Assembly: GCA_001418405.1 (NCBI GenBank)
Contig: LIQL01000004.1
Location: 206 to 64,205 of the forward strand
Length of the DNA stretch: 64,000 nt
Direction of reading: 5' to 3'
Origin: Streptomyces diastatochromogenes
GTDB taxonomy: Bacteria; Actinomycetota; Actinomycetes; Streptomycetales; Streptomycetaceae
Part shown: positions 1 to 64,000 of the stretch, one piece after another
Position numbering within the stretch: the stretch's first letter is position 1
How the letters are laid out: every line of letters starts with the position of its first letter
The notes under the pieces: model-generated
What the model saw: only the letters and a program-made list of their open reading frames with translations
Databases searched by the model: none
What the model was told of the DNA's origin: nothing
Position numbers and translations under genes: made by a program

Positions 1-487
1 GGAGTTCGAGGAGGACGTCGGTGTGGACGCCTTTGCGTCCCTGTTGCACCGCGTGTGCCACGTTGTGCTCGACGAAGGTCACGAAGGCCGCTTCGGCTGC
101 CCTCTGTACGGCGGCCGGGTCTGCGGGCTCGATGCGCTCGTGCTTCTCCCCCAGTTCTTGATCATTTTCATGATCGTTTTGAGGAGCGTCGTCGGCGGGT
201 TCGACGTCCGCGTCCTCCTGGCCCTCCCGGCCGGGAGCGGCCGGGAGGGCGATCACCAGCCAGGCCAGGAGCAGCAGCCATCCGAGGACCGAGTAGCGGG
301 ACCAGGCAAATGCGTACAGCCAGCAGACGCCGAGGATGACGGCGAGCCGTGCGCCGGGAGAGCCGTCCTTCTGCCGCACCCAGGAGCCGAGGCGACCGCC
401 CAGCAGCGGCCAGACGCGGACCAGGCCGACCGCGTACGCCTTGGCGGTGGGGAAGAGACGGACGATCTGGCGCAGCACCTCCTTCAT
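1..487 (-). CDS. Membrane protein of the transfer-type operon, C-terminus cut by window edge
   Basis: Only the first 162 residues are present; the gene continues past base 1. Its ATG (487-485) overlaps the TGA of the preceding gene, so translation is probably coupled. A hydrophobic stretch at about residues 50-90 (around WLYAFAWSRY and WLLLLAWLVIALP) could form one long or two close membrane helices. It is followed by an acidic hydrophilic tail rich in Asp, Glu and Asn. I do not recognise the family. Its place at the distal end of an operon with a DUF2637 protein suggests a membrane component of plasmid transfer or spread; that is inference from context. Confidence 0.7.
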   Translation of the reverse strand, partial: MKEVLRQIVRLFPTAKAYAVGLVRVWPLLGGRLGSWVRQKDGSPGARLAVILGVCWLYAFAWSRYSVLGWLLLLAWLVIALPAAPGREGQEDADVEPADDAPQNDHENDQELGEKHERIEPADPAAVQRAAEAAFVTFVEHNVAHAVQQGRKGVHTDVLLEL

Positions 488-963
488 GTGGAGACCTTGG
501 CGAGCAGATTGGTGAGCGTGGTCGTCAGGATGAGAGGGGCAGCCATCCAGATTCCTCCGGCGGCGGTGAAGAACGAGGACAGGATGAGCCCGGCCCATCC
601 GCCCAGCGCGGGGGTGATGTTGATGCAGAGGGCGAGGATGGTGGCTATCAGACAGATGCCTCCCATGCCGACCTCACCGAAACCGGCGCCGGACAGGCTT
701 GCTCTGATGCTCTCGCCCAGGGAGACGCCGGCGTCGGGCACGAGCGTCCACACCTGCCCTGCGGTGGTGCAGGCCGCGATGGCGAGGAAGCCGACGACGA
801 AGGCGCCGCGTGACTTGAGGGTGATCATGCCTTTGCCGCGGATGCCGAAGATGAGCAGGACGAACAACGCGATGGCGACGGCTCCGGCCCCCACCGAGCC
901 CAGCAGCTTGCCGCCGGTTCCCAGCGGGGTGCCGGTCGGAGCGGCGATGGTCATGAGTAGCAC
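484..963 (-). CDS. Small polytopic membrane protein (159 aa)
   Basis: Four hydrophobic segments are visible: near AVAIALFVLLIFGIRG, AFVVGFLAIAACTTAG, GICLIATILALCINI and AGLILSSFF/IWMAAPLILTTT, with short loops. Size and topology resemble small membrane subunits in actinobacterial conjugation operons, but no signature residue proves it. I chose the GTG at 963 because an AAGGAAA Shine-Dalgarno lies 4-5 bases upstream; the ATG at 954 is the alternative. It starts 16 bases after the previous gene stops, and its own stop overlaps the next start, so it is mid-operon. Confidence 0.7.
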   Translation of the reverse strand: MLLMTIAAPTGTPLGTGGKLLGSVGAGAVAIALFVLLIFGIRGKGMITLKSRGAFVVGFLAIAACTTAGQVWTLVPDAGVSLGESIRASLSGAGFGEVGMGGICLIATILALCINITPALGGWAGLILSSFFTAAGGIWMAAPLILTTTLTNLLAKVST

Positions 964-979
964 GGACTTTCCTTTCAGA

Positions 980-1939
980 TCAGAACAGCGGCTGGGCGCC
1001 GGGGGCGTACAGGAGAACGGAGAGGGCGAGTGAGGCGAGGGGAATCCGGAAGAACCAACGGATGTATCCGGGCCAGTTGGCGACGCGCCGGTCGATGAGG
1101 AGGTGGCAGGCCGCGCACGCGGCGATTCCGATTCCGACTGCGGTGCCGATGGAGGTCTGCTCGGCTGCGTCCTTCAACTGCTGCGTGCCCCAGCTGACGA
1201 TGCCGCCTTCACGGCCGATTTCTGCGGCGGTGCCGTTGAAGATGACGAACCGCCAGCGCACATCCAGGTCGCGCCAGAAGAAGATGAGTGCCTGAGAGTT
1301 CCGCTCCGGACGGGTTCGAGGAACGTCGACCGTGACAAGTTCCGGCTCGGGATTGACGACGGTCTCAGGGGCTTCCCGGGTGGGCTCCTTCGCTATTTCT
1401 TTCTTCCGGGGCTTTTTGCGTGTCTTCCTCTCCTCCTTTTTCTCCTCGGGGTGGTCGCCATTGCACTGCCGCCCGCAGGGGATTTGGCACCACGACTTGG
1501 CCGGGCAGGAGCAGCAGCAGTCCGGGAGCGGTGGGGATGCGACCGGAGGGGTGTGTGAGGGCTGTGGCGGGGCGACCGGCGCCCGGCTGTCGTTGGCGGT
1601 GTCGGCGGGACGGGCGGTCGCGGGTCGCGGGTCGTCCTCGTCGGCCTGGTCGGGGAAGTGGATCATCTGCGGCCGTCGGATCGTCCGCACCTGAGTCGGC
1701 CGGGCCACCCCGACGTCCCTCTCCTCCGGCTTCTCGGTTGCCTCATCGGTGCCGGGCTGGATGCTCCACCAGGGGATGGTGGAGGCGGGCGGTGCGGGTT
1801 CCGGCGTGACTTCGACGGGCCGGGCCGCAGGGGCGCCAGTCCCCTCCCCTTCCGGGCTGCTGGTGTCCTGTGGGGCCGTGACCTGCGGTTCTATCGCTTC
1901 TACTACCGCGTCTACGGAGGTGTGGTCCGGTGCGCTCAC
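980..1939 (-). CDS. Proline-rich, Cys-cluster membrane protein (319 aa)
   Basis: The first half (to about residue 160) is Pro/Glu/Thr-rich and probably disordered. Next comes a remarkable cysteine cluster beginning DCCCSCPAKSWC with seven Cys in about 17 residues, then a strongly basic Lys/Arg/Glu stretch. The C-terminal 100 residues contain two likely membrane helices (around IGTAVGIGIAACAACHLL and FFRIPLASLALSVLLYA). The GTG at 1939 overlaps the TGA of the upstream 62-aa gene. No known family recognised. The Cys cluster could bind metal or sit in a membrane-proximal redox or metal site; that is speculation. Confidence 0.65.
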   Translation of the reverse strand: MSAPDHTSVDAVVEAIEPQVTAPQDTSSPEGEGTGAPAARPVEVTPEPAPPASTIPWWSIQPGTDEATEKPEERDVGVARPTQVRTIRRPQMIHFPDQADEDDPRPATARPADTANDSRAPVAPPQPSHTPPVASPPLPDCCCSCPAKSWCQIPCGRQCNGDHPEEKKEERKTRKKPRKKEIAKEPTREAPETVVNPEPELVTVDVPRTRPERNSQALIFFWRDLDVRWRFVIFNGTAAEIGREGGIVSWGTQQLKDAAEQTSIGTAVGIGIAACAACHLLIDRRVANWPGYIRWFFRIPLASLALSVLLYAPGAQPLF

Positions 1940-2124
1940 AGGAACACCCCCAGCTTTCGGAGGTGTTGACGCACCCGCTCCTCCGCCGTGGCGTCGTCGA
2001 TCGCCGGCTCGGGGTGGGGGAGGAGGCGGAGGTGGGAGGCGGAGCTGCCTCGCGCGATGGCGGCGGCAGGGCGATGGCGGTGAGGACCCCGGCCGGTGCC
2101 GTGGATCAAGGTGAGTGCGGGCAT
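1936..2124 (-). CDS. Small hypothetical protein (62 aa), translationally coupled
   Basis: It starts at an ATG preceded by a strong GGAGGT, and its TGA overlaps the GTG of the next gene, which supports real translation. It is rich in Arg, His and Ala, with a C-terminal amphipathic segment (AEERVRQHLRKLGVFL) that looks like a short helix. No homologous family recognised. It sits after a 370-bp gap below the DUF2637 gene, in the same direction as the rest of the operon. Confidence 0.5.
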   Translation of the reverse strand: MPALTLIHGTGRGPHRHRPAAAIARGSSASHLRLLPHPEPAIDDATAEERVRQHLRKLGVFL

Positions 2125-2494
2125 GGGGACCTCCCGGGTCAGGGGTGGAGCAAGGCAGGGCAAATACGCAGAAAAGCGGCATGCTCAGGCAAGGTGGAAC
2201 CGGAGCCTCGTGCAGGTGAAAGAAGGGGTGAGTGCTCAGCTGCGGGCGGGCGTGCAGGGGCGTCCGGACCCGGAGAGCCCGACCTGCCGGGGAGCGTACA
2301 TACGTTCGATTCCTCGTTCCACTAGAGCCGCCATGATTTCTGGCGCACCGTCGAGGACACGCCAGTGGTCACTGTCCGTACCGGAGCGGCAGAATGGGCG
2401 AACGGCGAAGCGGAGCGTGGACGGGCCGGAACTCGGCGGCCTCGGCCGATGCGTTCGCGTGGACGCATCGCCGTTCGCCGGGCGGGCTACATGG
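2125..2494. other. Gap within the transfer operon, with repeats
   Basis: No convincing gene. One minus-strand frame ending at 2236 reads plausibly for its last 30 residues (ERMYAPRQVG and neighbours) but lacks a good start. A 12-bp inverted repeat pairs GGCGAACGGCGA (about 2398-2409) with TCGCCGTTCGCC (about 2468-2479). These belong to a GCGAA/TTCGC-rich tract that continues into the end of the adjacent DUF2637 gene. Confidence 0.5.
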
Positions 2495-4261
2495 TCAGTC
2501 CCGCCCACTCCGAGCCTTCCGGCCAGTCCGGACCTCCTTGATGAGCACCTGCGCCCAGCGCTGGCCGAATCCGTGCTTCTTGCCCAGCTCCTTGGAGTCG
2601 ACAGGGCGTCCGTTCGCGAACGCCTCACGAACCTCCGCCTTCGCCTGCTCCCGGGCCGGTGACGATTCGTTCGCCGCCGCACCGCGCGCAACCTTCGGCG
2701 AACGACGCTGGTCAGAAGCCGGATTCGCCTTGCCGTTCGCCGCTTCGCTCGCCGCCCTCTGCGTCTTCGCCGGGCTGGCCGCAGAGGCGAAACCCCGCGG
2801 GCCGACATTCGCCTGCGGCGCATGCGCCTTCGCCGAGCGGTCATTCGTCGCAGGTTTCGCCGACGCTCCTTCGCGTTCGCTCGGGCGCATTCGCCCCGCA
2901 CCGTTCGCTGCGTCGGGATGCCCCTTCGTTTCGCCGGGCACCAGGACGTCGTCGGCGCGAACGCGAACGTGGGTGAACCGTTCGGACCGCGGGGCCTTCC
3001 ACCACCACAGCCGTCCGTACTGCTTCCGCAGCCGGTCGGCATGCTCTTGCCGATCACGCTCCGTGTGCAGTGCCTCGGCGTACGAGGTGATCTCCCACAA
3101 GACCATGCGGCGCCAGAGCGCGAACGTGGAGGGGAAGGCGAGCAGCCACCGGGACAGCCGGATCTTGTCCATCCGCCGCCCGGTCACCGCGCCGATGTAG
3201 GAGGCGTAGGCGTGCGCCGCGACCTCCGACAGCACCACCCACAGCGCCGGCATGACACCGTGGGCGATGCGCGCCGCCGCGTCATCGTCGGTGACGGCGG
3301 CGGTGTTGAGGTAGCACGTGACCGCGCTGAGCGCCCAGGGCACGAATCGGACCCAGGACAACGGCATGTCCTTGCGGATCAGTAGCAGGTGCGCCCCGGT
3401 GAATGCCGGGATGGCCAGGTCGATGCCGACCGGGAGAATCCATCCGTCCGGCAGCAGCCCGACCCTCCCCCCGAATCCCCACTGCGCACCTTTAGCTGCA
3501 ACGGAATCGAAGCTCGAATAGAGGCCGAGTGTGCCGACGACTCCCGCGAGTGCGATGACGACGGCGAAGATGACGATTTCACCGGCAGACAGTCCGAGGA
3601 GTTCATCCGAGTCGGCGGGCCTCGGTTTGGTCTTGGCTTTGGCTTCCCAACTCTCACGCAGGGCCCGGGCCTTCTCGTTGTCGGCGTGGGCCTGCTGCAG
3701 AAGTTCGTCGGCCTCACTGACTTTCTGCTCGGCACACTGCTGTGCCTCGGCGACGATGCCGGCCGCCCTTTCCTTGCTGTTACGGACCAAGCTGCCGGCA
3801 TCCTGCTGGGCTTCCGTGAAGGCTTTCTCCGCCGCAACTCGCCGGTCGGCGATGCCGCTTTCCGCGGACGCGATGATCTGCTTCGCTTCCAGGCGAGCCT
3901 GCTCCCTCAGCGCATCGGCGGTCTCCTCGGCCGCCTTGAGGGAAGCGCGGACCTGAGCCTGCGCCCGTGTGGTGGCGTCGACTTGAGCGGTGGCGGTGAG
4001 GTCGGCCGACTTGGTCTCGGCCAGGCTGACGATCCGGGCCGCTGCCGCATCGGCCTCCGCCCGGGTCCGAGCCGCCTGTACCTCCGCCTCCCGCAGGACC
4101 GTTTCTGCCTTCGTGAGGACCGCGCCGGCCGCCGCCTGTACTCCCTTGTCCGCCTCCGGCATCCGCCCCGGCGAAGGCATGACGTCGACGGAGGCGGACC
4201 GGGAGGTGGTGGCGGCGGTCGTGGTCACCCGGGGGCGGCGGTTCTTCCTCTGCTTGCTCAT
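2495..4261 (-). CDS. DUF2637 (SpdB2-like) plasmid transfer/spread protein with coiled coil and C-terminal HTH
   Basis: The 588-aa protein has three parts. Residues about 40-210 are an Ala/Glu-rich coiled coil. Residues about 225-370 hold four membrane helices typical of the DUF2637 family (EIVIFAVVIALAG; ILPVGIDLAIPAFTG; FVPWALSAVTCYL; PALWVVLSEVAAHAY). The C-terminal 200 residues are low-complexity and basic, ending in a helix-turn-helix-like segment (VDSKELGKKHGFGQRWA). Proteins of this family occur in Streptomyces conjugative plasmids, where spd genes spread plasmid DNA through the recipient mycelium. The start MSKQRKN at 4261 is preferred over the longer upstream frame, which is low quality. 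The 3' third carries an extreme density of GCGAA pentamers. Confidence 0.8.
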   Translation of the reverse strand: MSKQRKNRRPRVTTTAATTSRSASVDVMPSPGRMPEADKGVQAAAGAVLTKAETVLREAEVQAARTRAEADAAAARIVSLAETKSADLTATAQVDATTRAQAQVRASLKAAEETADALREQARLEAKQIIASAESGIADRRVAAEKAFTEAQQDAGSLVRNSKERAAGIVAEAQQCAEQKVSEADELLQQAHADNEKARALRESWEAKAKTKPRPADSDELLGLSAGEIVIFAVVIALAGVVGTLGLYSSFDSVAAKGAQWGFGGRVGLLPDGWILPVGIDLAIPAFTGAHLLLIRKDMPLSWVRFVPWALSAVTCYLNTAAVTDDDAAARIAHGVMPALWVVLSEVAAHAYASYIGAVTGRRMDKIRLSRWLLAFPSTFALWRRMVLWEITSYAEALHTERDRQEHADRLRKQYGRLWWWKAPRSERFTHVRVRADDVLVPGETKGHPDAANGAGRMRPSEREGASAKPATNDRSAKAHAPQANVGPRGFASAASPAKTQRAASEAANGKANPASDQRRSPKVARGAAANESSPAREQAKAEVREAFANGRPVDSKELGKKHGFGQRWAQVLIKEVRTGRKARSGRD

Positions 4262-4305
4262 GTCCCGGGTGGATCCTCTTCTTTCGGGTCTGGATCGGTT
4301 GGTGG

Positions 4306-4611
4306 CTAGGCGGTGCAGGGGTGGGTGCGGCGGTTCGGGCAGGGATCGAAGTGGAGATGCCGCTCGCTGGCCTGCGGGCAGTCGGCATCGGTGCACGGCT
4401 CGCCGACCTGGCCGCGGCCGCTGCAGTCCGGGCATTCGACGGCGAGAGCCTGGCGGTAGAGGTCCATGCGCAGGCGGCCGATGAGGGCGTGGGCCCGGGC
4501 GAGGGACAGAGCGCCCTTGCCCAGGGCGAAGGCGGCGGCATGTTCGGCGGCCTGGGCGCCGGCCAGGAGGTCGGCGGCGGTCCGGGGCTGCACGTTCTCG
4601 GGAATGAGCAT
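4306..4611 (-). CDS. Small Cys-rich protein (101 aa), zinc-finger-like
   Basis: The N-terminal half is a helical Ala-rich region; the C-terminal half has CPDCSGRGQVGEPC, DADCP, PCPNR and HPC. That pattern recalls a DnaJ-type or treble-clef zinc-binding module. Proteins of this composition often sit just upstream of the DUF2637 gene in Streptomyces plasmid transfer operons. It is in the same direction, 44 bases before the DUF2637 start. Zinc binding is inferred from cysteine spacing only. Confidence 0.65.
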   Translation of the reverse strand: MLIPENVQPRTAADLLAGAQAAEHAAAFALGKGALSLARAHALIGRLRMDLYRQALAVECPDCSGRGQVGEPCTDADCPQASERHLHFDPCPNRRTHPCTA

Positions 4612-4681
4612 CAGGTGGTCCTTCGGCGGACCGGGTGGTGGACGGGACGGCGCCCGCCCACCACCCGGGATGGGGGAAGGG

Positions 4682-4798
4682 TCAGTTCTTCTTGGCGGGC
4701 CGGATCAGCGCGGCTATCCGGGGTGCCGCCGACTTCGCCTCGCGCTGCAGAGCCTCGGCGCGCTGGCTGGTGATCCGCTGCCTATCGGTGCCGTTCAT
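4682..4798 (-). CDS. Micro-protein of the transfer operon (38 aa)
   Basis: This short frame begins MNGTDRQRIT and ends RPAKKN. Its ATG overlaps the TGA of the upstream 65-aa gene (ATGA, 4798-4795), the same coupling used throughout this operon. It is basic and probably helical. No family recognised. The overlap and codon use make it more credible than its length alone would. Confidence 0.5.
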   Translation of the reverse strand: MNGTDRQRITSQRAEALQREAKSAAPRIAALIRPAKKN

Positions 4799-4992
4799 CG
4801 CGCCCGCTCGATCTCGGTACGGCGGCGCCGGTTGGCGATGGCCGCCTTGCACAGGGCGATCTCCACGGTGAGCGCGACGCTGGAGTCGGCGGGCGGGGCG
4901 TCCAGAGGCTGGAGCCGGTAGCCGACGGCGCGGGCCCGGGATGCGAGACGGTCACGGCGGGCGGGCAGTTCGGTGCTCTGCTGGCTGGTCAC
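4795..4992 (-). CDS. Small helical protein of the transfer operon (65 aa)
   Basis: The GTG start at 4992 overlaps the TGA of the previous gene, and its stop overlaps the next ATG. The sequence begins MTSQQSTELPARRDRL and has an Arg/Ala-rich helical C-terminus ending TEIERAR. No domain recognised. Small basic proteins like this are common at the head of Streptomyces plasmid transfer operons, but I cannot assign a role. Confidence 0.55.
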   Translation of the reverse strand: MTSQQSTELPARRDRLASRARAVGYRLQPLDAPPADSSVALTVEIALCKAAIANRRRRTEIERAR

Positions 4993-5303
4993 CAGGCACC
5001 TCCGGCGATCTCCATCGTGATGCGGAAGGTGGCCCGGCCGGGGTAGCCGATGGCCTCGACGATCTGCGGCCGGGTCAGGTCCGGGACGCGGACACCGGGC
5101 GCGTGGATCACCGTCTGGATGCTGTCGGCGAGCGTGGCGGATATGGGTGCGGGGATGGTGAGGGCGAAGTCGCCGCCCAGAGTCTGCGAGGCTCCGACCC
5201 AGGCCCGGAACTGCTCGAATCCGGCGGTCTCGTCCACCGTGAACAGGGTGGGGGAGGGATCCGGGGCGGCCGGGGCCAAGCCCGGAACCGTAGAGTGCTG
5301 CAT
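4989..5303 (-). CDS. First gene of the minus-strand transfer-type operon (104 aa, unknown)
   Basis: This is the promoter-proximal gene of the leftward operon. It starts at ATG 5303, MQHSTVPGLAP, and stops in a GTGA overlap with the next gene. It has no membrane segment; a central stretch (TLGGDFALTIPAPISATLAD) looks beta-rich. No family recognised. The leader from the operator region (about 5550) to the start is roughly 240 bases and contains a GC-rich dyad (CCCCGCCCAGCC...GGCTGGGCGGGGG, about 5340-5370) that could act as an attenuator. Confidence 0.65.
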   Translation of the reverse strand: MQHSTVPGLAPAAPDPSPTLFTVDETAGFEQFRAWVGASQTLGGDFALTIPAPISATLADSIQTVIHAPGVRVPDLTRPQIVEAIGYPGRATFRITMEIAGGAW

Positions 5304-5512
5304 CAGTCCTCGATTCGAATCGGCGATCTTGGACGAAGGCCCCCGCCCAGCCCTGCATTGGCTGGGCGGGGGCCGTCTTGTGTGCCCGAACGGGCACGGC
5401 TCCCGCACGTACCGGGTGGGACGTGCGGCGCCGTATTCGTTCGGTTTGCGTCGTTCAGCTGTGCAGTTCTCAAAGGGCGTGGCTCCAGGGCCAGTTGCCG
5501 GGCGGACCCGGC

Positions 5513-5584
5513 CTCACGGACTGTACGGCACCGTAAATCTTGTACGCAAGCGTAGAACTTTTACAGAGCCGTACAAGATTTACG
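5513..5584. promoter_or_regulatory. Iterated operator array, 15-bp dyads every 19 bp
   Basis: Three 15-bp palindrome-like sites of the form CGTA-N7-TACG begin at 5532 (CGTAAATCTTGTACG), 5551 (CGTAGAACTTTTACA) and 5570 (CGTACAAGATTTACG), exactly 19 bp apart. The first and third are perfect inverted copies of each other. A degenerate fourth site ends in TGTACG at 5522-5527, again 19 bp upstream of the same hexamer. The array covers the divergent promoters of the leftward transfer operon and the rightward Phd-like gene. It probably binds a repressor cooperatively, on one helix face about every two turns. The repressor is not identified in this window. Confidence 0.75.
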
Positions 5585-5586
5585 CT
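5540..5586. promoter_or_regulatory. Overlapping divergent promoters
   Basis: On the minus strand, TTGTAC (5576-5571) and TACGCT (5554-5549) are 16 bp apart and would fire the transfer operon. On the plus strand, TTGTAC (5540-5545) and TACAGA (5562-5567) are also 16 bp apart; TTTTAC (5559-5564) with TACGCT (5581-5586) is an alternative. The symmetry follows from the inverted operator copies. These are consensus-like matches, not mapped starts. Confidence 0.5.
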
Positions 5587-5596
5587 GAGGGGTGAG

Positions 5597-6058
5597 ATGT
5601 ACGCCGCCGTGACATGCCCGCGTACCATGCCCGGCATGGAGACCACCCCGAGCGAGCGCCCGCTGCCCCGGTACGACCGGACACTCACCGCCGCCGGCGT
5701 ACGCAAGGAGTGGTCGGAATCGCTGTCGGACGCCGGCACCCACGGGCAGCACCTGCTCATCACCCGCTACCGCAAGCCCATCGCCGTCCTCGTGCCGCTG
5801 AGCTGGTACAGCCAGAGCAAGGAAGCCATCACCGCACCCGAACCGCGCCTCGTTGCCTCCGAAAAGGCGCGCGACACCGCCGCCGAGCTGTTCACCGACG
5901 TCGGCGAACACGACGCCCACATCGTGATCGCCGTGGGAGCCCACCAGGTCGCCGCCCTGCTCCCCGTCGGCTGGCACACCGAGGCACAACGCACCCGCGC
6001 AGACGCCGCCGCGGACCACGCACCCGACGCAGAGCAGGACAACCCGGCCGCCAACTGA
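5597..6058 (+). CDS. Phd/YefM-like antitoxin-type protein with two repeats (153 aa)
   Basis: Residues about 25-70 match the Phd/YefM pattern: an N-terminal helix, then HGQHLLITRYRKPIAVLVPL. A second copy follows (DVGEHDAHIVIAVGAHQVAALLPV), so the protein looks like two Phd-type units in tandem. Phd/YefM proteins usually bind operator DNA and neutralise a neighbouring toxin, but no toxin gene is adjacent. The ATG at 5597 has a GAGGGG Shine-Dalgarno; an ATG at 5636 (METTPSERP) is an alternative. It lies immediately downstream of the operator array and could be its ligand. Confidence 0.65.
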   Translation: MYAAVTCPRTMPGMETTPSERPLPRYDRTLTAAGVRKEWSESLSDAGTHGQHLLITRYRKPIAVLVPLSWYSQSKEAITAPEPRLVASEKARDTAAELFTDVGEHDAHIVIAVGAHQVAALLPVGWHTEAQRTRADAAADHAPDAEQDNPAAN

Positions 6059-6128
6059 CGGACCAGCCGCCAAGACCCATGGCCAACGGTCGGCGCGCGC
6101 CCAACGGACTGGCAGGATGCGTCGGGTG

Positions 6129-8300
6129 ATGGAGGAGATCGTCCGCTCGCTGACCGAGCACCTGGCACAGATGAACCCTCAGCAGCGGGCCGCCATGGTT
6201 TCCCGCTATCCCAAGGCGTGGGCGACACGGCCGCGCCCCCAGACGCTGCGCCAGCTCGCGGCCCGGCTGATCGGAAAGGCGGAACCGCGCGCTGAGGCGC
6301 TGCCCCTGGGTGAGCTTCAACTCCTCGAAGCCGCAGTCGCCTTGGCTGACCATCCACGCCCCGCGACCGAGCCGGCCACCTGCGACCGCGCGGCGCTGAG
6401 CCGTCTCGTCGGTGTCGGCGCGAGTGTCACCGAGCAGCGGGTGAACGACCTGCTCGACTCGCTCACCCGCTGGTCGCTGGCCTGGCCGGACGGCGACCGC
6501 ATCATGCTCCATCCGCTGGCCCGCAAGCAGTTCTTCGCCCCGCTGGGACGTCGGCCCGTCGGCGATCCCCCCATGCCCGAGCGGGCCCCGCTGCTTCCCT
6601 CGGCTCCCGTACCCTCCACCCACTCCGCACCCCGCCAGCCGGGGTCCGGGAGCAGCGCACTGGACCAGGTGGACCGGATCCTCGCGGCGTTCACGCCCCC
6701 GTGGAAGAGCCTGAAGAAGGGCGGTGTCAGCGCGGCGGACGTCCGCCGCGCCGGACGCCTGCTGGACTGCCCTCCGGACGAAGTCCGCCTGTGGATCTAC
6801 CTCGCCGACCGCCTCGGCCTGATCACCGAGACGTACGGACGGTGGGTGTGCACCCCCAAGGTCGAGACCTGGCGCGGCACCCCGCCCAGCGATCAGCTGC
6901 TCCACCTGATCAGCGCGTGGAGCGGCCTCCCCGCACTGCCGCTGTTCGAACTCCCCGACACCAAGCGCCCCGGACACACCGTGCCGGTGCTGAACCCGGT
7001 AGCAGCGCTGTCTGCCGCCGTCGACCAGCGCCGCACCGTCCTGTCGGTCCTTGAAGACCTGCCACCTGGCTGCGGAACGCAGCTGGGGCCCGAGCTCGCT
7101 CACGTCGTCTACTACCGACGGCCCTGTCTCTTCGCTCCCCGCGTGCTGGACCCGGACCACGCGCCGGCCAGCGGGGACGCATGCGCGTCCTGGCGACTGC
7201 CCCGGCCTGCCCTGGACGCCGAGCTGGTCACTCGCACCGTGGTACGGGAAGCCGAACTCCTGGGCCTGGTCGCCGACGGTGCACTGACCGACCTCGGCCG
7301 GGCCCTGCTCTCCGCTGCCGACGAGGAAGCCCTCTGCCAGGCGGTCGCCGCGGCGCTGCCCCTTCACAACCGGGCCGCCGTCCTCGCCGACCACACCGTC
7401 CTGGTCCCCGGCATCCCCACCCCGCCACTGGCCCGTCTGCTGGCCTCCGTCTGCGACCTGGAGCGCAAGGAGGCGCACAGTCAGAGCTGGCGCATCACCC
7501 CCGCCAGCGTCCGCCGCTTCTTCGACGACCATCCCGGCACCGACCCGGAGGATCTCCTGGTCCGACTGGCCGACGCCTCGACCACTCCGCTCCCGCAGAC
7601 GGTCACCTACCTGGTGCGCGACACCGCCGCCCGGCACGGCCACATCACGGTCTCCGCAGCCCAGTCCGTCCTGGACGTCCGCAGCGAAGCCCTGGCCACC
7701 GAGCTGGTACACCACAGCGACCTGCGTCACCTGCGGCTCCGCCAGGTCGCCCCCACCGTCCTCCTCGCCTCCGCCCGCACGTCCACGGTGCTGGCCGCGC
7801 TGCGGGAGGCCGGATACGCACCCGCGGACAAGCTGGACTCCGCGCCCTCCGCCCCGCCGTCGGCAGCGACCAAAGCGACTGAGGAATCAACGTTGCCCGC
7901 GCCACGGCCCTTCGGAGCTCGAACTGGCCGTCCGGCGAAGGGCCTCCCACGCTGGCTCAGCGAACTCCCCGATGACCGCAGCACGGACTCACAGCTCTCC
8001 CCGCTGGCCCGGCTCATCCACGAGCAGGCACCGGTCCTCGGGCCCGTGGACTGCACGGCCCTCGCCGAGGCCATAGAGGCGGGCACCACGGTGCACATCG
8101 AATACCAGGACTACGGCCTCCAGCACACCACTGCCACCGTCACCGGACCGCACCTCAACGACCAGAACGCCGTGGCCGGACCGAGAAAGGAGCTGCCGTA
8201 CCCCGTGGCCCTGAAGAAGATCCAGCTGGTGCTTCCCCGGCAGACTCCCCGCAGCCGTGAACAGGAGCCGACGACGGAGCCCTACGACGCCGGGCGGTAA
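6129..8300 (+). CDS. Helicase-associated (XPB/Ssl2-like) domain protein (723 aa)
   Basis: The long protein begins MEEIVRSLTEHLAQMN. Its composition and layout resemble actinobacterial proteins annotated as helicase-C-terminal/XPB-Ssl2-like: winged-helix-rich, without Walker motifs. Such proteins often partner an XPB-type helicase; no XPB helicase is next to it here, though an HA-repeat helicase lies at 28.9 kb. No Walker A or DEAD box is visible, so it is probably not itself an ATPase. ATG 6117 and GTG 6126 are alternative starts. Its 3' end overlaps the convergent Y-family gene by 19 bp. Confidence 0.65.
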   Translation: MEEIVRSLTEHLAQMNPQQRAAMVSRYPKAWATRPRPQTLRQLAARLIGKAEPRAEALPLGELQLLEAAVALADHPRPATEPATCDRAALSRLVGVGASVTEQRVNDLLDSLTRWSLAWPDGDRIMLHPLARKQFFAPLGRRPVGDPPMPERAPLLPSAPVPSTHSAPRQPGSGSSALDQVDRILAAFTPPWKSLKKGGVSAADVRRAGRLLDCPPDEVRLWIYLADRLGLITETYGRWVCTPKVETWRGTPPSDQLLHLISAWSGLPALPLFELPDTKRPGHTVPVLNPVAALSAAVDQRRTVLSVLEDLPPGCGTQLGPELAHVVYYRRPCLFAPRVLDPDHAPASGDACASWRLPRPALDAELVTRTVVREAELLGLVADGALTDLGRALLSAADEEALCQAVAAALPLHNRAAVLADHTVLVPGIPTPPLARLLASVCDLERKEAHSQSWRITPASVRRFFDDHPGTDPEDLLVRLADASTTPLPQTVTYLVRDTAARHGHITVSAAQSVLDVRSEALATELVHHSDLRHLRLRQVAPTVLLASARTSTVLAALREAGYAPADKLDSAPSAPPSAATKATEESTLPAPRPFGARTGRPAKGLPRWLSELPDDRSTDSQLSPLARLIHEQAPVLGPVDCTALAEAIEAGTTVHIEYQDYGLQHTTATVTGPHLNDQNAVAGPRKELPYPVALKKIQLVLPRQTPRSREQEPTTEPYDAGR

Positions 8301-9277
8301 GCGGCGGCCGGTGCAGCCGTGCCCGGCCAGCGGGCGTTGATCCGGTCGAGAACAGGCTCGATCCGCCGCCGGGCCTCCCGCGCCGGATCGAGGGAGATCT
8401 GCTCCATGGCACGCCCCGCCGGGATCATCTCCACCTTCAACGCCACCGCCCGGAGCCGGGCCCGCTGAAGACCGAGCTGCCCGAACAGGGCGTAAGCAGC
8501 GTCGCGCAGGTCCTCCGTGTGGGCGGACGCCTCAGGCAGGGTTCGCGAGCGCACCAGCTGGGTCCGGTCAGAGAAGACGATCACGAGGGTGAGGGAACGG
8601 GCGACGGCCCGATGATGTCGTCGCAGCCGTTCACCGAGCTCAACGCACACGCCGAGCAGCGCTGCGCGCACCACGTCCGGATCAAGGGTGTCGGTGGGGA
8701 AGTTCCGGCGGGCGCTGGTCGTGGCGGCCAGTCCGGTGGGAACCACGGCCCGCCGGTCGATACCCCGGCTGCGTTCGTGGAGCAGTCGGCCGGCGCGCCC
8801 GCCGAGGAGCCGCTGAGCCGTGGCCTCGGGCAACTCCGCGAACAGGCCGATGTGCTGGACGCCGTAGTTCACCAGCGTGCGCGCCTGGACATTCGTGATC
8901 CCGTAGAGCGCGCCGATCGGCAGCGGGCCGAGGAACCGGGGTACCGCGTCCGGGTGAACCGTGCGGATCCCGTTGTCCTCGGGGCGTGAGGACGCCATGG
9001 CGGAGACGGCCCAGGCCGGGCTGAGGCCGATGCGGGTGTCCACGCCGTGGTGTGCGAGGGCGCGCAGTCGGATCTGTGCCGCGAGTGCGGCGGGCGACCG
9101 GCCGAAGTACCGGGGCGCCGCAGACAGATCCACGACCATGGCGGACGGCAGCAGCAGCTGGACCATGGGGCTGAAGTCGTGCAGTTGCTCGTGCAGCCGC
9201 CGGTAGAGCACCTCGGAGGTGCCCGGCCGGACGCGGACGTGCGCGATCACCGGCTGCCGCAGTCCGCCGCTGCTCAT
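8282..9277 (-). CDS. Degenerate Y-family DNA polymerase (ImuB-like), 331 aa
   Basis: The layout is that of a Y-family polymerase: palm-like start (PVIAHVRVRPG), a segment resembling the SIDE region (SAMVVDLSAAPRYFG), helix-hairpin-helix thumb (LGPLPIGALYGITNVQARTLVNYGV) and little finger (ARSLTLVIVFSD). The acidic catalytic residues usually found as VDMDxF and SxDE are not visible, and it lacks the ATP-rich N-terminus of DinB. That fits ImuB-type inactive paralogs, which act as adaptors in mutasomes. ATG 9277 has a strong GGAGGT. A LexA box lies 17-30 bp upstream, so SOS induction is likely. Confidence 0.75.
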   Translation of the reverse strand: MSSGGLRQPVIAHVRVRPGTSEVLYRRLHEQLHDFSPMVQLLLPSAMVVDLSAAPRYFGRSPAALAAQIRLRALAHHGVDTRIGLSPAWAVSAMASSRPEDNGIRTVHPDAVPRFLGPLPIGALYGITNVQARTLVNYGVQHIGLFAELPEATAQRLLGGRAGRLLHERSRGIDRRAVVPTGLAATTSARRNFPTDTLDPDVVRAALLGVCVELGERLRRHHRAVARSLTLVIVFSDRTQLVRSRTLPEASAHTEDLRDAAYALFGQLGLQRARLRAVALKVEMIPAGRAMEQISLDPAREARRRIEPVLDRINARWPGTAAPAAAYRPAS

Positions 9278-9293
9278 CTCCACACCTCCATTG

Positions 9294-9307
9294 CGAACGC
9301 TAGTTCT
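9294..9307. promoter_or_regulatory. LexA (SOS) box
   Basis: The sequence CGAACGCTAGTTCT contains GAAC-N4-GTTC, the core of the actinobacterial LexA operator. It sits between the divergent Y-family gene (start 9277) and the 202-aa gene (start 9378) and could control both. The outer bases deviate slightly from the full consensus on the right side. Confidence 0.75.
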
Positions 9308-9377
9308 ATTTTGGTTGGGCTGGTGCGCCCCGGACAAATGCATGGCGCTGTCACACCCAGGACCTACGGTTCCGCCC

Positions 9378-9986
9378 ATGAACACCGCGATCACCCGGTA
9401 CGTCGCCACCGGCCAGCCGAAGCCCGTCCAGCACGCGGCCTGGCTGCTCTGCCGCTGGCTCACCGACCACCCGGCCGGGGCCGGCCTCACCGTGATCCAG
9501 GACGACGCGTACTTCCACGACCGCCGCGATCACGCCTCGGGCACCCCGGTGACCCGACAGGATCTGGCTTCCGCAGTACAAGTCCTCGTCGCCGAACGGC
9601 GCCTCACCGACGTAGATGGGATCTATCGGCTGCGTCCGGAACTCCTGCAGCCGCTGGACGTCACCACAGCCGAGTGGCCAGGCAAGGTCGTCCCCGGGTT
9701 CAAGCGCAAGCGGTACGAAATGTGCCTGTCGCTGTGCCCGTCCGGCTGGCCCCTGTCCACGCCCCAGGCGGGCTACCCCGGACACCAGCTATGCGGATCC
9801 GTCTTCGAACGGGCGCACAGCCCCCGCGGCCTGTGCGACGACCTTCCCGTCTGGCGGATCAACCGTTTTGACGGCCGGATGTCCGGGACGCAGTACTGGT
9901 GTGACGCCGAACTTCCCTCAGACCTACGGCCGTTCGCCGACGACCTGAAGGCCCGCCCGGGCTGCCCGGCGCCCGCGCGGCAGTGA
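9378..9986 (+). CDS. Hypothetical protein (202 aa), divergent from the SOS-type gene
   Basis: It starts MNTAITRYVATGQ. A probable winged-helix or helical N-terminus (AAWLLCRWLTDHPAGAGL) is followed by a charged middle and a Cys-containing C-terminal half (CLSLCPSG, LCGSVFER, WCDAEL). No family recognised. TACGGT at 9365-9370 lies 7 bases before the ATG, which fits a leaderless transcript. Because it shares the intergenic LexA box it may be damage-inducible. Confidence 0.6.
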   Translation: MNTAITRYVATGQPKPVQHAAWLLCRWLTDHPAGAGLTVIQDDAYFHDRRDHASGTPVTRQDLASAVQVLVAERRLTDVDGIYRLRPELLQPLDVTTAEWPGKVVPGFKRKRYEMCLSLCPSGWPLSTPQAGYPGHQLCGSVFERAHSPRGLCDDLPVWRINRFDGRMSGTQYWCDAELPSDLRPFADDLKARPGCPAPARQ

Positions 9987-10074
9987 CCCGGACCCGCCCA
10001 GGCCGCCGAGGCCTCAGTTGTAGGAGCCGCATCGACACGGCGATGTCGGTGCCCCGGACACCCGGATAGCAGTC

Positions 10075-10115
10075 AGCTGATAGTCCGTAACCACTGTGGT
10101 CACGGACTATCAGCT
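10075..10115. terminator. Near-perfect 41-bp palindrome, bidirectional terminator
   Basis: Two 20-base arms flank a single central T at 10095, with one mismatched pair. The outer 14 bases of each arm (AGCTGATAGTCCGT and its complement) are perfect. It lies between the convergent 202-aa gene and the acyltransferase gene, so it can end transcripts from both sides. No T-tract follows, as is usual in high-GC actinobacteria. Confidence 0.75.
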
Positions 10116-10138
10116 CCTTCGGTCTCGGGGTGAGAGGC

Positions 10139-10840
10139 TCAGACGGCGGATGCGGCAGGTTCGGCAACGGCCCGCGCTGCGGTCCTCCAGGCAGCCGTGA
10201 CAGCCTGGTGGGCCTGGGCGGTGGCGGCGGAGATGTCCGCAGGGAGCCGCAGAGGCGCACCGAAGTGCACGTGGACACGCGGCCGACGGATCGGAGCCGT
10301 CATCACGCCGGCGAGCTGCTTGACCCGGCTGCCAGAGGAGATCCTCCGGGCGCCAGCCTGCCCCAGGGGAACGACCGGGGCCTGCGCCGCACTTGCCAGC
10401 CGGGCCAGGCCGGTCCGGAAGGGGAGCGGCGGGGCAGCGGCGGCGTCCTTGCGCCGGGGCAGGCCACCCTCCCCGTAGATCAGAATGTGGCGTCCCTGGG
10501 TCAGAGCTGCAGTGGCCTCCTCGAGTGCCTCAGCCGCGCGAGCGGTTCCCCGGTGGACGGGTATGTGCCCCTCGCGGGCGAGCAGGCGGCCGAGCACCGG
10601 GACGCGCCACAGCCCGGCAGTCGCCATGATCACGGGGTGCAGGCCCGCGCGGTGCAGCGCGGCGATCAGGACGGCCGGGTCCGCGAGGGAGTCGTGGTTG
10701 GCGGCGAGGATGCTGGCCTCGCTCGGGAGTACACCGGGCTCGGAGGTGATGGTGAGGTGCCCGAACGCGGGGATGAGCGATGCGGCGGTACGGCTGAGCA
10801 CGGTATACCTCTCGTACAAGGGTTGCGTGGTGATCTTCAT
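10139..10840 (-). CDS. PlsC-type lysophospholipid acyltransferase (233 aa)
   Basis: The protein carries the acyltransferase block I motif NHDSLADP (H-x4-D), a block II-like arginine region, and the block III-type YGEGG with downstream VPLGQAG. This is the 1-acyl-sn-glycerol-3-phosphate acyltransferase family, which transfers an acyl chain to a lysophospholipid at the membrane. There is no clear membrane helix, so it would be peripheral. Length is normal for the family. Neighbours do not suggest a pathway, and its presence on a mobile element is unexplained. The Shine-Dalgarno is weak. Confidence 0.8.
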   Translation of the reverse strand: MKITTQPLYERYTVLSRTAASLIPAFGHLTITSEPGVLPSEASILAANHDSLADPAVLIAALHRAGLHPVIMATAGLWRVPVLGRLLAREGHIPVHRGTARAAEALEEATAALTQGRHILIYGEGGLPRRKDAAAAPPLPFRTGLARLASAAQAPVVPLGQAGARRISSGSRVKQLAGVMTAPIRRPRVHVHFGAPLRLPADISAATAQAHQAVTAAWRTAARAVAEPAASAV

Positions 10841-10977
10841 GGTGGCGGGAGAGGGGCCGACCGGCCTGAGTCGGGATACTCAGATGCCGGTGAGCACGCC
10901 GTGGCGTACGTCGGCTCCTGGAAGACGGCTTGATCAGCGCGGCAGATGCGCGCGACCGCCCGACGGGCGGCTCGTGG

Positions 10978-11406
10978 CTACCTGGTCAGCTCCTCCAGGC
11001 CAAGCCACAGGAACAGCGCTCCGAGCAGCGTGAAGTACCCGCTGACGAAGATCCCGAAGAGCTGGCCGAGCAGCGGAGACCATGCACCGCCGCGCCCCAT
11101 GACGGTGGCGGTGCGCTCCGGGTGCTTGCCGAGCCGGTAGCGAACCGTCACCGCCTGCCCCTGGGCCATCAGCAGGGCGTCCTCCTCGAACTCGCAGTAC
11201 CGGCCATCCGCCGTCGTGAACCCGTAGACGTGATGCCAGTAGGTATTGCCCTCAGAGCTCTCCGAGGAGTACCGACGCACGCACGTTCCTTCGGCGGTCA
11301 GCCCATCGAACAGCGAGCGCAGGCGGCCCACCAGCTGCCGCACCAGGAACCCGCACAGCACGCCGAACGACGCCAGACAGAAGAGCCCCGCAGCCACCAT
11401 TTCCAT
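10978..11406 (-). CDS. DUF3592-like membrane protein (142 aa)
   Basis: One N-terminal membrane helix (GLFCLASFGVLCGFLV) and one C-terminal hydrophobic segment (FGIFVSGYFTLLGALFLWLG) flank a beta-rich domain (TYWHHVYGFTTADGRYCEFEED...AVTVRYRLGKHPE). This architecture matches DUF3592-type proteins. Function unknown. The ATG at 11406 lacks a clear Shine-Dalgarno. It follows the 266-aa membrane protein gene by 45 bases in the same direction, so the two may be co-transcribed. Confidence 0.65.
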   Translation of the reverse strand: MEMVAAGLFCLASFGVLCGFLVRQLVGRLRSLFDGLTAEGTCVRRYSSESSEGNTYWHHVYGFTTADGRYCEFEEDALLMAQGQAVTVRYRLGKHPERTATVMGRGGAWSPLLGQLFGIFVSGYFTLLGALFLWLGLEELTR

Positions 11407-11450
11407 CGACGCAGGGTAAGCAGCCCAGCGGACAGGGCCCCGCCGGTCGC

Positions 11451-12251
11451 TCAGCCAGCGGTCTGGGCGTAACTGCGGCCAAGCGCCCACCGGATGGTCA
11501 TGGCGTAGCGGGTGCGCAACCGCCGCAGCTCCCACGCCGACAGCAGCGTGACCGACAGCGGCGGGCCGATCAGGAACAGCACGCGCACCGTGGGCGGCGC
11601 GACGACGGGAGGCGTGTCGAGCATCTGGAAGACGAACAGTGCCCAGACGAGCACCGGTGAGACCAGCGGCGGAAGCACTTCCGACACGTCGCCGACGCGG
11701 AAGCAGTAGTGAACGCACAGCACCACCGACGCGACGGCGAACGGCACACCGAACAGGACACCGGCTGTGGAGAGCAGGAGACCGACGATCTGCAGCTGGC
11801 CGAGCACCGCGGTCAGCTGCACCGCACCGCCCAGGACGAGGAACCACAGCGCGGCCGCGCTGCCGAACAGCGCTCCGAAGCCCGCGATCGGGCCGAGCAG
11901 GCGCCGCCAGTAGGCCGCCCGCGTCTGCCGGCGGGCGGACAGGATGAAGACGGCGAGCACAGCCGGCCCGGCCACCAGGAGGATAGCTGCGCTGAGGACC
12001 ATCTCGAGGGCCTTGTCCTGGACGACGTCGGCCATGGTCCCCTGCAGGGGATAGGCGTACAACAGCCACAGCGTGGCGACGATCCCGATCGCAGTCCGCG
12101 CGACCTGCGCAGCTTCGATGTGCGGGTCGATGATCCGGTCCGGCCGGGACGGCCGGAAGATCCGGTGGGCGAGTACAAACGGTAGAGCCAGCACGCCGAG
12201 GCACCCCGTACGGCGCGGGGCCTCGCCGTACGGGATGCGTATGGCGGTCAT
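11451..12251 (-). CDS. Polytopic membrane protein (266 aa), unknown
   Basis: About six hydrophobic segments are visible, including AIGIVATLWLLYAYPL, MVLSAAILLVAGPAVLAVFIL, FGALFGSAAALWFLVLGG, IVGLLLSTAGVLFGVPFAVASVVL and VLFLIGPPLSVTLLSAW. The N-terminal 40 residues are cytosolic and basic. No known family or active-site motif is recognised. It begins 25 bp after the 145-aa gene ends and precedes the DUF3592-like gene, which suggests a three-gene minus-strand unit. Confidence 0.65.
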   Translation of the reverse strand: MTAIRIPYGEAPRRTGCLGVLALPFVLAHRIFRPSRPDRIIDPHIEAAQVARTAIGIVATLWLLYAYPLQGTMADVVQDKALEMVLSAAILLVAGPAVLAVFILSARRQTRAAYWRRLLGPIAGFGALFGSAAALWFLVLGGAVQLTAVLGQLQIVGLLLSTAGVLFGVPFAVASVVLCVHYCFRVGDVSEVLPPLVSPVLVWALFVFQMLDTPPVVAPPTVRVLFLIGPPLSVTLLSAWELRRLRTRYAMTIRWALGRSYAQTAG

Positions 12252-12276
12252 CTCCAGGTCTTTTCTCGTGAGTTGG

Positions 12277-12714
12277 TCAGTTGGGGACGGTGGACTGTGT
12301 CAGCGCGGCGCCTTGGGCCGCCGCGAGCTCGTCGACGCTTCTCGGCACAACTGGAGCTGGCACGAGGTGAAGGAGCAGCCGCGGCCACAGGACCTGAGAC
12401 TGCGCATGCTCGGCGGCGAGCGTCTCGCGTACGAGGCGTCCGGCGGCCAGGTCGTCGAACTCGGCCTGGCAAAGCCTGATCACGGGGCCGAGGCTGATGA
12501 GCCCGACGTCGGGATGCCGGTCCATCCAGCCACCGTTGACGAGGGTCACCTCCGACAGCACGCCGACGTCGGACTCGGCATCGGCCAGGCTGACGGGCAG
12601 CAGCTCCCCGGCATGGACGAAAGCCGTGGCCTCCGGGGCGAGGCCGATCACCACGACCTCCTGCCGGGCGGCATCCCACGTTCTCGCCGTGGCCACCGGT
12701 GGCTGGTGGGGCAT
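12277..12714 (-). CDS. Hypothetical soluble protein (145 aa)
   Basis: It starts MPHQPPVATARTWDAARQ after a GGAGGA Shine-Dalgarno. The N-terminal half alternates short strands (EVVVIGLAP, SEVTLVNGGWMD), and the C-terminal half is helical with LCQAEFDDLAAGRLVRE. No domain recognised. It is first in the run of three minus-strand genes ending at 10978. Confidence 0.55.
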   Translation of the reverse strand: MPHQPPVATARTWDAARQEVVVIGLAPEATAFVHAGELLPVSLADAESDVGVLSEVTLVNGGWMDRHPDVGLISLGPVIRLCQAEFDDLAAGRLVRETLAAEHAQSQVLWPRLLLHLVPAPVVPRSVDELAAAQGAALTQSTVPN

Positions 12715-12933
12715 GGATCGTCCTCCGTTCGTCGTGCACCGCTGGGGTGAATCCGGCTTAGCGTAGGCGCCGTTGGCACACGCAAGGGAGCGGGGCGAGA
12801 ACCTGACCTCCGGGCCCGTCGAGAGGCCGGCTCACCTGCACGGTCGTCACTCGACGACGGACAGCGTCGTGCGGCATTCCCAGTCGGGCTGCTTCCAGCG
12901 CGGAAGGCGCTGCCGGGAGTGCGGGCACAGGCA

Positions 12934-12967
12934 AGGCCGGGCGGAGACGTGTGTCTCCGCCCGGCCT
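12934..12967 (-). terminator. Terminator of the ligA-like gene
   Basis: A perfect 15-bp stem (12934-12948 with 12953-12967) closes a 4-base loop, starting 14 bases beyond the stop of the DNA ligase gene. Confidence 0.8.
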
Positions 12968-12980
12968 AGGTTCCGGTCGG

Positions 12981-15023
12981 TCAGTGCGACGTGAAGTCGG
13001 CGACCAGCACGGCGAACGCTTCCTCGGTGATCGTCTCGATGCCGTACTTCGCTGCCTTGGCGACCTTGCTCCCGGCCCGTTCCCCGACTACCAGCAGGGA
13101 AGTCTTCTTCGTGACGTCGTCCTTCGCGGTGCCGCCTGCCGCCTTGATGAGCTGCTTCATGTCGGCTCGCTCGTAGGCCGAGAGCGGGCCCGTCATGGTG
13201 CCGGTGACGACCACGACCTTCCCCGCGAGCGGCCCGGTGGCGGGGCCCGTCGGGGCTTCCCCGACGAGGTTGACGCCAGCGGCGGCGAGCTTCTTGACAA
13301 CCTCTGCAACGCGCGGGAGTTGGGCCGCGATCTGCTTCGCCTTCTTGACGCCGATGCCCTCCACCGCCGTCAGCTTCTCAGCGTCGGAGTTGACGATCGC
13401 CTCCATGGTCAGAAAGTGGTCCGCCATCCGCTCGGATATCTCCCGGCCGGTCCCGGCGATGCCGAGGGCGCACAGGACCTCGTGGAACGCCCGGCCCTTC
13501 GCGGCGGTGATCTGCGCGAGCAGGTTGGCCGCCTCACCGCTGCCACGGCACGCCTGCGTGAGCTGGTCCAGGTCCAGATGGAAGAGATCGCCGACATCCG
13601 TGACCACACTGGCCTCGACCAGATTGCCGATCACGGCCGGACCCAGGCCGTCGATGTCCAGCTGCTCCCGCCCGGCGGCATACAGCAGCGCGGCGGGCAG
13701 ACCGCACTTGCCTCCATGGTTCTCCGTCGCATCACAGGTCCACCGTCCCTTACCGGAGTTGACCTTCCCTCCGCACACCGGGCACGAGGCCGGGAAAGTG
13801 ATCTCCTCCTCGTCGCCGGTCCGCATGTACGTCACCGGGCCGATGACCTGCGGGATGATGTCGCCCGCCTTCGTGACGGTCACACGGTCGTTCTTCTTCA
13901 AACCGAGGCGGGCGATGTCGCCGGGGTTGTGCAGGCTGGCCGAGGAGACCATGCTTCCGTCGATCTCGACCTCCTCCAGAACGGCCCGGGGTGCGAGGAT
14001 GCCGGTGCGGCCCACCGACCAGTCCACGTCCAGCAGCCGACTGATGCGCTCGGTTCCGGGCAGCTTGTACGCGACCGTGTGGTGGGGGTGCCGCGATCCG
14101 ATGCCGACCGCGTCCTGCTCGGCGCGGCTGTTGGCCCGGATGATCAGCCCGTCGATGTTGAAGGGGAGCGTGGCCCGCAGCGCGGCGTTCGCCTCGACCT
14201 GCTGCTGGGCCTCCGCGATGGTGGAAACTACGCGGAGCTTGGCCGGGGTGTGCTGGGTGGTCTGGACTCCGGCGTCGGCCACCCACTGCATCAGCTCCGC
14301 GTGCGTGGACTGGGGGAGCGCCTCACCCTCGGGCAGCTCCACTGCCTGGAACGCGAAGAACGTCATTTCCAGCGCGTACTTCCTGTTGCGGGCGCGAAGC
14401 GAGCCCGCAACGGCGTTGCGGGCGTTCGCGAAGGGCTCCTCGCCGTGCTTGAGGCGGATGTTGACAGCCTGCTCGAACTGGGCGTTCGTGAACACGCACT
14501 CCCCCCGGACCTCGAACGTCAGCAGCCGGTCCAGCTGTACGGGCAGGCCCAGGATCGTGCCGATGGCGTGGCTCCAGTCCTCACCCTGGCGGCCGTTACC
14601 CCGGCCGACCAGCTGGACCAGGCGGCCGTCCTCGTAGCGGGCAGCGACCGGCGTGCCGTCGAGCTTCACGTCCACGGTGAAACCGCCCGCCACCGGGCCA
14701 CCGAGACGCCGCTGGAACGATGCCTCCCAGGCCAGCAGCTTGGCGGGCGTGTTGACCTTCGCCAGGGACTGCATCGGGACGGTGTGCGCGACGTCACCGG
14801 CGGGGACCGCGCCGTCGGCGACCTTCTCGGTGGGCGAGTCGGGGGCGATGTCCTGCGGGTGCTGCTTCTCCCACGCGGCGACCTGCTCGTGGAGTTGGTC
14901 GAAGCTGGTGTCGTCCAGGGGGCTCTCCCCGGTCGTGTAGTACGCGGCAGACGCCTGACGGATGAGCGCGACGGCCTCGCGGTAGGCGGCCGTGCTGTTG
15001 AGCGGGGTGTCGGTGACCGACAT
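12981..15023 (-). CDS. ligA: NAD-dependent DNA ligase (LigA-type), 680 aa
   Basis: It seals nicks in duplex DNA using NAD+. Visible parts in order: Ia domain (AYYTTGESPLDDTSFDQL), adenylation domain with active-site lysine in KLDG (VDVKLDGTPVAARYEDG), motif III region FANARNAVAGSLR, motif IV-type IDGLIIR, motif V YKLPG, OB fold, a four-Cys zinc finger (CPVCGG...CDATENHGGKCG), helix-hairpin-helix repeats (DIDGLGPAVIGNLVEA, VEGIGVKKAKQIA) and a BRCT domain (GKVVVVTGTMTG). All key residues look intact. It stands alone between terminators. Because a core chromosome encodes an essential LigA, this may be an element-borne second copy. Confidence 0.93.
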   Translation of the reverse strand: MSVTDTPLNSTAAYREAVALIRQASAAYYTTGESPLDDTSFDQLHEQVAAWEKQHPQDIAPDSPTEKVADGAVPAGDVAHTVPMQSLAKVNTPAKLLAWEASFQRRLGGPVAGGFTVDVKLDGTPVAARYEDGRLVQLVGRGNGRQGEDWSHAIGTILGLPVQLDRLLTFEVRGECVFTNAQFEQAVNIRLKHGEEPFANARNAVAGSLRARNRKYALEMTFFAFQAVELPEGEALPQSTHAELMQWVADAGVQTTQHTPAKLRVVSTIAEAQQQVEANAALRATLPFNIDGLIIRANSRAEQDAVGIGSRHPHHTVAYKLPGTERISRLLDVDWSVGRTGILAPRAVLEEVEIDGSMVSSASLHNPGDIARLGLKKNDRVTVTKAGDIIPQVIGPVTYMRTGDEEEITFPASCPVCGGKVNSGKGRWTCDATENHGGKCGLPAALLYAAGREQLDIDGLGPAVIGNLVEASVVTDVGDLFHLDLDQLTQACRGSGEAANLLAQITAAKGRAFHEVLCALGIAGTGREISERMADHFLTMEAIVNSDAEKLTAVEGIGVKKAKQIAAQLPRVAEVVKKLAAAGVNLVGEAPTGPATGPLAGKVVVVTGTMTGPLSAYERADMKQLIKAAGGTAKDDVTKKTSLLVVGERAGSKVAKAAKYGIETITEEAFAVLVADFTSH

Positions 15024-15282
15024 GGGGGACCTTCCTGGGCTGGGCGGCGCTGTGCGGGCCGCCCGGCAGTGCAGTCCAGCGCACGCGGCGGAACCGTGTG
15101 GCGCTGGTGGGGTGGGTTGACCGGGCGATCGTGCGGCGGATGGGCTCAGCTCGACGAACGTCCGCGAATCTCGGCATCGGCCGGGCTGACGTTCCCTCAG
15201 CCGCGGTGCGCGGCGGCACCTGCCGCCGGCGGGGCGGGTTTCGCCTCCAGGGGCCCGGACAAGGCGGCCGCCGGCCGGGCTG

Positions 15283-15329
15283 TGCTCACGGCCGGTCGAC
15301 CGGTGAGACCAGCCGACCGGCCGTGAGCA
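15283..15329 (-). terminator. Terminator after the DUF4262 gene
   Basis: Perfect 16-bp arms (15283-15298 and 15314-15329, TGCTCACGGCCGGTCG and its complement) enclose a 15-base loop, 22 bases past the DUF4262 stop. The rest of the 15024-15350 gap shows no gene. Confidence 0.75.
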
Positions 15330-15350
15330 GGTGGCGCAGCACGCGGGGGT

Positions 15351-15779
15351 TCAGAACAGTGGCTGCTGGAAGGCCGTGTGATATCCCCGGGCGCCTGGGA
15401 AGAGCCCGTTCTTGTCGGGCAGGAGAACCTGCCACACGACAGGCTGGCGGCCGCGGAGGCGGTACCTCATACCCGCGAAGGGGCGCGCATCGGTGACCCG
15501 CCGGAACTGGACGGCGTATCCGGCGAGGATCCCGTCGACCAGCAGCCCCTCCCGGGGATCGAGGCCGTCCAGGATCAGGACGTCGACTGTCTGATTGAGG
15601 ACCGATTTAGCGGTGTGCAGCAACTGGCCGGTGAGGACCAGCTCGTGGTCACGGCCAGGCCGTTCGGACAGACCGACGGTGTAGGCGACGTGATCACCAG
15701 CAGGGTCCGGGAGGTACACGATGACGTGCCCCGCCCGCTGGACGATCCGGTCTGCTTCTGCGCGCGGATCCCGTTCCAC
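15351..15779 (-). CDS. DUF4262 protein (142 aa)
   Basis: The motif GDHVAYTVGLSERPGRDHELV near residue 30 is characteristic of DUF4262, a family of about 140-160 aa proteins of unknown function. Strand-rich core and length fit the family. GTG 15779 follows an AAGGAGGTG Shine-Dalgarno. A strong hairpin lies just upstream of that site, so the gene is either independently transcribed or reached by read-through from the 143-aa gene. Confidence 0.75.
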   Translation of the reverse strand: MERDPRAEADRIVQRAGHVIVYLPDPAGDHVAYTVGLSERPGRDHELVLTGQLLHTAKSVLNQTVDVLILDGLDPREGLLVDGILAGYAVQFRRVTDARPFAGMRYRLRGRQPVVWQVLLPDKNGLFPGARGYHTAFQQPLF

Positions 15780-15793
15780 GGCACCTCCTTGTG

Positions 15794-15826
15794 CTCGGGC
15801 CGTACGCCGAGTGCGTACGGCCCGAG
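15794..15826 (-). terminator. Hairpin between the 143-aa gene and the DUF4262 gene
   Basis: Perfect 14-bp arms (CTCGGGCCGTACGC, 15794-15807, with 15813-15826) close a 5-base loop. It lies 75 bases after the upstream gene and directly before the DUF4262 ribosome binding site. It may be a terminator or an attenuator. Confidence 0.65.
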
Positions 15827-15900
15827 GAGAGTGCGGTTGCAGACCCGTGCCGCGCCGGATCCGGCGAGAACTGCCCTTGCCTGACGGTGGCGACTCAGGA

Positions 15901-16332
15901 TCACGAGGCGACTGCGCGGAACGCGAGGCCGTCGGCGACGACCTGCGCCCAGTCCAGCCCGCTCCTCGTCACGAGCACGTCGGGCTCGTGCTGCCACCGC
16001 GGCCCGCCGATCGCGGGACTCAACAGGGCATGGAACAGGCAGTCCCCGCAGACGAAGGTGCCGGCCGGGCACTTCCAGCGCGGGTCCTTGCCACGAGATG
16101 TGTCTTCGTCAGCCTGGTCATGGACCAGGCCGTGACGCCACGATGCCTCGGCAAGCAGACGGTCCCAGTCCACAGCCAAGGCGACACGCTCGAGGACGGC
16201 CGCCATGGCCTCCTCGATGGACTCGTACTCGGCCGTGGGTATCCCGTCGTACTCACGCCGGTGGGGGTTCCACTTCTGGGCGCCCACAACGTCCTCGGAG
16301 AGCACCCGTACGACCGCCAGCTGGTTGGGCAT
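15901..16332 (-). CDS. Hypothetical protein with zinc-ligand-like centre (143 aa)
   Basis: It begins MPNQLAVVRVLSEDVVGAQ, with a two-strand start and a helix (IEEAMAAVLERVALAVDWDRLL). The middle has CPAGTFVCGDCLFHALL, a possible metal site. The C-terminus is EPDVLVTRSGLDWAQVVADG. No family recognised. The 222-bp space upstream (16333-16554) contains no gene I can support. Confidence 0.6.
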   Translation of the reverse strand: MPNQLAVVRVLSEDVVGAQKWNPHRREYDGIPTAEYESIEEAMAAVLERVALAVDWDRLLAEASWRHGLVHDQADEDTSRGKDPRWKCPAGTFVCGDCLFHALLSPAIGGPRWQHEPDVLVTRSGLDWAQVVADGLAFRAVAS

Positions 16333-16554
16333 GAACTCGTTCCTCTCAAGCCTTCGATGAGCCTTCGGCACGGCTCGATCGGACGGCGTGAGCCTCGGCG
16401 GAAGCGCAGGGCAGCGACCACCGTTCGCGAATCCCAGTGAGCCCTCCCGCTGCCATCCGCAGACGGAACGGACAGGCGATCCCGCTCGGGGCGCGCCGGA
16501 GGGCGACGGGCGTGATGCTGTCCCGCCTGTCGCCCGGGGCAGTATCGCGATGGC

Positions 16555-17344
16555 TCAGTCGAGGGTGGTCATCCACGCCACGAGGCCGCTCAGGTAGCGG
16601 TCCTTCGAGACGTCCGCGGCGGCGCGCAGCTGTGCCATGCCCGGCACGTACGCGTCGACTGCGTCCCGCATCCACGCCGGCATGACTTCGGCAAGCTGTT
16701 CCTTCGTCCGGCCCGGCGTCCCCCCCGGTGCCCCGGCGCTGGCCGTTGATGGCGAGCGTGCGCAGCTCCTCCTCGCCGATCGGCGTCGTGGTCGGCGAGG
16801 GGAATAGCCCCATGGCCTTCAGGATCGTGTCGTGCATCGCTCTGTCGTGCTGGGCGTCCCACAGAGCGTGGTGCTCGGGCGTGGCCTGCGCCGGGAAGTC
16901 CTGCGCGGTCAGTCCGGCGTCCTCGGCGAGGTCGGCCAGATCCCGGACACGCAACGGGACATTCGGTGGGACCTGGCCCCAGTCGTGCTCCCACAATCCT
17001 TGGAGACGGACGCCGTCCTGCCCTCCGTAGTACGCGTACAGCCGCGCTTTCGGACCCCGGGCGTAGTACTGCCCAACCTCCTCCCGGAGCACGGTGATCG
17101 GCTTGACGTCCGGGTGAGTTCTGTCCAGGGCCCCGTTCGCGGTGGTGGGGAGCAGCGGCCATACGTGTTCGCGGAGCCAGGTGGCAGCCTCGTCCGACGA
17201 GTGGCGGATGCGGTCCTCATCCAGGTTGGCGTTGATCGCGTAGTAGTCCGTGCCCTCCCGGTCGGTCAGGCCCAGCGAAATGAGTCCGGCGTTCGTGAGG
17301 TCATCGCGAAGGAACTCGCAGTCAAGGTACGTAGTTCGAAACAT
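16555..17344 (-). pseudogene. DEDDh 3'-5' exoribonuclease (RNase AS-like), frameshifted
   Basis: The N-terminal 200 residues carry YLDCEF (the D-x-E metal ligands) and HHALWDAQ (HxAxxD, Exo III), a DEDDh exonuclease like the polyadenylate-specific RNase AS family. At the C7 run 16720-16726 the frame breaks. One base fewer would continue GTGGTPGRTKEQLAEVMPAW through to a natural stop at 16555-16557, giving about 262 aa. As written, the frame runs into Arg-rich nonsense and an apparent 332-aa product. The cause may be a sequencing error in the homopolymer or a real mutation. Catalytic motifs are upstream of the break, so a truncated form could still be active. Confidence 0.75.
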
Positions 17345-17430
17345 CGTTTTTCCTTGGTGTGGTGGAGCCGGGCGCTACCGGCAGGGGGCATGTGGTCCGC
17401 TCGTCGCCTTTTATGCGGTCCAGCTGGTGT

Positions 17431-17613
17431 TCACCAGCCGGGCGGTGGCGGCGGCTCCCACGCGGAGGGCGGTTCGATCTCCCGGGTGTAGACCGGGTCG
17501 ATGACGCCGGTCGGACAGTCCGGATCGCAGTACGCACCGACGGGGGCGAAGCAGTCGGGGCACTCCTCCGCGAGAGCGGGATCGGCTGCTGGGACACGAT
17601 GGTTGTCAGACAT
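17431..17613 (-). CDS. Small Cys-motif protein (60 aa)
   Basis: Starts MSDNHRVPAADPALAEE after a GGAG. It contains CPDCFAPVGAYCDPDCPTG (four Cys), likely a zinc knuckle, and ends in a Pro-rich tail WEPPPPPGW. Proteins with the CPxCxAxxGxxCxxxCPTG pattern are common as short orphan proteins in Streptomyces. Function unknown. Confidence 0.6.
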   Translation of the reverse strand: MSDNHRVPAADPALAEECPDCFAPVGAYCDPDCPTGVIDPVYTREIEPPSAWEPPPPPGW

Positions 17614-17683
17614 AGCGGAGCTCCTGGGTAGGGACAGTGCGAAGTGCTGGCCCGTCAGCGGGCGACGCCCGCCGACGGGCGGT

Positions 17684-18097
17684 TCAGGCGGCGGCCGTGT
17701 CGTCGAAGTCGGGCTTCGGGTGTTCAGCGTCCGGGCCTGGGCAGGCGCGGACCGTGCACCAGTGGAGGCCGGCGAACGTGGCACCGCCCCAGGCAACCAG
17801 AGCCGCGGCCGCGAGCCCGCGAGCCAGCGCGTTGAAGGCGGCCGCCGACTCCCCCTTCTTCGGGGAGCGGAACTGGAGCACGTCTCCCTTTGAGCCGATC
17901 ACGCTGGAGGCTTCCTTGGCCATCCGCTGGAGCGCGGCCGGGGAGCGGGAACTGAGTATCAGCATGTGCCACGGGACGGCCACGCGCAGGGTCTCGATCA
18001 GCACGATGTTCTCGGAGGCGGCCAGGCCAGCAGAGTCCTTGCGCTTGTTCATCGCCACGGACGGGCGGGTCGGTATGGAAGGGCGAGGGGTGGGCAT
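17684..18097 (-). CDS. Hypothetical protein with one membrane helix (137 aa)
   Basis: The N-terminal 35 residues are basic. A soluble core (IETLRVAVPWHMLILSSRSPAAL) precedes a C-terminal hydrophobic helix (ALARGLAAAALVAWGGATFAG) and a short Cys-containing tail. It has a good GGAG ribosome binding site before MPTPRPSIPT. No family recognised; the tail-anchored arrangement suggests the inner membrane face. Confidence 0.55.
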   Translation of the reverse strand: MPTPRPSIPTRPSVAMNKRKDSAGLAASENIVLIETLRVAVPWHMLILSSRSPAALQRMAKEASSVIGSKGDVLQFRSPKKGESAAAFNALARGLAAAALVAWGGATFAGLHWCTVRACPGPDAEHPKPDFDDTAAA

Positions 18098-18242
18098 CGG
18101 GATCTCCTCGACTGTCGATCACGGACGGACGAGGCGGATCATGGGCATCCTCGAGGTGGTGGTCCGAACTCCCGCGAATTTCCTGCCGGGGCCGAGCGAG
18201 ATGACCTACCAGTCACCTGTCGGGAGGTCCCGGGCGTTGCTG

Positions 18243-18371
18243 TCATTCACAGGTGGGGTCGTGCAGGGAACACGAGCGGGCATGATGCCGATTGGCCGAG
18301 CCGCCGCCATCGACAGCAGGGATCTCCTCAAGGCACTCGTCGCAGACATCCGGCTTCAGGTCCTTCATCAT
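18243..18371 (-). CDS. Cys/His-rich micro-protein (42 aa)
   Basis: The frame MMKDLKPDVCDECLEEIP...HHARSCSLHDPTCE has a CxxC pair and later Cys and His residues, a composition that favours a real zinc-binding peptide over chance. An AGGAG lies about 14 bases upstream of the first ATG, farther than usual, which lowers confidence. Confidence 0.45.
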   Translation of the reverse strand: MMKDLKPDVCDECLEEIPAVDGGGSANRHHARSCSLHDPTCE

Positions 18372-18457
18372 GATTCTTCGTGTAGCTCCTGGAGTTGATG
18401 GTGAAGGAGTGGCTGGGCAGAGGGTGGTGAGGAGAAGGGCCCCGCACCGCTCCGTGG

Positions 18458-18495
18458 CCCCGCTCGGCGAGGGCAGCGACCCTCGCCGAGCGGGG
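18458..18495 (-). terminator. Terminator after the 109-aa gene
   Basis: Perfect 16-bp arms (18458-18473 and 18480-18495) around a 6-base loop, 37 bases beyond the stop at 18533. Confidence 0.8.
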
Positions 18496-18532
18496 GAATG
18501 CCATCCCTATCGGCGGCCGACCGCGATGTGCA

Positions 18533-18862
18533 TCATGAAGACGCCCGGACGACACGCAGGGCGACCTGGGCGTACTCGGCGGCCGAGGCCGGCCTGGAGA
18601 CCCTGAACATCGCCGCCAGCAGTTGCGTGTACAGCTCCCGGTCCTCCTCGGCGATGGAGTCCTTGACCAGCTGGAAGGCCGTGGTACTGAACCGCGTCAG
18701 CCTGATCTTCACGGTCTTACCGGCGGTGCCGTGGGCGTCATGGTCGACGATGCACTCGGCGCGTCCGTCATCGCCGATGGCGTTGATCCGCAGTCGCCGG
18801 TCGCGGTCGATCATGTCCTTTGCCATGTCGCGCCACACCTGGCCGACGGCTACCTCGGTCAT
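18533..18862 (-). CDS. Hypothetical protein (109 aa), VGQVWRD-type
   Basis: Begins MTEVAVGQVWRDMAKDMIDRD, with a strand-rich middle (RLRINAIGDDGRAECIVDH) and a helical C-terminus. The opening resembles a group of short actinobacterial proteins that start VxVGQxWxD and end in KIRLxRF, sometimes called DUF6354; I am not sure of that label. The Shine-Dalgarno AGAGGAAG is good. Function unknown. Confidence 0.6.
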   Translation of the reverse strand: MTEVAVGQVWRDMAKDMIDRDRRLRINAIGDDGRAECIVDHDAHGTAGKTVKIRLTRFSTTAFQLVKDSIAEEDRELYTQLLAAMFRVSRPASAAEYAQVALRVVRASS

Positions 18863-18959
18863 CTGCTTCCTCTCCTGAGAGCCTGAAACGGGAGTGTTGT
18901 TGGTGAAGCGGCCAGCCGCTGCTCGGGCTCCGAGCAGCTGTCGGGCCGAGCGGAGGGAG

Positions 18960-19550
18960 TCAGCTGCGAGAAGCAGTGGACTGCTTGGCCGCGATGGTCA
19001 ACGACGCGGCCCGCACGTGCCGTGCGACGTGCGCGTCGTTGCCGGTGTAGAGGTCGAACCCACGGCATCCCGGGACGTCCTCGCACATGCACAGCTCGGC
19101 GTACAACTCGTGCCCGTGCAGCTGGCGGTGGGAGCCGGTGTAGTAGACCTTCGTCCAGCCGAAGCGACCGGCCGAGGCGATTACCCGAACGGGATCCGGT
19201 ACGGGCTCGGCGGTGACCGGAGTCGGCTCCGCGTCCGCCGGGATCGGATACCCGGCCGACGCGTGCGCCCGCAAGATGTGGGCGAGTACGTACGGCAGGG
19301 TCCGCCCCGCCCCAGCGTAGAGAAGCTCCTCCTGGTCCAGGAGGCGCAACTCGGCGTGGCAGTCCCGGCCCTTGCGCAGAATGACGCCGAGTACGCCCGC
19401 GTCGGGGTGGGTCACGGTGAAGCCCTGGATCGGACCGATTCCGCGCAGACCGTCGGTCACGAACTCCCACTCGGCCAGGAGGCTCTCGGGCATCTCGCAG
19501 AGCGTCGCCGTGGTACCCAGCGCCGTGACGGTGAGGGCGGTGGTCTGCAT
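18960..19550 (-). CDS. Hypothetical protein (196 aa)
   Basis: Starts MQTTALTVTALGTTATLCEM after AAGGAGAA. The first 100 residues are beta-rich with a conserved-looking segment GRTLPYVLAHILRAHA. The last 60 contain CMCEDVPGCRGFDLYTGNDAHVARH, where Cys and His could bind metal. No family recognised. Its stop lies near an imperfect hairpin (18935-18960) that probably ends transcription. Confidence 0.6.
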   Translation of the reverse strand: MQTTALTVTALGTTATLCEMPESLLAEWEFVTDGLRGIGPIQGFTVTHPDAGVLGVILRKGRDCHAELRLLDQEELLYAGAGRTLPYVLAHILRAHASAGYPIPADAEPTPVTAEPVPDPVRVIASAGRFGWTKVYYTGSHRQLHGHELYAELCMCEDVPGCRGFDLYTGNDAHVARHVRAASLTIAAKQSTASRS

Positions 19551-19628
19551 GGTGAGTTCTCCTTGGCCGAGGTGGCGGTGCGGATTCCGCCGGGACGAAG
19601 CGGTCGAAGAGAACCACCGAGATCGTCA

Positions 19629-19660
19629 GCCGGGGGCACCTTGGCGAAAATGCCCCCGGC
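19629..19660 (-). terminator. Terminator after the DNA methyltransferase gene
   Basis: Arms GCCGGGGGCA (19629-19638) and TGCCCCCGGC (19651-19660) pair perfectly around a 12-base loop, 18 bases after the methyltransferase stop. Confidence 0.7.
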
Positions 19661-19678
19661 CAGGCGCCGGCGGAGGGC

Positions 19679-20947
19679 TTACGCGGCCAATGCGACAGGC
19701 TCGATGTCCTCACCGGTGATGAACTCGCTGACCATGGAGCCCAAGTCCCGCGCGATGTTCGGGGTGACAGCCATCCCGATCATCGAGATCAGCTGCTTGT
19801 CCCTATCCGCCTGCTTCTCGGCCGTGGCCACCAGCTCGTAGGCCGAGGGGAAGCCCATGGCCTGCTTCCGCTCCTCGATCGTCACGAGCCGGGCAAACCG
19901 GTCTCGCACGTCCGGGGCACGGCCGGAGACCCACATGTGGTGGTTTCCGCCGGCGGTCAGCGTGGACAGCGGCTGGGCCGTGGACCGATGCGTGGAGCCG
20001 CCGCCGCGGAGTTCCGCGATGAACGGGGCACCCTCGTACACACGATGCCCGTCCTGGATCTTGTGCCAGGTGCGCGCCCGGCGCGGGTCCAGGAACCGAT
20101 CGCCGATCCGCGGACCTGGCTGGGCATGGTCGAGGATCTCGGCGACCGGACGCAGAGCCAGCGGCTCCAGGGAAACCGCCGCGCACGCCCGGTGCGGGCA
20201 TCGCCAGGTGTACTGCCGCTTGGCCCCGTACTTGCCCCAGGGACGCTGTGGGGAGCAGGAATCGGTGAATTTGAATGCTTGCAACGCCTGCACACTGCCG
20301 TGACGTTCGCAAAACACCGTCGGCCTGCACCACTTGTCGAAGTCGGGTGTGCGGCCGACCGATTCGTGCCAGAACACCACGTACATTCGGTCGCGGCTGG
20401 TGTGCGCGGCCCGGCCGTACGCGGCCGAGTGCGCCGAGTTCATGTACAGGACGCGATGGTGATATCCCCATACGCGCATCTGCGCCAGCCACGCGTCGAA
20501 TCCGGCACCACGGTTGTGCTCCGGGCCCCACCAGCGGGCTTCGACGACATTCTCCACCACGATCGCCAGGTACTGGTGGTACTCGGCGAACCGGGGAACG
20601 CAGTGCATCGTTGCCCGTGACCGGATGGCGGTCTCGTCGGTCCCATTCGTCGAGAACAGTCCGTCGACGAACTCGCCCTGCATCCGCTTACGGCCCTGGG
20701 CGACGGTGTGGAAGGTGCACTCCGGGCTCGACCAGAGTGCGTGCGTGCGCGGCCAGGCTGACGGTACTACCTGGGACAAGTCGGCCAGGTGGACCCGCAC
20801 ACCAGGGTGATTGGCCATGTACGTGGCCACGCAGTGAGCGGCATGGTTGCCGGCCTGGGCGACGGCCGTACCGGGGACCTGCTCCAGGCCCTCGCATGCG
20901 CCACCCCCACCAGCGAACTGGTCGCTCCACGTCACGGCGTACGACAT
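19679..20947 (-). CDS. Orphan DNA (cytosine-5) methyltransferase (422 aa)
   Basis: It methylates cytosine C5 in DNA with S-adenosylmethionine. Motif I is DQFAGGGGACEGLEQ. Motif IV is SSPECTFHTVAQG, where the usual PCQ is replaced by ECT with the catalytic cysteine kept. Motif VI is IVVENVVEAR, motif VIII-like is AAHTSRDRMYVVF, and the C-terminal motif IX/X region is LVTIEERKQAMGFP. The target domain contains CERHGS and CPHRACAA. Length is normal. No restriction endonuclease is adjacent, so it is probably a solitary or anti-restriction methyltransferase of the phage/plasmid type. Confidence 0.85.
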   Translation of the reverse strand: MSYAVTWSDQFAGGGGACEGLEQVPGTAVAQAGNHAAHCVATYMANHPGVRVHLADLSQVVPSAWPRTHALWSSPECTFHTVAQGRKRMQGEFVDGLFSTNGTDETAIRSRATMHCVPRFAEYHQYLAIVVENVVEARWWGPEHNRGAGFDAWLAQMRVWGYHHRVLYMNSAHSAAYGRAAHTSRDRMYVVFWHESVGRTPDFDKWCRPTVFCERHGSVQALQAFKFTDSCSPQRPWGKYGAKRQYTWRCPHRACAAVSLEPLALRPVAEILDHAQPGPRIGDRFLDPRRARTWHKIQDGHRVYEGAPFIAELRGGGSTHRSTAQPLSTLTAGGNHHMWVSGRAPDVRDRFARLVTIEERKQAMGFPSAYELVATAEKQADRDKQLISMIGMAVTPNIARDLGSMVSEFITGEDIEPVALAA

Positions 20948-21626
20948 CAGTGCACCTCGGCCGTCTGCTCGGTGCCCGTGCAGCAGACGCGAGCGCCCCC
21001 TTGGCGGTCAGCGAACGCCGACCGCTCATGGAGAAGCAGGAAATGGCCCAAGAATGCGGAGGGAATTTGGCTGTCTCGGCCACTGCCGAGAAGGGATATC
21101 GGGTGCTTCACGTACATCGAAGGTCGGTCCCATTCGTCTCTCGTTGGCCCCGTCGGGGCGGTGTCGAGGGCGAGATTGGGATCCGAAGCAGCCCGATGCC
21201 TCGGGCCTGCGACTACGGTGCGGAGCGTGAATCAGCGGCGTGCAACGAGGCGCCGGCGAATACAGGGGAGCGCGCTCCAACGGCGTTCTCCAAAGCCGGA
21301 CAGCTTTCTTTCCCTGCGCCCCCGAGTTGGGCATCGCCCAACTCGGGGGCGTTCTCGGGCGTTCGTGATGCCCACGGCCTACCCGGCGGAAGGGACTCCG
21401 CTTGCCCTTGCACGCGGCCACCGGGCTCAGGAGCCGCTGCCCCTCGACCGCGTCGTGTCGTCCTCACCTCCGGTCGGGAGCCTGCCGCCCGAGCCTCTGC
21501 GCGACCCATTCGGCGGGGAAGGCAACACACGATGCGCATTGTCCCCTGCAGGGGTGATCGGGCATCGTCCGGAGCGGCAGGCTGCCTTAGGCTGCGCGCC
21601 GTACCGCCCGCCAGGACGACGGCAGG
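20948..21626. other. Gene-poor 680-bp region
   Basis: No convincing protein gene. It holds a short dyad in the leader of the methyltransferase gene (20963-20969 with 20983-20989), a TACGGT box at 21214-21219, and a strong hairpin at 21318-21350. The box plus hairpin could define a transcript of roughly 125 nt. A GTG-initiated frame from 21227 runs through the hairpin and is very Arg-rich, so I do not call it. Confidence 0.5.
21318..21350. terminator. Strong hairpin in a gene-free region
   Basis: Perfect 15-bp arms (GCCCCCGAGTTGGGC, 21318-21332, with 21336-21350) and a 3-base loop ATC. No gene ends directly before it on either strand. Confidence 0.75.
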
Positions 21627-22457
21627 ATGACGATGACCGCACGCCGCACTACCCCGTACGACGAGACCGTCGAGATCCCCGCGGAGTACGTGCTGCGGTT
21701 GCTCGCCTCCGTGGATCTCAGCCGGGCATGGAGCCTGGAGCATGACAAGCTCTACCGCACACAGCCGTCACCCGCGGCGATCTCCACCCTCTCCCCGGAC
21801 GAGCTGGCCGCGATGAACTTCCCGGACTTCCCGGAAGCTCACAGCGACGAGCCGGACCCGATGAACGATGACGAAGCGGCCCAGGCAATCCGGCACGCCA
21901 TCGCCGACCAGCCGCCGACCGGCCCCTGGATCATCAGCGCGGAACCCGTCCGCTGGCTGCTCCAGGACCACCGAGACCCCAGTGTGCTGTACGGCCTGGA
22001 TCCACTCGACGAGACTACGTACGAACACCCCGCCTACACCACGGTGTTCGAGGTCCACCGGCTCCTTCACGAGGGCGCCCCGAAGACCATGCGGGCGATC
22101 GCCGAGGCATTGCCCGACGAGCCCCTGACTCTTCCCCTGATCACGCTGGCTCAGGTCCGCACCGTCGTGGATGTCGGCGACTGCGTGTCCGCACTCACTC
22201 TGCGGGGGCCCGCCGAGGCCGTCACCGTGATTAGCGTCCACCGCAACATCAAGAACGACACCCCCGGCATCAGGTTCACCAACCGGGACGATCGCGAGCC
22301 GACCGGGTGGGCTTACGTCAGCGAGCTGACCCGCATCAACGGCCAGCCCGCCCTCGACCTGGTCGCGCCCTTCGCCAACGCTCAGACGCGGTACCTCGGG
22401 GCCTGGACCGCCGAGACCGCAGCGGACAGTGTCGCCGATGGCCTCGCATCGGACTGA
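21627..22457 (+). CDS. Hypothetical protein (276 aa)
   Basis: Starts MTMTARRTTPYDETVEIPAEYV. It is acidic, mostly helical in the first two thirds (HAIADQPPTGPWIISAEPVRWLL, VHRLLHEGAPKTMRAIAEALP), then strand-rich (VISVHRNIKNDTPGIRFTNRDD). A TAGGCT box at about 21589-21594 is a likely -10 element. No family recognised. It converges with the lipoprotein gene across a strong hairpin. Confidence 0.6.
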   Translation: MTMTARRTTPYDETVEIPAEYVLRLLASVDLSRAWSLEHDKLYRTQPSPAAISTLSPDELAAMNFPDFPEAHSDEPDPMNDDEAAQAIRHAIADQPPTGPWIISAEPVRWLLQDHRDPSVLYGLDPLDETTYEHPAYTTVFEVHRLLHEGAPKTMRAIAEALPDEPLTLPLITLAQVRTVVDVGDCVSALTLRGPAEAVTVISVHRNIKNDTPGIRFTNRDDREPTGWAYVSELTRINGQPALDLVAPFANAQTRYLGAWTAETAADSVADGLASD

Positions 22458-22482
22458 ACGCACCACCGCGGGCGCGTACGCA

Positions 22483-22518
22483 TGGAGCCCCATGGCTCGC
22501 ACGGGCCATGGGGCTCCA
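22483..22518. terminator. Bidirectional terminator
   Basis: Perfect 14-bp arms (TGGAGCCCCATGGC, 22483-22496, with 22505-22518) and an 8-base loop between convergent genes. Confidence 0.8.
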
Positions 22519-22522
22519 CTGA

Positions 22523-23044
22523 TCAGCAGCCGGTACGTAGCGGGACAAAGGTCAGCTTGGTGCCTTCCTTCGCCACCGCGGCCTTGGCGTAGGTTCCGGC
22601 ATCGACTTCGAACCAGCGGTCATCGCGGCGGGAGTTCCCGCCGACGTTGTCGAGTTCGACGCACCACCGGGCGGCATGAATGACCCGTTCGTAGGTCTCG
22701 GTGCCCTGCTGGACCTTCTGGCAGTCCTGGTACGGCTCCGTGGTGTACCAGGACCGCGACGTGCGCTGCTTCCCGGAGCCACTGGTGGCGGTGTGCCGGA
22801 CCCGCTTCGTCTTCGTGACGCACTGCTCGACCATGCGCGGCCGGGTGTCGCGGGTGATCTGCTTGGGCCAGTGACGCACATCGTCACGTAGCCCCGACAC
22901 GGCGCCGTCACTCCCTGGCGAGCCGCCACACGCGGCCAGCATGCCGATGAGCAGGCCCGCGACCAGCACGGCTCGGGCGCCTCGGTTCCCCGGTCGGGCG
23001 GGCGCGAGGCCGCCGCGAGCTGGGGGTGGGGTGGATATAGGCAC
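22523..23044 (-). CDS. Putative lipoprotein (173 aa)
   Basis: GTG 23044 follows AGGAG. The basic N-terminus is followed by a hydrophobic core (AVLVAGLLIGMLAAC) ending in an LAAC lipobox, so it should be exported and lipid-anchored. The mature part is hydrophilic with four more cysteines (EQCVTK, YQDCQK, ARWCVEL, RTGC) that could form disulphides outside the cell. No enzymatic motif seen. Confidence 0.7.
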   Translation of the reverse strand: MPISTPPPARGGLAPARPGNRGARAVLVAGLLIGMLAACGGSPGSDGAVSGLRDDVRHWPKQITRDTRPRMVEQCVTKTKRVRHTATSGSGKQRTSRSWYTTEPYQDCQKVQQGTETYERVIHAARWCVELDNVGGNSRRDDRWFEVDAGTYAKAAVAKEGTKLTFVPLRTGC

Positions 23045-23246
23045 AGACACTCCTGCCTGCCGGGCCGCTCCCGGACGAAGTGCCGTACGGGCACGGCCGG
23101 AACCGTGCCCGTACGGGACGGACGAATTGCGCTGAGGATCTTGGTCGGAGGCGGAGTCGGCTGGCGGTCGCGAGTTCCCCGGCAACTCGTTCCTCCAGCG
23201 AGGAATGATCAGGGCGAGAGCGGACAGGCCGCCGGCGGTGCAGAAA

Positions 23247-23293
23247 CCGGCCGAGCCCCGGCTCCTACCCAAGGGGAGCTGGGGCTCGGCCGG
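23247..23293 (-). terminator. Terminator after the 292-aa gene
   Basis: 19-base arms (23247-23265 and 23275-23293) with one G-T pair and a 9-base loop, just beyond the stop at 23306. Confidence 0.75.
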
Positions 23294-23305
23294 TTCGGCC
23301 CGCCT

Positions 23306-24184
23306 TTACGCGGGCTCGCTGAGCCGGTCGAAGAGCGCGGCGGCGCGCTCCAGCACGTCCTTCTGGGTTTCGCTGAGTTGGTCGTTGACGTCGCCGTGCG
23401 TGCCGAACAGTTCAACAGCGGAGCGGGCGATCGCGGCCAGGTCCCAGCCGTTGAACTCGCCGAGGAGCAGTTCCAGGACGTCCGCTCCACCCTGGGGCTG
23501 GTGGGCCTGCGCGCTGGCGGCCTCGCGGGTGCAGGGGCGCCCGGTGCGGGCCTGGGCGCACTGTTCTGCGGCCGCATGCTGCAGACAGTCCGTGCAGGCC
23601 AGGGTGAAGTCGTCACAGACGGCCTTCTCGGTGCTGGGGTGGCTCATGTGCCGCCAGTGGGCGAGGTGACAGCGGGTGCACTGCTGCTGGCGGAGGTGGG
23701 CGAGGCCGCCTCGGATCGCGGCCAGGATGTGGGCCATGTCGTCGATGTCGAGATCGAAGACGCTGATGTCGGCGGTGCCGTTCTCGCACACGATCAGTGA
23801 GTCCCGGTCGGACTCGTCGGTGTACGAGCCGGGGGCTGCGGCACGGGGGTCTTCTGTCTCCGCACCGTCGGTGTCGCTCAGGGTGAAGTGCTCGCCGTCG
23901 TACAGGGCCGCGATGAGCGGGCTCCAGACCTCCCAGTGCAGGCCGGCCCCGTGAAGGGTTGCGGACTTGGGGGAGGCGATCACGAGCACGTTGCCGCAGC
24001 CGGGTCGGTCGAGTGACAGGCAGGTCGGGTCCGCCATCTCGCCGGTCAGGTTGGCTTCGAGGCCAGGGAGCGCGGCGGTCAGGTAGTCGGCGGTGCGTTG
24101 CTCGATCAGGTTGACGGCGGCGGCCCACGCCTCGCGTGCTGCGGACTCAGGGGAGTGCGAAGTGAAGGAAGGGGCATAGGGCAT
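23306..24184 (-). CDS. Hypothetical zinc-site protein (292 aa)
   Basis: Starts MPYAPSFTSHSPESAAREAW. The middle is acidic (DTDGAETEDPRAA). A likely metal site lies at about residues 170-215: QCTRCHLAHWRHMSH then LACTDCLQHAAAEQCAQ. The C-terminus is a helical bundle (VLELLLGEFNGWDLAAIARSAVELF). No family recognised. A GGAG precedes the ATG. Confidence 0.6.
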   Translation of the reverse strand: MPYAPSFTSHSPESAAREAWAAAVNLIEQRTADYLTAALPGLEANLTGEMADPTCLSLDRPGCGNVLVIASPKSATLHGAGLHWEVWSPLIAALYDGEHFTLSDTDGAETEDPRAAAPGSYTDESDRDSLIVCENGTADISVFDLDIDDMAHILAAIRGGLAHLRQQQCTRCHLAHWRHMSHPSTEKAVCDDFTLACTDCLQHAAAEQCAQARTGRPCTREAASAQAHQPQGGADVLELLLGEFNGWDLAAIARSAVELFGTHGDVNDQLSETQKDVLERAAALFDRLSEPA

Positions 24185-24348
24185 TGGGGACTCCGGCGTG
24201 GTGGTGTGGCGGTGGGACGCCGGAGAGGTTGGCGCTGATACGCGGCGAAGGGCGGCCGTCCGCGAATCTTGGCTCGGCTTCGGACGCCCGCGGACTGTCA
24301 CACGAGGACACCGCTGCGGATGCGAGGCCGCGCAGCTCAGGGGTCGGT

Positions 24349-24901
24349 GAGGTCACCGCGATGCGCGACCAGATCCACGCCCAACTCGGCCCCGTCGACA
24401 TCCTGGTCAATAACGCGCGGTCCTGCCCGCGCGTCTCCTGGCCGGACACCGATGAGGCCGCATGGGCCTACGCTCTGGACGTGAACCTGACCGCCCACTA
24501 CCGCGTGTGCCGGGTCCTCACCCCGGCCATGGCCGAACGCCGCTGGGGCCGGATCATCACCATCGGCAGCGTCAACGCCCCGCGCCGGCCGCCCCGGCCT
24601 CGTCGCCTACAGCGCCGCCAAGGCCGGACTCCAGGGCTTCACCCGATCCCTGGCCCGCGAACTCGGCCCGCACGGCGTGTGTGTGAACACGGTCCTGCCG
24701 GGAGCTATCCAGGTCGATGCCGAGCACCACCTCCCCGCCCAGCACGGCACCGCCCCCGCCGAGCAGATCCGCCGCCAGCGTGTCCCCCGGCGCGGACGCC
24801 CCGAAGACGTCGCGGCCGTCGTCGCCTTCCTCGCGACCCCGACGGCATCCTTCATCACCGGCCAGTCCCTGCACGTCGACGGCGGCTGGCTCCTCAACTG
24901 A
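24349..24901 (+). pseudogene. Short-chain dehydrogenase remnant, 5' truncated and frameshifted
   Basis: The readable parts are classic SDR: DILVNNA, then [20 protein letters not shown] and IITIGSVNA, then in the next frame [20 protein letters not shown] (the YxxxK site) and the C-terminal [11 protein letters not shown]. The N-terminal cofactor-binding GxxxGxG region is missing. The frame changes at the C4 run 24578-24581: removing one C restores [17 protein letters not shown]. Two independent lesions make this a genuine pseudogene, not just a sequencing error. Confidence 0.8.
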
Positions 24902-24933
24902 CCTGCCCCACCACCACGAAAGGCAACGCCCCC

Positions 24934-25377
24934 ATGACGCAGCGCGTCCGCGCCGTACTGATCACGCCCCAGCACACGATGCTCGCCATCAAGCGGATTC
25001 GCCCCGGCACCCCCGCGTACTGGGTCCTGCCCGGCGGCGGCGTCGAGGACAGCGATGAGAGCCTCGAAGCCGCGCTGCACCGCGAAGTGTGGGAAGAGAT
25101 CGCCGGCCGCGCCGAGATCACCGGCTTGCTCCACACCATGGACTCCGACAGTGAGCAGCAGTACTTCTACCTTGCGCGTATCGAGGAGTGGAACTTCGAC
25201 GAGCGCAGCGGACCGGAGTTCACCCGGGTCGACCGCGGCGAGTACCTACTGGAGGAGATCCCCCTTACCGCGGAGGGGCTCGACGCGATCGACCTCAAGC
25301 CCGAGGAGATCGCCGACAAGATCCGTGAGTCGATTGCCGATGGCCGCCTGACCACCGCAGCGCCCGAACGGGGCTAG
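24934..25377 (+). CDS. Nudix hydrolase (147 aa)
   Basis: Starts MTQRVRAVLITPQHTMLAIK. The Nudix box GGGVEDSDESLEAALHREV continues WEEIAG, giving G-x5-E-x7-REV-x-EE with the usual late glycine replaced by alanine. It would hydrolyse a nucleoside diphosphate linked to another moiety; the substrate cannot be told. Length is typical. It follows the broken SDR gene by 32 bases and may have been in the same unit. Confidence 0.85.
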   Translation: MTQRVRAVLITPQHTMLAIKRIRPGTPAYWVLPGGGVEDSDESLEAALHREVWEEIAGRAEITGLLHTMDSDSEQQYFYLARIEEWNFDERSGPEFTRVDRGEYLLEEIPLTAEGLDAIDLKPEEIADKIRESIADGRLTTAAPERG

Positions 25378-25561
25378 CCTCAGCTCGGACAGCGGGGCAC
25401 GCAGGCCATGCCCCGCGCGGCGTCCAGGTCAATGCGGCTGTCCTTCCCCGGGGACCGCATGACGGCCATTCCCGTCGGCACGGACCGGATCGGCCGATTC
25501 CCTCGCGGCACGCTCGAATGACGGGATCGTCAAGATGGTGCCGCCCGAGAGCTGAAACAGT

Positions 25562-25591
25562 GACCCGCCGGGCTCTGAGTCCCAGCGGGTC
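25562..25591 (-). terminator. Terminator after the TerD-type gene
   Basis: Arms GACCCGC (25562-25568) and GCGGGTC (25585-25591), with three further inner pairs after one mismatch, 24 bases past the stop at 25616. The rest of 25378-25615 shows no gene. Confidence 0.55.
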
Positions 25592-25615
25592 CGGGTCGAG
25601 AAGCGGCCTGCGGCG

Positions 25616-26236
25616 TTACTTGTACTTGTTGCGCGGGCCCTTGTCCATCGCGATGGAGACGGCGTTGTCGTCCTTCTTCAGGCCGAGCATCCCGCGGCGG
25701 CCGAGGGTAACCAACGGACGGTACTCCGAGCCGGGGGCAGAGTAGTGCTCCAGGGCGTGCACGAAGAGCCCCTCCGGGGTGTTCTCGATCATGCCCGGCA
25801 CGCAGGTGTAGATGCGGCTGTTGCGGCTGGCGTTCTTCGCGTCGACGACGACGCGCTCATCGAGCCCGTTTTCGAGCTCCATCGAGACCCGGTACTCGAA
25901 GAAGGACCCGGTGCCGTTCGACTGGGCGGAGTAGGCGACCGCGACGATCGCACGTATCTCGTCGGTGAGGGAGATCGTGATGACCTCCTCCGCGACCCCC
26001 ACGTGCTGACGGCCGACATCGCCCAGGTGCTTGACCGCGCCGTCGGCCGTGGCCTCCTGCTTGGGCACGCCGTCGGCCGGGAAGGTGGCGACCGTCTCCA
26101 CGCGGCCGTCGGCGTACAGGACCAGGGCGTACAGGTCGTAGTCCGTCCGACTGTCCCACCAGCAACGCAGCCGAATGTTCTGGGACTTGGTGAGGACGGC
26201 GGGCTGGGAACCCTTGGTCAGGTTGATGGTGCTCAA
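25616..26236 (-). CDS. TerD-family stress protein (206 aa)
   Basis: The opening MSTINLTKGSQPAVLTKSQ and the block RCWWDSRTDYDLYALVLY match the TerD fold, as do ITISLTDEIRAIVAVAYSAQ and FFEYRVSMEL. TerD proteins are calcium-binding cytosolic proteins linked to tellurite and general stress responses, and are often expanded in Streptomyces. The start is a TTG with GGAG 6 bases upstream. It is a stand-alone gene here, without other ter genes. Confidence 0.75.
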   Translation of the reverse strand: MSTINLTKGSQPAVLTKSQNIRLRCWWDSRTDYDLYALVLYADGRVETVATFPADGVPKQEATADGAVKHLGDVGRQHVGVAEEVITISLTDEIRAIVAVAYSAQSNGTGSFFEYRVSMELENGLDERVVVDAKNASRNSRIYTCVPGMIENTPEGLFVHALEHYSAPGSEYRPLVTLGRRGMLGLKKDDNAVSIAMDKGPRNKYK

Positions 26237-26664
26237 TTGGTGCTCCTGTTGGGGTGCGACGTCTGGACGCCGCCCAAGGTGGGGCCGGTGATCGTCAACT
26301 CAGGTGTCGGCGCGAATCTGCGGTGCGGGTCCGCCTGCGCGCGGCGCCTCTCCCCCCTGCATTCACACCCACGACCTGTTGCGCGTCGGCGGACATGAGG
26401 GCGGAGCGCCAGGAGCTCCAGTCGCCATTGGCAGGGGCCTGGCGTGCTTCGCGTTCTGCTCGGCGACGGCTGTTCACGCTTCACCGTCCAGCTCCTCTCC
26501 CCGGTGTGGCTGATGACGTTGAACGTGTCAGCGAAACCGGACAGGGGCCCGAGGCGGCAGGAGGGAACCGTCGGCGAGGTGGCGCGCAGCGTCCGCGACG
26601 CTGGCTGGCGGAGTGGAGTACGCGTGTGCCCTGTTCCGAGAACAGGCGGTCACGCGCCGCGCCG
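26237..26664. other. 428-bp gap without a supported gene
   Basis: Reading frames here are Arg/Pro-rich and lack plausible starts. It must contain the upstream regions of the TerD-type gene and of the XRE-type gene. I see no clear promoter or repeat. Confidence 0.4.
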
Positions 26665-26976
26665 ATGTCCCATTCCATCGCCCAGCCCGTGATCGGCGCC
26701 TCGCTCACCGCGGCCGGTCCTGCTCGCGTAGACGACAGCCTCGCCCTCGCGCGCAGGCTCTCCGCGCTCGCGAAAGAGCGGCATCCGTCCCACTGCCGCA
26801 TGTTCGAGCGGGCCGGCCTGAGTGCCCCGACCATGGGCCGCATCATCTGCGGCGCGGTTTACCCCGACCTGGCGACGCTCGCTCGCCTCGAAGCCGCACT
26901 CCAGACGGACCTGTGCCCGGCTGTGCTGCACCGGCGTGCAGCACAGACCGCACCTGCACCGGATGCCCCAAGCTAG
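26665..26976 (+). CDS. XRE-type helix-turn-helix regulator (103 aa)
   Basis: Starts MSHSIAQPVIGASL. The region ALARRLSALAKERHPSHCRM, then FERAGLSAPTMGRIICGAVYPDL and ATLARLEAALQTDL has the five-helix XRE/Cro pattern, with the recognition helix near SAPTMGRIICG. A short unstructured tail follows. It is a likely DNA-binding regulator. The target is unknown; the nearby TerD-type or 272-aa genes are candidates by proximity only. Confidence 0.65.
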   Translation: MSHSIAQPVIGASLTAAGPARVDDSLALARRLSALAKERHPSHCRMFERAGLSAPTMGRIICGAVYPDLATLARLEAALQTDLCPAVLHRRAAQTAPAPDAPS

Positions 26977-27076
26977 CCCGGCGGCCGTCCGCCGTGCTGG
27001 GGCGCGCGGGTGGCATGCCCGGTTCCGGCTCGAAGCGGATGCGTTGCCGCCAATGGACCGCTCTCGTTGGTCAGCA

Positions 27077-27895
27077 TCAGCGCTTGAGCTCGTCTGCGCG
27101 TCCGGCGGCCGTCAGCAGCACGTCGCGGGTGACGTAGTGCCAGGCGCCCTCGCCACCCTCGACGCGGTCAGCGGGCGGCAGCGCTCCAGGACAGTGTTCG
27201 TGCATGTAGGCGCGGTCGAGAGTGATGTGGCGTGGGTCCAGGAGAACGAGGCCAGTCTTCTCGCAGGCCGCGTGAACCTCGGCGCGATGCGCGAGATAGT
27301 CGAGGGCGACTGTCCTGGCGGGCCGCTGTGGCACGGTGACGTTGCCCGTGATGTTTGCGCAGACCTGGCGGTAGCAGCTCTCGACCGTACGCAGAAGAGT
27401 CTGGGGGGCCAAGGTGCTGCCGCCCATGGTGGCGTGCAGGATGCTGGTGGTCAGCCGCCAGGCGTAGCGCGTGACGGGCAGGTCGGCGGGACCTTCGATG
27501 TGGCCGGCGAGGACACCTAGGCCGAGCTCAGCCACCAAGAGGTTGGAGGCCCGCGAAGCCCGCAAGAGCAGGGTCCACAAGGCGTCGAGCCGGGCGAAGT
27601 CAGGGTTGACGGCGGCCAGGATGGCGCGGTGGGTCGAGTCGTCGCTCACCTTGATGAAGCCGGGCAGGGTCGCCAGGTAGGGGTTGCCCGGCTCATCGCC
27701 TACGTACTGGAGGCGGAAGGCCTCGCCGCCGTACGCCTCGACCCTGAAAAGCGAGACGGCACCTCCAGCCGCGTGCCGGTGGTGGTGCAGTGCTTCGACC
27801 GCGACGTGGCGGTGGCGTTCGGTGTAGGCCTCGGTGAGAGCGGTCAGGCGAGTGATCTCCGCCTTGATGGGGTTGTCGTACGTCGTCAGATTCAC
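27077..27895 (-). CDS. Hypothetical protein (272 aa)
   Basis: GTG 27895 (MNLTTYDNPIKAEITRL) follows GGGAGA. It is largely helical with a compact core (DALWTLLLRASRASNLLVAELGLGVL) and no membrane segment. A late stretch (VHAACEKTGLVLLDPRHITLD) is probably beta-alpha. No family recognised. Confidence 0.6.
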   Translation of the reverse strand: MNLTTYDNPIKAEITRLTALTEAYTERHRHVAVEALHHHRHAAGGAVSLFRVEAYGGEAFRLQYVGDEPGNPYLATLPGFIKVSDDSTHRAILAAVNPDFARLDALWTLLLRASRASNLLVAELGLGVLAGHIEGPADLPVTRYAWRLTTSILHATMGGSTLAPQTLLRTVESCYRQVCANITGNVTVPQRPARTVALDYLAHRAEVHAACEKTGLVLLDPRHITLDRAYMHEHCPGALPPADRVEGGEGAWHYVTRDVLLTAAGRADELKR

Positions 27896-28150
27896 AGGTG
27901 TCTCCCAGATACAGGCATGGCGAAGTGGCCGAGGCGTCGGCCGGATGCGCAATGGAGCCTGACCTCCGGGTTCGGACCGGAGCAGGAGAGGGCCGTAACG
28001 GCCTGGAAGGTGCGCGCCGAGGATGCAGTGGGGCCGCGCCCGCGACTGGCTGCCGCAGGGGGAGACGTAGTGCCTCGAGTCTGCCATGCCGCTCTGACAG
28101 CGGTGGAGGCAGCTCCTCACACCGCCTGTTCCGGGAAGGAGGCCGTGTGG

Positions 28151-28645
28151 TCAGCCGAGGGAGACGGCGTTGTTCGGGGCGACGCGGCGCAGCTGCATGG
28201 TTGCCCCCAGCCCCAGTGCCGCGGACACTACGCCCGCGTGTCCTCCGATCACGATGCGCGCCTCGTCGAGGCGGCTCAGGTCGGCGTCGATTGTGGAGGA
28301 GCGGCGGCTGGCTACCTCGACCTCGTACTTGCCGCCCTCCACCTCGCGGACGGTGTAGATCTCCCCGGCGAGCTCGCACACCCAGGTACCCGGAGCGGTC
28401 TCAGCGAGATCGACCAGCGTGCGGATCTGATCGAGCGGGCTGGCTGTGGAGGGGTGCTCCTCGTCCACATGCTCTTCGAATGCACGCTTGGCGAGTGGCA
28501 GGAAGCGATGCCGGCCCAACTGCGCGCCGCACTCGGGACAGCCGAGCGCGTACTTCTCCGGAGCGCCGTCGCCGACCTCGCTGACCTGGGGGAGAACCCC
28601 ACCGACCGGTTCGATCAGAGGGGCACTGCGTCGTTTGCTGGTCAC
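28151..28645 (-). CDS. Zinc-ribbon-type hypothetical protein (164 aa)
   Basis: GTG 28645 opens MTSKRRSAPLIEPVGGV. A LGCPECGAQLGRHRFLPLAKRAFEEHVDEEH block gives CxxC plus two His, a C2H2-like metal site. A beta-rich middle follows, and a hydrophobic stretch near the C-terminus (GHAGVVSAALGLGATMQL). Function unknown. The flanking gaps (27896-28150 and 28646-28934) hold no other gene I can support. Confidence 0.6.
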   Translation of the reverse strand: MTSKRRSAPLIEPVGGVLPQVSEVGDGAPEKYALGCPECGAQLGRHRFLPLAKRAFEEHVDEEHPSTASPLDQIRTLVDLAETAPGTWVCELAGEIYTVREVEGGKYEVEVASRRSSTIDADLSRLDEARIVIGGHAGVVSAALGLGATMQLRRVAPNNAVSLG

Positions 28646-28875
28646 TGGCCATTCCTCGGACTTCTCAGCGGCGGTGCTTCCGCCATACGCACGCAGGGCG
28701 CCGGTGTGGAAGCTCCGTCGACCGTATCGGCAACCTGCGTGCGGCCGGTACGCCGTGTCGCTCGTTCCACGTACGCACGTGCCGAGGAGTGCCAGCCGCT
28801 GGGAGATCGAGTGGTAGAGACCAGCGCCCGGGCGGGGCGGCAGGCATTGCGGGTTGATCAAGGCGGGCGTCCTGG

Positions 28876-28910
28876 GCGCCGAGCCGGGGGAGAGACGCCG
28901 GGCTCGGCGC
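28876..28910 (-). terminator. Terminator after the HA-repeat helicase gene
   Basis: Arms GCGCCGAGCC (28876-28885) and GGCTCGGCGC (28901-28910), 24 bases beyond the helicase stop. Confidence 0.65.
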
Positions 28911-28934
28911 GCGTAGCCGTAGGGCCTCAGCAGA

Positions 28935-31232
28935 TCAGTCCAGGAACCAGCCGGGAAGGGCTTCCAGCCGCAGGCGCCGCTCCTTCGGCAGCGTTCCCTC
29001 GCGGATCTGCTTCTTCTGCTGGAGAAGCCATCGGTAGATGCCGACGCCGCGGATCTGCTCATCGAAGGGGACCTTGATGTGGCCGTGCTTGACTGCCCAG
29101 TCCGCGAGGATGCCGAAACTCGCCTCCCACGCGGCATCTGCCGCGTCCCAGATCCACTCGGGTCGTTCTTCCAGCAGGTCGGCCTGCCCCTCGGGCAAGA
29201 TGCCCTTGCGGTACTCGATGCGCTTCCTGGAAACGGTGTGCCCGAGCGCGAACTTCACGCCGTCTCGCTCTACGGTGTGCCGCTGGGGAATTCGGGTGTG
29301 GCCGTGCTCGGCGATGAACGCGTCGAGGTGCTGGAGGAACAGCGTGAACTTCGCGTCGTGGACGTGCCACATCCAGCCCGGCAGCGCCTCGTAGTAGGCG
29401 ATCTCCTCGGCGTCCATGAGGCCGCCCCGGCGCCGGTTGCGGGCGAGCGTGACGAAGCTGTCGAGCCGGTAGCCGGAGGCGGTGACGTGGCCACGGGGGA
29501 CCCCGGCATGGCCGTACTCGGTGACGAAGGCTTCCAGTTCCTTCCGGCCGCGTTCGCGCTTTGTGTCGGCCAGCCTCCATGTCCAGCCGGGCAGGGACTC
29601 CAGCAGCACGGCGCGCTGCTGGCGGAGTTTTCCAGCCGCGTAGCGGGTGCGTTGCTGGGCGGCCCAGCTGCCGAGGGTCCCGGGCTCGTTGGAGAAGGGC
29701 ACCGCCGCGTGGCCGTGCTCGGCGACGTAACGCTCCAGCAGCCCGTAGCCGTGGAACCAGTCCTCGGTGACATGGTCGAGGACGTGGATGCCGAGGGCCT
29801 CGACGAAGCTGGCGTCGATGCTCTGGCCACCGTAGATCTGGATGCGTTCCGGCAGCACGGAGCGGGGCTCGGACTCTTGCTCGCGTGCCTGGCTGGAGAG
29901 GCGTCGTCGTGCGGTAGTCAGTGCCGCGTCCATGCGCTCGTCTTGGTCGCGGAGGGTGGCCAGGACTCGCCACACATGCCGGAACGCACTGGCTTCCAGT
30001 ACGGCCTGCGGGTTCTCGCCGGGGGCGAGATAGATCGGCAGCAGGATCAGGGCGGGCCGATCGTGGTCGGGGTGGAGCCTCAGGGCACGGCCGACCGCCT
30101 GCACGATGTCGGTCTGCGACGACTTCGGGTCGACGAGGCAGATGCCGTCGACGCTGCTGACGTCCACTCCCTCGGTCAGGGTGCGGACGTTGTTCAGGAC
30201 GACACGCTCTCCCTCGCGCGGGTGGGCCAGCCGCTGGAGCTGGGCGGCGCGGGCGGCGGCTGGGGTGGTGCCGTCCATGTGCAGGGAGGTGAGCCGCACG
30301 TTGGCTGTGCTGGCGCCGATCTGCGCAAGGGTCTCGGAGAAGAGGCGGGAGCGGTCGACGCGGCTGTGGAAGGCGATGATGCTGCGAACATCCCGTTCGT
30401 GCATGGCGCGTGACAACGCGATCTGGGCGGCCACCATCGCCGCGTTGTTCCTCCGGAGGGCTGCGGGTGACGTCTCCTGCGCCAGAAGGGCCGCGTGGAC
30501 GTCGGCATCCGAGACCAGGACGATCGCCACTTCGTAGTCGGCAAGCAGCTTCTGCTGGATGGCATTACCGAAGGTCAGCTCGTACACGCGTTTGCCGTAG
30601 AGCTGTTCGTTGTCCATCGACACGACGTCAGCTGTGCCGTCCGAGTCCTCGTGGATCAGGCTGGTCGCGGTGAGGGAAAGCCGGAACCGGGCAGGAATAC
30701 GGGTGTCATCGAGCACGATCGCGTACGCCTTGCCCGCTGGCCCGGCCGTGTGGTGCGCCTCGTCCAGAACGATGAGGTCCAACGCAGGGAGCGGCCGTGC
30801 CGCGTACGCCTCGGCTATCCGCTCCGCGGAGTGGTAGGTGGAGATCAGCAGACGCATCCGTGCGGTCCTGCCGGGGGCGAGGAAGTCGGCGATGCGCTCC
30901 GGGGCGACCGTGACCGGAACGGCGCTCCCACCCACGGCAGAATCTGAGCAGACAATGAGCGCTTCCATCGCGCCGGGGAATTCCGCAGCCCACCCCCGGT
31001 AGACCTGCTCGGCCAAGGCGAGCGTGGGCACGGTGACCAGGACCGTGGAAGCGGACCGCACCCGGGCGGTCTCACGCCCCACGAGAGACTTGCCAGTTCC
31101 ACAGGCCATGACCACCAGCGCGCGGTCCGCGGAGGCGTCACGAATGGCGTTGAGCGCTTCCACCTGGTGCGGGCGCGGGCGCATTCGAGCGGCACCCAGG
31201 AGGTGATGCGGTGCGGGGCGGCAGGAGTTCAC
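28935..31232 (-). CDS. DEAH-type SF2 helicase with four helicase-associated (HA) repeats (765 aa)
   Basis: The helicase core has Walker A (MACGTGKS), motif II DEAH (LIVLDEAHHT), motif III-like SLTAT and motif VI QAVGRALRLHP, so it should couple ATP hydrolysis to movement on nucleic acid. The C-terminal third has four HA units, each ending in a PxWxW or PGW signature: LPGWTWR, LPGWMWH, RPEWIWD and LPGWFLD, each with an xxGH(A/T/I)xxP centre. HA domains are thought to contact nucleic acid. GTG 31232 has GGAG 7 bases upstream; ATG 31184 is the alternative. Helicases of this type are frequent on Streptomyces plasmids. Confidence 0.88.
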   Translation of the reverse strand: MNSCRPAPHHLLGAARMRPRPHQVEALNAIRDASADRALVVMACGTGKSLVGRETARVRSASTVLVTVPTLALAEQVYRGWAAEFPGAMEALIVCSDSAVGGSAVPVTVAPERIADFLAPGRTARMRLLISTYHSAERIAEAYAARPLPALDLIVLDEAHHTAGPAGKAYAIVLDDTRIPARFRLSLTATSLIHEDSDGTADVVSMDNEQLYGKRVYELTFGNAIQQKLLADYEVAIVLVSDADVHAALLAQETSPAALRRNNAAMVAAQIALSRAMHERDVRSIIAFHSRVDRSRLFSETLAQIGASTANVRLTSLHMDGTTPAAARAAQLQRLAHPREGERVVLNNVRTLTEGVDVSSVDGICLVDPKSSQTDIVQAVGRALRLHPDHDRPALILLPIYLAPGENPQAVLEASAFRHVWRVLATLRDQDERMDAALTTARRRLSSQAREQESEPRSVLPERIQIYGGQSIDASFVEALGIHVLDHVTEDWFHGYGLLERYVAEHGHAAVPFSNEPGTLGSWAAQQRTRYAAGKLRQQRAVLLESLPGWTWRLADTKRERGRKELEAFVTEYGHAGVPRGHVTASGYRLDSFVTLARNRRRGGLMDAEEIAYYEALPGWMWHVHDAKFTLFLQHLDAFIAEHGHTRIPQRHTVERDGVKFALGHTVSRKRIEYRKGILPEGQADLLEERPEWIWDAADAAWEASFGILADWAVKHGHIKVPFDEQIRGVGIYRWLLQQKKQIREGTLPKERRLRLEALPGWFLD

Positions 31233-31448
31233 GACGGCTCCGTTAACAAGGGGGCGAGTTTGGGAGCCGCATGGTGGGTTGAACACGCAGGTCAAGGCGC
31301 TTCTGCGCGAAACTCGGGCTTCGCTCGGCGCTGGCGTTCGGGCGTGGTCCTGGCCGGGCTGAACCAACCTGCTGCGGCGAGGCCGGGGAGCGGTAGACAC
31401 CAACGAGCCCCTGGGCCGGACAGGTGAGCCCGGACCGGGGCGGGGGCG

Positions 31449-32474
31449 CTACCCGGCTTCGGGGACGTGGTGCTCGTTGAACAGCTCGGCCGCCTGCCGC
31501 CACCAGTCCTCCCGCAGCACGGCGGACTCGCTGGCGGCGTGACATTGGGAGCGGTGCTCGCCCATTCCGCCGGTGAGCGGGGTGAGCAGGTGCGGGACCG
31601 ACGATCGCAACAGTTCCGCGTACGCCCGCCCCCCGAGGAAGATCACGTCCGCGTCGTGCAGGCCGAGGCGCTCGGTGTGCCCGCGCATCTTCTCCACGGT
31701 GATGGCCCGTTCATCGCCGATGGAGACGTCGTACGGGTGCAGCGGGTGCTCCAGCGTGACCAGCCCGTGCAGGGCAGACAGAATGCGGATCAGGGACTGA
31801 TCGGTCAGGGCGTCAGCCGCGCGCCGTAGGGAACGGTGGTACTGCCCTATGTACAACTCGCCCGCGGGGTAGCCGTAGACCGGGTTGCCGAACTCATCGA
31901 TGTCGCCGCCGTACTCGTTGACGTTGCGGGCAGGGGCCTTTTCCTGACCGCAGGCAATCAAAACGATCCGCCGTCGATGGACGTTGACGTTGCCACGCTG
32001 GCGGGCGTACTGCCGGCCAGCCGGGGTGAGGAACAGGGAACCGCCGTGCTCGTCCCAGGTCATGCGCCGGCCCTGGAACAGCGTCGGCCGCCGGTCGGCG
32101 TAGCCGGCCGCGTGCACGGCGGCCAGGGTGCGCCCGTTGAACCATGCCTCGCCTCTCCAGTAGGCCCGGTCGCCGCGGCCCGGCACGAGCTGGTCCGCGC
32201 GCCGCGCCGCGGTCACCACCGCCTCGTGCTGCGTGCGTGGCAGCTTGGGCAGAACGCTGAAGGAGCGCACGGGCGAAGGCGCCTTACCGTGTTCGGAGGT
32301 CCATGCGGCCAGGGCCCTGCGCCCGGCCGGGGTTATCCGCAGGGTGCCATCGCCTGGGTCGCGGCGGACCAGCCGGTCAGACAGGAGCCGGGCGATCGCA
32401 GCCGGGTGGCCGGTGACGATGCCGTTGGTCTGGTTGGCAAGGATGCGCGCGCCGGTGGGGCTCAGCGTGGTCAT
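31449..32474 (-). CDS. DUF6884-type protein with winged-helix start (341 aa)
   Basis: The C-terminal 180 residues match the DUF6884 pattern: RIVLIACGQEKAPA, GELYIGQYHRSLRRAADAL, ILSALHGLVTLEHPLHPYD and VIFLGGRAYAELL. The N-terminal 140 residues look like two winged-helix units (GIVTGHPAAIARLLSDRLV; LFLTPAGRQYARQ). The conserved Cys in IACGQ and the HGL motif suggest an active centre, but the reaction is unknown to me. ATG 32474 is the natural start. Its domain combination suggests a nucleic-acid target. Confidence 0.65.
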   Translation of the reverse strand: MTTLSPTGARILANQTNGIVTGHPAAIARLLSDRLVRRDPGDGTLRITPAGRRALAAWTSEHGKAPSPVRSFSVLPKLPRTQHEAVVTAARRADQLVPGRGDRAYWRGEAWFNGRTLAAVHAAGYADRRPTLFQGRRMTWDEHGGSLFLTPAGRQYARQRGNVNVHRRRIVLIACGQEKAPARNVNEYGGDIDEFGNPVYGYPAGELYIGQYHRSLRRAADALTDQSLIRILSALHGLVTLEHPLHPYDVSIGDERAITVEKMRGHTERLGLHDADVIFLGGRAYAELLRSSVPHLLTPLTGGMGEHRSQCHAASESAVLREDWWRQAAELFNEHHVPEAG

Positions 32475-32602
32475 GGGAGTGCTCGATTTCTGGGAGTGGT
32501 CCGGCAGGAGCGCCGGGGGCGGGAAGGAAGGGGGGTGTGCGGCCGCGTGCGCTTCGCGTCGCGCACACCCGGAAGGCGTATGCACGGCGGGCGTGACCGG
32601 CG

Positions 32603-33034
32603 CTACGCGGCGGTGGTGCGCGGCTCGCCGCTGAGCGCGGCCAGGGTTCCGTCGGTGTGCGTCGCCCCGTGGAAGGCCAGGTGCGCGTACCGGGCGTGCC
32701 GCGCCTCGTTGAACGTCGTGAACGGCAGCTGCTGGCCACGGCTGATCAAGAGCCGGGCGAACGCGGGGTCGGTGCTTTCGGGGTAGAGCCGCTTGTCGGG
32801 GACGAGATCGGCCACGCTCCATGTCGTGCGGGCCTCGTGCCGTGCCGCCGTCTTGGCGACGGCGTCATAGACGAGGACGTGGACCAGGCCGTTCTGGAGA
32901 TAGACGTGCCACGAGACCTTGTCGCAGGTGTAGCCGAAGGCGAGTGTCCGGTCCGGGCCGGTGAGCTCGTCCCGGCGCAGTGTGCGCGGCTGATTCTGGG
33001 TGACGAGCAGGGCGGTCAGTTCCGAGGAGTTCAT
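32603..33034 (-). CDS. Hypothetical protein (143 aa)
   Basis: Starts MNSSELTALLVTQNQPRTL after GGAG. The first 80 residues form likely strands (RTLAFGYTCDKVSWHVYLQNGLVHVLVYD); the last 60 are helical (DPAFARLLISRGQQLPFTTFNEARH). No family recognised. It precedes the DUF6884 gene by about 130 bp in the same direction. Confidence 0.55.
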   Translation of the reverse strand: MNSSELTALLVTQNQPRTLRRDELTGPDRTLAFGYTCDKVSWHVYLQNGLVHVLVYDAVAKTAARHEARTTWSVADLVPDKRLYPESTDPAFARLLISRGQQLPFTTFNEARHARYAHLAFHGATHTDGTLAALSGEPRTTAA

Positions 33035-33223
33035 AGGGACGCTCCAGGCGGGATGCGGTGGCTGGCGGGAACACTGCATCCCGGGCCGGGCGCCCGGGTC
33101 GCGTCCCCGCGAATTTCTGCCGGCCCTCGCGGGCGGCGGCACCACTTCGTGTTCCACACGGGCCTGGGCGGCGGCCGCTGCCCAGGCCGTATCCCTGGAG
33201 CGCGGCACGGCGTTGTGCCGGAC

Positions 33224-33463
33224 ATGAGAGGTGAGGACTACATCCAGGCGGCGGCCATGATGAAGCGCCGCGTGGCCGCAACGGTTGTGGAGTTCGCCTC
33301 CGGGCGGCTCACCGAAGAGGCCGCCCACGGCGAGCTGGCCGCGCTCAACCGCGAGGGCGAAGGTCTACAGGCAGTGGCGGCAGCGGAGCTCGTGGTCCTC
33401 GAGGCGGTGCTGCGCGAGCAGCGGGCACGGATTGAGGAACTGGAGCAGCAGCTCGGCCGATGA
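33224..33463 (+). CDS. Small coiled-coil protein (79 aa)
   Basis: Starts MRGEDYIQAAAMMKRRVAA, is fully helical and ends in a leucine-heptad coiled coil (VVLEAVLREQRARIEELEQ). No family recognised. It is one of the few plus-strand genes in this stretch, with no obvious Shine-Dalgarno. Confidence 0.5.
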   Translation: MRGEDYIQAAAMMKRRVAATVVEFASGRLTEEAAHGELAALNREGEGLQAVAAAELVVLEAVLREQRARIEELEQQLGR

Positions 33464-33546
33464 ACCCGGCCGCCGTCGGCTCGCGGCGCGGACCTGTGCC
33501 GGACAGCCGGTGGATGCCTCACGGTCCTCCGGTAGGGCGCGGCATC

Positions 33547-33636
33547 ATGAAGGCCATGAGTGTAGAGAGCACCTTGGTCCAGCGCCGCTCCGTCACGGCG
33601 CACTGCCGGGCAGCCGAAGGGGCCGGTGTCGCGTGA
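33547..33636 (+). CDS. Possible micro-ORF (29 aa)
   Basis: MKAMSVESTLVQRRSVTAHC is followed by nine residues, and the TGA overlaps the GTG of the next frame. TAGGGC lies about 9 bases upstream, a possible -10 for a leaderless message. Evidence is only the overlap and the box. Confidence 0.3.
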   Translation: MKAMSVESTLVQRRSVTAHCRAAEGAGVA

Positions 33637-33809
33637 TTCCCGGCTATCACCGCACAAAGGGCGGAGCGCCGCAGGTGGGCGTAAAGCCGGGGGAGCCGGG
33701 ACCGTTCGGAACCTACCGAGAGGAAGAGGACGACCCGGAAGCGGAGGATGGGAGCCGGGGCGGGACCGTCACGGCCTGTGCCTGCCGCCCCGGCACCCCA
33801 TCCGACTGA
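33633..33809 (+). CDS. Possible small acidic protein (58 aa)
   Basis: GTG 33633 overlaps the stop of the 29-aa frame (GTGA). The sequence (MIPGYHRTKGGAPQVGVKPG, then GTYREEEDDPEAEDG) is polar and likely disordered, with a C-terminal TACACRP. Composition is unlike random Arg-rich frames, which is the main support. Function unknown. Confidence 0.4.
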   Translation: MIPGYHRTKGGAPQVGVKPGEPGPFGTYREEEDDPEAEDGSRGGTVTACACRPGTPSD

Positions 33810-33878
33810 GGCTACAACGGGCGCCGGGCGAGCAGGAGATGGCCGCGGCGGTCGGCTGCCGTGGCCAGCACCCGGTGA

Positions 33879-34406
33879 CTACGCGCCCGCAGGATGCTGG
33901 TCGCCGAGGAGGAGTTCGGCGATCGCCCAGGGGCCCTCGTAGTCCGGAGCGGCGATATGGATGGGGAACCCCGAGTCGGCGCTGCGGCGCAGCAGCTTGA
34001 CCCAGTCGTCCCAGACCTCCAGCTCCACCTGCCATTCGGCGCATCGGATTTCAGCGGTGACCCGGGCCTTCTTGCCGCCGGTGCGATCGAGGGTGGCCAG
34101 CGCGCCCGCGACCTCAGCAACGCCGATGACCCAGCCCGGGGTGGCCAGCTTGTGCGTACTGATGCCGGTGGGGTCATCGGGGTGCCAGGCGAGGAAGTGG
34201 CGGTGCGCGGCGACGTACGCGTGGATCTCGGTGTCGGCCTTGACGAGCGGCATGCCGAGCTCTGCCATGACGCACTCTGCTTCCCGACCGGGGATCAAAT
34301 CAGGCTGGGAGGGTGCGTTCTCGGCGGTCACGATCAGCATGTCCAGGTCGATCATGGTCAGCGCGACGGCGCTGATCTCGTCTGCGGTCAGCGGCATGTG
34401 GTTCAA
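33879..34406 (-). CDS. Hypothetical protein (175 aa)
   Basis: I chose TTG 34406 (MNHMPLTADEISAVALTM) because GGAGACACCC places GGAG 7 bases before it; the ATG at 34397 is too far from any ribosome site. The N-terminal half is helical. The C-terminal half is strand-rich (KARVTAEIRCAEWQVELEVWD, FPIHIAAPDYEGPWA). No family recognised. Confidence 0.55.
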   Translation of the reverse strand: MNHMPLTADEISAVALTMIDLDMLIVTAENAPSQPDLIPGREAECVMAELGMPLVKADTEIHAYVAAHRHFLAWHPDDPTGISTHKLATPGWVIGVAEVAGALATLDRTGGKKARVTAEIRCAEWQVELEVWDDWVKLLRRSADSGFPIHIAAPDYEGPWAIAELLLGDQHPAGA

Positions 34407-34660
34407 GGGTGTCTCCGGGCTTGGCTGAGGAGGGGTGGGCGCCACCGTCCGGGCGGCGGTGCGCGCCCGCTCCCCGGTGGTCCGCACACTCAAGCCCGTA
34501 GGCCGCGCGGCTGTCGCATGCTCGCGAATCCACACGCACCCGGCCGTCAGCTCCGCTCGCCGGCGCCTGGGCACGTGAGACTGCCAGGGTGGAGCTGTCC
34601 GCAGCGACTGGAGACGTTGGCGGACAGCAGCCGCAGGCCGAGCGGCGGCGCAGGCCCGGA

Positions 34661-35185
34661 CTACCGCTGGCCGGTGGTGTCGCGGGAATCGGATCGGATG
34701 AGCAGTCCGTGCTGCCAGGCGTATGCGTGGGCGTCCTCCCGGGTGGGGAACGTCTTGCCGTAGTGGACCGGGTGACGGACCGTCCCGACCGGCCAGCTGT
34801 TGTTGACCACGCACAGCGTCACGTCGTCCCGCCGTGCGGTTGTCTCGTAAGAGACGTGCCACGGGGTGGCGCACGTGCCGAAGTGCTGGGGGTCGTGTGG
34901 CTCGGCTCCACGGATCTTCGCGGCCACGGTGACGGTCTCGGCGATCCAGTGTGCGAACTCCTCGCCGCGGTGCTCGCGGAACATCTCCAGCGCGCCGCGC
35001 AGCTCGTCGGCCACGGCGCGCCGGTAGGTCGGGCCGAAGGTTACGTACGGCATCAGCTCCCAGCGGATGACCCCGAGGAGGTCATCGCGGCTGACCGGGT
35101 ACGTCCATCCGGGAACGGTAATGCGGTGGGGGAGGACTCGGGCGAGGGAGGCTAGGTCCTCCTCGGCTCTGTGGGCGTGGAACAT
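34661..35185 (-). CDS. Hypothetical protein (174 aa)
   Basis: Starts MFHAHRAEEDLASLARVLPH after GGAG. It has a helical middle (YRRAVADELRGALEMFREHRG) and a beta-rich C-terminal third (WHVSYETTARRDDVTLCVVNN) followed by REDAHAYAWQHGLL, which resembles a DUF2188-like or phage tail-fibre-type small module; I am not sure. No membrane segment. The gap 34407-34660 upstream of its stop has no gene I can support. Confidence 0.55.
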   Translation of the reverse strand: MFHAHRAEEDLASLARVLPHRITVPGWTYPVSRDDLLGVIRWELMPYVTFGPTYRRAVADELRGALEMFREHRGEEFAHWIAETVTVAAKIRGAEPHDPQHFGTCATPWHVSYETTARRDDVTLCVVNNSWPVGTVRHPVHYGKTFPTREDAHAYAWQHGLLIRSDSRDTTGQR

Positions 35186-35298
35186 GGCGGGCTCCGTGGG
35201 GGTGGTGAGGCGGACAGATCGGGTGGCTGTGGCAGCCGCCCGCGTTCGCTGAGCGCTGGGACCTGCGAACGCGGGCGGGACGTAAGCGGATGGAGAGA

Positions 35299-36261
35299 TC
35301 AGGAACCAGCGGCCGGGCTGGAGGTCTCCGCGTCCTCGCGCTTCCCGGAGGACGACGGCGCGGCAGGGGCGGCGTCCTGGGGCAGGTGCGCCCACCAGAT
35401 CTTGGTGGCGAGCTTGATCACTGCGTGCGTGGTGTCCGTTGCCGGGTCCCACAGGGCGTAGAAGCCCTCGTCCGTGTACACGACGTTGGCGGGCGCGGAC
35501 TGGGTCGGCTCAGTGGAGCGGGCGCCGCCCCGGCCGCCGTACAGGATGCGGGTGGTGTGGCTGCTGGCCTTCACCCCGGGGACGAAACGGAGTTCGGTGT
35601 TGAACCACTGCCCGGCCTGCGGCTCTGGGCGGCGCTCGACGGTGCCCGCGTCGAGGAAGAGGGTGGTCCAGGTGGTGCGGTCGGCCGGATCGGTGCCCTT
35701 CGCGCCGACGCACAGCCGCAGCCCCTTGGCCGGGAAGCCGTTGCGCCGCGCGTCGACGACCTTCGGTTCGGCGAGCAGGTAGCCGGTGCGAGTGACCTGA
35801 TGACCACGGGTGTCGGAGCCGGTGGCCGTGACGTGCTCACCGGCCGACAGGTCGCCGAGCAGTGTGTGGAGTTCGGTCGTCATACGGGCGTTCCTTCGTC
35901 TGGGGGTCTGGGCGAGTTCGTGCTCGGGGATGTCTTCGAGGACGGTGAGGTGCGGGGCGTGCAGGGTGCCGGTGCAGACTGCGCAGTCACATCCGTGGCA
36001 GCAGTAGCGGCAGTTGGTGACGTCGCAGAACGGGTCAGGGCCGTGGAAGTGGCTGGGATCGGGTTCATCGCAGTGCCAGCTGGCGCACGAGCGGTCTCCC
36101 GACTTCGGGAAGACCCGGTGCTCGCGGGTCAGCCCGTGGGCGAGGGGTTCGCCGGGGCAGGCGAAGGCGGAGCGGCGAGCGTCGGCTTCGGTGGGCCAGG
36201 CAGCACGGCAGGCCGTGCACTGGTACCGGCCCTCCGGGCGGCGCCGTACGGAGTGGGTCAT
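35299..36261 (-). CDS. Cys-rich N-terminus joined to a beta-rich domain (320 aa)
   Basis: One continuous frame. Residues 1-125 are very Cys-rich (YQCTACRAAW, CASWHCDEPD, CDVTNCRYCCHGCDCAVCTG) and probably bind several metal ions. From residue 127 (MTTELHTLLGDLSAGEHVTATG) a beta-rich domain follows, ending in a polar tail. The internal ATG has an AAGGA about 9 bases upstream, so the gene may also make the 194-aa C-terminal product, or two genes may be fused in frame. No family recognised. Confidence 0.6.
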   Translation of the reverse strand: MTHSVRRRPEGRYQCTACRAAWPTEADARRSAFACPGEPLAHGLTREHRVFPKSGDRSCASWHCDEPDPSHFHGPDPFCDVTNCRYCCHGCDCAVCTGTLHAPHLTVLEDIPEHELAQTPRRRNARMTTELHTLLGDLSAGEHVTATGSDTRGHQVTRTGYLLAEPKVVDARRNGFPAKGLRLCVGAKGTDPADRTTWTTLFLDAGTVERRPEPQAGQWFNTELRFVPGVKASSHTTRILYGGRGGARSTEPTQSAPANVVYTDEGFYALWDPATDTTHAVIKLATKIWWAHLPQDAAPAAPSSSGKREDAETSSPAAGS

Positions 36262-36282
36262 CGAGGGCGGCCGTTCAGCGGG

Positions 36283-36687
36283 TCACCCGCCGAAGTGCAC
36301 GGGCAGGTCCTCGGCCGCGCACAGCTCCAGGAGCGCGACGAGAGCCTCGGCGGCTCGGCCGTTGCTGCTGGCATCGCCCCACAAGAAGCCGTCGGTGTCC
36401 TGATGGGCGAGGGCGGTCAGCGCCTCGCGCAACGCGGGTGCCAGCTGCCGGACTTGCCACGCTTCCAGCTGGCCGGAGTCGTCAGTGTGCTCCAGCAGGT
36501 GGCGCAGCGGGCTGGCCACGGTGTCCCAGGCCACCGGGCCGCCGAAGCTCCGCATCTGGTCGAGATCGATCCCGATGTGCGCGGCGAGCGCGCGGCGGAA
36601 GATGCCGAAGCCGCTGTACGACCACTGTGGGTTGGGGTCCTCGGGGTGAGGACCGGCCGGGCGCCCGGCTCGCAGGGAGAGCCCCAT
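36283..36687 (-). CDS. Hypothetical helical protein (134 aa)
   Basis: Starts MGLSLRAGRPAGPHPEDPNP after GGAG. A core FGIFRRALAAHIGIDLDQMRSF and a long helical stretch (LAPALREALTALAHQDTDGFL, RAAEALVALLELCAAED) suggest an all-helical fold. It lies 21 bases upstream of the Cys-rich 320-aa gene in the same direction, so the two are probably co-transcribed. Confidence 0.55.
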   Translation of the reverse strand: MGLSLRAGRPAGPHPEDPNPQWSYSGFGIFRRALAAHIGIDLDQMRSFGGPVAWDTVASPLRHLLEHTDDSGQLEAWQVRQLAPALREALTALAHQDTDGFLWGDASSNGRAAEALVALLELCAAEDLPVHFGG

Positions 36688-36790
36688 GTCATTGCTCCGT
36701 TCTCAGGTGGGCGGTGAAGCGGAGCTGATGTTCACGCGGCGCGAGGTCGGTAGCGCAGCGGTCGCGATTTCCCGCACTGGCCAGCACGGG

Positions 36791-36879
36791 GCACCGGCCC
36801 GGCGCCCGCACCAGCCCGGACAGCTGCCCGCCGGGGAACGGCAGAGCGGCGGACCGAGTCCGGGGCGCCGGGCCGGTGC
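36791..36879 (-). terminator. Long-loop inverted repeat after the 87-aa gene
   Basis: Perfect 17-bp arms (GCACCGGCCCGGCGCCC, 36791-36807, with 36863-36879) enclose 55 bases that contain a second CCGGAC/GTCCGG pairing. The outer arm ends one base before the gene stop at 36881. It is probably a compound terminator. Confidence 0.6.
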
Positions 36880-36880
36880 G

Positions 36881-37144
36881 CTACGACTTGACGAGGTAGT
36901 CGCCGTCTTCGATGAAGCCCTGGTGCGCGAGGGCGTTCAACAGGACCTGCGGGTGGGGCGCGGGCCCGCCGGTGGCCATCCAGCGGCGGGCGGTGGCCGC
37001 GTCGTGGAGGTTGCCTTCGACGCGCAGGGGACCGCCAGCCGTGGTGGCTGCCGCGTAGCGGCGGCCGGACAGACGCTCTACGAGCTGATCGAGGTCGGCG
37101 GCCCGGACCACCTGGTGGGTGATCTCAGTGGTGGGCAAGTGCAT
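36881..37144 (-). CDS. Hypothetical protein (87 aa)
   Basis: Starts MHLPTTEITHQVVRAADLDQ, with GGAGGT just upstream. A strand-helix start and the segment RRYAAATTAGGPLRVEGNLH suggest a small alpha-beta fold; the C-terminus is ALAHQGFIEDGDYLVKS. No family recognised. Confidence 0.55.
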   Translation of the reverse strand: MHLPTTEITHQVVRAADLDQLVERLSGRRYAAATTAGGPLRVEGNLHDAATARRWMATGGPAPHPQVLLNALAHQGFIEDGDYLVKS

Positions 37145-37146
37145 GG

Positions 37147-37254
37147 CTACCTCCGAAGGACGTCCGCATCCTGGCGCGTAGGGGTGTAACGACGGAGGCA
37201 GCGTGACGTCTGAAGCGGACAGGCCATGTCCGCGCACTGCGGGAAGTCCACCAC
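37147..37254 (-). CDS. Possible Cys-motif micro-protein (35 aa)
   Basis: A short frame opening VVDFPQCADMACPLQTSRC ends three bases before the next gene. Its three-Cys pattern resembles short Streptomyces proteins of the form DFxxCADxxCPLRxxCLR. No Shine-Dalgarno is visible for either GTG (37254 or 37251). Confidence 0.3.
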   Translation of the reverse strand: MVDFPQCADMACPLQTSRCLRRYTPTRQDADVLRR

Positions 37255-37405
37255 GTCGCCAACTGCGTCTGCCGCGGAGGGAAGCGGGGCTGGTCTGGCG
37301 ACGCGGTGGCTCACTCCGAGTCGGCGAGTGCCCAGCTCGGCCCCGGCATGGCGGTTCACCGCCCGATGCCTGTACCTCCGCGAGGCCGCCGACGGCGGTC
37401 ACGGA

Positions 37406-38077
37406 TCAGCCCTCCTGGGGCACGGGGTTGGCAGTGATGACGCTCTGGATGGCTTTGACCGACGGGGTGTCGTACAAGCCCCTGCGGTCAGGCGATCGAC
37501 TCAGCCCGAACCGGGTCCGTCGTGCGACACCGGGGGCGCAGAACCAGTGCAGGTCGTACTGCCAGCCCAGCCCGTCGTCGGCCGTCCGGCTCACCCGAAG
37601 ATTCAGGGTGAAACCGCCCTCGTACGGTGTCCACGCCTGCGCGGCGGTCCAGCCGTGGTCCTCGGCGAGCGAGAACAGGCTCGCGGCTGCCTTCGGCAGG
37701 ACGTAACCCTCGGGCGCGGTGAACACGACGCCGGCTTCGAGCAGGCGCTGCGTCCGAGCCCGAACGTGCTGCTCAGCCGGAGTCAGGGCGCTGTCGCGCG
37801 CCAAGGCGGCGTCCAAGGTGACGGTCCGGCTGCTGTATCGGCAGGTGACGCCGACGCCGTACGCGTCCCGGATGACCGCACGCCGCTTTCCATCCAGGGT
37901 CCACTCCGACTTCGGTTCGTGCGTGCCCAGGATGCCCTTGCGGACGTCCACGCTGGCCGTGCCGCCGCAAGGGCACAGCGCTTCAACGCGGTGCAGCAGC
38001 TCGGACCACACGTTGGGCGGAATGATGGCCGGATCGTGCTTCGGCTCGGTGGTCAGGCGCTCAAGCGTGGTCGTCAT
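37406..38077 (-). CDS. Hypothetical protein with CPCGG motif (223 aa)
   Basis: Starts MTTTLERLTTEPKHDPAIIP. VEALCPCGGTASVDVRKG gives a CxC pair. The middle has VIRDAYGVGVTCRYSSRTVTLDAAL, and the C-terminal third is beta-rich (GGFTLNLRVSRTADDGLGWQYDLHW). No enzyme motif identified. It is divergent from the 271-aa gene across a 416-bp spacer. Confidence 0.55.
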   Translation of the reverse strand: MTTTLERLTTEPKHDPAIIPPNVWSELLHRVEALCPCGGTASVDVRKGILGTHEPKSEWTLDGKRRAVIRDAYGVGVTCRYSSRTVTLDAALARDSALTPAEQHVRARTQRLLEAGVVFTAPEGYVLPKAAASLFSLAEDHGWTAAQAWTPYEGGFTLNLRVSRTADDGLGWQYDLHWFCAPGVARRTRFGLSRSPDRRGLYDTPSVKAIQSVITANPVPQEG

Positions 38078-38493
38078 GCTGCTCTCCTCGGGATCCCGGT
38101 ACGGCACTCGTTGGATGCGGTACTGAACGGGATGCGACGTCCGGAAGCCCGGGCGGGCGAGAAGCAGGGGAAGCGCGGACGAGGCCACCGACGCCGCGAA
38201 CTCGCCGAGACGGACAGCGGCTGCCGGCCTGCCACCACCTGGCATGAGCGACGTCGGCTGAGAGGCGTGGACCTTGGTTGGGGGATCCGGGTCGGCGCAG
38301 TGGCTCGAGGTACTCGGCCCCGCGGTCCAGAAGGCACCGCTACATCAGGTGGGAAGCGGCCGGCGGGTCCCCACCGTCGTACGGCAATTCGCGGCGGTGC
38401 AGGCCCGAGCGGGCCTCCGGCCTACGGTCCGGACTCGTCAGAGCGCGGCGAGCACAAGGTCGCGCCACGGATTTCAAGCCGGAGGACTGTTCC
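38078..38493. other. Divergent intergenic spacer, 416 bp
   Basis: No gene supported. It must hold the promoters of the 223-aa (leftward) and 271-aa (rightward) genes. TACGGT at about 38422 on the plus strand is a possible -10 element about 70 bases before the 271-aa start. Confidence 0.35.
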
Positions 38494-39309
38494 ATGACCG
38501 CTGAACTCATCGAGGATGTACGCCCGTGGACTGCGACGCTCGCGCGCACCATCGTCGCGGGCCTGTGGGACCACGACAACGATCTGCCCACGCCTCACGG
38601 GCGTGTGCACGAAGGACGTCTGCCGCCTCTCCCCGCCGAGGTGCGAGCTCCCGCGGTCACGTCGGCAACTGACGTCGCCGTCGACGACCTCGTGGTGATC
38701 TTCGACCAGCGCCGTCGCGTCCACCCCTTCGACATCCTGCGCTTCTACACCGCTCGCGAAGCGGTGGCCGATAGGCAGACAGTGGTCGCGCGCGTGACGG
38801 CCACGACCGCCAGGACCATCACCGTGACCAACATCCAGGTTCCCGGCCACTGGCGTGCCGTCGACCCTGCGTCCTTCGGGGAAGCTGCGGAGGACGCACC
38901 GCGCTACACGCTGCGCCCGAACATTCCTAACCGGCAGATTGGCCGCCTCGGAGCCCTCGACGACCTTCGCCGTCGGATCGCCGCGCACCCGCACTACCCG
39001 GACTGGAAGAAGGGCTACGCCGCCTCCTGTCGCGCAGAACAGACCGCAGCCGAAGAACGCCACACCCGGTGGCAGAGGGAACAGGAACGGCAGGCGCCGC
39101 TGCGTGCCGCCACCCAGCACCTCGCTCTGCTCATCGGCGACGACTTGATCAGCTGGGGCGGACCCCTAGTGGGCAATGCGGTGGTGGCACGGGACCTGCG
39201 CGCACCGGGACGGCTGCGTACCTACGTCGCAGGCCTCCGGAACACCGAAGCGATCGACGACGGAACGTACACGGCAGCCAGCAAGCAACTGGACCTCCTC
39301 GGCCTCTGA
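38494..39309 (+). CDS. Hypothetical protein (271 aa)
   Basis: ATG follows GGAGGA by 8 bases (MTAELIEDVRPWTATLART). A strand-rich segment (DVAVDDLVVIFDQRRRVHPF, VVARVTATTARTITVTNIQV) suggests an SH3- or OB-like barrel, followed by a charged helical region rich in Arg and Gln. No family recognised. Its 3' end overlaps the convergent 161-aa gene by 144 bp, so one of the two ends may be mis-set. Confidence 0.6.
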   Translation: MTAELIEDVRPWTATLARTIVAGLWDHDNDLPTPHGRVHEGRLPPLPAEVRAPAVTSATDVAVDDLVVIFDQRRRVHPFDILRFYTAREAVADRQTVVARVTATTARTITVTNIQVPGHWRAVDPASFGEAAEDAPRYTLRPNIPNRQIGRLGALDDLRRRIAAHPHYPDWKKGYAASCRAEQTAAEERHTRWQREQERQAPLRAATQHLALLIGDDLISWGGPLVGNAVVARDLRAPGRLRTYVAGLRNTEAIDDGTYTAASKQLDLLGL

Positions 39310-39651
39310 CCACCGCACGGCCGCGAGCAGCCCGATGTACGCCAACACGACGAGCAGGGCGCACAGGAGGAGCAGCCACCCGGTGACAATCCCAAGGAGC
39401 GCCAGCCCCCGGTCCCGGCCGCCCAGCCGCTTGCCACGGAACCGACCGACATGGCCCGTCGGAATGGCCACGATCCCGAACAGGGCCATGAAGAAGGTGT
39501 AATACGAGCCGTAGAGCACCCACATCATGGGCGTCGCGAAGGCTGCCACGATCAGACTGACGCCCAGCGCTGCTGACCAGGCGCTGATGCGGGCAGGCAC
39601 GTTGCGCCGTTCGATCACGAGCGCGGTAGCCCGCTCGGTGTCGCTGGTCAC
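39166..39651 (-). CDS. DUF4190-like membrane protein (161 aa)
   Basis: Two membrane helices flank a short loop with FGIVAIPTGHVGRFRGKRLGGRDRG, the pattern of DUF4190-type proteins (GxIAIxxGHxGxxxxxRxxxxGRG). An extra helix lies near the start (WSAALGVSLIVAAFATPMMWV). The last 45 residues overlap the opposite gene and are less convincing. GTG 39651 is used. Function unknown. Confidence 0.6.
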   Translation of the reverse strand: MTSDTERATALVIERRNVPARISAWSAALGVSLIVAAFATPMMWVLYGSYYTFFMALFGIVAIPTGHVGRFRGKRLGGRDRGLALLGIVTGWLLLLCALLVVLAYIGLLAAVRWSEAEEVQLLAGCRVRSVVDRFGVPEACDVGTQPSRCAQVPCHHRIAH

Positions 39652-39730
39652 GATGGATCATCCCCCGTCGGTTCGACGAGTCACTCTACGAGGAGCTCTG
39701 GACAGCCTCTGCTGCCAGTGCGATGCCAGT

Positions 39731-40384
39731 TCAGTGCTGCAGCGCGGCAGCGACGGCCGCGGCGCAGGCTCGGGTGTCCTGGTGGTAGAGGCCAACCGGG
39801 GTCTCCGGGTACTCGGGAGAGGCATAAACCTGCGTGACCGTACCGGTCTTGACCAGCCGGGCTCGCCAGCCGCGGTGGAGCCGGACCGCGTGAGCGATGT
39901 TGTTGCGGTGGTCGATCAGGACATACGGCGGTCGTTCCCCGTTCGCGGTGGATGACCGGTAGCCGGCCATGAGCGTGACCGGGCGGCGCTGACGGTTTCG
40001 GTCGGCTGGGCGGTAGCCGGACTGGACGTCAACGTCCTGGTCCTCAAGAAGCGCGCGCAGCAGTCGATCAGCGCGGCACTCGCACACCGACGCCTGGCAC
40101 TGCTGGGTTTCCACCCACGACTTCAGCTCAGCGACCCGGCTGGTGATGTCGGACAACTCCCGCTTGCCGAGCCTCTCCAGAGGATCGTCGGGCTCGTCCG
40201 AGAGCCCCAGCGTGGTCACGGTGGCGATCGCGTCGGTACGCAGGTCCGCGAGACGGATCCGAAGACGGCCGAAGCACTGTGGGACGGTGCCGCGGGCCAG
40301 TGTGGCCAATGGGCCGGTGCGCTCGCCGAAGGCGCGGGCGGCCTCCACGGCCGCGTCCGGGTTGGTGATGGTGGTGATGGGCAT
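39731..40384 (-). CDS. Hypothetical protein (217 aa)
   Basis: Starts MPITTITNPDAAVEAARAFG after GGAG. A helical N-terminal half (LRIRLADLRTDAIATVTTLGL, RELSDITSRVAELKSWVE) is followed by QCQASVCECRADRLL and a beta-rich C-terminus (PPYVLIDHRNNIAHAVRLH, GTVTQVYASPEYPETPV). No family recognised. It follows the 330-aa gene by 82 bp. Confidence 0.55.
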   Translation of the reverse strand: MPITTITNPDAAVEAARAFGERTGPLATLARGTVPQCFGRLRIRLADLRTDAIATVTTLGLSDEPDDPLERLGKRELSDITSRVAELKSWVETQQCQASVCECRADRLLRALLEDQDVDVQSGYRPADRNRQRRPVTLMAGYRSSTANGERPPYVLIDHRNNIAHAVRLHRGWRARLVKTGTVTQVYASPEYPETPVGLYHQDTRACAAAVAAALQH

Positions 40385-40466
40385 GGCGAAGTTCTCCGTG
40401 GGACAAGGGACGGGGGCGAAACGGACGCGGCTGCCACCCCGCGAGGGCCAGCGGCCGCGCCCGGAG

Positions 40467-41459
40467 TCAGACGTGGACGACCCGGGGCGCGGCAGGCAGT
40501 TCGGGCCGGTGCGGGGCGATCTCCCGGGGCAGCACACGCCCTTCGAGGACCGGCTGCGCGTTGACCAGAGCGAGGATCTCCAGGAGAAGCCCGGCGGGCA
40601 CATTGGTCAGCTTCAGGACGTCGGCCGCCGACGCGTCGTCGGTCAGCCGCACGGAGCCGGAACAGCGCGCCCGCGGCGCGGTGGAGCCGTCCGGCCGCTG
40701 CTGAACGGTGATCCAGTTCGACTGCTTGCGGGCGTCGATGTCGTGCGGCTGCTCGTAGGCGAAGGCCCGCAGGGCCGGCAGCACCTCCCGCATCCGTCGG
40801 TTGAGCGCCCGGCGATTGCGGGTCTCCTGCTGCACCCGCTGCTGCATGGCCCGCGCGGTGCCGAAGGTCTGCTGGTAGTCGGGCAGCAGGCATCTGACAA
40901 TGTGGCGGGCCTTGCTGGCGGCCGAGGTGTCGATGCCGACGGTGACGGGCTCGGCCCGCCACCCGCAGTACTCGGTGGGGTAGCCGCCGCGCACGGTCAG
41001 CCGTCGCCCCGCCGCGCCCTTGCGGTAACCGCCCTCGTGCACCAGCGACAGGCTCATGCCACTGGGGTGCTCGAGTGCGACGCTCACGAAGTACACCGGC
41101 GCGACCCGGTGACGCCACCCTCCCCCCTCGACCCGGCGGTCGTTGAGCTCGGCGGCGAGCGCCCGGCCGATCCGGTCGGCCAGCTCATGGGTCTCACGGC
41201 GCTTGACCTCCAGCCGCTCGGCCCTCGCCTGCGGCGTCCAGTCAGGCACCGTTTCGGGGGCCTCGGCCTGCTGCTGTTCGGCCAGGGCGGTTACGAGGAG
41301 CCCTCCTTGGGCATCGGCGAGGCCGCGTACACGCACGGGAGCGGTGTGCTGGTCGACGGTGTCGTCCAGGAACAGCTCACACGCTGCTCCTGGAGCGTCC
41401 CGACGGGTGTGCAGCTGCGCGTCGTCGCGGGGCGGCGGGGGGTACTCGGCAGGATTCAT
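40467..41459 (-). CDS. Hypothetical protein (330 aa)
   Basis: Starts MNPAEYPPPPRDDAQLHTRR. An acidic N-terminus leads to a helical region (ARAERLEVKRRETHELADRIG), then a strand-rich core (RVAPVYFVSVALEHPSGMSLSL), and a basic helix (ARAMQQRVQQETRNRRALNRR). No catalytic motif seen. It is divergent from the Imm49 gene and probably co-transcribed with the 217-aa gene. Confidence 0.55.
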   Translation of the reverse strand: MNPAEYPPPPRDDAQLHTRRDAPGAACELFLDDTVDQHTAPVRVRGLADAQGGLLVTALAEQQQAEAPETVPDWTPQARAERLEVKRRETHELADRIGRALAAELNDRRVEGGGWRHRVAPVYFVSVALEHPSGMSLSLVHEGGYRKGAAGRRLTVRGGYPTEYCGWRAEPVTVGIDTSAASKARHIVRCLLPDYQQTFGTARAMQQRVQQETRNRRALNRRMREVLPALRAFAYEQPHDIDARKQSNWITVQQRPDGSTAPRARCSGSVRLTDDASAADVLKLTNVPAGLLLEILALVNAQPVLEGRVLPREIAPHRPELPAAPRVVHV

Positions 41460-41633
41460 GACAGCTCCAAGGGGCGGTTGGGGCGGTCACTGAACCGCTG
41501 CGGTCCCGGGGCTGTCGTCGGCTCGCGAATATCGGAGGAGGCCGGCAGGAACTCGATGCGTGAACTCGGAAGGGTGTCCGAAGCCGCTGTTAGCGTCCCG
41601 TCTCCAACCAAAATGATCATGAGGGGACGCCCG

Positions 41634-42542
41634 ATGCAGGAAGTGATGCAGCACGCGGTCGGCGGACAGCGCGTAGCCGAGGCACTCGACGACATCACGG
41701 GACGGACTCGGCGGCGGTGGCACTGGATGCGCTACGACGATCCCTCCCCGGAGAAGCTCAAGGAGATGCAGGACGAGCTCCTGGACCACGTCGCCGCCTG
41801 CGCCACGAAGGACCCCGACCTCAACGATGAAACAGCGCTCGCAGCCCTACGGACCGCAGCGGAGTGCTCCCTCGGGGTGCTGAGCATTGGCTGCTTCCCG
41901 GACGGGGATCAGGAGATCGCCTTCCCGCTCATCGACGAGCAGCTCAGCAGTGAGAACATCGCCTTCGGCGACGTCATCGAACGGGCGCCCACCGCGGAAA
42001 CCTGGCTCGACGCGTTCGCGATGTGCCTGGTCAGCGGACTGGTGCGGGACTGGCAGCGGGTCATCGGCCTGCTACTCCGGGACGACTACGCACCCGCGAT
42101 CCGCGAGGGGGTCCCGTACTCGAAGCTGAACTCGACGTCGGATCCGGCAGACCTTGCCGTGGTGGACGCGCTGTGTCTGTACCTGACCGAGGCGAGCGGA
42201 CATCTGCCGTGCGACTGGCCCACCATGCCCCTGCGCAAGCCGACGGCCGGCGAGCGAGCCGAGGCGGCTCACCATCTGGATGCCACCGGCCGCCTGACCC
42301 CGGACCAGCGTCTCCTCCGCGTGCTTCTCGATGACGACCAGCACGCCTTCGAACAGGCACTCCGTACCCGCCTCGTCGAGCACCGGGACAGCACCGCGGC
42401 CGATCCCTCGCCCAGCACCCTGCTCCCGGTCGAAACCATCGCCGTGGCCGCTCTGGCGGTCCAGGTCCACGGGTGGGATCTGGACGTGCGCTCCGGCTAC
42501 CTGCCCGGCGTCCTGCTTGGCATCCCGGACGTGCTGCAGTAA
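41634..42542 (+). CDS. Imm49-family immunity protein (302 aa)
   Basis: The regions WHWMRYDDPSPEKLKEM, WLDAFAMCLVSGLVRDWQRV and IGLLLRDDYAPAIREGVPYS, with DPADLAVVDALCLYL, match the Imm49 family, cytosolic proteins proposed to neutralise polymorphic toxins. ATG 41634 has GAGGGG 7 bases upstream; ATGs at 41613 and 41619 are possible. A TAGCGT box at about 41590-41597 may be the -10. No toxin with a pre-toxin or secretion domain is nearby, so it is an orphan immunity gene here. Confidence 0.75.
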   Translation: MQEVMQHAVGGQRVAEALDDITGRTRRRWHWMRYDDPSPEKLKEMQDELLDHVAACATKDPDLNDETALAALRTAAECSLGVLSIGCFPDGDQEIAFPLIDEQLSSENIAFGDVIERAPTAETWLDAFAMCLVSGLVRDWQRVIGLLLRDDYAPAIREGVPYSKLNSTSDPADLAVVDALCLYLTEASGHLPCDWPTMPLRKPTAGERAEAAHHLDATGRLTPDQRLLRVLLDDDQHAFEQALRTRLVEHRDSTAADPSPSTLLPVETIAVAALAVQVHGWDLDVRSGYLPGVLLGIPDVLQ

Positions 42543-42613
42543 GCGGACCGGCCGAGGGGGAAGAGGCAGCACGTAGCCGGGGTTGCTGGTCCTCCTTCGT
42601 CTTGCCCGCAGAC

Positions 42614-42653
42614 GTCAGCGCCGACCAGGGCATATGCCCTGGTCGGCGCTGAC
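42614..42653. terminator. Perfect 40-bp palindrome after the Imm49 gene
   Basis: Twenty-base arms (42614-42633, 42634-42653) meet with no spacer at CATATG. It lies 72 bases past the Imm49 stop and should form a very stable hairpin. The remaining space to 42979 contains no gene I can support. Confidence 0.75.
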
Positions 42654-42979
42654 CCGCTGCACACGTGCACCCTTCCCGGGGCTGGGGCCCGCACGAATTC
42701 GGTAGTGCTCTGCTTCGTTCCCATCAAGCCGTAGCTCTCCTGGAGCTGCCGTTCCCGAGGGGATGACGGCACGGTGTCGTGGTTGCCGAATGTCTCGGTG
42801 GCCGGGCCGCCCGGTGAGTGCCGGCGTGGACTCGGCCCTGATCTGTCACCAGCTCGAGGTAGCTGGGCCCGGCTGCCGTACGACGCAGCGTCAGAAGGAT
42901 TAGGCAGGAGGGTGGGGGTGTCCGGATCCCGGCTTAGCGTCCCCGACGCCCCTACAGTCGACAGCGCAGGAAGCCATCC

Positions 42980-43555
42980 ATGTCTGCACAGCCTCACGGC
43001 CCCCACGGCCACGTACCCGCCAGCCTCCAGTACGGCACACCCGGCCAGGCGCCCTCCGCGTACCCGACTTACGCACCAGGCCATCTGCCCGGGGCCGGGT
43101 CGGCGTACGGCGTGTACGCGGGACAACCGGTCAGCCCGCCGCTCGCGAACATCGGTGCGCGGCTCGGCGCCCGCCTCCTGGACCTTGTGATCTGGTACGT
43201 CGGCTACTTCCTCACGGCGATTCCGCTGATGGTCTGGATCGACTCCGGCGGCGGCGCGGCCGCTCAGACGCTGCTGGTGACGTGGCTTGTCATCTCGTTC
43301 ATCCTCTACTTCCCCTTCAGCCTCTGGAAGTTCGGGTCCACCGTCGGAAAGCGGATCTGCAAGATCCGTGTAGTGCGCTGCCAGTCAGCGCAGCGCATCG
43401 GCTTCTGGCGGGCGACGGGACGGGAGGCGTTCTTCATCCTTGCCGTCGTGATCCCGGTGCTTGGCCTGCTCAATCCACTGTGGTGCTGCTGGGACAAGCC
43501 GTACCAGCAGTGCCTGCACGAAAAGATTGCGGACACGATCGTGGTCACGCGCTAG
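42980..43555 (+). CDS. RDD-family membrane protein (191 aa)
   Basis: A Pro/Gly/Tyr-rich N-terminus (to about residue 55) precedes the RDD signature ANIGARLGARLLDLVIWYVG, followed by membrane helices (YFLTAIPLMVWI, LLVTWLVISFILYFPF, EAFFILAVVIPVLGLL) and the C-terminal QCLHEKIADTIVV. RDD proteins are inner-membrane proteins of mostly unknown role, some linked to ion transport. TTAGCGT at about 42934 is a possible promoter element. Confidence 0.85.
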   Translation: MSAQPHGPHGHVPASLQYGTPGQAPSAYPTYAPGHLPGAGSAYGVYAGQPVSPPLANIGARLGARLLDLVIWYVGYFLTAIPLMVWIDSGGGAAAQTLLVTWLVISFILYFPFSLWKFGSTVGKRICKIRVVRCQSAQRIGFWRATGREAFFILAVVIPVLGLLNPLWCCWDKPYQQCLHEKIADTIVVTR

Positions 43556-43645
43556 CCCCGCCCCCGTGTCCGCCTGAGCCATCAGCACCGCTGCTGCCGG
43601 CAGCAGGAAGCGGCCGTCCCCGGGTGGCCGCGGGCCACCGGATCT

Positions 43646-43673
43646 CCGCGCGCCGGGCTAGCCCGGCGCGCGG
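43646..43673. terminator. Bidirectional terminator, 28-bp palindrome
   Basis: CCGCGCGCCGGGC (43646-43658) pairs perfectly with 43661-43673 around TA, between the convergent RDD gene and 111-aa gene. Confidence 0.8.
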
Positions 43674-43708
43674 TCACATGCCCAGCCACGAGCCCGGGAG
43701 CATCAGTT

Positions 43709-44044
43709 TCAGTTCAGGCTGATCAGCTTGTCCAAGGCGGTCTTCACGGTGTTGAGGTTCGTCGCCTGCCCGTACTCGACCGCGCCGGCCGCGTCGAGTA
43801 CTTCATCCAAGAGCTCGCGCCCGTTCTCCTCCCAGTGGGCCCAGCCGGTGACGGCCAGGGTGAGCTTCTCGCGGGCGTAGAAGAGTTCTGTCTTGCCCTC
43901 CGCCGACGGGCCTGCCACGTACGCCTGCAGGAGGGTGACCAGTTCCTGTCCCGCTTCCACCATGTCCGTGGGCGCGCCACTCTCGTGCTCGTAGCCGTCG
44001 GCGCCCATGGTGAGGGGCTGGTCTATCACGTACGTGCCGTCCAT
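43709..44044 (-). CDS. Hypothetical helical protein (111 aa)
   Basis: Starts MDGTYVIDQPLTMGADGYEH after GGGAG. It is acidic and helical (MVEAGQELVTLLQAYVAG, WEENGRELLDEVLDAAGA). No family recognised. A hairpin separates it from the upstream 771-aa gene, so it is probably transcribed partly on its own. Confidence 0.55.
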   Translation of the reverse strand: MDGTYVIDQPLTMGADGYEHESGAPTDMVEAGQELVTLLQAYVAGPSAEGKTELFYAREKLTLAVTGWAHWEENGRELLDEVLDAAGAVEYGQATNLNTVKTALDKLISLN

Positions 44045-44067
44045 TTGCTGGCTCCCATTGCCTCTGC

Positions 44068-44090
44068 GGCCGCACCCACTGGGTGCGGCC
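44068..44090 (-). terminator. Terminator after the 771-aa gene
   Basis: Eleven-base arms (GGCCGCACCCA, 44068-44078, with 44080-44090) around one base, 64 bases past the stop at 44154 and before the 111-aa gene. Confidence 0.7.
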
Positions 44091-44153
44091 GAACTGAAGA
44101 TCGACCTTAACCGCGAGCACCGGCAGGTGGCTCCGCCGGTTCTCGCGGGCTAC

Positions 44154-46469
44154 TTAAGACTCCGGCGTGCCAGCCCCCGTCGGATCCAATGACGCGGCCA
44201 CGATGTGTTCACGGATCTGCTGCAGCACGTCGTACAGGCGTTGGGCGGCGCCGCTTCCGGGACCGCCGAGATCCTCGCGGGCGGCGTCCAACAGGACGGC
44301 CAGGTGCTGGCCCCGGATCCGGCCGGTGGCACTGCGCCGGGCATCGCCGAGTGCGGCCTGCAGCCGGCGGCGGTAGGCGCCGGGCTGGACCTGGGCGAGC
44401 CGTCCGCGTCGTGGATCGACGCGGGTCGCGGTGCCGAAGAGGTTGCTGCGCAGCCAGTGCGGAATGGCCTGGCAGGACGCGTCGTCCAGGGCGGGCAGCG
44501 GCACCCACGCGCGCTCCGCCTCGATCACGGCGCGGGCGGCCGCGTCCCGGTCGCCATGGTTCGGGCCGCGGCCCAGTGACCGCCGCCGGTGGACAGCCGC
44601 CCAGCGGGGAGCCTGGCCGGTGCGGCGGCGGACCGGGGCGATGGTGCCGACCTCGGTGTCGTCGGCCAGCACCCGGTAGCCGCCCTGCTGGTCCGGGTCG
44701 GGCTCCAGCCGCCAGGCGCGTCCGTGGACGACGCCCAGGTCGACCGGAGCCGTCTCGTCCTCTGCTCCGGGTGGACCGGTGAGGCTTTCCAGGGCGCGGG
44801 TGAGCTGGCGGGCGTCCTTGCTGCGGCCCAGATTCTTCGGGTCGAGCCCGGTGAGCAGGGCCAGGTCCTGCTCACCGGGCACGCGCAGTGCGGTGCGCAG
44901 TGCGGCGGCCCGGACATCTTGCGGCAGCCGCGCCAGCCTCCCCCCGCGTTCGGGGGTGGCGGTGACCACCGGAATCACAGCGGCGACCAGGGCGGCCTGG
45001 GCCGGTTCATCGAGGGCGGCGAACCCAGCGGCCGCGGTGGCCGCCGGGCCGGGCGCTGCACGCAGGGCGGCGCTGATGACCGCGCCCGCGGCCTGCTCGC
45101 GGTTGGCGAAGTGCGTCTGCTGGTAGGGCGGGGGCAGAGGGATGCCGCTGCGGTGGGCGGACCAGCCCCTGAGCGAGTTGCCGAGCAGGGTGCGCTCGGG
45201 CTGGACGGTGCCGGTGTTCTCCCCGTCCCGTCGCACGGTCCAGGTGTCCCAGTCGGCGTCCCGGCGTACCAGGCTCCAACCGGACCCGCCGTGCACACCC
45301 AGATCGACGATCGCCGCCGGCATGCACTCGTCCTCGGCGGCGTCCGGCTCCGGTTCCTGGTCTGGGGTGGATTCGGAGGCCTCGCCTTCGTCCCCGGGGG
45401 CCGGGGACGAGGGTCCGGCTGTCGACCGTGCGGCTTCGAGGTGTGCACGCAGCGCGGCCATTTCCCGGCGGTGCTCGCGCCGTTCCTCGTCGAGCTGGGT
45501 GGTCAGGCGCCCGTTCGCGGTCTTCAGTTCCTCGCGGTTCTCGGTGAGTTCGTCGAGCCGGGCGCTGAGCCCCGAGTTCTCGGTCTGGGCGGTGGCGAGG
45601 TCGGCGGCCGCCCGGCGCCGTGCCTCCTCCAGGGTGGTGGTGTGCTGGGACAGCTCCTGCACACGATGCTGCAGGCTCTCGGCCTCTCCCTTCAGCTGGC
45701 CGTGGGCCTCGAGCAGGGTGCCGTGCGTGCCGGTGAGCGCGGTGTGGGCGTGCTCCAGCTCCTGGTGCCGGTTCTTCAATTCACCGTGTGCTCCGGTGAG
45801 TTCAGCATGCTCGCCGCGAAGCCGTTGGTGCTCTTCGGACAGCTGCTGGCGTGCGGCCGCAGACTCGGTGGCGCGCTGGTCGGCGTCGGCGGCCTCGCGG
45901 AGTGCGGTGGCCGCCTCCAGCTGCGCCGCGTGCTGTTCCGCGCGCGCCTCGGCCGCGACCTCGCCGCTGCGGGCCGCCTGCTCACGGGCTTCCTCGGCGG
46001 CCTGGATCGCTTCATCGCGGCGCTCCTCGGCCTGACGGACCTGTTCGTCGGCGCTGTGCTGGACCTCGACGATATGGGCGGCGACCGCGTCGGTGTCCGC
46101 CCCGGCCTCCTGCCCGGCGTGTACGGCCTCCAGGGCGGTCAGCACCCGCGGCAGCAGCTGGGCCAGGACCTGCTCCTCGCGCACGCCCCGGGCGACGGCC
46201 TGCTGCACCGGGACGGGTTCCGGCGCGGCGGCGCGCTCCTTCTCCAGGCGCTGGCGGGCCCGGTAGGCGATCTGCCGGTCCCGGTCGTTGTTGTGCTGGA
46301 CGCAGAACTTGGGCGGTGGCCCCGGTTTGCCCTTACTGCGGGGTGCGCGCGCGTTCGTACAGTCCGGGAAGTCGCAGTCCGGGCCGCCGAAGCCCGCCTC
46401 CATGAGCTTCTTGGCTAGCCACTCGTCCTCGGCGACCGCGCGTGCGGGGCGGATGGTCTTGGTAGTCAT
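44154..46469 (-). CDS. Zinc-finger, long coiled-coil protein with a duplicated C-terminal module (771 aa)
   Basis: The N-terminus has a metal site, CDFPDCTNARAP then KFCVQHNNDRDRQIAYRAR. Residues about 110-360 are a continuous coiled coil. After a short acidic linker, two similar modules follow: one begins VDLGVHGGSGWSLVRRDAD, the other VDLGVVHGRAWRLEPDPD. Each continues with a W-x-A-HR segment, an AAxAVI helix and an RGRLAQ/RGGRLAR block, so the C-terminal half looks like a tandem duplication of about 180 residues. No catalytic motif or Walker site. It is the last gene of a three-gene operon with a P-loop-like and an RraB-like protein. The architecture suggests a structural or DNA-organising role; that is inference. 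Confidence 0.7.
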   Translation of the reverse strand: MTTKTIRPARAVAEDEWLAKKLMEAGFGGPDCDFPDCTNARAPRSKGKPGPPPKFCVQHNNDRDRQIAYRARQRLEKERAAAPEPVPVQQAVARGVREEQVLAQLLPRVLTALEAVHAGQEAGADTDAVAAHIVEVQHSADEQVRQAEERRDEAIQAAEEAREQAARSGEVAAEARAEQHAAQLEAATALREAADADQRATESAAARQQLSEEHQRLRGEHAELTGAHGELKNRHQELEHAHTALTGTHGTLLEAHGQLKGEAESLQHRVQELSQHTTTLEEARRRAAADLATAQTENSGLSARLDELTENREELKTANGRLTTQLDEERREHRREMAALRAHLEAARSTAGPSSPAPGDEGEASESTPDQEPEPDAAEDECMPAAIVDLGVHGGSGWSLVRRDADWDTWTVRRDGENTGTVQPERTLLGNSLRGWSAHRSGIPLPPPYQQTHFANREQAAGAVISAALRAAPGPAATAAAGFAALDEPAQAALVAAVIPVVTATPERGGRLARLPQDVRAAALRTALRVPGEQDLALLTGLDPKNLGRSKDARQLTRALESLTGPPGAEDETAPVDLGVVHGRAWRLEPDPDQQGGYRVLADDTEVGTIAPVRRRTGQAPRWAAVHRRRSLGRGPNHGDRDAAARAVIEAERAWVPLPALDDASCQAIPHWLRSNLFGTATRVDPRRGRLAQVQPGAYRRRLQAALGDARRSATGRIRGQHLAVLLDAAREDLGGPGSGAAQRLYDVLQQIREHIVAASLDPTGAGTPES

Positions 46470-46484
46470 CGCTTAGTCCGGTCC

Positions 46485-46781
46485 TCAGTCCTTGTCGCGC
46501 TGAACGATCATCGGGTCGGCCACGGGGCGTCCGTATGTGGCCTCCCCGCCGTCGTAATCGCCCCCGTGACGCGTCACGATCGCTTCGACCTCCCGGTGTC
46601 GCTGCTGCAGGTCGCCGACTTCGACGTCCCGCGCAGCCAGGAGCCGCCACTGCGGCGTCACTTCTGGATCTGGCTCGCTGATACGGGTCACGTAGTCCGC
46701 CAGTTCTCTGGCGCATGCCTCGGCGCTGCCCCGGTCCGGGAAGTACGCCCAATGCGTATAGGGGATCAGGAGTCGGCTCAT
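46485..46781 (-). CDS. RraB-like (RNase E inhibitor domain) protein (98 aa)
   Basis: YTHWAYFPDRGSAEACARELADY, the middle WRLLAARDVEVGDLQQRH, and HGGDYDGGEA near the end match the RraB fold, where GGxYDGWE is the best-conserved element. RraB regulates RNase E in enterobacteria; in actinobacteria the domain occurs in proteins of unknown role. Its ATG shares one base with the TGA of the upstream P-loop-like gene, so it is translationally coupled to it. Confidence 0.7.
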   Translation of the reverse strand: MSRLLIPYTHWAYFPDRGSAEACARELADYVTRISEPDPEVTPQWRLLAARDVEVGDLQQRHREVEAIVTRHGGDYDGGEATYGRPVADPMIVQRDKD

Positions 46782-47854
46782 CAGGTGGCCTCCCCAAGCG
46801 CGCCCAGCGCGGCGTGTGCCGCCGCGCCGACCGGGTGGCCCGGGGCGGCGGCCCGAACGGCCCGGGTGAAAGCGGCGCGGGCGGACTTGGTCCGGCCCTG
46901 CAACTGGGCGGCGACGCCCAGGGCGTACTGATCACCCGCGTCCGGCAGGAGCTCCGCGACGTCCTCCCACGCCCGGTCGTCGAGCGGCCGCGGCTTGTGC
47001 CCGTGATCGCCGTCGTCCGATCCCGCCGCGTAGGCCAGTACGCGCCACTCCTGCGAGCGGCCGCCTTCGGCGCGGAAGAGCAGCCCGGTCGACGCGCCCT
47101 GGGGCACCGCGCTGGCCCAGTCGAGCGCGTGCTGGAACCGGAGCCGGGATTCGTCGGGGGAACCGCTGCGGGCGGACCAGAGGCGGTACAGCTCCTCGGT
47201 CGTCAGCGGACGGTGGATGCCGCAGCGCCGGGCATCGACAGCGACCTGCACCAGCAGATGGCCCGCGGGCTCGCTGCGGGCCGCCCGCCTGTAGCGCTGG
47301 ACCAGGTTTTCACCGCCGACGAGTGATTCGGCGATGCCCTTGCTCACCGGGTAGCCCTGGGCGCGCAGCCAGTTCCGCTCCCGGGGCGTCATGACGAAGG
47401 GCACCGTGACGCGCTGCGCGTACTCCCGCAGCACGGTGCGCGCCGGCGCGGTCACTGCCGAGCCGTCCGCCAGGACCCGGTCCGCCCAGATCGTGTTGAC
47501 GGCGGCCAGTACGACGGCGTGCGGCAGGACCTGGTCCAGCAGGCCGTGACCCAGCAGGACGAGGTCGGCGGGCGCGAGGTCATCGAGCCACAGGACGGCT
47601 CCATGCGGAGGGGTGAGTTGGGCTTCGGCGTCGGCCCGGGTGCAGAACTCGGCCAGGGCGCCCGCGCGAAACGGCGCCAACTGCGTCTGGGGATCAAAGC
47701 GTTGGACGGCCTCCCACATGGTCCGCGTCACACCGGACAGCGGCGGGCCGTCCAGGAGCACCAGGGGTTTGGTGGGCCGGGCGGCGGACGCGAGGAGCCG
47801 GGCGGCCTCCTCGACCGGGTCGGCCGGGCCGTCGGACTGCGGTCGCTGGCTCAC
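46781..47854 (-). CDS. P-loop-like protein with repeat-rich C-terminus (357 aa)
   Basis: GTG 47854 follows AGGAGAA. Near residue 35, LVLLDGPPLSGVTRTMWEA resembles a degenerate Walker A, and HGAVLWLDDLAP resembles Walker B (hhhhDD), so it may be an NTPase or a relic of one. The middle contains helical regions; the C-terminal 80 residues (DAGDQYALGVAAQLQGRTKS, AFTRAVRAAAPGHPVGAAAH) look like a TPR pair. It is first in the leftward operon and divergent from the recombinase operon across an AT-rich spacer. Confidence 0.65.
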   Translation of the reverse strand: MSQRPQSDGPADPVEEAARLLASAARPTKPLVLLDGPPLSGVTRTMWEAVQRFDPQTQLAPFRAGALAEFCTRADAEAQLTPPHGAVLWLDDLAPADLVLLGHGLLDQVLPHAVVLAAVNTIWADRVLADGSAVTAPARTVLREYAQRVTVPFVMTPRERNWLRAQGYPVSKGIAESLVGGENLVQRYRRAARSEPAGHLLVQVAVDARRCGIHRPLTTEELYRLWSARSGSPDESRLRFQHALDWASAVPQGASTGLLFRAEGGRSQEWRVLAYAAGSDDGDHGHKPRPLDDRAWEDVAELLPDAGDQYALGVAAQLQGRTKSARAAFTRAVRAAAPGHPVGAAAHAALGALGEAT

Positions 47855-48382
47855 GGTGAAAGTTCTCCTCAAGATGAGTGGGCAGGTGCAGTCCGTCACG
47901 TCTCTTACGTCTCGGCCCCAGGTTCGGTTACGGACCGATGTGTCATCCGTGGTGTTGCGGCCAGGCGTTGCACGGCCATCGTGTGCGCCTCCTCCCCCTC
48001 GGTTCGCCGGCTGGGCCTTCCTGACGGGTTTTCCGGCCGCCGCGCGCCCCGGTGGGCGGGATCGTGGGGGATAGCTGCCGGATCCCTCCGCACGCTAAAC
48101 CACCACTACGGAGAATACAACTCAACTCAAACACGAGCAGAGTCGATGTGAAATTGAGTGATGAATAATGCATGTTGACCTGCATAGATCGGCTGTACAT
48201 GATTCTAAGCCGTGATGAGGATTTGCCGCCCATCCATACCAGCACGGGGGTTAAGTGACGGAGAGCGGCGCATGGGTACCGGGATGGCGTCGAGTGGTCC
48301 GTGAGGGGTCCGGAAGTGTGTTACTGATGGGTAGCCGACGGTAAGTGGCATTGTCGTCGGTAAACCGGGCTAGGCTGCCCCG
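47855..48382. other. Divergent 528-bp spacer with an AT-rich island
   Basis: No gene. Bases 48101-48220 are about 44% GC against roughly 70% around them. This part has a CAACTCAACTCAA direct repeat (about 48119-48131), its partial inverse TTGAGT (48154-48159), and TGCAT repeated on both sides of GTTGACC (about 48169-48185). A TTTAGCGT box on the minus strand (about 48098-48091) may serve the leftward operon. It is a candidate promoter, recombination or replication site. Confidence 0.6.
48371..48376 (+). promoter_or_regulatory. Leaderless -10 box TAGGCT
   Basis: TAGGCT lies exactly 6 bases before the GTG of the first gene of the recombinase operon, the typical geometry of a Streptomyces leaderless promoter. 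No good -35 is visible (TTGTCG at 48351 has only 14 bp spacing). Confidence 0.6.
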
Positions 48383-48631
48383 GTGATCCACGACGACGAG
48401 CCGACCGCCGGCCCTGCCCGCGCGGGCGCCCCGGTGCCTCACGGGGAGATCCCGGGCCAGGGGACCCTGTTCCCGGTGACGGCCCCCCGCAGCACCACCC
48501 TTAGCTATGCCCGGCCGGACGGCGCCCCGCTCACCGCGGCGGACTTCGCCGCCCTGCACGCCCTGGCTCGCGCCACCCGCAGCCGGGCCGCTGCCGTGCC
48601 GCTCGCGGGGGAGGGCCTCGGGTGCCGCTGA
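48383..48631 (+). CDS. First gene of the recombinase operon (82 aa, unknown)
   Basis: GTG 48383, read as MIHDDEPTAGPARAGAPVP, probably from a leaderless message. The N-terminal half is Pro/Gly-rich and disordered; the C-terminal half is helical (LTAADFAALHALARATRSRA). Its stop overlaps the start of the next gene by 10 bases. No family recognised. Confidence 0.55.
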   Translation: MIHDDEPTAGPARAGAPVPHGEIPGQGTLFPVTAPRSTTLSYARPDGAPLTAADFAALHALARATRSRAAAVPLAGEGLGCR

Positions 48632-48930
48632 CGACGGAGCAGTACCACGCCCTGCACCACTTCATCGCCGACCGGATCGCCGACCTCGGACCGGCGGGCA
48701 TGGGCGATCCGTTCGTGGCTGCGGTGAACGCGCAGCTGACCGTGCACGGCGACCTCCTGACCTATCAGGACTTCGACGGCCTGGACCGGCGCGACGCCGG
48801 ATTCATCGACGGCGTCGGCCTGGCCCTGCAGCACGTCGCCGCCCGCTGGCCCGCCCACCCCGACTACCAGAGCGCCTGGGCCCCGCCGCGCACCGACGGC
48901 CTCGGACTCCTGGAAGGCGACTACCGATGA
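48622..48930 (+). CDS. HPDY-tail small protein (102 aa)
   Basis: GTG start within the end of the previous gene. Helical throughout (YHALHHFIADRIADLGP, FIDGVGLALQHVAARW), with C-terminal AARWPAHPDYQSAWAP. The A-x-x-(Y/W/F)-x-x-HPDY ending is shared with the 170-aa protein two genes on and with the DUF6221 protein downstream of the recombinase. It is therefore probably a member of a DUF6221-like family. Function unknown. Its TGA overlaps the next ATG (ATGA). Confidence 0.6.
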   Translation: MPLTTEQYHALHHFIADRIADLGPAGMGDPFVAAVNAQLTVHGDLLTYQDFDGLDRRDAGFIDGVGLALQHVAARWPAHPDYQSAWAPPRTDGLGLLEGDYR

Positions 48931-48989
48931 CCATGCCCATCGCCACCGCGCCGGTCGGCCCCGGCCTGCCCACCAGGTCCCAGCGGTGA
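48927..48989 (+). CDS. 20-aa bridging ORF
   Basis: ATG overlaps the TGA of the 102-aa gene (ATGA) and its own TGA overlaps the next GTG (GTGA). It encodes MTMPIATAPVGPGLPTRSQR. The exact double overlap suggests it carries ribosomes from one gene to the next, perhaps without a function for the peptide itself. Confidence 0.5.
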   Translation: MTMPIATAPVGPGLPTRSQR

Positions 48990-49498
48990 GTGCCGACGAC
49001 CGCGCCGCACGTACCGCCGCCCACCGCCAGGACCGCACCCACCGGCGCGCCGTCGCCCAGGGCTCGCACCGGGTCCCGCGCTGGGAGGAACTGACCGAGC
49101 GGCAACGCTCCGCGCGCACCGCCACCGCCGCCGAGTGCCTGGACGCCGCCGCGGCCGCGGGCGTCGTACGCCGCCCCGCCCCCCGGCCGACCCGCGAACA
49201 TGCGGACGCCCTCAAGGCGTTCCTGATGCACCGCTACGACGAGCTCCATGATCCGCAGTTCAGGCTCGGGTTCGCCAGCACCGGTGCCCGCGCCCTCGCT
49301 GGCTACCGGGACCTGATCATGCACGCGGTGGTAGGCGTGGACATGGCCCTCAATGGCTCACCGGAGCACGCGGCGCTGGGCTGGAGCGTCCGCGCGGACG
49401 AGGACTGGGCGCTGTGCTTGCGTCTGGCCGAGTCCTTCACCGACCACCCCGACTACGCCCCGCAGCGGTGGACTCCCACGGACGGGGCCACCCGGTGA
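48986..49498 (+). CDS. HPDY-tail protein (170 aa)
   Basis: GTG 48986 overlaps the micro-ORF stop. A basic N-terminus (MSADDRAARTAAHRQDRTHR) leads to a helical core (EHADALKAFLMHRYDELHDP, LAGYRDLIMHAVVGVDMAL) and a C-terminus LRLAESFTDHPDYAPQRW, the same ending as its operon neighbour. It stops in a GTGA overlap with the recombinase gene, so dosage is tied to the recombinase. No known family beyond the DUF6221-like tail. Confidence 0.6.
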   Translation: MSADDRAARTAAHRQDRTHRRAVAQGSHRVPRWEELTERQRSARTATAAECLDAAAAAGVVRRPAPRPTREHADALKAFLMHRYDELHDPQFRLGFASTGARALAGYRDLIMHAVVGVDMALNGSPEHAALGWSVRADEDWALCLRLAESFTDHPDYAPQRWTPTDGATR

Positions 49499-50934
49499 CC
49501 GCCCCGGGCAGCGACGTCGAGCCGTACGAGGTCCTCGACGCCGAGCTCGTCGACCTCACCGCCCCGGCACGTCCGGAGATCCGGCTGCTGGTCGACCAGC
49601 ACACCGTGCTCCGCCCCGGACAGGCCCTCCCCACTACCTCGGACGGCCCCCGCTACACCAAGCGGGACCTGGACATCTCGGAGGAGACCGCCCGCGCCCT
49701 GGATGCGGCCGACGGCCAGGAATCCGGTCCGATGCGGGCCTTCCGCGCCTGGTGCGGCCGGGAGCAGCGGGTGCCCGTGCCGTGCACGACCGCCACCTAC
49801 ACCGAGTACGGGCGGCACCTGATGAGCCGCGGACTCAAGGTCACCACGATCAGTAACTACATGTCGCTGATCCGCACCACCATGCCCGTCGGCAAGCAGC
49901 CCGACAACAGCCTGTTCCTCAAGCTCCTCAAGGAGTACCGGCAGACCAACAAGCGGGCCGTCCGCAGGAAGCAGGCGTTCCCGATCACCCTGCCCTACCT
50001 GATCCCGATGATGGAGAAGGCGGAGGCCACCGGGCGCCCCCTCGGCTGGCGCGACGCGGCGATGCTCGCCTTCGGCTACCGCTTCCTGGCCCGCCGCAGC
50101 GAGGAGGTCGACCTCGACATCGAGGACCTCGTCGTCATGGACGACCGGATCGTGGTCTGGCTGCTCAAGGACAAGACCCACCAGACCGAGGACCAGACCC
50201 TCACCCTGCACGACCGGCCCGACCTGCGGATGGTGCCCCGCATGCGGCGCTGGCTCGCCCACCTGGCCGCCCAGGGCATCACCACCGGCCCGCTCTTCCG
50301 CCACCTGCTCAAGAACGGCACCGTCGCCTCCTCCGAGACCCGGGCCAAGAAGGCGTCCAAGCGCGGCGACTACCTGCGCGGCCACACCGTCAACGAGCGC
50401 GTGAAGCACTGGTTCGCCGCGGCCGAGCTCAGCACCGACGGCCGCCCGGTCTCCGCCCAGGGCCTGCGCGCCGGCGGTGCCACCGACCTCGGCGAATCCG
50501 ACGCCACCGAGGAGGAGCTGGAGGAGGCCGGGCGGTGGGCCAAGGGCTCGCCCATCCCGCGCAAGGTCTACGTCCGTCCCGCCCAGAAGGCCCGGCACGA
50601 CCCGTTCGCCAAGGTCCCGATGTACGGGCACAAGACCTGGCCACGCCAAGGAGACGCCGCAGTGCCCCAGGAGACCGGCACCCTGCTCTACACGTTCATC
50701 TCCGACCGCCTCGACGAGCAGATGCGCCAGGCATACGTGACGGGCGCCGACGGACCTGCCGCTGTACGTGCGTATGCCGACGAGCTGCGGGAGATCATGC
50801 GCCTGCACCAGCGGTTCACCGAAGCCACCTACGCTCAGGACGAGGCGGCCGCCGCGGAGTACCGGCAGCAGCTCGCCGACCGGGCCGCCGAATGGGAGGA
50901 CCACCAGGAGTACCCGCTGAAGACCGCGGCATAG
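49495..50934 (+). CDS. Tyrosine recombinase / integrase-like protein (479 aa)
   Basis: It would cut and rejoin DNA through a tyrosine. The N-terminal SAM-like region (FRAWCGREQRVPVPCTTATY and beyond) binds DNA. In the catalytic domain the first Arg is in RFLARRSEEVDLDIEDL (about residue 203), the Lys in LLKDKTHQ, the second Arg in QGLRAGGATDL (about 324), Trp in GRWAKG and the nucleophile in RKVYVRP (about 357). The HxxR histidine is Gln here. A C-terminal extension of about 100 residues is unusual. GTG 49495 overlaps the previous stop, which fixes the start. Role may be integration, dimer resolution or telomere-type processing; the target site is unknown. Confidence 0.8.
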   Translation: MTAPGSDVEPYEVLDAELVDLTAPARPEIRLLVDQHTVLRPGQALPTTSDGPRYTKRDLDISEETARALDAADGQESGPMRAFRAWCGREQRVPVPCTTATYTEYGRHLMSRGLKVTTISNYMSLIRTTMPVGKQPDNSLFLKLLKEYRQTNKRAVRRKQAFPITLPYLIPMMEKAEATGRPLGWRDAAMLAFGYRFLARRSEEVDLDIEDLVVMDDRIVVWLLKDKTHQTEDQTLTLHDRPDLRMVPRMRRWLAHLAAQGITTGPLFRHLLKNGTVASSETRAKKASKRGDYLRGHTVNERVKHWFAAAELSTDGRPVSAQGLRAGGATDLGESDATEEELEEAGRWAKGSPIPRKVYVRPAQKARHDPFAKVPMYGHKTWPRQGDAAVPQETGTLLYTFISDRLDEQMRQAYVTGADGPAAVRAYADELREIMRLHQRFTEATYAQDEAAAAEYRQQLADRAAEWEDHQEYPLKTAA

Positions 50935-50970
50935 CGACCGAATGCAGGAAGGCTCGGAGGGGGGACAGCC

Positions 50971-51390
50971 GTGGCCGAGGAGCGGGAGCCCACAATCCTG
51001 GAGTGGTGCGACTTCCTGCGGGACCGGATCGCCGAAGACCGGCGGGCAGCGGAGGGGGCCGCGTTCGCCCCAGACGGTCTCCATGCGCACCCATGGGAGC
51101 TCACCGAAGCGGGCGCGGACGACCTCGGTGTGCAGGCCGGGAGCCAGAGCATCGCCACCATCCGCACCGGCCACGGCCCCTGGGCCGACCACATCGTCGC
51201 CCAACACCTCGTGCGCACCCAGCCCCGCCACACCGTGGCCGACTTGGACGCCCAGGCCGACCTCGTCGACCTGCTGGACCACTGGGACAACTTCGAGCTG
51301 CCCGTCGCCCGCGAACTCCTCGCGGTGGTCCTCAAGTTCGCCGGCCGCTACCGCGACCATCCTGACCACCCCGAGCGGAGACGTACCTGA
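50971..51390 (+). CDS. DUF6221-like protein (139 aa)
   Basis: GTG 50971 follows GGAGG. Starts MAEEREPTILEWCDFLRDRI. WCDFLRDRIAEDRRAAEG near the start and LKFAGRYRDHPDHPERRR at the end match the DUF6221 family (FLxxRLxEDE...YxDHPDY). Function unknown; the family is widespread in streptomycetes. It lies 36 bases beyond the recombinase and probably belongs to the same transcript. Confidence 0.7.
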   Translation: MAEEREPTILEWCDFLRDRIAEDRRAAEGAAFAPDGLHAHPWELTEAGADDLGVQAGSQSIATIRTGHGPWADHIVAQHLVRTQPRHTVADLDAQADLVDLLDHWDNFELPVARELLAVVLKFAGRYRDHPDHPERRRT

Positions 51391-51539
51391 GCATCCCCCG
51401 CCCTTCCGCCACCGACTGGTCAGCCAGGCCCGATGGCAGGTCTCGCCGTCGGCACCTACGGATGTGAGGGGTCCTTGTCGAAGACGGCGGTGATGACCGA
51501 GGGGCCGATGAACTCCCGTTTGCCACGGCGGAGCAGGCC

Positions 51540-51962
51540 CTACGGAGTGTCCGCCGGGCTGGTGTCTCGGGGCTCGATGCCCACACGGCCCGGCGATAGA
51601 AGGAACTCGATGCCGGCCGACCGCGCCTCAATCGGCAGCCCGGCCGCCTTGCGGGCCCGGCGGTAGGTCAGGGCCCACCCCATCGCGCGTTGCGGCTGGC
51701 CGTCCGGCCCGGGTTCTGTGCACCACCACAGCCAGCCCCACGGGTGGGTACGGTGCGCTGCGAGAGGCGGCGCGAAGGCGTACGTCGCGGCGCCGCCCAG
51801 TTTCACCAGCGCCTCGGCGGTCCGCTGCGTTGGCCCGAGCGCGATCAGGTCACGCCGAGTGCCCTCACGTGCGGCCTGCACGGCGCCCTTCACGAATCCA
51901 CGGACGAGCACGGCGACGCCCAGGGCGACGAGCGCGATGACGGCCGCCCAGCCGGCCGTCAT
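51540..51962 (-). CDS. Membrane-anchored hypothetical protein (140 aa)
   Basis: Starts MTAGWAAVIALVALGVAVLV, an N-terminal membrane anchor. The rest is soluble (GPTQRTAEALVKLGGAATYA, WGWLWWCTEPGPDGQPQRA) and ends in a Pro-rich tail. It has no convincing Shine-Dalgarno. No family recognised. The gap 51391-51539 between it and the DUF6221 gene has no gene I can support. Confidence 0.55.
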   Translation of the reverse strand: MTAGWAAVIALVALGVAVLVRGFVKGAVQAAREGTRRDLIALGPTQRTAEALVKLGGAATYAFAPPLAAHRTHPWGWLWWCTEPGPDGQPQRAMGWALTYRRARKAAGLPIEARSAGIEFLLSPGRVGIEPRDTSPADTP

Positions 51963-52180
51963 CGCGGACCCCGGAATATCGGCCGGTCGGCGAACATGGG
52001 CAGCCGTGTGCGGGCGGCGCGGAACAGCTTCGGCATGACGCATTCCCCCAAGGACGTGGGTGTCGTGATCATGTCTACCAGGGTCTGAATCAGCCACACC
52101 ACAGTGGAGACCATCCGGCCGGATCTCAACGCCTCTACCCTGTTCGCCACATGAGCAGGCCAGTTGAGAGAGGCGCAGGC

Positions 52181-52750
52181 ATGGGATGGACGCGGACAGC
52201 AACCGAGGTGCTGCACGAAGGTCCCTTCGTCTCGCTGCACCGCGACTCGGTGCTCCGGCCGGACGGCAGCAAGGGCACCTACGAACACGTCACCGTGGAC
52301 GACGGCGTACGTGTGGTCGCACTCGACGACCAGGGCCGGGTGCTGCTCGTCGAGGATGACTTCTACCTTCAGCAGCGCCGAGTGCTGCACCTGCCCGGAG
52401 GCGGCGTCGGTGGCCAGGACCCCCGGGACGCGGCCGCCCGGGAGCTGGAGGAGGAGACAGGCTTCATCCCCGGCGAGCTGCGGCCCCTCGGCGTGATCGA
52501 TCCGCTGCCCGCGACCACGGCCGCGCGGACGCACCTGTTCGTCGCCACCGACCTACAACGCGGCACCTTGCACCGTGAGGACACGGAGATCGGCATGACG
52601 GTGCAGCGGTGGGAGCTCACCGACGCTGTCGAAGCCATCCGAACGGGGCGGATCACCGAGGCGGGCAGCGTGAGCGCCCTGCTCTTGACCAGACCGCGCA
52701 CGATGTCCTCAACCGGAGTCGGCGGCGCGCAGCGAACTACGCGACGCTGA
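52181..52750 (+). CDS. Nudix hydrolase (ADP-ribose pyrophosphatase-like), 189 aa
   Basis: The order is that of ADPRase-type Nudix enzymes: VSLHRDSVLRPDGSKGTYEH, VRVVALDDQGRVLLVEDDFY, then GGGVGGQDPRDAAARELEEE followed by TGF. The catalytic REL-x-EE-x-G is intact; the upstream Nudix-box glutamate position is Gln. Substrates of the family are ADP-ribose and nucleotide sugars. ATG 52181 (MGWTRTATEV) has GAGAGAGG upstream; ATG 52151 after TACCCT is a leaderless alternative. It overlaps the convergent next gene by 14 bp. Confidence 0.85.
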   Translation: MGWTRTATEVLHEGPFVSLHRDSVLRPDGSKGTYEHVTVDDGVRVVALDDQGRVLLVEDDFYLQQRRVLHLPGGGVGGQDPRDAAARELEEETGFIPGELRPLGVIDPLPATTAARTHLFVATDLQRGTLHREDTEIGMTVQRWELTDAVEAIRTGRITEAGSVSALLLTRPRTMSSTGVGGAQRTTRR

Positions 52751-53264
52751 GCTGGGGCCGTGCGAGGTCCGCGCCGCAGAATCCGGACAGCTCCCTCTGC
52801 AGGCGGGCGATCGGCTCCGTCGCCAGATCCAGCGCAGCCTTCCCCTCGGCGAACCGAGGCCAGGCGCGCACCTGGTCGCCCGAGACCCACAAGCGGCTCA
52901 TCTCGCTGTTCGGGTCCGTGGCATCGGGATTGAGCGAGAGCGCCTCGTTGCAGTACGCCACCCAGTTGGACCGGAGCTCCAGCAGCGCCGTCACGGCGAC
53001 AAGCGCGTCACGCACGTGCTCGCCGACGGGCCGACTCGGATCCAGCGTGTCCACCAGGGTCATGAGCGCGGTGTGAACGGCTTCGCTGTCGGCGACCGCC
53101 TCACCGACCAAGGAGTCGGGGTCTTCCCGTCGTAGGCCCGTGACGGTGGCCGCGAACGGCGCCCGGGCCACGATGACCGTCTGGGCCTGCCAGGCGCAGG
53201 TGCGCTCCTGCCGAGTACCCTTCGGCCTCTTCCAGGTAAACAACGGCCGCTCCCCCTTCCCCAA
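52737..53264 (-). CDS. Hypothetical helical protein (175 aa)
   Basis: Helical (SEAVHTALMTLVDTLDPSRP, VRDALVAVTALLELRSNWVA) with an acidic middle; ends ADLARPQLSVA. The start is uncertain: TTG 53264 is the earliest in frame and has only a weak ribosome site. No family recognised. Confidence 0.5.
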   Translation of the reverse strand: MGKGERPLFTWKRPKGTRQERTCAWQAQTVIVARAPFAATVTGLRREDPDSLVGEAVADSEAVHTALMTLVDTLDPSRPVGEHVRDALVAVTALLELRSNWVAYCNEALSLNPDATDPNSEMSRLWVSGDQVRAWPRFAEGKAALDLATEPIARLQRELSGFCGADLARPQLSVA

Positions 53265-53354
53265 AGCCCGCTCGGGCCAGGCTTCTCTTGTCCGCCATCG
53301 CCCATCGTGGCGTACGCATGTTCAGACGCGCCAGCACTCTCAGCCCTTGGCTGG

Positions 53355-53597
53355 TCATGTGTCCGGGTCGCGCCGGGACCGTTCGCGCAGCTCGCGACGC
53401 ATCAGCTTCCGGCGCTCCTCCTTGATCTTGTCGAACAGATCCGCCTGGAGCACCAGCAACCCCCCGATGCAGATCGTCCCCATCAGGATGCCCGCGTACG
53501 AGGCGGGGGCGGGCAGGAACCACCCGGCTGCATTCCCTCCGAGCCCGAGACACGCCAGGAACACGACGCGGATGTTGTCGGTGTCGCGGCGCGGCAT
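53355..53597 (-). CDS. Small membrane protein with basic tail (80 aa)
   Basis: Starts MPRRDTDNIRVVFLACLGLG. Two hydrophobic helices (VVFLACLGLGGNAAGWF and YAGILMGTICIGGLLVL) are followed by a highly charged cytosolic helix (FDKIKEERRKLMRRELRERS). No family recognised. The space to the group II intron (53598-53937) shows no gene I can support. Confidence 0.6.
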   Translation of the reverse strand: MPRRDTDNIRVVFLACLGLGGNAAGWFLPAPASYAGILMGTICIGGLLVLQADLFDKIKEERRKLMRRELRERSRRDPDT

Positions 53598-54441
53598 GGC
53601 GGCCCCTTCATCTCGTGGGCGACTGCGCCCATAAGTCTCCAGGACGCTCGAAGTCGGCCCCGCCCGCACCGTAGCAAGGGCAAAAACTGCTGGTGGGACA
53701 GCTTCACACCCCGTCACTGTTCCGGGGCTCGGGTGCGCTCCAGCCAGAGGATGCGACGTAAGCCTTGCCGAGGCACGACTCGGCGTCGTACGTCACCCGG
53801 ATCGTCAACGCCACGGGTGCACTTCGCGGAGGCACGAGACCGGACGGGGGCCGCTAACACCTTCCACCGCGTCGCCGCACACCAAGTACCGGAAACACCA
53901 TACGGGTTGCACCAACCGCGGCCTACGATCGCGTCATGTTGCGTCCTGAAAGCTGGTCCAGGCTCGCGGGTGGAAGTCCCGCCCGGGTAGACACCGGAGT
54001 GCCCGGTAGCAGGTCCCGGTTCGTCGTGGAGACGCGGCGGGCTGAGCGGGACGTCAAAAGCCCCTTTGGGGGTAGCAAGCACGCGGGCCGTAGCATCAAG
54101 CGAACCTTGCAGCCTCGTCAGATCGACAACGGAGAAGCCGAGCCTGTCATGACAGGGCGAAGGCCACGTCCTGGGGGCCCTGTTCCGGGGTCAGCCCTTG
54201 GGGTTCTCCCGGGGTATGGAGGGCGGCACGTGTGCACAGTCTGGGCCGGAACAGGAGAGACCCGTCTGACCACGCCTGACGTCGGGCAAGAGACCGGACG
54301 TATAAGCCGATGGTGAAGTCGTCCGGAGGGCAGCGGGAGTCCGAGCGGGGCGTAGTACCGCTGATCGGCGTGCAACATAACGCGCCGGGAGGGAAGGGCC
54401 CGCACTTTGATCACGCTCGTGAAGAGGGTAAGCACGAGGGC

Positions 54442-55809
54442 ATGGCCGGGTCTGCCCGGTCCAATAACCCCGACGGGCGATGCTCCGTCGTAGTAGACGG
54501 GCCTGCGTCCGTCACGAAAGTGCGAAAACTTCAGCGCGGGCTATGGGCTGCGGCCAAGCAGTCTCCGGAGCGGCGTTTCCACGCCCTGTATGACCGTATC
54601 CACAGAGGTGACGTTCTGTGGGAGGCGTGGGAGCGAGTCCGGGCTAACAAAGGGAGCGCCGGGGTGGATCGGGTCACCCTGGAGTTCGTGGAGAACGAGT
54701 ACGGGGTCCGTCGAATGCTCGGCGAACTCCAGCTCGCTCTTCGCTCAGGCACGTATCGTCCCGCGCCAGCCAGGCGTGTGGACATTCCGAAACCACAGGG
54801 TGGCAAGCGGCCATTGGGGATTCCCACGGTCCGCGACCGAGTGGCCCAGCAGGCGGCGAAGATCGTGCTGGAGCCGGTGTTCGAGGCGGATTTCCTGTCG
54901 TCCTCGTATGGATACCGGCCGAAGCGGTCGGCGGTGCAGGCGATGGAGCGTCTTCGGACGGGCTTCATCCAGGGACGCTGTGTGGTCGTGGAGTTCGACA
55001 TCCGCAACTTCTTCGGCGAGATCGACCACGGTCGTCTCCTGGCCGAAGTGGGTCGCAGGGTGTCGGATCGTCGGGTGGTCAAGCTGCTGCGGTTGTGGCT
55101 CCAGGCGGGTGTGATGGTGGAGGGCGAGGTTCGGCGGACGGTCGCCGGGACTCCCCAGGGCGGGGTGATCTCACCCTTGCTGGCTAACATCTACCTGCAC
55201 GTATTGGATGTCGAGCTTGCTCGGCGCGGCGTCGGCGAGCTGGTGCGGTATGCGGACGACGGTGTTGTCCTATGCCGGTCGGCGACCGACGCTCAGGCGG
55301 CCCTGGCGGTCGTCGGGGAGATCCTCGGCTCGCTCGGGCTGGAGCTGCATCCCGACAAGACGAAGGTGGTTGACCTCAGAGAGGGCCGGGAAGGACTCGA
55401 CTTCCTCGGCTGCCACTTCAGAGCCTGCTTTTCGGGCCGGTCATGGGCGAAGTACGGCACTGTCCGCTACTACCTCCACCGCTGGCCCTCGCAGACAGCG
55501 ATGAAGAGACTCCGGGACAAGGTCCGCGAGCGGACCGACCGCCGCCGGTCGGGATGGGATATCCGCGATGTCGTCGCGGATTTGAATCCGATCCTGCGCG
55601 GCTGGGGCGCCTACTTTCGAACCGGGAATGCTGCCCGGAAGTTCGTCCAGGTCGATGACTACGTCGTCTGGCGTCTCCGCCGACTCATGGTGAAGAAGCG
55701 GGGCCGTAACTTGCGAGGTGGTCAGACCGCTGTGTGGACGGAAGAGTGGTTCAAGGGGCACGGCCTGTATCGCCTGCGTGGCACGATCCGCTATCCGAAG
55801 GCGGCGTAA
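54442..55809 (+). CDS. ltrA: Group II intron reverse transcriptase/maturase (455 aa)
   Basis: The reverse transcriptase domain runs from KGSAGVDRVTLEFVE through PLGIPTVRDRVAQQAAKIVL and YGYRPKRSAVQAME to the catalytic YADD (ELVRYADDGVVLC), then the thumb/X maturase region (ADLNPILRGWGAYFRTGNAA) and the C-terminal KGHGLYRLRGTIRYPKAA. There is no HNH endonuclease domain, so mobility would rely on nicked or single-stranded targets. It promotes splicing and reverse-splicing of its host intron. ATG 54442 follows GAGGG; a longer frame from 54310 lies in structured intron RNA and is less likely. Confidence 0.92.
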   Translation: MAGSARSNNPDGRCSVVVDGPASVTKVRKLQRGLWAAAKQSPERRFHALYDRIHRGDVLWEAWERVRANKGSAGVDRVTLEFVENEYGVRRMLGELQLALRSGTYRPAPARRVDIPKPQGGKRPLGIPTVRDRVAQQAAKIVLEPVFEADFLSSSYGYRPKRSAVQAMERLRTGFIQGRCVVVEFDIRNFFGEIDHGRLLAEVGRRVSDRRVVKLLRLWLQAGVMVEGEVRRTVAGTPQGGVISPLLANIYLHVLDVELARRGVGELVRYADDGVVLCRSATDAQAALAVVGEILGSLGLELHPDKTKVVDLREGREGLDFLGCHFRACFSGRSWAKYGTVRYYLHRWPSQTAMKRLRDKVRERTDRRRSGWDIRDVVADLNPILRGWGAYFRTGNAARKFVQVDDYVVWRLRRLMVKKRGRNLRGGQTAVWTEEWFKGHGLYRLRGTIRYPKAA

Positions 55810-55830
55810 CCATGTCAAGAAGATCATCGG

Positions 55831-55866
55831 TAAGCCGTGTGCGGGAAAACCGCACGCACGGATTGA
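55831..55866 (+). ncRNA. Group II intron domain V
   Basis: A 34-36 nt hairpin with the AGC triad at 55833-55835 followed by CGTGTGCGG, a GAAA-type loop, CCGCACGCACGG and a short tail. This is the catalytic core of the intron. Integrity of the helix suggests the intron can still splice. Confidence 0.8.
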
Positions 55867-55916
55867 AAGGGGACGGAGGAACCGGGCCCAGTAGGGCACC
55901 GCGCCTCCAACTACCA

Positions 55917-56789
55917 ATGACGATCGCTCCGGAGGTCCCCACCACACTGCGGTTCCTGTCCTTAGAGATCACCGGCCGCTGCCAGCTCTCCTGCCCGCCG
56001 CTCTGCTACGCCAAGTCAGGACCGACGCGGAACCACGGCAGCATGACCGAAGACGACTGGAACCGGGTCATCGACGAAGCCGTCACCCTCGGCGTCGAAG
56101 ACGTCCAAGTCATCGGCGGCGAGCCCACCTTGCACCCGGCCTTCGACAGGATGGTTCAGCGGGCGGTCGACGCCGGTCTCCGCGTCCGTGTCTACAGCAA
56201 CCTGTTCCGGATCCGCGACGAGCACTGGCGGCTGTTCGAGCACCCCAGCGTAAGGCTGGCGACGACGTACCACAGCCCCGTCGCGTCCGAGCATGACGAG
56301 GTCACTGGTCGAGACGGTTCACACAAAGCCACGCGCGCCAACATCGTCGAGGCCGTGCGGCGCGGCATCCGCCTCAAGGTCGCCGTCCTCGATGGAGGCG
56401 ACCACGAGCGCGCTGAGCGGGCCCGCGCCGAGATGCAGGCCCTCGGCGTCCACGAAGTCCACGTCAGCGACGTGCGGGCCGTCGGCAACGCGGCGGGCAC
56501 CGCGATGCCCTCGACCTCGTCGCTGTGCGGGCGGTGCGGGGACAAGAAGGCGGCGGTCCTCCCGAACGGGAACGTGTCGGTGTGCGAGATGGGGCGGTTC
56601 CTGACCGCGGGCAGCGTCAAGGATGCGAGCCTGACGTCGGTACTGGCCAGCGACCGGTGGGCCGAGGTGACCGCGAGTATTCCGCGCCGCGCCGGCATGG
56701 CCCTCTGCCCTCCCGACTGCGCGCCGAACGACGACAGCTCATGCGGACCGGACAACTCCGGTCCCTGCGGCCCGGCCGACGACGGCTGA
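55917..56789 (+). CDS. Radical SAM enzyme with Cys-rich C-terminus (290 aa)
   Basis: The cluster motif is CQLSCPPLCYAKSG, a C-x3-C-x3-C spacing where most families have C-x3-C-x2-C. Next is the GGE motif (VQVIGGEPTLHP) and the barrel (VRVYSNLFRIRDEHWRLFEH, RLKVAVLDGG). The last 70 residues have CGRCGDKKAAVLPNGNVSVCE, CPPDC and SSCGPDNSGPCGP, a SPASM-like auxiliary-cluster region. Such enzymes modify peptides in RiPP pathways. ATG 55917 lies two bases past the estimated intron end. The next gene is a methyltransferase, so the pair probably acts together. Confidence 0.8.
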   Translation: MTIAPEVPTTLRFLSLEITGRCQLSCPPLCYAKSGPTRNHGSMTEDDWNRVIDEAVTLGVEDVQVIGGEPTLHPAFDRMVQRAVDAGLRVRVYSNLFRIRDEHWRLFEHPSVRLATTYHSPVASEHDEVTGRDGSHKATRANIVEAVRRGIRLKVAVLDGGDHERAERARAEMQALGVHEVHVSDVRAVGNAAGTAMPSTSSLCGRCGDKKAAVLPNGNVSVCEMGRFLTAGSVKDASLTSVLASDRWAEVTASIPRRAGMALCPPDCAPNDDSSCGPDNSGPCGPADDG

Positions 56790-56828
56790 CACCTACGAGC
56801 GAGCGGACACGGAAGGGACTGCGGGGAC

Positions 56829-57974
56829 TTGGATCTGGACTGGGAGACTCACGCACGCCGTCTTGCCGACGGGCATTTCCGGCCGGAGTCACCGTGGTGG
56901 CATCCGATCGCCTCTACCCCCCGGCATCTGTTCGTGCCGAGCTGGTGGGAGCGGGACACCAACGGCCGGGTGGCCCGCAACGGCCCCGACGACCCCGAAG
57001 CCTGGTTCAAGGCCGCCTACCGCAACCAGACCCTCGTGACCCGGATCGGCACAGACCACGCCGATCACGTCGAGCCGGGCACGGTCGTCCCGTACGGCAG
57101 GTGGCCGACCTCGTCCTCGACGCTGCCCAGCCTGATCGCCACCATGTACCGGCACGCGATGCTCGGTGACGGCTCCCGCACCCTGGTGACCACCGGCACC
57201 GGCTACGGCACCGCCCTCGCCTGCCGACGCCTCGGCGACGAACTCGTGACGAGCGTGGACGTCGACCCCTACCTCGTGGAGGCCGCGACTGACCGGCTGG
57301 CCGCCATCGGCCTGCACCCGCACACCGCCGTCTGCGACATCACCGAGACGCTGCCCGGCGACCTCGACCGCATCGTGTCCACCGTCTCCGTTCGGCCCAT
57401 TCCCGCCTCGTGGCTGCACGCGCTGCGTCCCGGGGGCCGGCTGGTCACCACCATCACCGGGACCGCGATGATCGTCGTCGCCGACAAGACCCCGGACGGG
57501 GGCGCCCGTGGCTTCATCGCCTCCGATCAAGCCACATTCATGCGCACCCGCCACGGTGACGACTACGACGACAGCTCACTGGCCGCCGAGGTGTGGCAGG
57601 CCGCTGATGAGGACGGGGAGGCGGTGGCTGCCAGCCGCTACCCGCTCACCTACGTACCGGACTCCTGGGCTGTGCAGGCCACACTGGAACTGGAGGCGCC
57701 CGGCATCGAGCACCGCACCGAGCAGGACAAGGGCAGCGGACGCACCGTCTGGATGGCCCACCCCGACGGCTCCTGGGCCCGCGCGAGCGCCAAGACCCCC
57801 CGCGACCTGCCGACGGTCCACCAGGGCGGCCCCCGCCGCCTATGGGATCTGCTGACCGATGTGCTCGACCGCCTCATCATCGGCGGGGAGCTGCCCGTGA
57901 ACGGGGCTCGGGTCACTGTCACCCCCGAGGGCGAGACCACGCTCTCCCGTGGTCGATGGTCAGCTGCTCTGTGA
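56829..57974 (+). CDS. Isoaspartyl-methyltransferase-like (PCMT-type) O-methyltransferase (381 aa)
   Basis: The N-terminal FVPSWWERD, with RNQTLVTRIG and the middle GTGYGTALACRRLG (SAM motif I), SVDVDPYLVEAATDRLAAIG and GGRLVTTITGTAM, match PCMT-type enzymes, with a C-terminal extension of about 150 residues. In streptomycetes such long PCMT relatives are found in peptide-modifying clusters (ATP-grasp and FxLD types). The start is uncertain: TTG 56829 with GGGGAC upstream. It lies 39 bp after the radical SAM gene. No precursor peptide or ATP-grasp gene was seen between or next to them. Confidence 0.75.
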   Translation: MDLDWETHARRLADGHFRPESPWWHPIASTPRHLFVPSWWERDTNGRVARNGPDDPEAWFKAAYRNQTLVTRIGTDHADHVEPGTVVPYGRWPTSSSTLPSLIATMYRHAMLGDGSRTLVTTGTGYGTALACRRLGDELVTSVDVDPYLVEAATDRLAAIGLHPHTAVCDITETLPGDLDRIVSTVSVRPIPASWLHALRPGGRLVTTITGTAMIVVADKTPDGGARGFIASDQATFMRTRHGDDYDDSSLAAEVWQAADEDGEAVAASRYPLTYVPDSWAVQATLELEAPGIEHRTEQDKGSGRTVWMAHPDGSWARASAKTPRDLPTVHQGGPRRLWDLLTDVLDRLIIGGELPVNGARVTVTPEGETTLSRGRWSAAL

Positions 57975-58102
57975 GCGCCTGATGGCCAAGGTCATCCCGA
58001 GCAGGAGCCCGCGATACTAAGCCCCCGCGCCGACCAGGTGCCCACCGCCCTGAGCATGAGCGGTGGCGTCGCTTCCACGCGCGGCCCGGGTGCCGGTCGG
58101 CG

Positions 58103-58123
58103 GGGACGGGGATCTCCCGTCCC
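58103..58123 (+). terminator. Probable terminator after the methyltransferase
   Basis: Eight-base arms GGGACGGG (58103-58110) and CCCGTCCC (58116-58123) around GATCT, within the 435-bp spacer 57975-58409 that otherwise shows no gene. Confidence 0.5.
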
Positions 58124-58409
58124 TCGCGGAATGCGCGGAGTGCGGCGGGACGCGGACGAAGAGGGGGTGCTGAGGAACGAGGTGAACAGCCACCCCTCTG
58201 CAGGGAGGCGTTCGGTACCATCGGGCGAACGCATTTCACCTGTGAAGCGTGCCTTGCCCGGACCCACCTCCGGGCTCTGGTGAATCCAGCTGCCGCTGGG
58301 AGGGTGACGCAGCGGTGACGTCCGGCGTTTGTTCGTCCTTTGACCGCCCTTGCGCACTCTGGCGTTTGTCGTGGTGGGACGGCATGACGCGGAGCGTGCA
58401 GGAGCTGTC

Positions 58410-61064
58410 TTGTCATCGAAGAACATCACCAACCGCCAGCAGATCGCCCGGGCACTCAACAAGGCGACGGGTTGCGGCTATCAGCGGGCTCTGGAGCGCG
58501 TCGTTGACGCTGCCGAGCGTAACTTGCTGCCCCCGGCCTTGGACGCGGCTGGCCGGGCGGAAGCCGTCCGGATTCTCACTGACCCGACTGCGGCCGAGCC
58601 CGCCCCGGGCCCGGTGTTCGCGAAGGACTATCTCAAGGCCCTGGTGGCGGAGTTCCGTCTCCTGGGATGGGGTGCCGGTCACCATGAACCGGACGTGGAG
58701 TGCTTCGGCCTCACGGCTTATGCGGGGCCCGTCGCAGGGCTGAGCTTGTCCGTGGGGCGTGCAGACAACGACGCCGGCGGCGATGAACTCGATCCGGACG
58801 ACCCGGAGCAATCTGACCTGACCAAGCCGCTGTACCTGACGTCGATGTGCCCGTCGGGCAACGCCACCGTCGAGGACTTCGAGGACGGCCTCGCGGACTG
58901 CTCCACCGAAGCCGTCCGCGTCACCGCGCGCCGCATGGACACCGAACTCGGAAAGACCCGGCTCCGCCGGGTCCGGGGCGCGGAAGAAAGGTCCACCACG
59001 CCATGCCCGATCTGCGGAGACCGCTACCCCGAGCACCATCTGCTGAAGAACTCGCACAGCGCCGACCCCGTGTGCCCCGCCTGCATCTTCGACGGCGACC
59101 AGGCCTACCGCACCGATCTCCCGTACCTCGCAGTAAAGCTCGACCGGCTTCTCCACGAGGACCTGTCCGCCCCGGCGGGGTGGGACGCTGTCGCGGCCGT
59201 CCTCGCCCTGACCTGCGGACCCAACCTGGGCACCCGGCTCGACCGCGAGCTGAAGGAGCGCGGTGGCTGGCCGATCGTCATGGAACGCTGGGGCGAGCCG
59301 CTCCAACGTTCCTGGATCTGGCTCCCGCCCCCCGCTCACCGGCACGAGGCGTTCAAGCACCTGGGCGCCGGCGCGACCCTGGCCGCACTCGTCGACGCCG
59401 TCGACCGCCACGCCCCCACCGCCCACGCCTCCGCGAAGGCCCTGTGCCGGGAATCTGGGGTGCGCTGGAGGGACAGCCTGTGGCCCGCCGCCATCGCGTT
59501 CGCTGTGGCTTTCACGACCCAGGGCTATGAGCGCGATCGCCACCGCACCCCCTTCCACGTCGTCCACTCCTTCAGTGACGGACTCGAACAGACCATGAAG
59601 CCCTTCGCTGTCACCGGGGACGCCTCGAACGTCGAGTACGGGCTCGAAGCGCTCCTCAAGCACCAGCTGTTCCCGATGCTCCTTGGCCACAGCCTTGATG
59701 AAGAGCCCGACGACCCCCGCCGCCAGTACGGGACGCAGCCCGGCGACGACCGCCCCGCCCGGGCCCACACCGACGCGCACCTCACCCACAGCATCGACCG
59801 CGCGAACCAGGTCGCTGTCGTCCTGGGCAAGATCCCTTTCACCCCGCCCGGCGTCCCGGTCTGGGACGGAGCAGCAGTATCCGGAACCGATGCCCAAGGG
59901 CTGGGCAGTACCGCGCCGGCGAACGACCTTTGCCGGGCGGTGCGCGACGAAGCACGCCAAGAGGCTGCCGAGGCCCTCTACGACCTCGACGGATGCGACG
60001 CGGTCGACGCCGAGCAGGCGTGGACCCGTAACGGCTGGTGGATTCCCTCGGATCACGCCGCCCACGCATTGCGTCAGGCGCAACAGTTCCTCCCTGAGAA
60101 GGCCAGGGTCCATGCACTGTGGTTCGGGCCCGCTGCACAGTTCCCCGAACCCGTGCAGATCTGCGTCGACATCATCGGCGTGAACCCGCACAGCACCGGC
60201 CCCCGCGATGTGCCGTGGCTGCAGGTATCGGACGGCCGCTCCGTGTTCGGGCTGACGCTGTCCGACGTCGCACTGATCCGCCGAGCCGACTCCGGAGACG
60301 AACTCACCGAGGTCTGGCCCTCCGAGCACTCCTCAGACCGCAAGGACGAGGCAACGGTGACCGAGACGACCCCTGCCACGACGGATGCGCCGCTCCCCAC
60401 CCTCGACGAACTTTCCCTGCTGACCAACCAGTTCCTGCATCTGGCAGGACACCGGCTCGGCGAGGACTGGAAGAGCGTCGACGAGAAGGCCTACGCCGCT
60501 CACCAGCGCCTTGAAAAGGCGCTGGAAGCCGAATACACGGGGTTCCTGGCCACGAGCGTCAAGGTCTGGATCAACCTGTTCGACACCCACCACCCCTGCC
60601 CGAGCGGACGGAACCAGGCCCTGCCCGCGTACGCCCTGACAGGCAAGCCCTACAAGGTGGAATTCAACGTCCACGCCCATGCCCCGTCCTGCGGCTGCGG
60701 CCAGGAGTACGGCTTCGGCGAATTCGCCGACCGCATCTGCCAACTCCTCATCGTCCTGTGCCTGTACGGCGGACTGATCGAAGTCCACCCCATGATCGAA
60801 GCCGCCACCGCGACGGACGCTCCGGACGAGCGCCAGGCCGAGCTGCGCGACATCACCTGGGAGGTCGACGGACCCGACAGCTACGACTTCCGGGAGGTCC
60901 AGCGCCGAGTGATCCGGGACTTCACCGACGCCGCATCGAACCTCAACACCGACACCAACCCGACCTACATTCCGCCGTACATGGCCGCAGACGGCTGGTA
61001 CCTGCCCGAAGACGGGACCTCGATGATGTTCCACGGACGCCGACACGGAGACGAGACGGACTGA
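58410..61064 (+). CDS. Large unknown protein with zinc-ribbon motif (884 aa)
   Basis: TTG 58410 follows AGGAG by 5 bases (MSSKNITNRQQIARALNKAT). Near residue 200, CPICGDRYPEHHLLKNSHS followed by PVCPACIFDGD suggests a zinc ribbon. A Trp-rich section (RSWIWLPPPAHRHEAF, WWIPSDHAAHALRQ) and a late Cys/His region (SCGCGQEYGFGEFADRICQL) follow. The part from about residue 650 (MTETTPATTDAPLPTLDELS) could be a separately started product, since GTG 60357 is in frame. I recognise no family. It has no helicase, nuclease or ATPase motif that I can see. Confidence 0.6.
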   Translation: MSSKNITNRQQIARALNKATGCGYQRALERVVDAAERNLLPPALDAAGRAEAVRILTDPTAAEPAPGPVFAKDYLKALVAEFRLLGWGAGHHEPDVECFGLTAYAGPVAGLSLSVGRADNDAGGDELDPDDPEQSDLTKPLYLTSMCPSGNATVEDFEDGLADCSTEAVRVTARRMDTELGKTRLRRVRGAEERSTTPCPICGDRYPEHHLLKNSHSADPVCPACIFDGDQAYRTDLPYLAVKLDRLLHEDLSAPAGWDAVAAVLALTCGPNLGTRLDRELKERGGWPIVMERWGEPLQRSWIWLPPPAHRHEAFKHLGAGATLAALVDAVDRHAPTAHASAKALCRESGVRWRDSLWPAAIAFAVAFTTQGYERDRHRTPFHVVHSFSDGLEQTMKPFAVTGDASNVEYGLEALLKHQLFPMLLGHSLDEEPDDPRRQYGTQPGDDRPARAHTDAHLTHSIDRANQVAVVLGKIPFTPPGVPVWDGAAVSGTDAQGLGSTAPANDLCRAVRDEARQEAAEALYDLDGCDAVDAEQAWTRNGWWIPSDHAAHALRQAQQFLPEKARVHALWFGPAAQFPEPVQICVDIIGVNPHSTGPRDVPWLQVSDGRSVFGLTLSDVALIRRADSGDELTEVWPSEHSSDRKDEATVTETTPATTDAPLPTLDELSLLTNQFLHLAGHRLGEDWKSVDEKAYAAHQRLEKALEAEYTGFLATSVKVWINLFDTHHPCPSGRNQALPAYALTGKPYKVEFNVHAHAPSCGCGQEYGFGEFADRICQLLIVLCLYGGLIEVHPMIEAATATDAPDERQAELRDITWEVDGPDSYDFREVQRRVIRDFTDAASNLNTDTNPTYIPPYMAADGWYLPEDGTSMMFHGRRHGDETD

Positions 61065-61150
61065 CCCGACTGGAAGGGACCAGGAAACCGGTGTCGCTGT
61101 CAGAAGTTCTGACAACCCGTGATCCGGCCCCACGCGCGGGAACGAAGACG

Positions 61151-61188
61151 ATGTTGCCCGGGGACGCTGAAGCGTCCCCGGGCAACAT
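61151..61188 (+). terminator. Strong terminator after the 884-aa gene
   Basis: Perfect 18-bp arms (61151-61168, 61171-61188) around GA, 87 bases past the stop. It may also stop leftward transcription from the zinc-ribbon gene. Confidence 0.8.
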
Positions 61189-61265
61189 GCATGAGTGGCA
61201 GCGGTCGGGTACCGGGAGAGCCACAGTCCCAGCCGAAGTAGGTCCGGTTCAGGACAGGTGGGGGC

Positions 61266-61616
61266 TCAGCGCACCTGGAGGTCCGCCACACGGCGCCCCA
61301 GGATGCGGGCCGCGCACGGGCCGCACATGTCACCGGCGCCCGTGACGTACAGCTGAGCATCAACCGTGTAGCACTTTGGGCAGTACGGACGCCCGGTGGC
61401 CTGCGCCCGCTCCTCCGCCGGGCACGGACGCGGGCCTCCGATCAGGCCCGTGATGATTATGCGGCCGCAGTGAGCGCACTCGAGGCCGAACAGTGCGTTC
61501 CGGTCGCAGCGGGGACACAGCGCACCGGCCGGTACCGGGGCTGTCGCCTGGGCGGCCTCGACATTCTCCTGGCGCGCCGTGGAGGTCGGGGCGTTGCGGG
61601 CGGCGGTCATGGTCAC
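61266..61616 (-). CDS. Zinc-ribbon protein with four CxxC pairs (116 aa)
   Basis: Cys pairs at CPRCD, ECAHCG, YCPKCY and MCGPC give two likely zinc ribbons after a disordered N-terminus. GTG 61616 has GGAG 6 bases upstream; ATG 61610 is the alternative. Such proteins often bind nucleic acid or protein partners. It lies 84 bp downstream of the UvrD2-like helicase in the same direction and may be its partner. Confidence 0.65.
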   Translation of the reverse strand: MTMTAARNAPTSTARQENVEAAQATAPVPAGALCPRCDRNALFGLECAHCGRIIITGLIGGPRPCPAEERAQATGRPYCPKCYTVDAQLYVTGAGDMCGPCAARILGRRVADLQVR

Positions 61617-61700
61617 GGCGGACTCCTTCGGGCTTGAGGCCAGGACGGTGTTGGCCTCATTGAGCCTGCGGGGCCTGGGTCTGGCACAGCATCGGCGAAC

Positions 61701-63473
61701 TCACCTTGATCTCGGACTCGGGCGCAGTCCGTCGAGGAAGCGGCTCGGTCTGCGGCTCGGACGGCCGCCGGGCGAGCGGGAGAGCGCCCAGGACAGGCTG
61801 AGATGGTGCCGGGCCCGGGTCACCCCTACATAGAGGAGCCGGCGTTCTTCCTCGATCTGCTCATCGGTCTTGGCGTACGTGATCGGCATCATGCCCTCGG
61901 CGACGCCGACGAGGAACACGGCGTCCCATTCCAGGCCCTTCGCCGCGTGCAGAGACGCGAGCGTGACGCCCTGGACAGTGGGGGCGTGTTGCGTGTCCGC
62001 CCGCTCCTCCAGCTCGGCGACGAAGTCGGCCAAGGTGGCAGCGGGCTCGGCTCGCCCGCAGTCCTCCGCCAGCCGGGCGAGCGCGGCGAGCGATTCCCAG
62101 CGGTCGCGCACGGCGCCGGATCCTGCGGGCGGATTGGCCATCCAGCCCTTGCCGGAGAGGACCGCCCTGACCTGGGAGGGCAGGTCGACGACCTTGTCGG
62201 GCGCCGCATCGTTGCCGCGGACTGCCGCGCGTAGCGCGCGGACTGCCGTGCGGATCTCCGCACGGTCGAAGAAGCGCTCCGCGCCGCGCAGCTGGTAGGG
62301 CAATCCTGCTTCGGCGAGGGCCTGTTCGTAGATCTCCGACTGGCCGTTCGTCCGGAACAGGATGGCGATCTCCGCCGCAGGGACGCCGGAGGCGATCAGT
62401 TCGTGGATGCGGCCTGCCGCGCCCTCGGCCTCGGCAGGCTCGTCGGCGTACTCCGCGTAGACCGGCTCGGGGCCTGCCTCGCGCTGGGAGATCAGCTGCA
62501 ATCGGTGCCCGGTGGCACGGCCGCTGGCCTGGGCGAGGACGCCGTTGGCGAGGTGGACGACCTGGGGGGTGGAGCGGTAGTCGCGGACCAGCCTGACGAT
62601 GGTGGCGCTCGGGTGACGGGTGTGGAAGTTGAGCAGATGGTCGGGGGTAGCACCGGTGAAGGAGTAGATCGTCTGGCTGGCGTCGCCGACGACGCAGAGA
62701 TTGTCCCGGTTGCCGAGCCAGAGCTCCAGCAGGCGCTGCTGGAGGGGGCTGACGTCCTGGTACTCGTCGACGACGAAGTGCTGGTACTGGGCGCGGACCT
62801 GCTCGGCGATGTCCTGGTGGTCCTGGAGGATGCCCACGGTCAGCAGCAGGACGTCCTCGAAGTCGATGCCGCTGCGCCGGCGCTTGAGGGTCTCGTAGTC
62901 GGCGTAGACCTGGGCGATCTCGGCAGGGTGGCGGGGGGACTCGCGGCCCGCCTTGTGCGCCGCTGCCGCGTAATCGGAGGGGACAGCCTGGGTGGCCTTG
63001 GCCCACTCGATCTCCGCAGCCACATCGCGTAGCTCACCGCGGCCGAGGCGGATCCGAGAAGCTGCTGCGGCGTCGGCGACAAGCTGGATCTTGCGGTCGA
63101 CGAGCCGGGGCGCCTCCCCGCCGACCGCTTTCGGCCAGAAGAACTGGAGTTGACGCAAAGCGGCCGAGTGGAACGTGCGAGCCTCCACGCTCCCGGCGCC
63201 GAGCTGACGCAGTCGACCGCGCATCTCGCCCGCCGCACGGTTGGTGAAGGTGACGGCGAGAACGCCGGCGGGCGGGAGGACCCCGGCGCGGACGCCGTAC
63301 GCGATGCGATGCGTGATTGCGCGCGTCTTGCCGGTACCGGCGCCTGCGAGTACGCATACCGGACCGTGCAGAGCGGTCGCCACGGCGCGCTGCTCGGGAT
63401 CGAGCCCGTCGAGGACCGCGTCGGCTGATTCCGGAACCTGCGAGAACGGAGAGGAGTGCGTTGCTGCCGTCAC
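61701..63473 (-). CDS. UvrD2-like SF1A helicase lacking the HRDC tail (590 aa)
   Basis: The sequence is a close UvrD2 type: Walker A VLAGAGTGKTRAITHR, motif Ia TFTNRAAGEMRGRL, motif II DEYQDVSPLQQRLLE, motif III GDASQTIYSFTGA, motif IV RLVRDYRSTPQVV, motif V LASLHAAKGLEWDAVFLVG, motif VI LLYVGVTRARHHLSLSW. It would unwind DNA 3'-5'. It ends at RRPSRFLDGLRPSPRSR, whereas actinobacterial UvrD2 normally continues with a tetracysteine motif and an HRDC domain. GTG 63473 (MTAATHSSPF) is the conserved-looking start. It seems a truncated paralog of a chromosomal gene. Confidence 0.88.
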   Translation of the reverse strand: MTAATHSSPFSQVPESADAVLDGLDPEQRAVATALHGPVCVLAGAGTGKTRAITHRIAYGVRAGVLPPAGVLAVTFTNRAAGEMRGRLRQLGAGSVEARTFHSAALRQLQFFWPKAVGGEAPRLVDRKIQLVADAAAASRIRLGRGELRDVAAEIEWAKATQAVPSDYAAAAHKAGRESPRHPAEIAQVYADYETLKRRRSGIDFEDVLLLTVGILQDHQDIAEQVRAQYQHFVVDEYQDVSPLQQRLLELWLGNRDNLCVVGDASQTIYSFTGATPDHLLNFHTRHPSATIVRLVRDYRSTPQVVHLANGVLAQASGRATGHRLQLISQREAGPEPVYAEYADEPAEAEGAAGRIHELIASGVPAAEIAILFRTNGQSEIYEQALAEAGLPYQLRGAERFFDRAEIRTAVRALRAAVRGNDAAPDKVVDLPSQVRAVLSGKGWMANPPAGSGAVRDRWESLAALARLAEDCGRAEPAATLADFVAELEERADTQHAPTVQGVTLASLHAAKGLEWDAVFLVGVAEGMMPITYAKTDEQIEEERRLLYVGVTRARHHLSLSWALSRSPGGRPSRRPSRFLDGLRPSPRSR

Positions 63474-63538
63474 CCCGCCATGCTGCCAGGCCCGCCCCAC
63501 GGCTTGGTCACACGAAGCCGTGGGACGGACGTGCCCCC

Positions 63539-64000
63539 TCACCGGGGCGTGGACGCGCGGTACAGGCGGGTGGCGAGGTCGGCTGATTCGGCCGTGGTGC
63601 GGTGGGCAGCTGCCACGCTGGACCCACCGGCCATGCACGCGTGGACGCTGGCCAGGCCGAGCTTGCGCTGCCAGGGGCCTTGGCGAACGTCGACGGTCTG
63701 GATCCGGGCAACGGGGCACACCGTGATGCTGTTGCGGAAGAAGTAGCCGCGCCAGGCGGTGAAGTACCCACTACCGAGGCGGTAGCCGAGCGCCTTGTAG
63801 AAGAGCGTCGCCCTGCGGGCCTCGTGAGGTGCCGGGATCGGAGCGTGGAGATGGGCCACGGCGTCCGGACCCAGGAGATGGAGCACCAGCTTCTCGGCGA
63901 CGGTGCGGGGGCACACGGGCAGCAGCACACCGGGCCTTCCCGCCCCGGCGACAGCGACCCGCACCTCGACCCAGTCGAACCGCCGCCACAGGAAGGGTTG
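63539..64000 (-). CDS. Bacterial PH-domain membrane-associated protein, 5' end beyond the window
   Basis: The visible C-terminal 153 residues include RRATLFYKALGYRLGSGYFT, ITVCPVARIQTVDVRQGPWQ and LGLASVHACMAGGS, the strand pattern of the bPH_2 (YdbS/YdbT) domain. The frame is open to base 64000 (preceding residues FLWRRFDWVEV), so the true start and probable membrane helices lie outside. It is in the same direction as the UvrD2-like gene, 65 bp upstream. Function unknown. Confidence 0.7.
   Translation of the reverse strand, partial: QPFLWRRFDWVEVRVAVAGAGRPGVLLPVCPRTVAEKLVLHLLGPDAVAHLHAPIPAPHEARRATLFYKALGYRLGSGYFTAWRGYFFRNSITVCPVARIQTVDVRQGPWQRKLGLASVHACMAGGSSVAAAHRTTAESADLATRLYRASTPR

Follow-up and report, generated by a model that had tools for sequence, protein, structure and literature searches.

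The DNA analysed here, a 64,000-nucleotide stretch from Streptomyces diastatochromogenes (the window), contains a locus that may be a regulated, KfrA-like plasmid-maintenance operon adjoining an exchangeable recombinase-plus-site module; we put the probability of this reading at roughly 40%. Three genes, all present as ORFs, lie head-to-tail on the minus strand: an NTPase-like gene (46781..47854), an RraB-family gene (rraB, 46485..46781, 98 aa) and the gene for a zinc-finger/coiled-coil protein (CC, 44154..46469, 771 aa). The TGA of the NTPase-like gene overlaps the rraB ATG (TGATG), and 15 nt separate the rraB stop from the CC start, bearing out the tight coupling reported in a preliminary description of this DNA. 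The longest NTPase-like ORF reaches 47899, with the start most likely at GTG 47854, behind AGGAG, which gives 357 aa. The NTPase-like and CC genes passed the GC3 coding filter; rraB fell below it (0.79 versus a limit of 0.80). A tyrosine-recombinase operon, confirmed from its ORFs and family matches, diverges from the three genes as previously described and starts in the common intergenic region.

A tight cluster in a single genome can overstate a "cassette". Six CC loci were found (the window, L002, L003, L004, L010 and L011), and the NTPase-like gene was present in one of these, rraB in five and a divergent recombinase in all six. The preliminary description had named the parts correctly and treated them as a three-gene cassette. 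We rejected a three-gene unit because the NTPase-like gene does not co-occur with CC in the other loci found; the RraB–CC pair and the CC–recombinase pairing are what stand. By tblastn the NTPase-like gene was absent from the other five CC loci, and none was found across three whole CC plasmids and the L011 genome, with L010 covered as a 22.6-kb locus. The slot preceding rraB (in L004, preceding CC) is taken by the NTPase-like gene in one locus and by an unrelated 132-aa helical gene in three, and is empty in two. On this evidence the NTPase-like gene appears to be an interchangeable passenger in a variable slot.

CC lies on three plasmid records of 125,561, 134,078 and 437,587 bases; the other three loci, the window included, are on contigs not proven to be plasmids. 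Among 199 genomes sampled from the genus, full-length CC occurred in one, the window's own, with five candidates scored per genome. CC is considered accessory because of these plasmid locations and this rarity. In L002 and L003 ParA is encoded 2.2–2.6 kb downstream of CC, and in L010 ParB/ParA follow at 2 kb downstream; ParA/ParB was seen near CC in only these three of six loci, the others not having been systematically searched. The aligned CC proteins are 36–44% different from that of the window, with the L002 row starting out in the wrong frame. Frame changes in CC and the recombinase of L011, and in the CC N-terminus of L002, are perhaps assembly errors. Genome contigs were scanned for relatives with two exact peptide patterns, which can miss relatives. 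In viral contigs 15 stretches fitted a pattern and none was confirmed.

The architecture earlier ascribed to CC was largely upheld. Its N-terminus has the pattern C-x4-C-x18-C-x2-H, and the zinc-type residues C32, C37, C56 and H59 are kept in all five N-termini with an unbroken reading frame (window, L003, L004, L010 and L011); the L002 N-terminus has C-x4-C in frame, the remaining residues coming after the frame change. The coiled coil, previously put at 250 residues, measures about 225 (residues 124–348 by SMC-profile match, within a proline-free stretch from 108 to 352). Two C-terminal modules follow, module 1 at 44757..45329 on the minus strand (residues 381–571; a strand-rich part and a helix, then helices) and module 2, its diverged copy, at 44157..44759 on the same strand (residues 571–771). 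Their tandem duplication is real: hhalign related the two at 93.5% (E=2.4e-7, 31% identity, 167 columns), and the strand/helix order repeats in both in the predicted structure, at modest confidence. CC is SMC-shaped, as had been proposed, in having a coiled coil without an ATPase head. It shares coiled-coil composition and weak profile matches (around residues 124–348) with SMC, Rad50 and MukB. Unlike them, CC lacks Walker A (no G-x4-GK[ST]) and any head-domain match. CC as a true SMC protein was rejected; its SMC_prok_B match, confined to residues 124–348, reached 23 bits where the cut-off is 567.35. Nine PHROGs matches all fell within residues 114–347 (best E=5.7e-4).

The NTPase-like protein carries a pseudo-P-loop (GPPLSGVT) without the Walker-A lysine and a Walker-B-like WLDDL, in keeping with its earlier description as degenerate; its C-terminus gave a weak TPR match. 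With GPPLSGIT in L006 and GPPLSGVS in L005, the lysine is replaced by Val or Ile in all three close copies. Both relatives reside on plasmids that lack a full-length CC gene, and the two unbroken copies are stand-alone proteins of 352–357 aa. Of the 41 genomes covered by a profile search, 11 gave hits, among them the window's own. Blastp identity to distant relatives was 24–30% in seven loci, across the P-loop and the following helical part. Walker A was intact in all seven distant relatives with a readable frame, out of 11 loci taken up. Judged by sequence, the gene is a shortened relative of the large actinobacterial STAND/TPR ATPases, the family name being our own reading. Those ATPases have an intact P-loop of the GESTAGKT type, whereas the window protein is stand-alone and has lost the lysine. 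Its Pfam matches included no NTPase family, its profile found nothing useful among solved structures by sequence (best E 0.83), and its single PHROGs match had E=0.32.

The rraB product matched Pfam RraB (PF06877) at 30.2 bits against a curated cut-off of 23.3 (29.2 bits in the genome search), which confirms the earlier RraB-like assignment. It belongs to the same family as the RNase E regulator RraB, with a match covering profile positions 23–99 and so beginning at position 23. RraB is characterised by binding the RNase E scaffold and inhibiting the enzyme, and such binding is described for E. coli RraB (PMC10126417). The window's genome contains an RNase E/G-family gene. Close rraB relatives were found in two of the 199 genus genomes, the window's own among them, with few candidates scored in each genome. 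RraB occurs without CC in L007–L009 and is missing from the CC locus L004, where a 141-aa ORF before CC was considered as RraB and discarded for want of similarity. RraB had no PHROGs matches, and sequence comparison with solved structures gave nothing useful (best E 0.37).

The intergenic region holds a conserved promoter/operator-like block at 48092..48131 on the minus strand, with GAGTTG/TTGAGT repeats. Here TTTGAGTTGAGTTGTA (48131–48116) overlaps a −35-like TTGTAT, which is separated by 17 nt from a −10-like TAGCGT (48097–48092); we read these elements as a putative promoter. The block sequence TTTGAGTTGARTTGYA is present in all six CC loci; with up to one mismatch allowed, it occurs a single time in each of five replicons or genomes that were scanned in full. 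Hexamers of the GAGTTG/TTGAGT type number 3–6 per 90 nt, against 0.05–0.07 expected (both strands, overlaps counted). The repeats sit on the CC side, away from the recombinase-side sites.

Comparison with KfrA-type proteins (RK2, R751, RA3) underlies the maintenance reading. Like these, CC is plasmid-borne, has a long coiled coil and lacks an ATPase head; its operon also has repeats over its own promoter-like region and, in some loci, ParA/ParB nearby. PF11740, which we take to be the KfrA N-terminal DNA-binding domain, was absent from the 12 families that a search up to E=10 listed for CC. CC differs from KfrA, as far as the accessible text describes the latter, in its zinc-type N-terminus, its duplicated C-terminal part of about 390 residues and its RraB partner gene. 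RA3 KfrA binds five 9-nt repeats over its promoter, has no ATPase head and supports maintenance, and KfrA proteins are grouped by predicted secondary structure rather than sequence (PMC7783346). No paper on the NTPase-like/rraB/CC operon was found in the literature searched, and a term search of a paper on SCP1 partition (PMC13245405) gave no match for recombinase, integrase, RraB or tyrosine.

We hypothesize that this is an accessory locus for the maintenance of large Streptomyces plasmids, in which CC would dimerise via its coiled coil and bind DNA or a protein partner through its zinc end, its duplicated modules or both. CC may repress its own operon via the iterated GAGTTG block over the promoter, as KfrA does its promoter, and would help plasmid copies to be kept. 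RraB could modulate RNA decay that depends on RNase E, with plasmid transcripts as possible targets, and the pseudo-NTPase, occupying the first-gene slot, would act as an exchangeable adaptor. The divergent tyrosine recombinase and its own site would be a swappable neighbour that resolves multimers or moves the element. The sequences themselves show the gene layout, the variable slot, the conserved block and its repeats, the recombinase-specific sites, the module duplication and the loss of the Walker-A lysine; promoter activity, DNA binding, autoregulation, the RraB partnership, recombination and the maintenance role are all inferred. A segregation role, one of several suggested at the outset, remains plausible given the plasmid locations and nearby ParA/ParB (3/6 each) and the iterated operator-like block. 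It is doubtful that CC founds a new maintenance class, a zinc-headed rod with duplicated modules that would bind an iterated centromere/operator-like site and bridge plasmid copies beside an acquired recombinase-site pair, its dose set by a co-expressed RNA-decay regulator. Many genes on large Streptomyces plasmids are unnamed, and the fixed control block, variable first-gene slot and swappable recombinase/site make this a testable candidate for plasmid maintenance in actinomycetes.

The recombinase operon, on the plus strand, opens with a small ORF (48383..48631) that resembles a small ORF beside the L004 recombinase (38 residues, E=2.3e-5). A DUF6221-like ORF (48622..48930; 19.8 bits, under the 27.6 cut-off), a 170-aa ORF (48986..49498; no family above cut-off) and the tyrosine recombinase (49495..50934) follow. 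The recombinase ORF opens at 49414, is aligned from 49495 and has a C-terminal extension. It matched PF00589 at 27.8 bits (cut-off 27.1). Its box II reads QGLR, with Gln for the usual His; L048 shares the Gln and the other five of this type have His, and the tyrosine of the YVRP motif is kept in 7/7. The other five CC loci have a different recombinase type, approximately 26% identical to that of the window, and six plasmids carry the window's type and a 14-6-14-type site with no CC match.

The window's 14-6-14 site (GTAGCCGACGGTAA-GTGGCA-TTGTCGTCGGTAAA, 48331..48364) is imperfect, with mismatches at 5 of 14 arm positions, and probably serves the recombinase operon as a core site or as an operator. 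The 14-6-14 consensus occurs once per locus in six of the seven window-type recombinase loci with 1–5 mismatches of 28, having been built from the same seven loci; L043 fits it with a 2-nt spacer. Palindrome scans listed neither the window site nor the sites of L044 and L047; when the window region was shuffled 50 times, a palindrome score of 9 was reached in three cases. The window site is a poor palindrome by itself and rests on likeness to its relatives. A 13-9-13 palindrome with one arm mismatch accompanies the other recombinase type in 5/5 loci, with a single exact-arm copy in each of four replicons or genomes searched. Either site could be an operator only. Plasmid Xer/dif-like and other tyrosine-recombinase core sites likewise have two inverted arms and a 6-nt spacer and adjoin a recombinase operon; in contrast, the window arms are 14 nt long and imperfect, the recombinase is single and plasmid-borne, and the candidate site is known from sequence. 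The intergenic block and the 14-6-14 site are two cis elements that the preliminary description did not see, and both are short DNA sites open to direct testing.

Other explanations of the locus were weighed against the maintenance reading. CC might be a plasmid-borne transcription regulator of itself and the recombinase, with RraB adjusting RNA decay and no segregation role. This is possible, if questionable: both operons begin in one intergenic region, whose block and repeats are conserved in 6/6, and the RraB match is above cut-off, yet the coiled coil and the 390-residue duplicated part exceed the needs of a simple repressor, and the repeats lie on the CC side rather than at the recombinase-side sites. 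It is unlikely that the genes are fortuitous neighbours, mosaic-plasmid cargo with an operon kept only by chance and because its six loci share a recent ancestor. The CC loci known here number only six, and the NTPase-like, 132-aa and RraB genes are present in some and missing from others, with RraB also found without CC; however, control block and gene order persist despite the 36–44% divergence of CC, and the recombinase type changes while the CC side does not.

A single integrative element, in which CC would be an accessory architectural recombination factor for the recombinase and its site, would account for the divergent tyrosine recombinase and the candidate site between the operons in 6/6. 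We consider it quite improbable, since two recombinase types adjoin the same CC family, six plasmids have the window's recombinase type and such a site with no CC match, and the window holds no tRNA gene, for which reason attachment at a tRNA was rejected. Defence had been among the roles suggested earlier; a defence island against phages or plasmids, with a sensor NTPase, an RNA-decay inhibitor and an SMC-like effector, is highly unlikely. An SMC-shaped protein and a STAND-related gene do share an operon, and PADLOC lists JetC, LmuB and ZorA profiles for CC, but these weak matches (best 16.5 bits) fall within residues 90–347, mainly coiled coil, and the other six proteins submitted gave none. 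Within the operon neither a nuclease nor any other effector enzyme was recognised, and the NTPase-like gene, without its lysine, is missing from 5/6 CC loci. Nothing was found in favour of DNA end handling, a further suggestion.

The CC modules were also compared with solved folds. Their models had mean pLDDT of 66.5 and 73.3, Foldseek gave no match at E≤0.001, and no solved fold matched convincingly; sequence comparison of the C-terminus with solved structures was likewise unproductive (best E 1.4). VIA-align listed tyrosinase caddie protein for the beta parts of both modules, with Z 5.4 for module 2 (70 aligned, rmsd 3.0), 5.1 for module 1 in the long model (71 aligned, rmsd 3.6) and 4.6 for module 1 alone (71 aligned, rmsd 3.7). 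This candidate was set aside and no fold is claimed, because the scores are under VIA-align's stated noise level. Near both ends of NZ_CP108678.1, a 338-kb plasmid that also carries the broken NTPase-like relative L005, the helical half of module 2 was seen as a lone copy (39%, approximately 100 residues), which we treat as a lead only. G036 gave a second partial match.

The three genes set out in the preliminary description exist, tightly packed on the minus strand and divergent from the recombinase operon (48383–50934, plus strand). The NTPase-like gene (46781–47854) comes first, starting at 47854. Its stop shares a TGATG overlap with the start of the RraB-family gene rraB (46485–46781), and the long gene for the zinc-finger/coiled-coil protein (CC, 771 aa; 44154–46469) begins 15 nt past the end of rraB. 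The window is part of a 69-kb contig in a 9.1-Mb genome of Streptomyces type. Also on this contig are an NAD-dependent DNA ligase (12981–15023, minus), a helicase containing four stretches of helicase-associated (HA) domain (28935–31403, minus) and a group II intron reverse transcriptase/maturase (54310–55809, plus; PF00078, PF08388).

As a three-gene unit the proposed cassette held only in part: RraB–CC pairing was seen in five of six CC loci, whereas the NTPase-like gene accompanies them in the window only. Gene order is NTPase–RraB–CC in the window, RraB–CC in L002 and L003, 132-aa helical gene–RraB–CC in L010 and L011, and 132-aa gene–CC without RraB in L004. A divergent tyrosine recombinase gene is present in all six, that of L011 being taken from the ORF list and containing a frame change. 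Downstream of CC, the window's RDD and 330-aa genes recur in L011 and L004 (the latter with a fragment of the 330-aa gene), and ParA or ParB/ParA follows in at least three loci (L002, L003 and L010). CC is rare, with three plasmid records found by tblastn and two further contigs by pattern scan; viral contigs gave no confirmed case. Full length, it occurs in 1 of 199 sampled genus genomes, the window's own, with partial module-2 matches only in two others (G025 and G036).

Two other plasmids carry close relatives of the NTPase-like gene (L006, at 62% identity; L005, split over two frames), and neither has a full CC or RraB. The gene was not found in three whole CC plasmids, the genome holding L011, or the L010 locus itself, and in Streptomyces sp. 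NBC_00239 it and CC occupy separate plasmids. Profile matches in other genomes fall in open frames of 276–1162 aa. The motif G-x4-GK[ST] is intact in all seven distant relatives with a correct frame (7 of 11 loci so read); the Walker lysine is Val or Ile in all three close copies. On this evidence the gene is a passenger of pseudo-NTPase type that occupies a variable slot. We infer that ATP binding has probably been lost. The L006 plasmid, which lacks CC, also has a gene related to the window's 330-aa gene (39%), some 4 kb away from its NTPase-like relative (3677–4369 and 7977–9035).

The window RraB scores above the PF06877 cut-off. Relatives occur in five plasmid records, those at L007–L009 with no CC within the fetched stretches, and at E<=1e-8 in 2 of 199 genus genomes, the window's own included. 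PF06877 exceeded its cut-off in 6 of 31 genomes searched: the window's own and five from another genus of the same order, which outscore it by far. An RNase E/G-family gene is present in the window's genome; passages of PMC10126417 report inhibition of Streptomyces RNase ES by E. coli RraB.

CC carries zinc-type ligands (C32, C37, C56, H59) present in all five one-frame N-termini from the six loci. Residues 108–352 are proline-free, and weak SMC/Rad50-type matches spanning about 124–348 reflect the coiled coil. The last 390 residues are one module in two diverged copies (hhalign 93.5%, E=2.4e-7, 31% identity, 167 columns). An AlphaFold2 model (four sequences, mean pLDDT 66.5) places strands, a helix and further helices in the same order twice; the first beta part modelled alone reached 73.3. 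Fold searches gave no convincing match, and no Pfam family reached its own cut-off. An extra partial copy of part of module 2 lies directly downstream of CC in L010 (12428–12619). A 338-kb linear plasmid carries the module-2 helical half singly at L021 (5944–9336; = L014) and L020, about 7.4 kb from either end, where the surrounding sequence is unannotated and a gene for a DnaB-like helicase lies close by. This plasmid also holds a broken NTPase-like relative.

All six CC loci share the block TTTGAGTTGARTTGYA, single-copy at <=1 mismatch in each of two genomes (G000, G223) and three whole CC plasmids (W01–W03). It overlaps a -35-like TTGTAT (TTGYAW in other loci), followed 17 nt on by a -10-like TA-x3-T, which we read as putative promoter elements. 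GAGTTG/TTGAGT-kind hexamers, counted on both strands with overlaps included, number 5 (window), 6 (L002), 6 (L003), 3 (L004), 4 (L010) and 5 (L011) per 90 nt, against 0.05–0.07 expected. The KfrA operator, as excerpted from PMC7783346, comprises five 9-nt repeats overlapping the KfrA promoter; the iterated hexamers at the promoter-like block are the CC feature nearest to KfrA. The best-supported reading, to which we give a probability of roughly 40%, is that the CC locus may be an autoregulated plasmid-maintenance operon that follows KfrA-like logic without belonging to KfrA, and that its neighbour is a recombinase/site module open to exchange. All three loci with the 132-aa gene (L004, 9477–9554; L010, from 9158; L011, from 9160) encode, between that gene and the control block, a conserved hydrophobic leader peptide of 25 residues (MDLxNLAGIFxPxL...AVLLxR); the window, L002 and L003 showed no such peptide.

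Scanning whole loci for GTAGCCGACAACAA-N6-TTGTTGTCGGTAAC with 7 mismatches allowed gave one site per locus in the window and five of six fetched plasmid loci of the window recombinase type (60–66% identity). Mismatches numbered 5/28 in the window (48331–48364) and 1–4 in the plasmid loci, against a consensus derived from these same loci. L043 holds an exact site copy with a 2-nt spacer. The window site's arms differ from each other at 5/14 positions, and it was missing from both palindrome scans; one scan also found none in L044 and L047. Loci of the other recombinase type (L002, L003, L004, L010, L011) all carry CTGATTCCGGCTA-N9-TATCCGGAATCAG, whose 13-nt arms differ at one position. Each of four replicons or genomes searched contains a single copy whose 10-nt outer arms are exact. 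With up to 3 mismatches allowed, the same search also picked up one unrelated copy in G000, and the reversed-pattern control gave two matches per strand in G223. Since each recombinase type has its own site, recombinase and site seem to have been exchanged jointly, with the CC operon staying in place. Each kind of site may act as a core site, as an operator or as both. The window recombinase (49495–50934, plus) has Gln at the box-II His position, as does L048, and a C-terminal extension missing from six aligned relatives.
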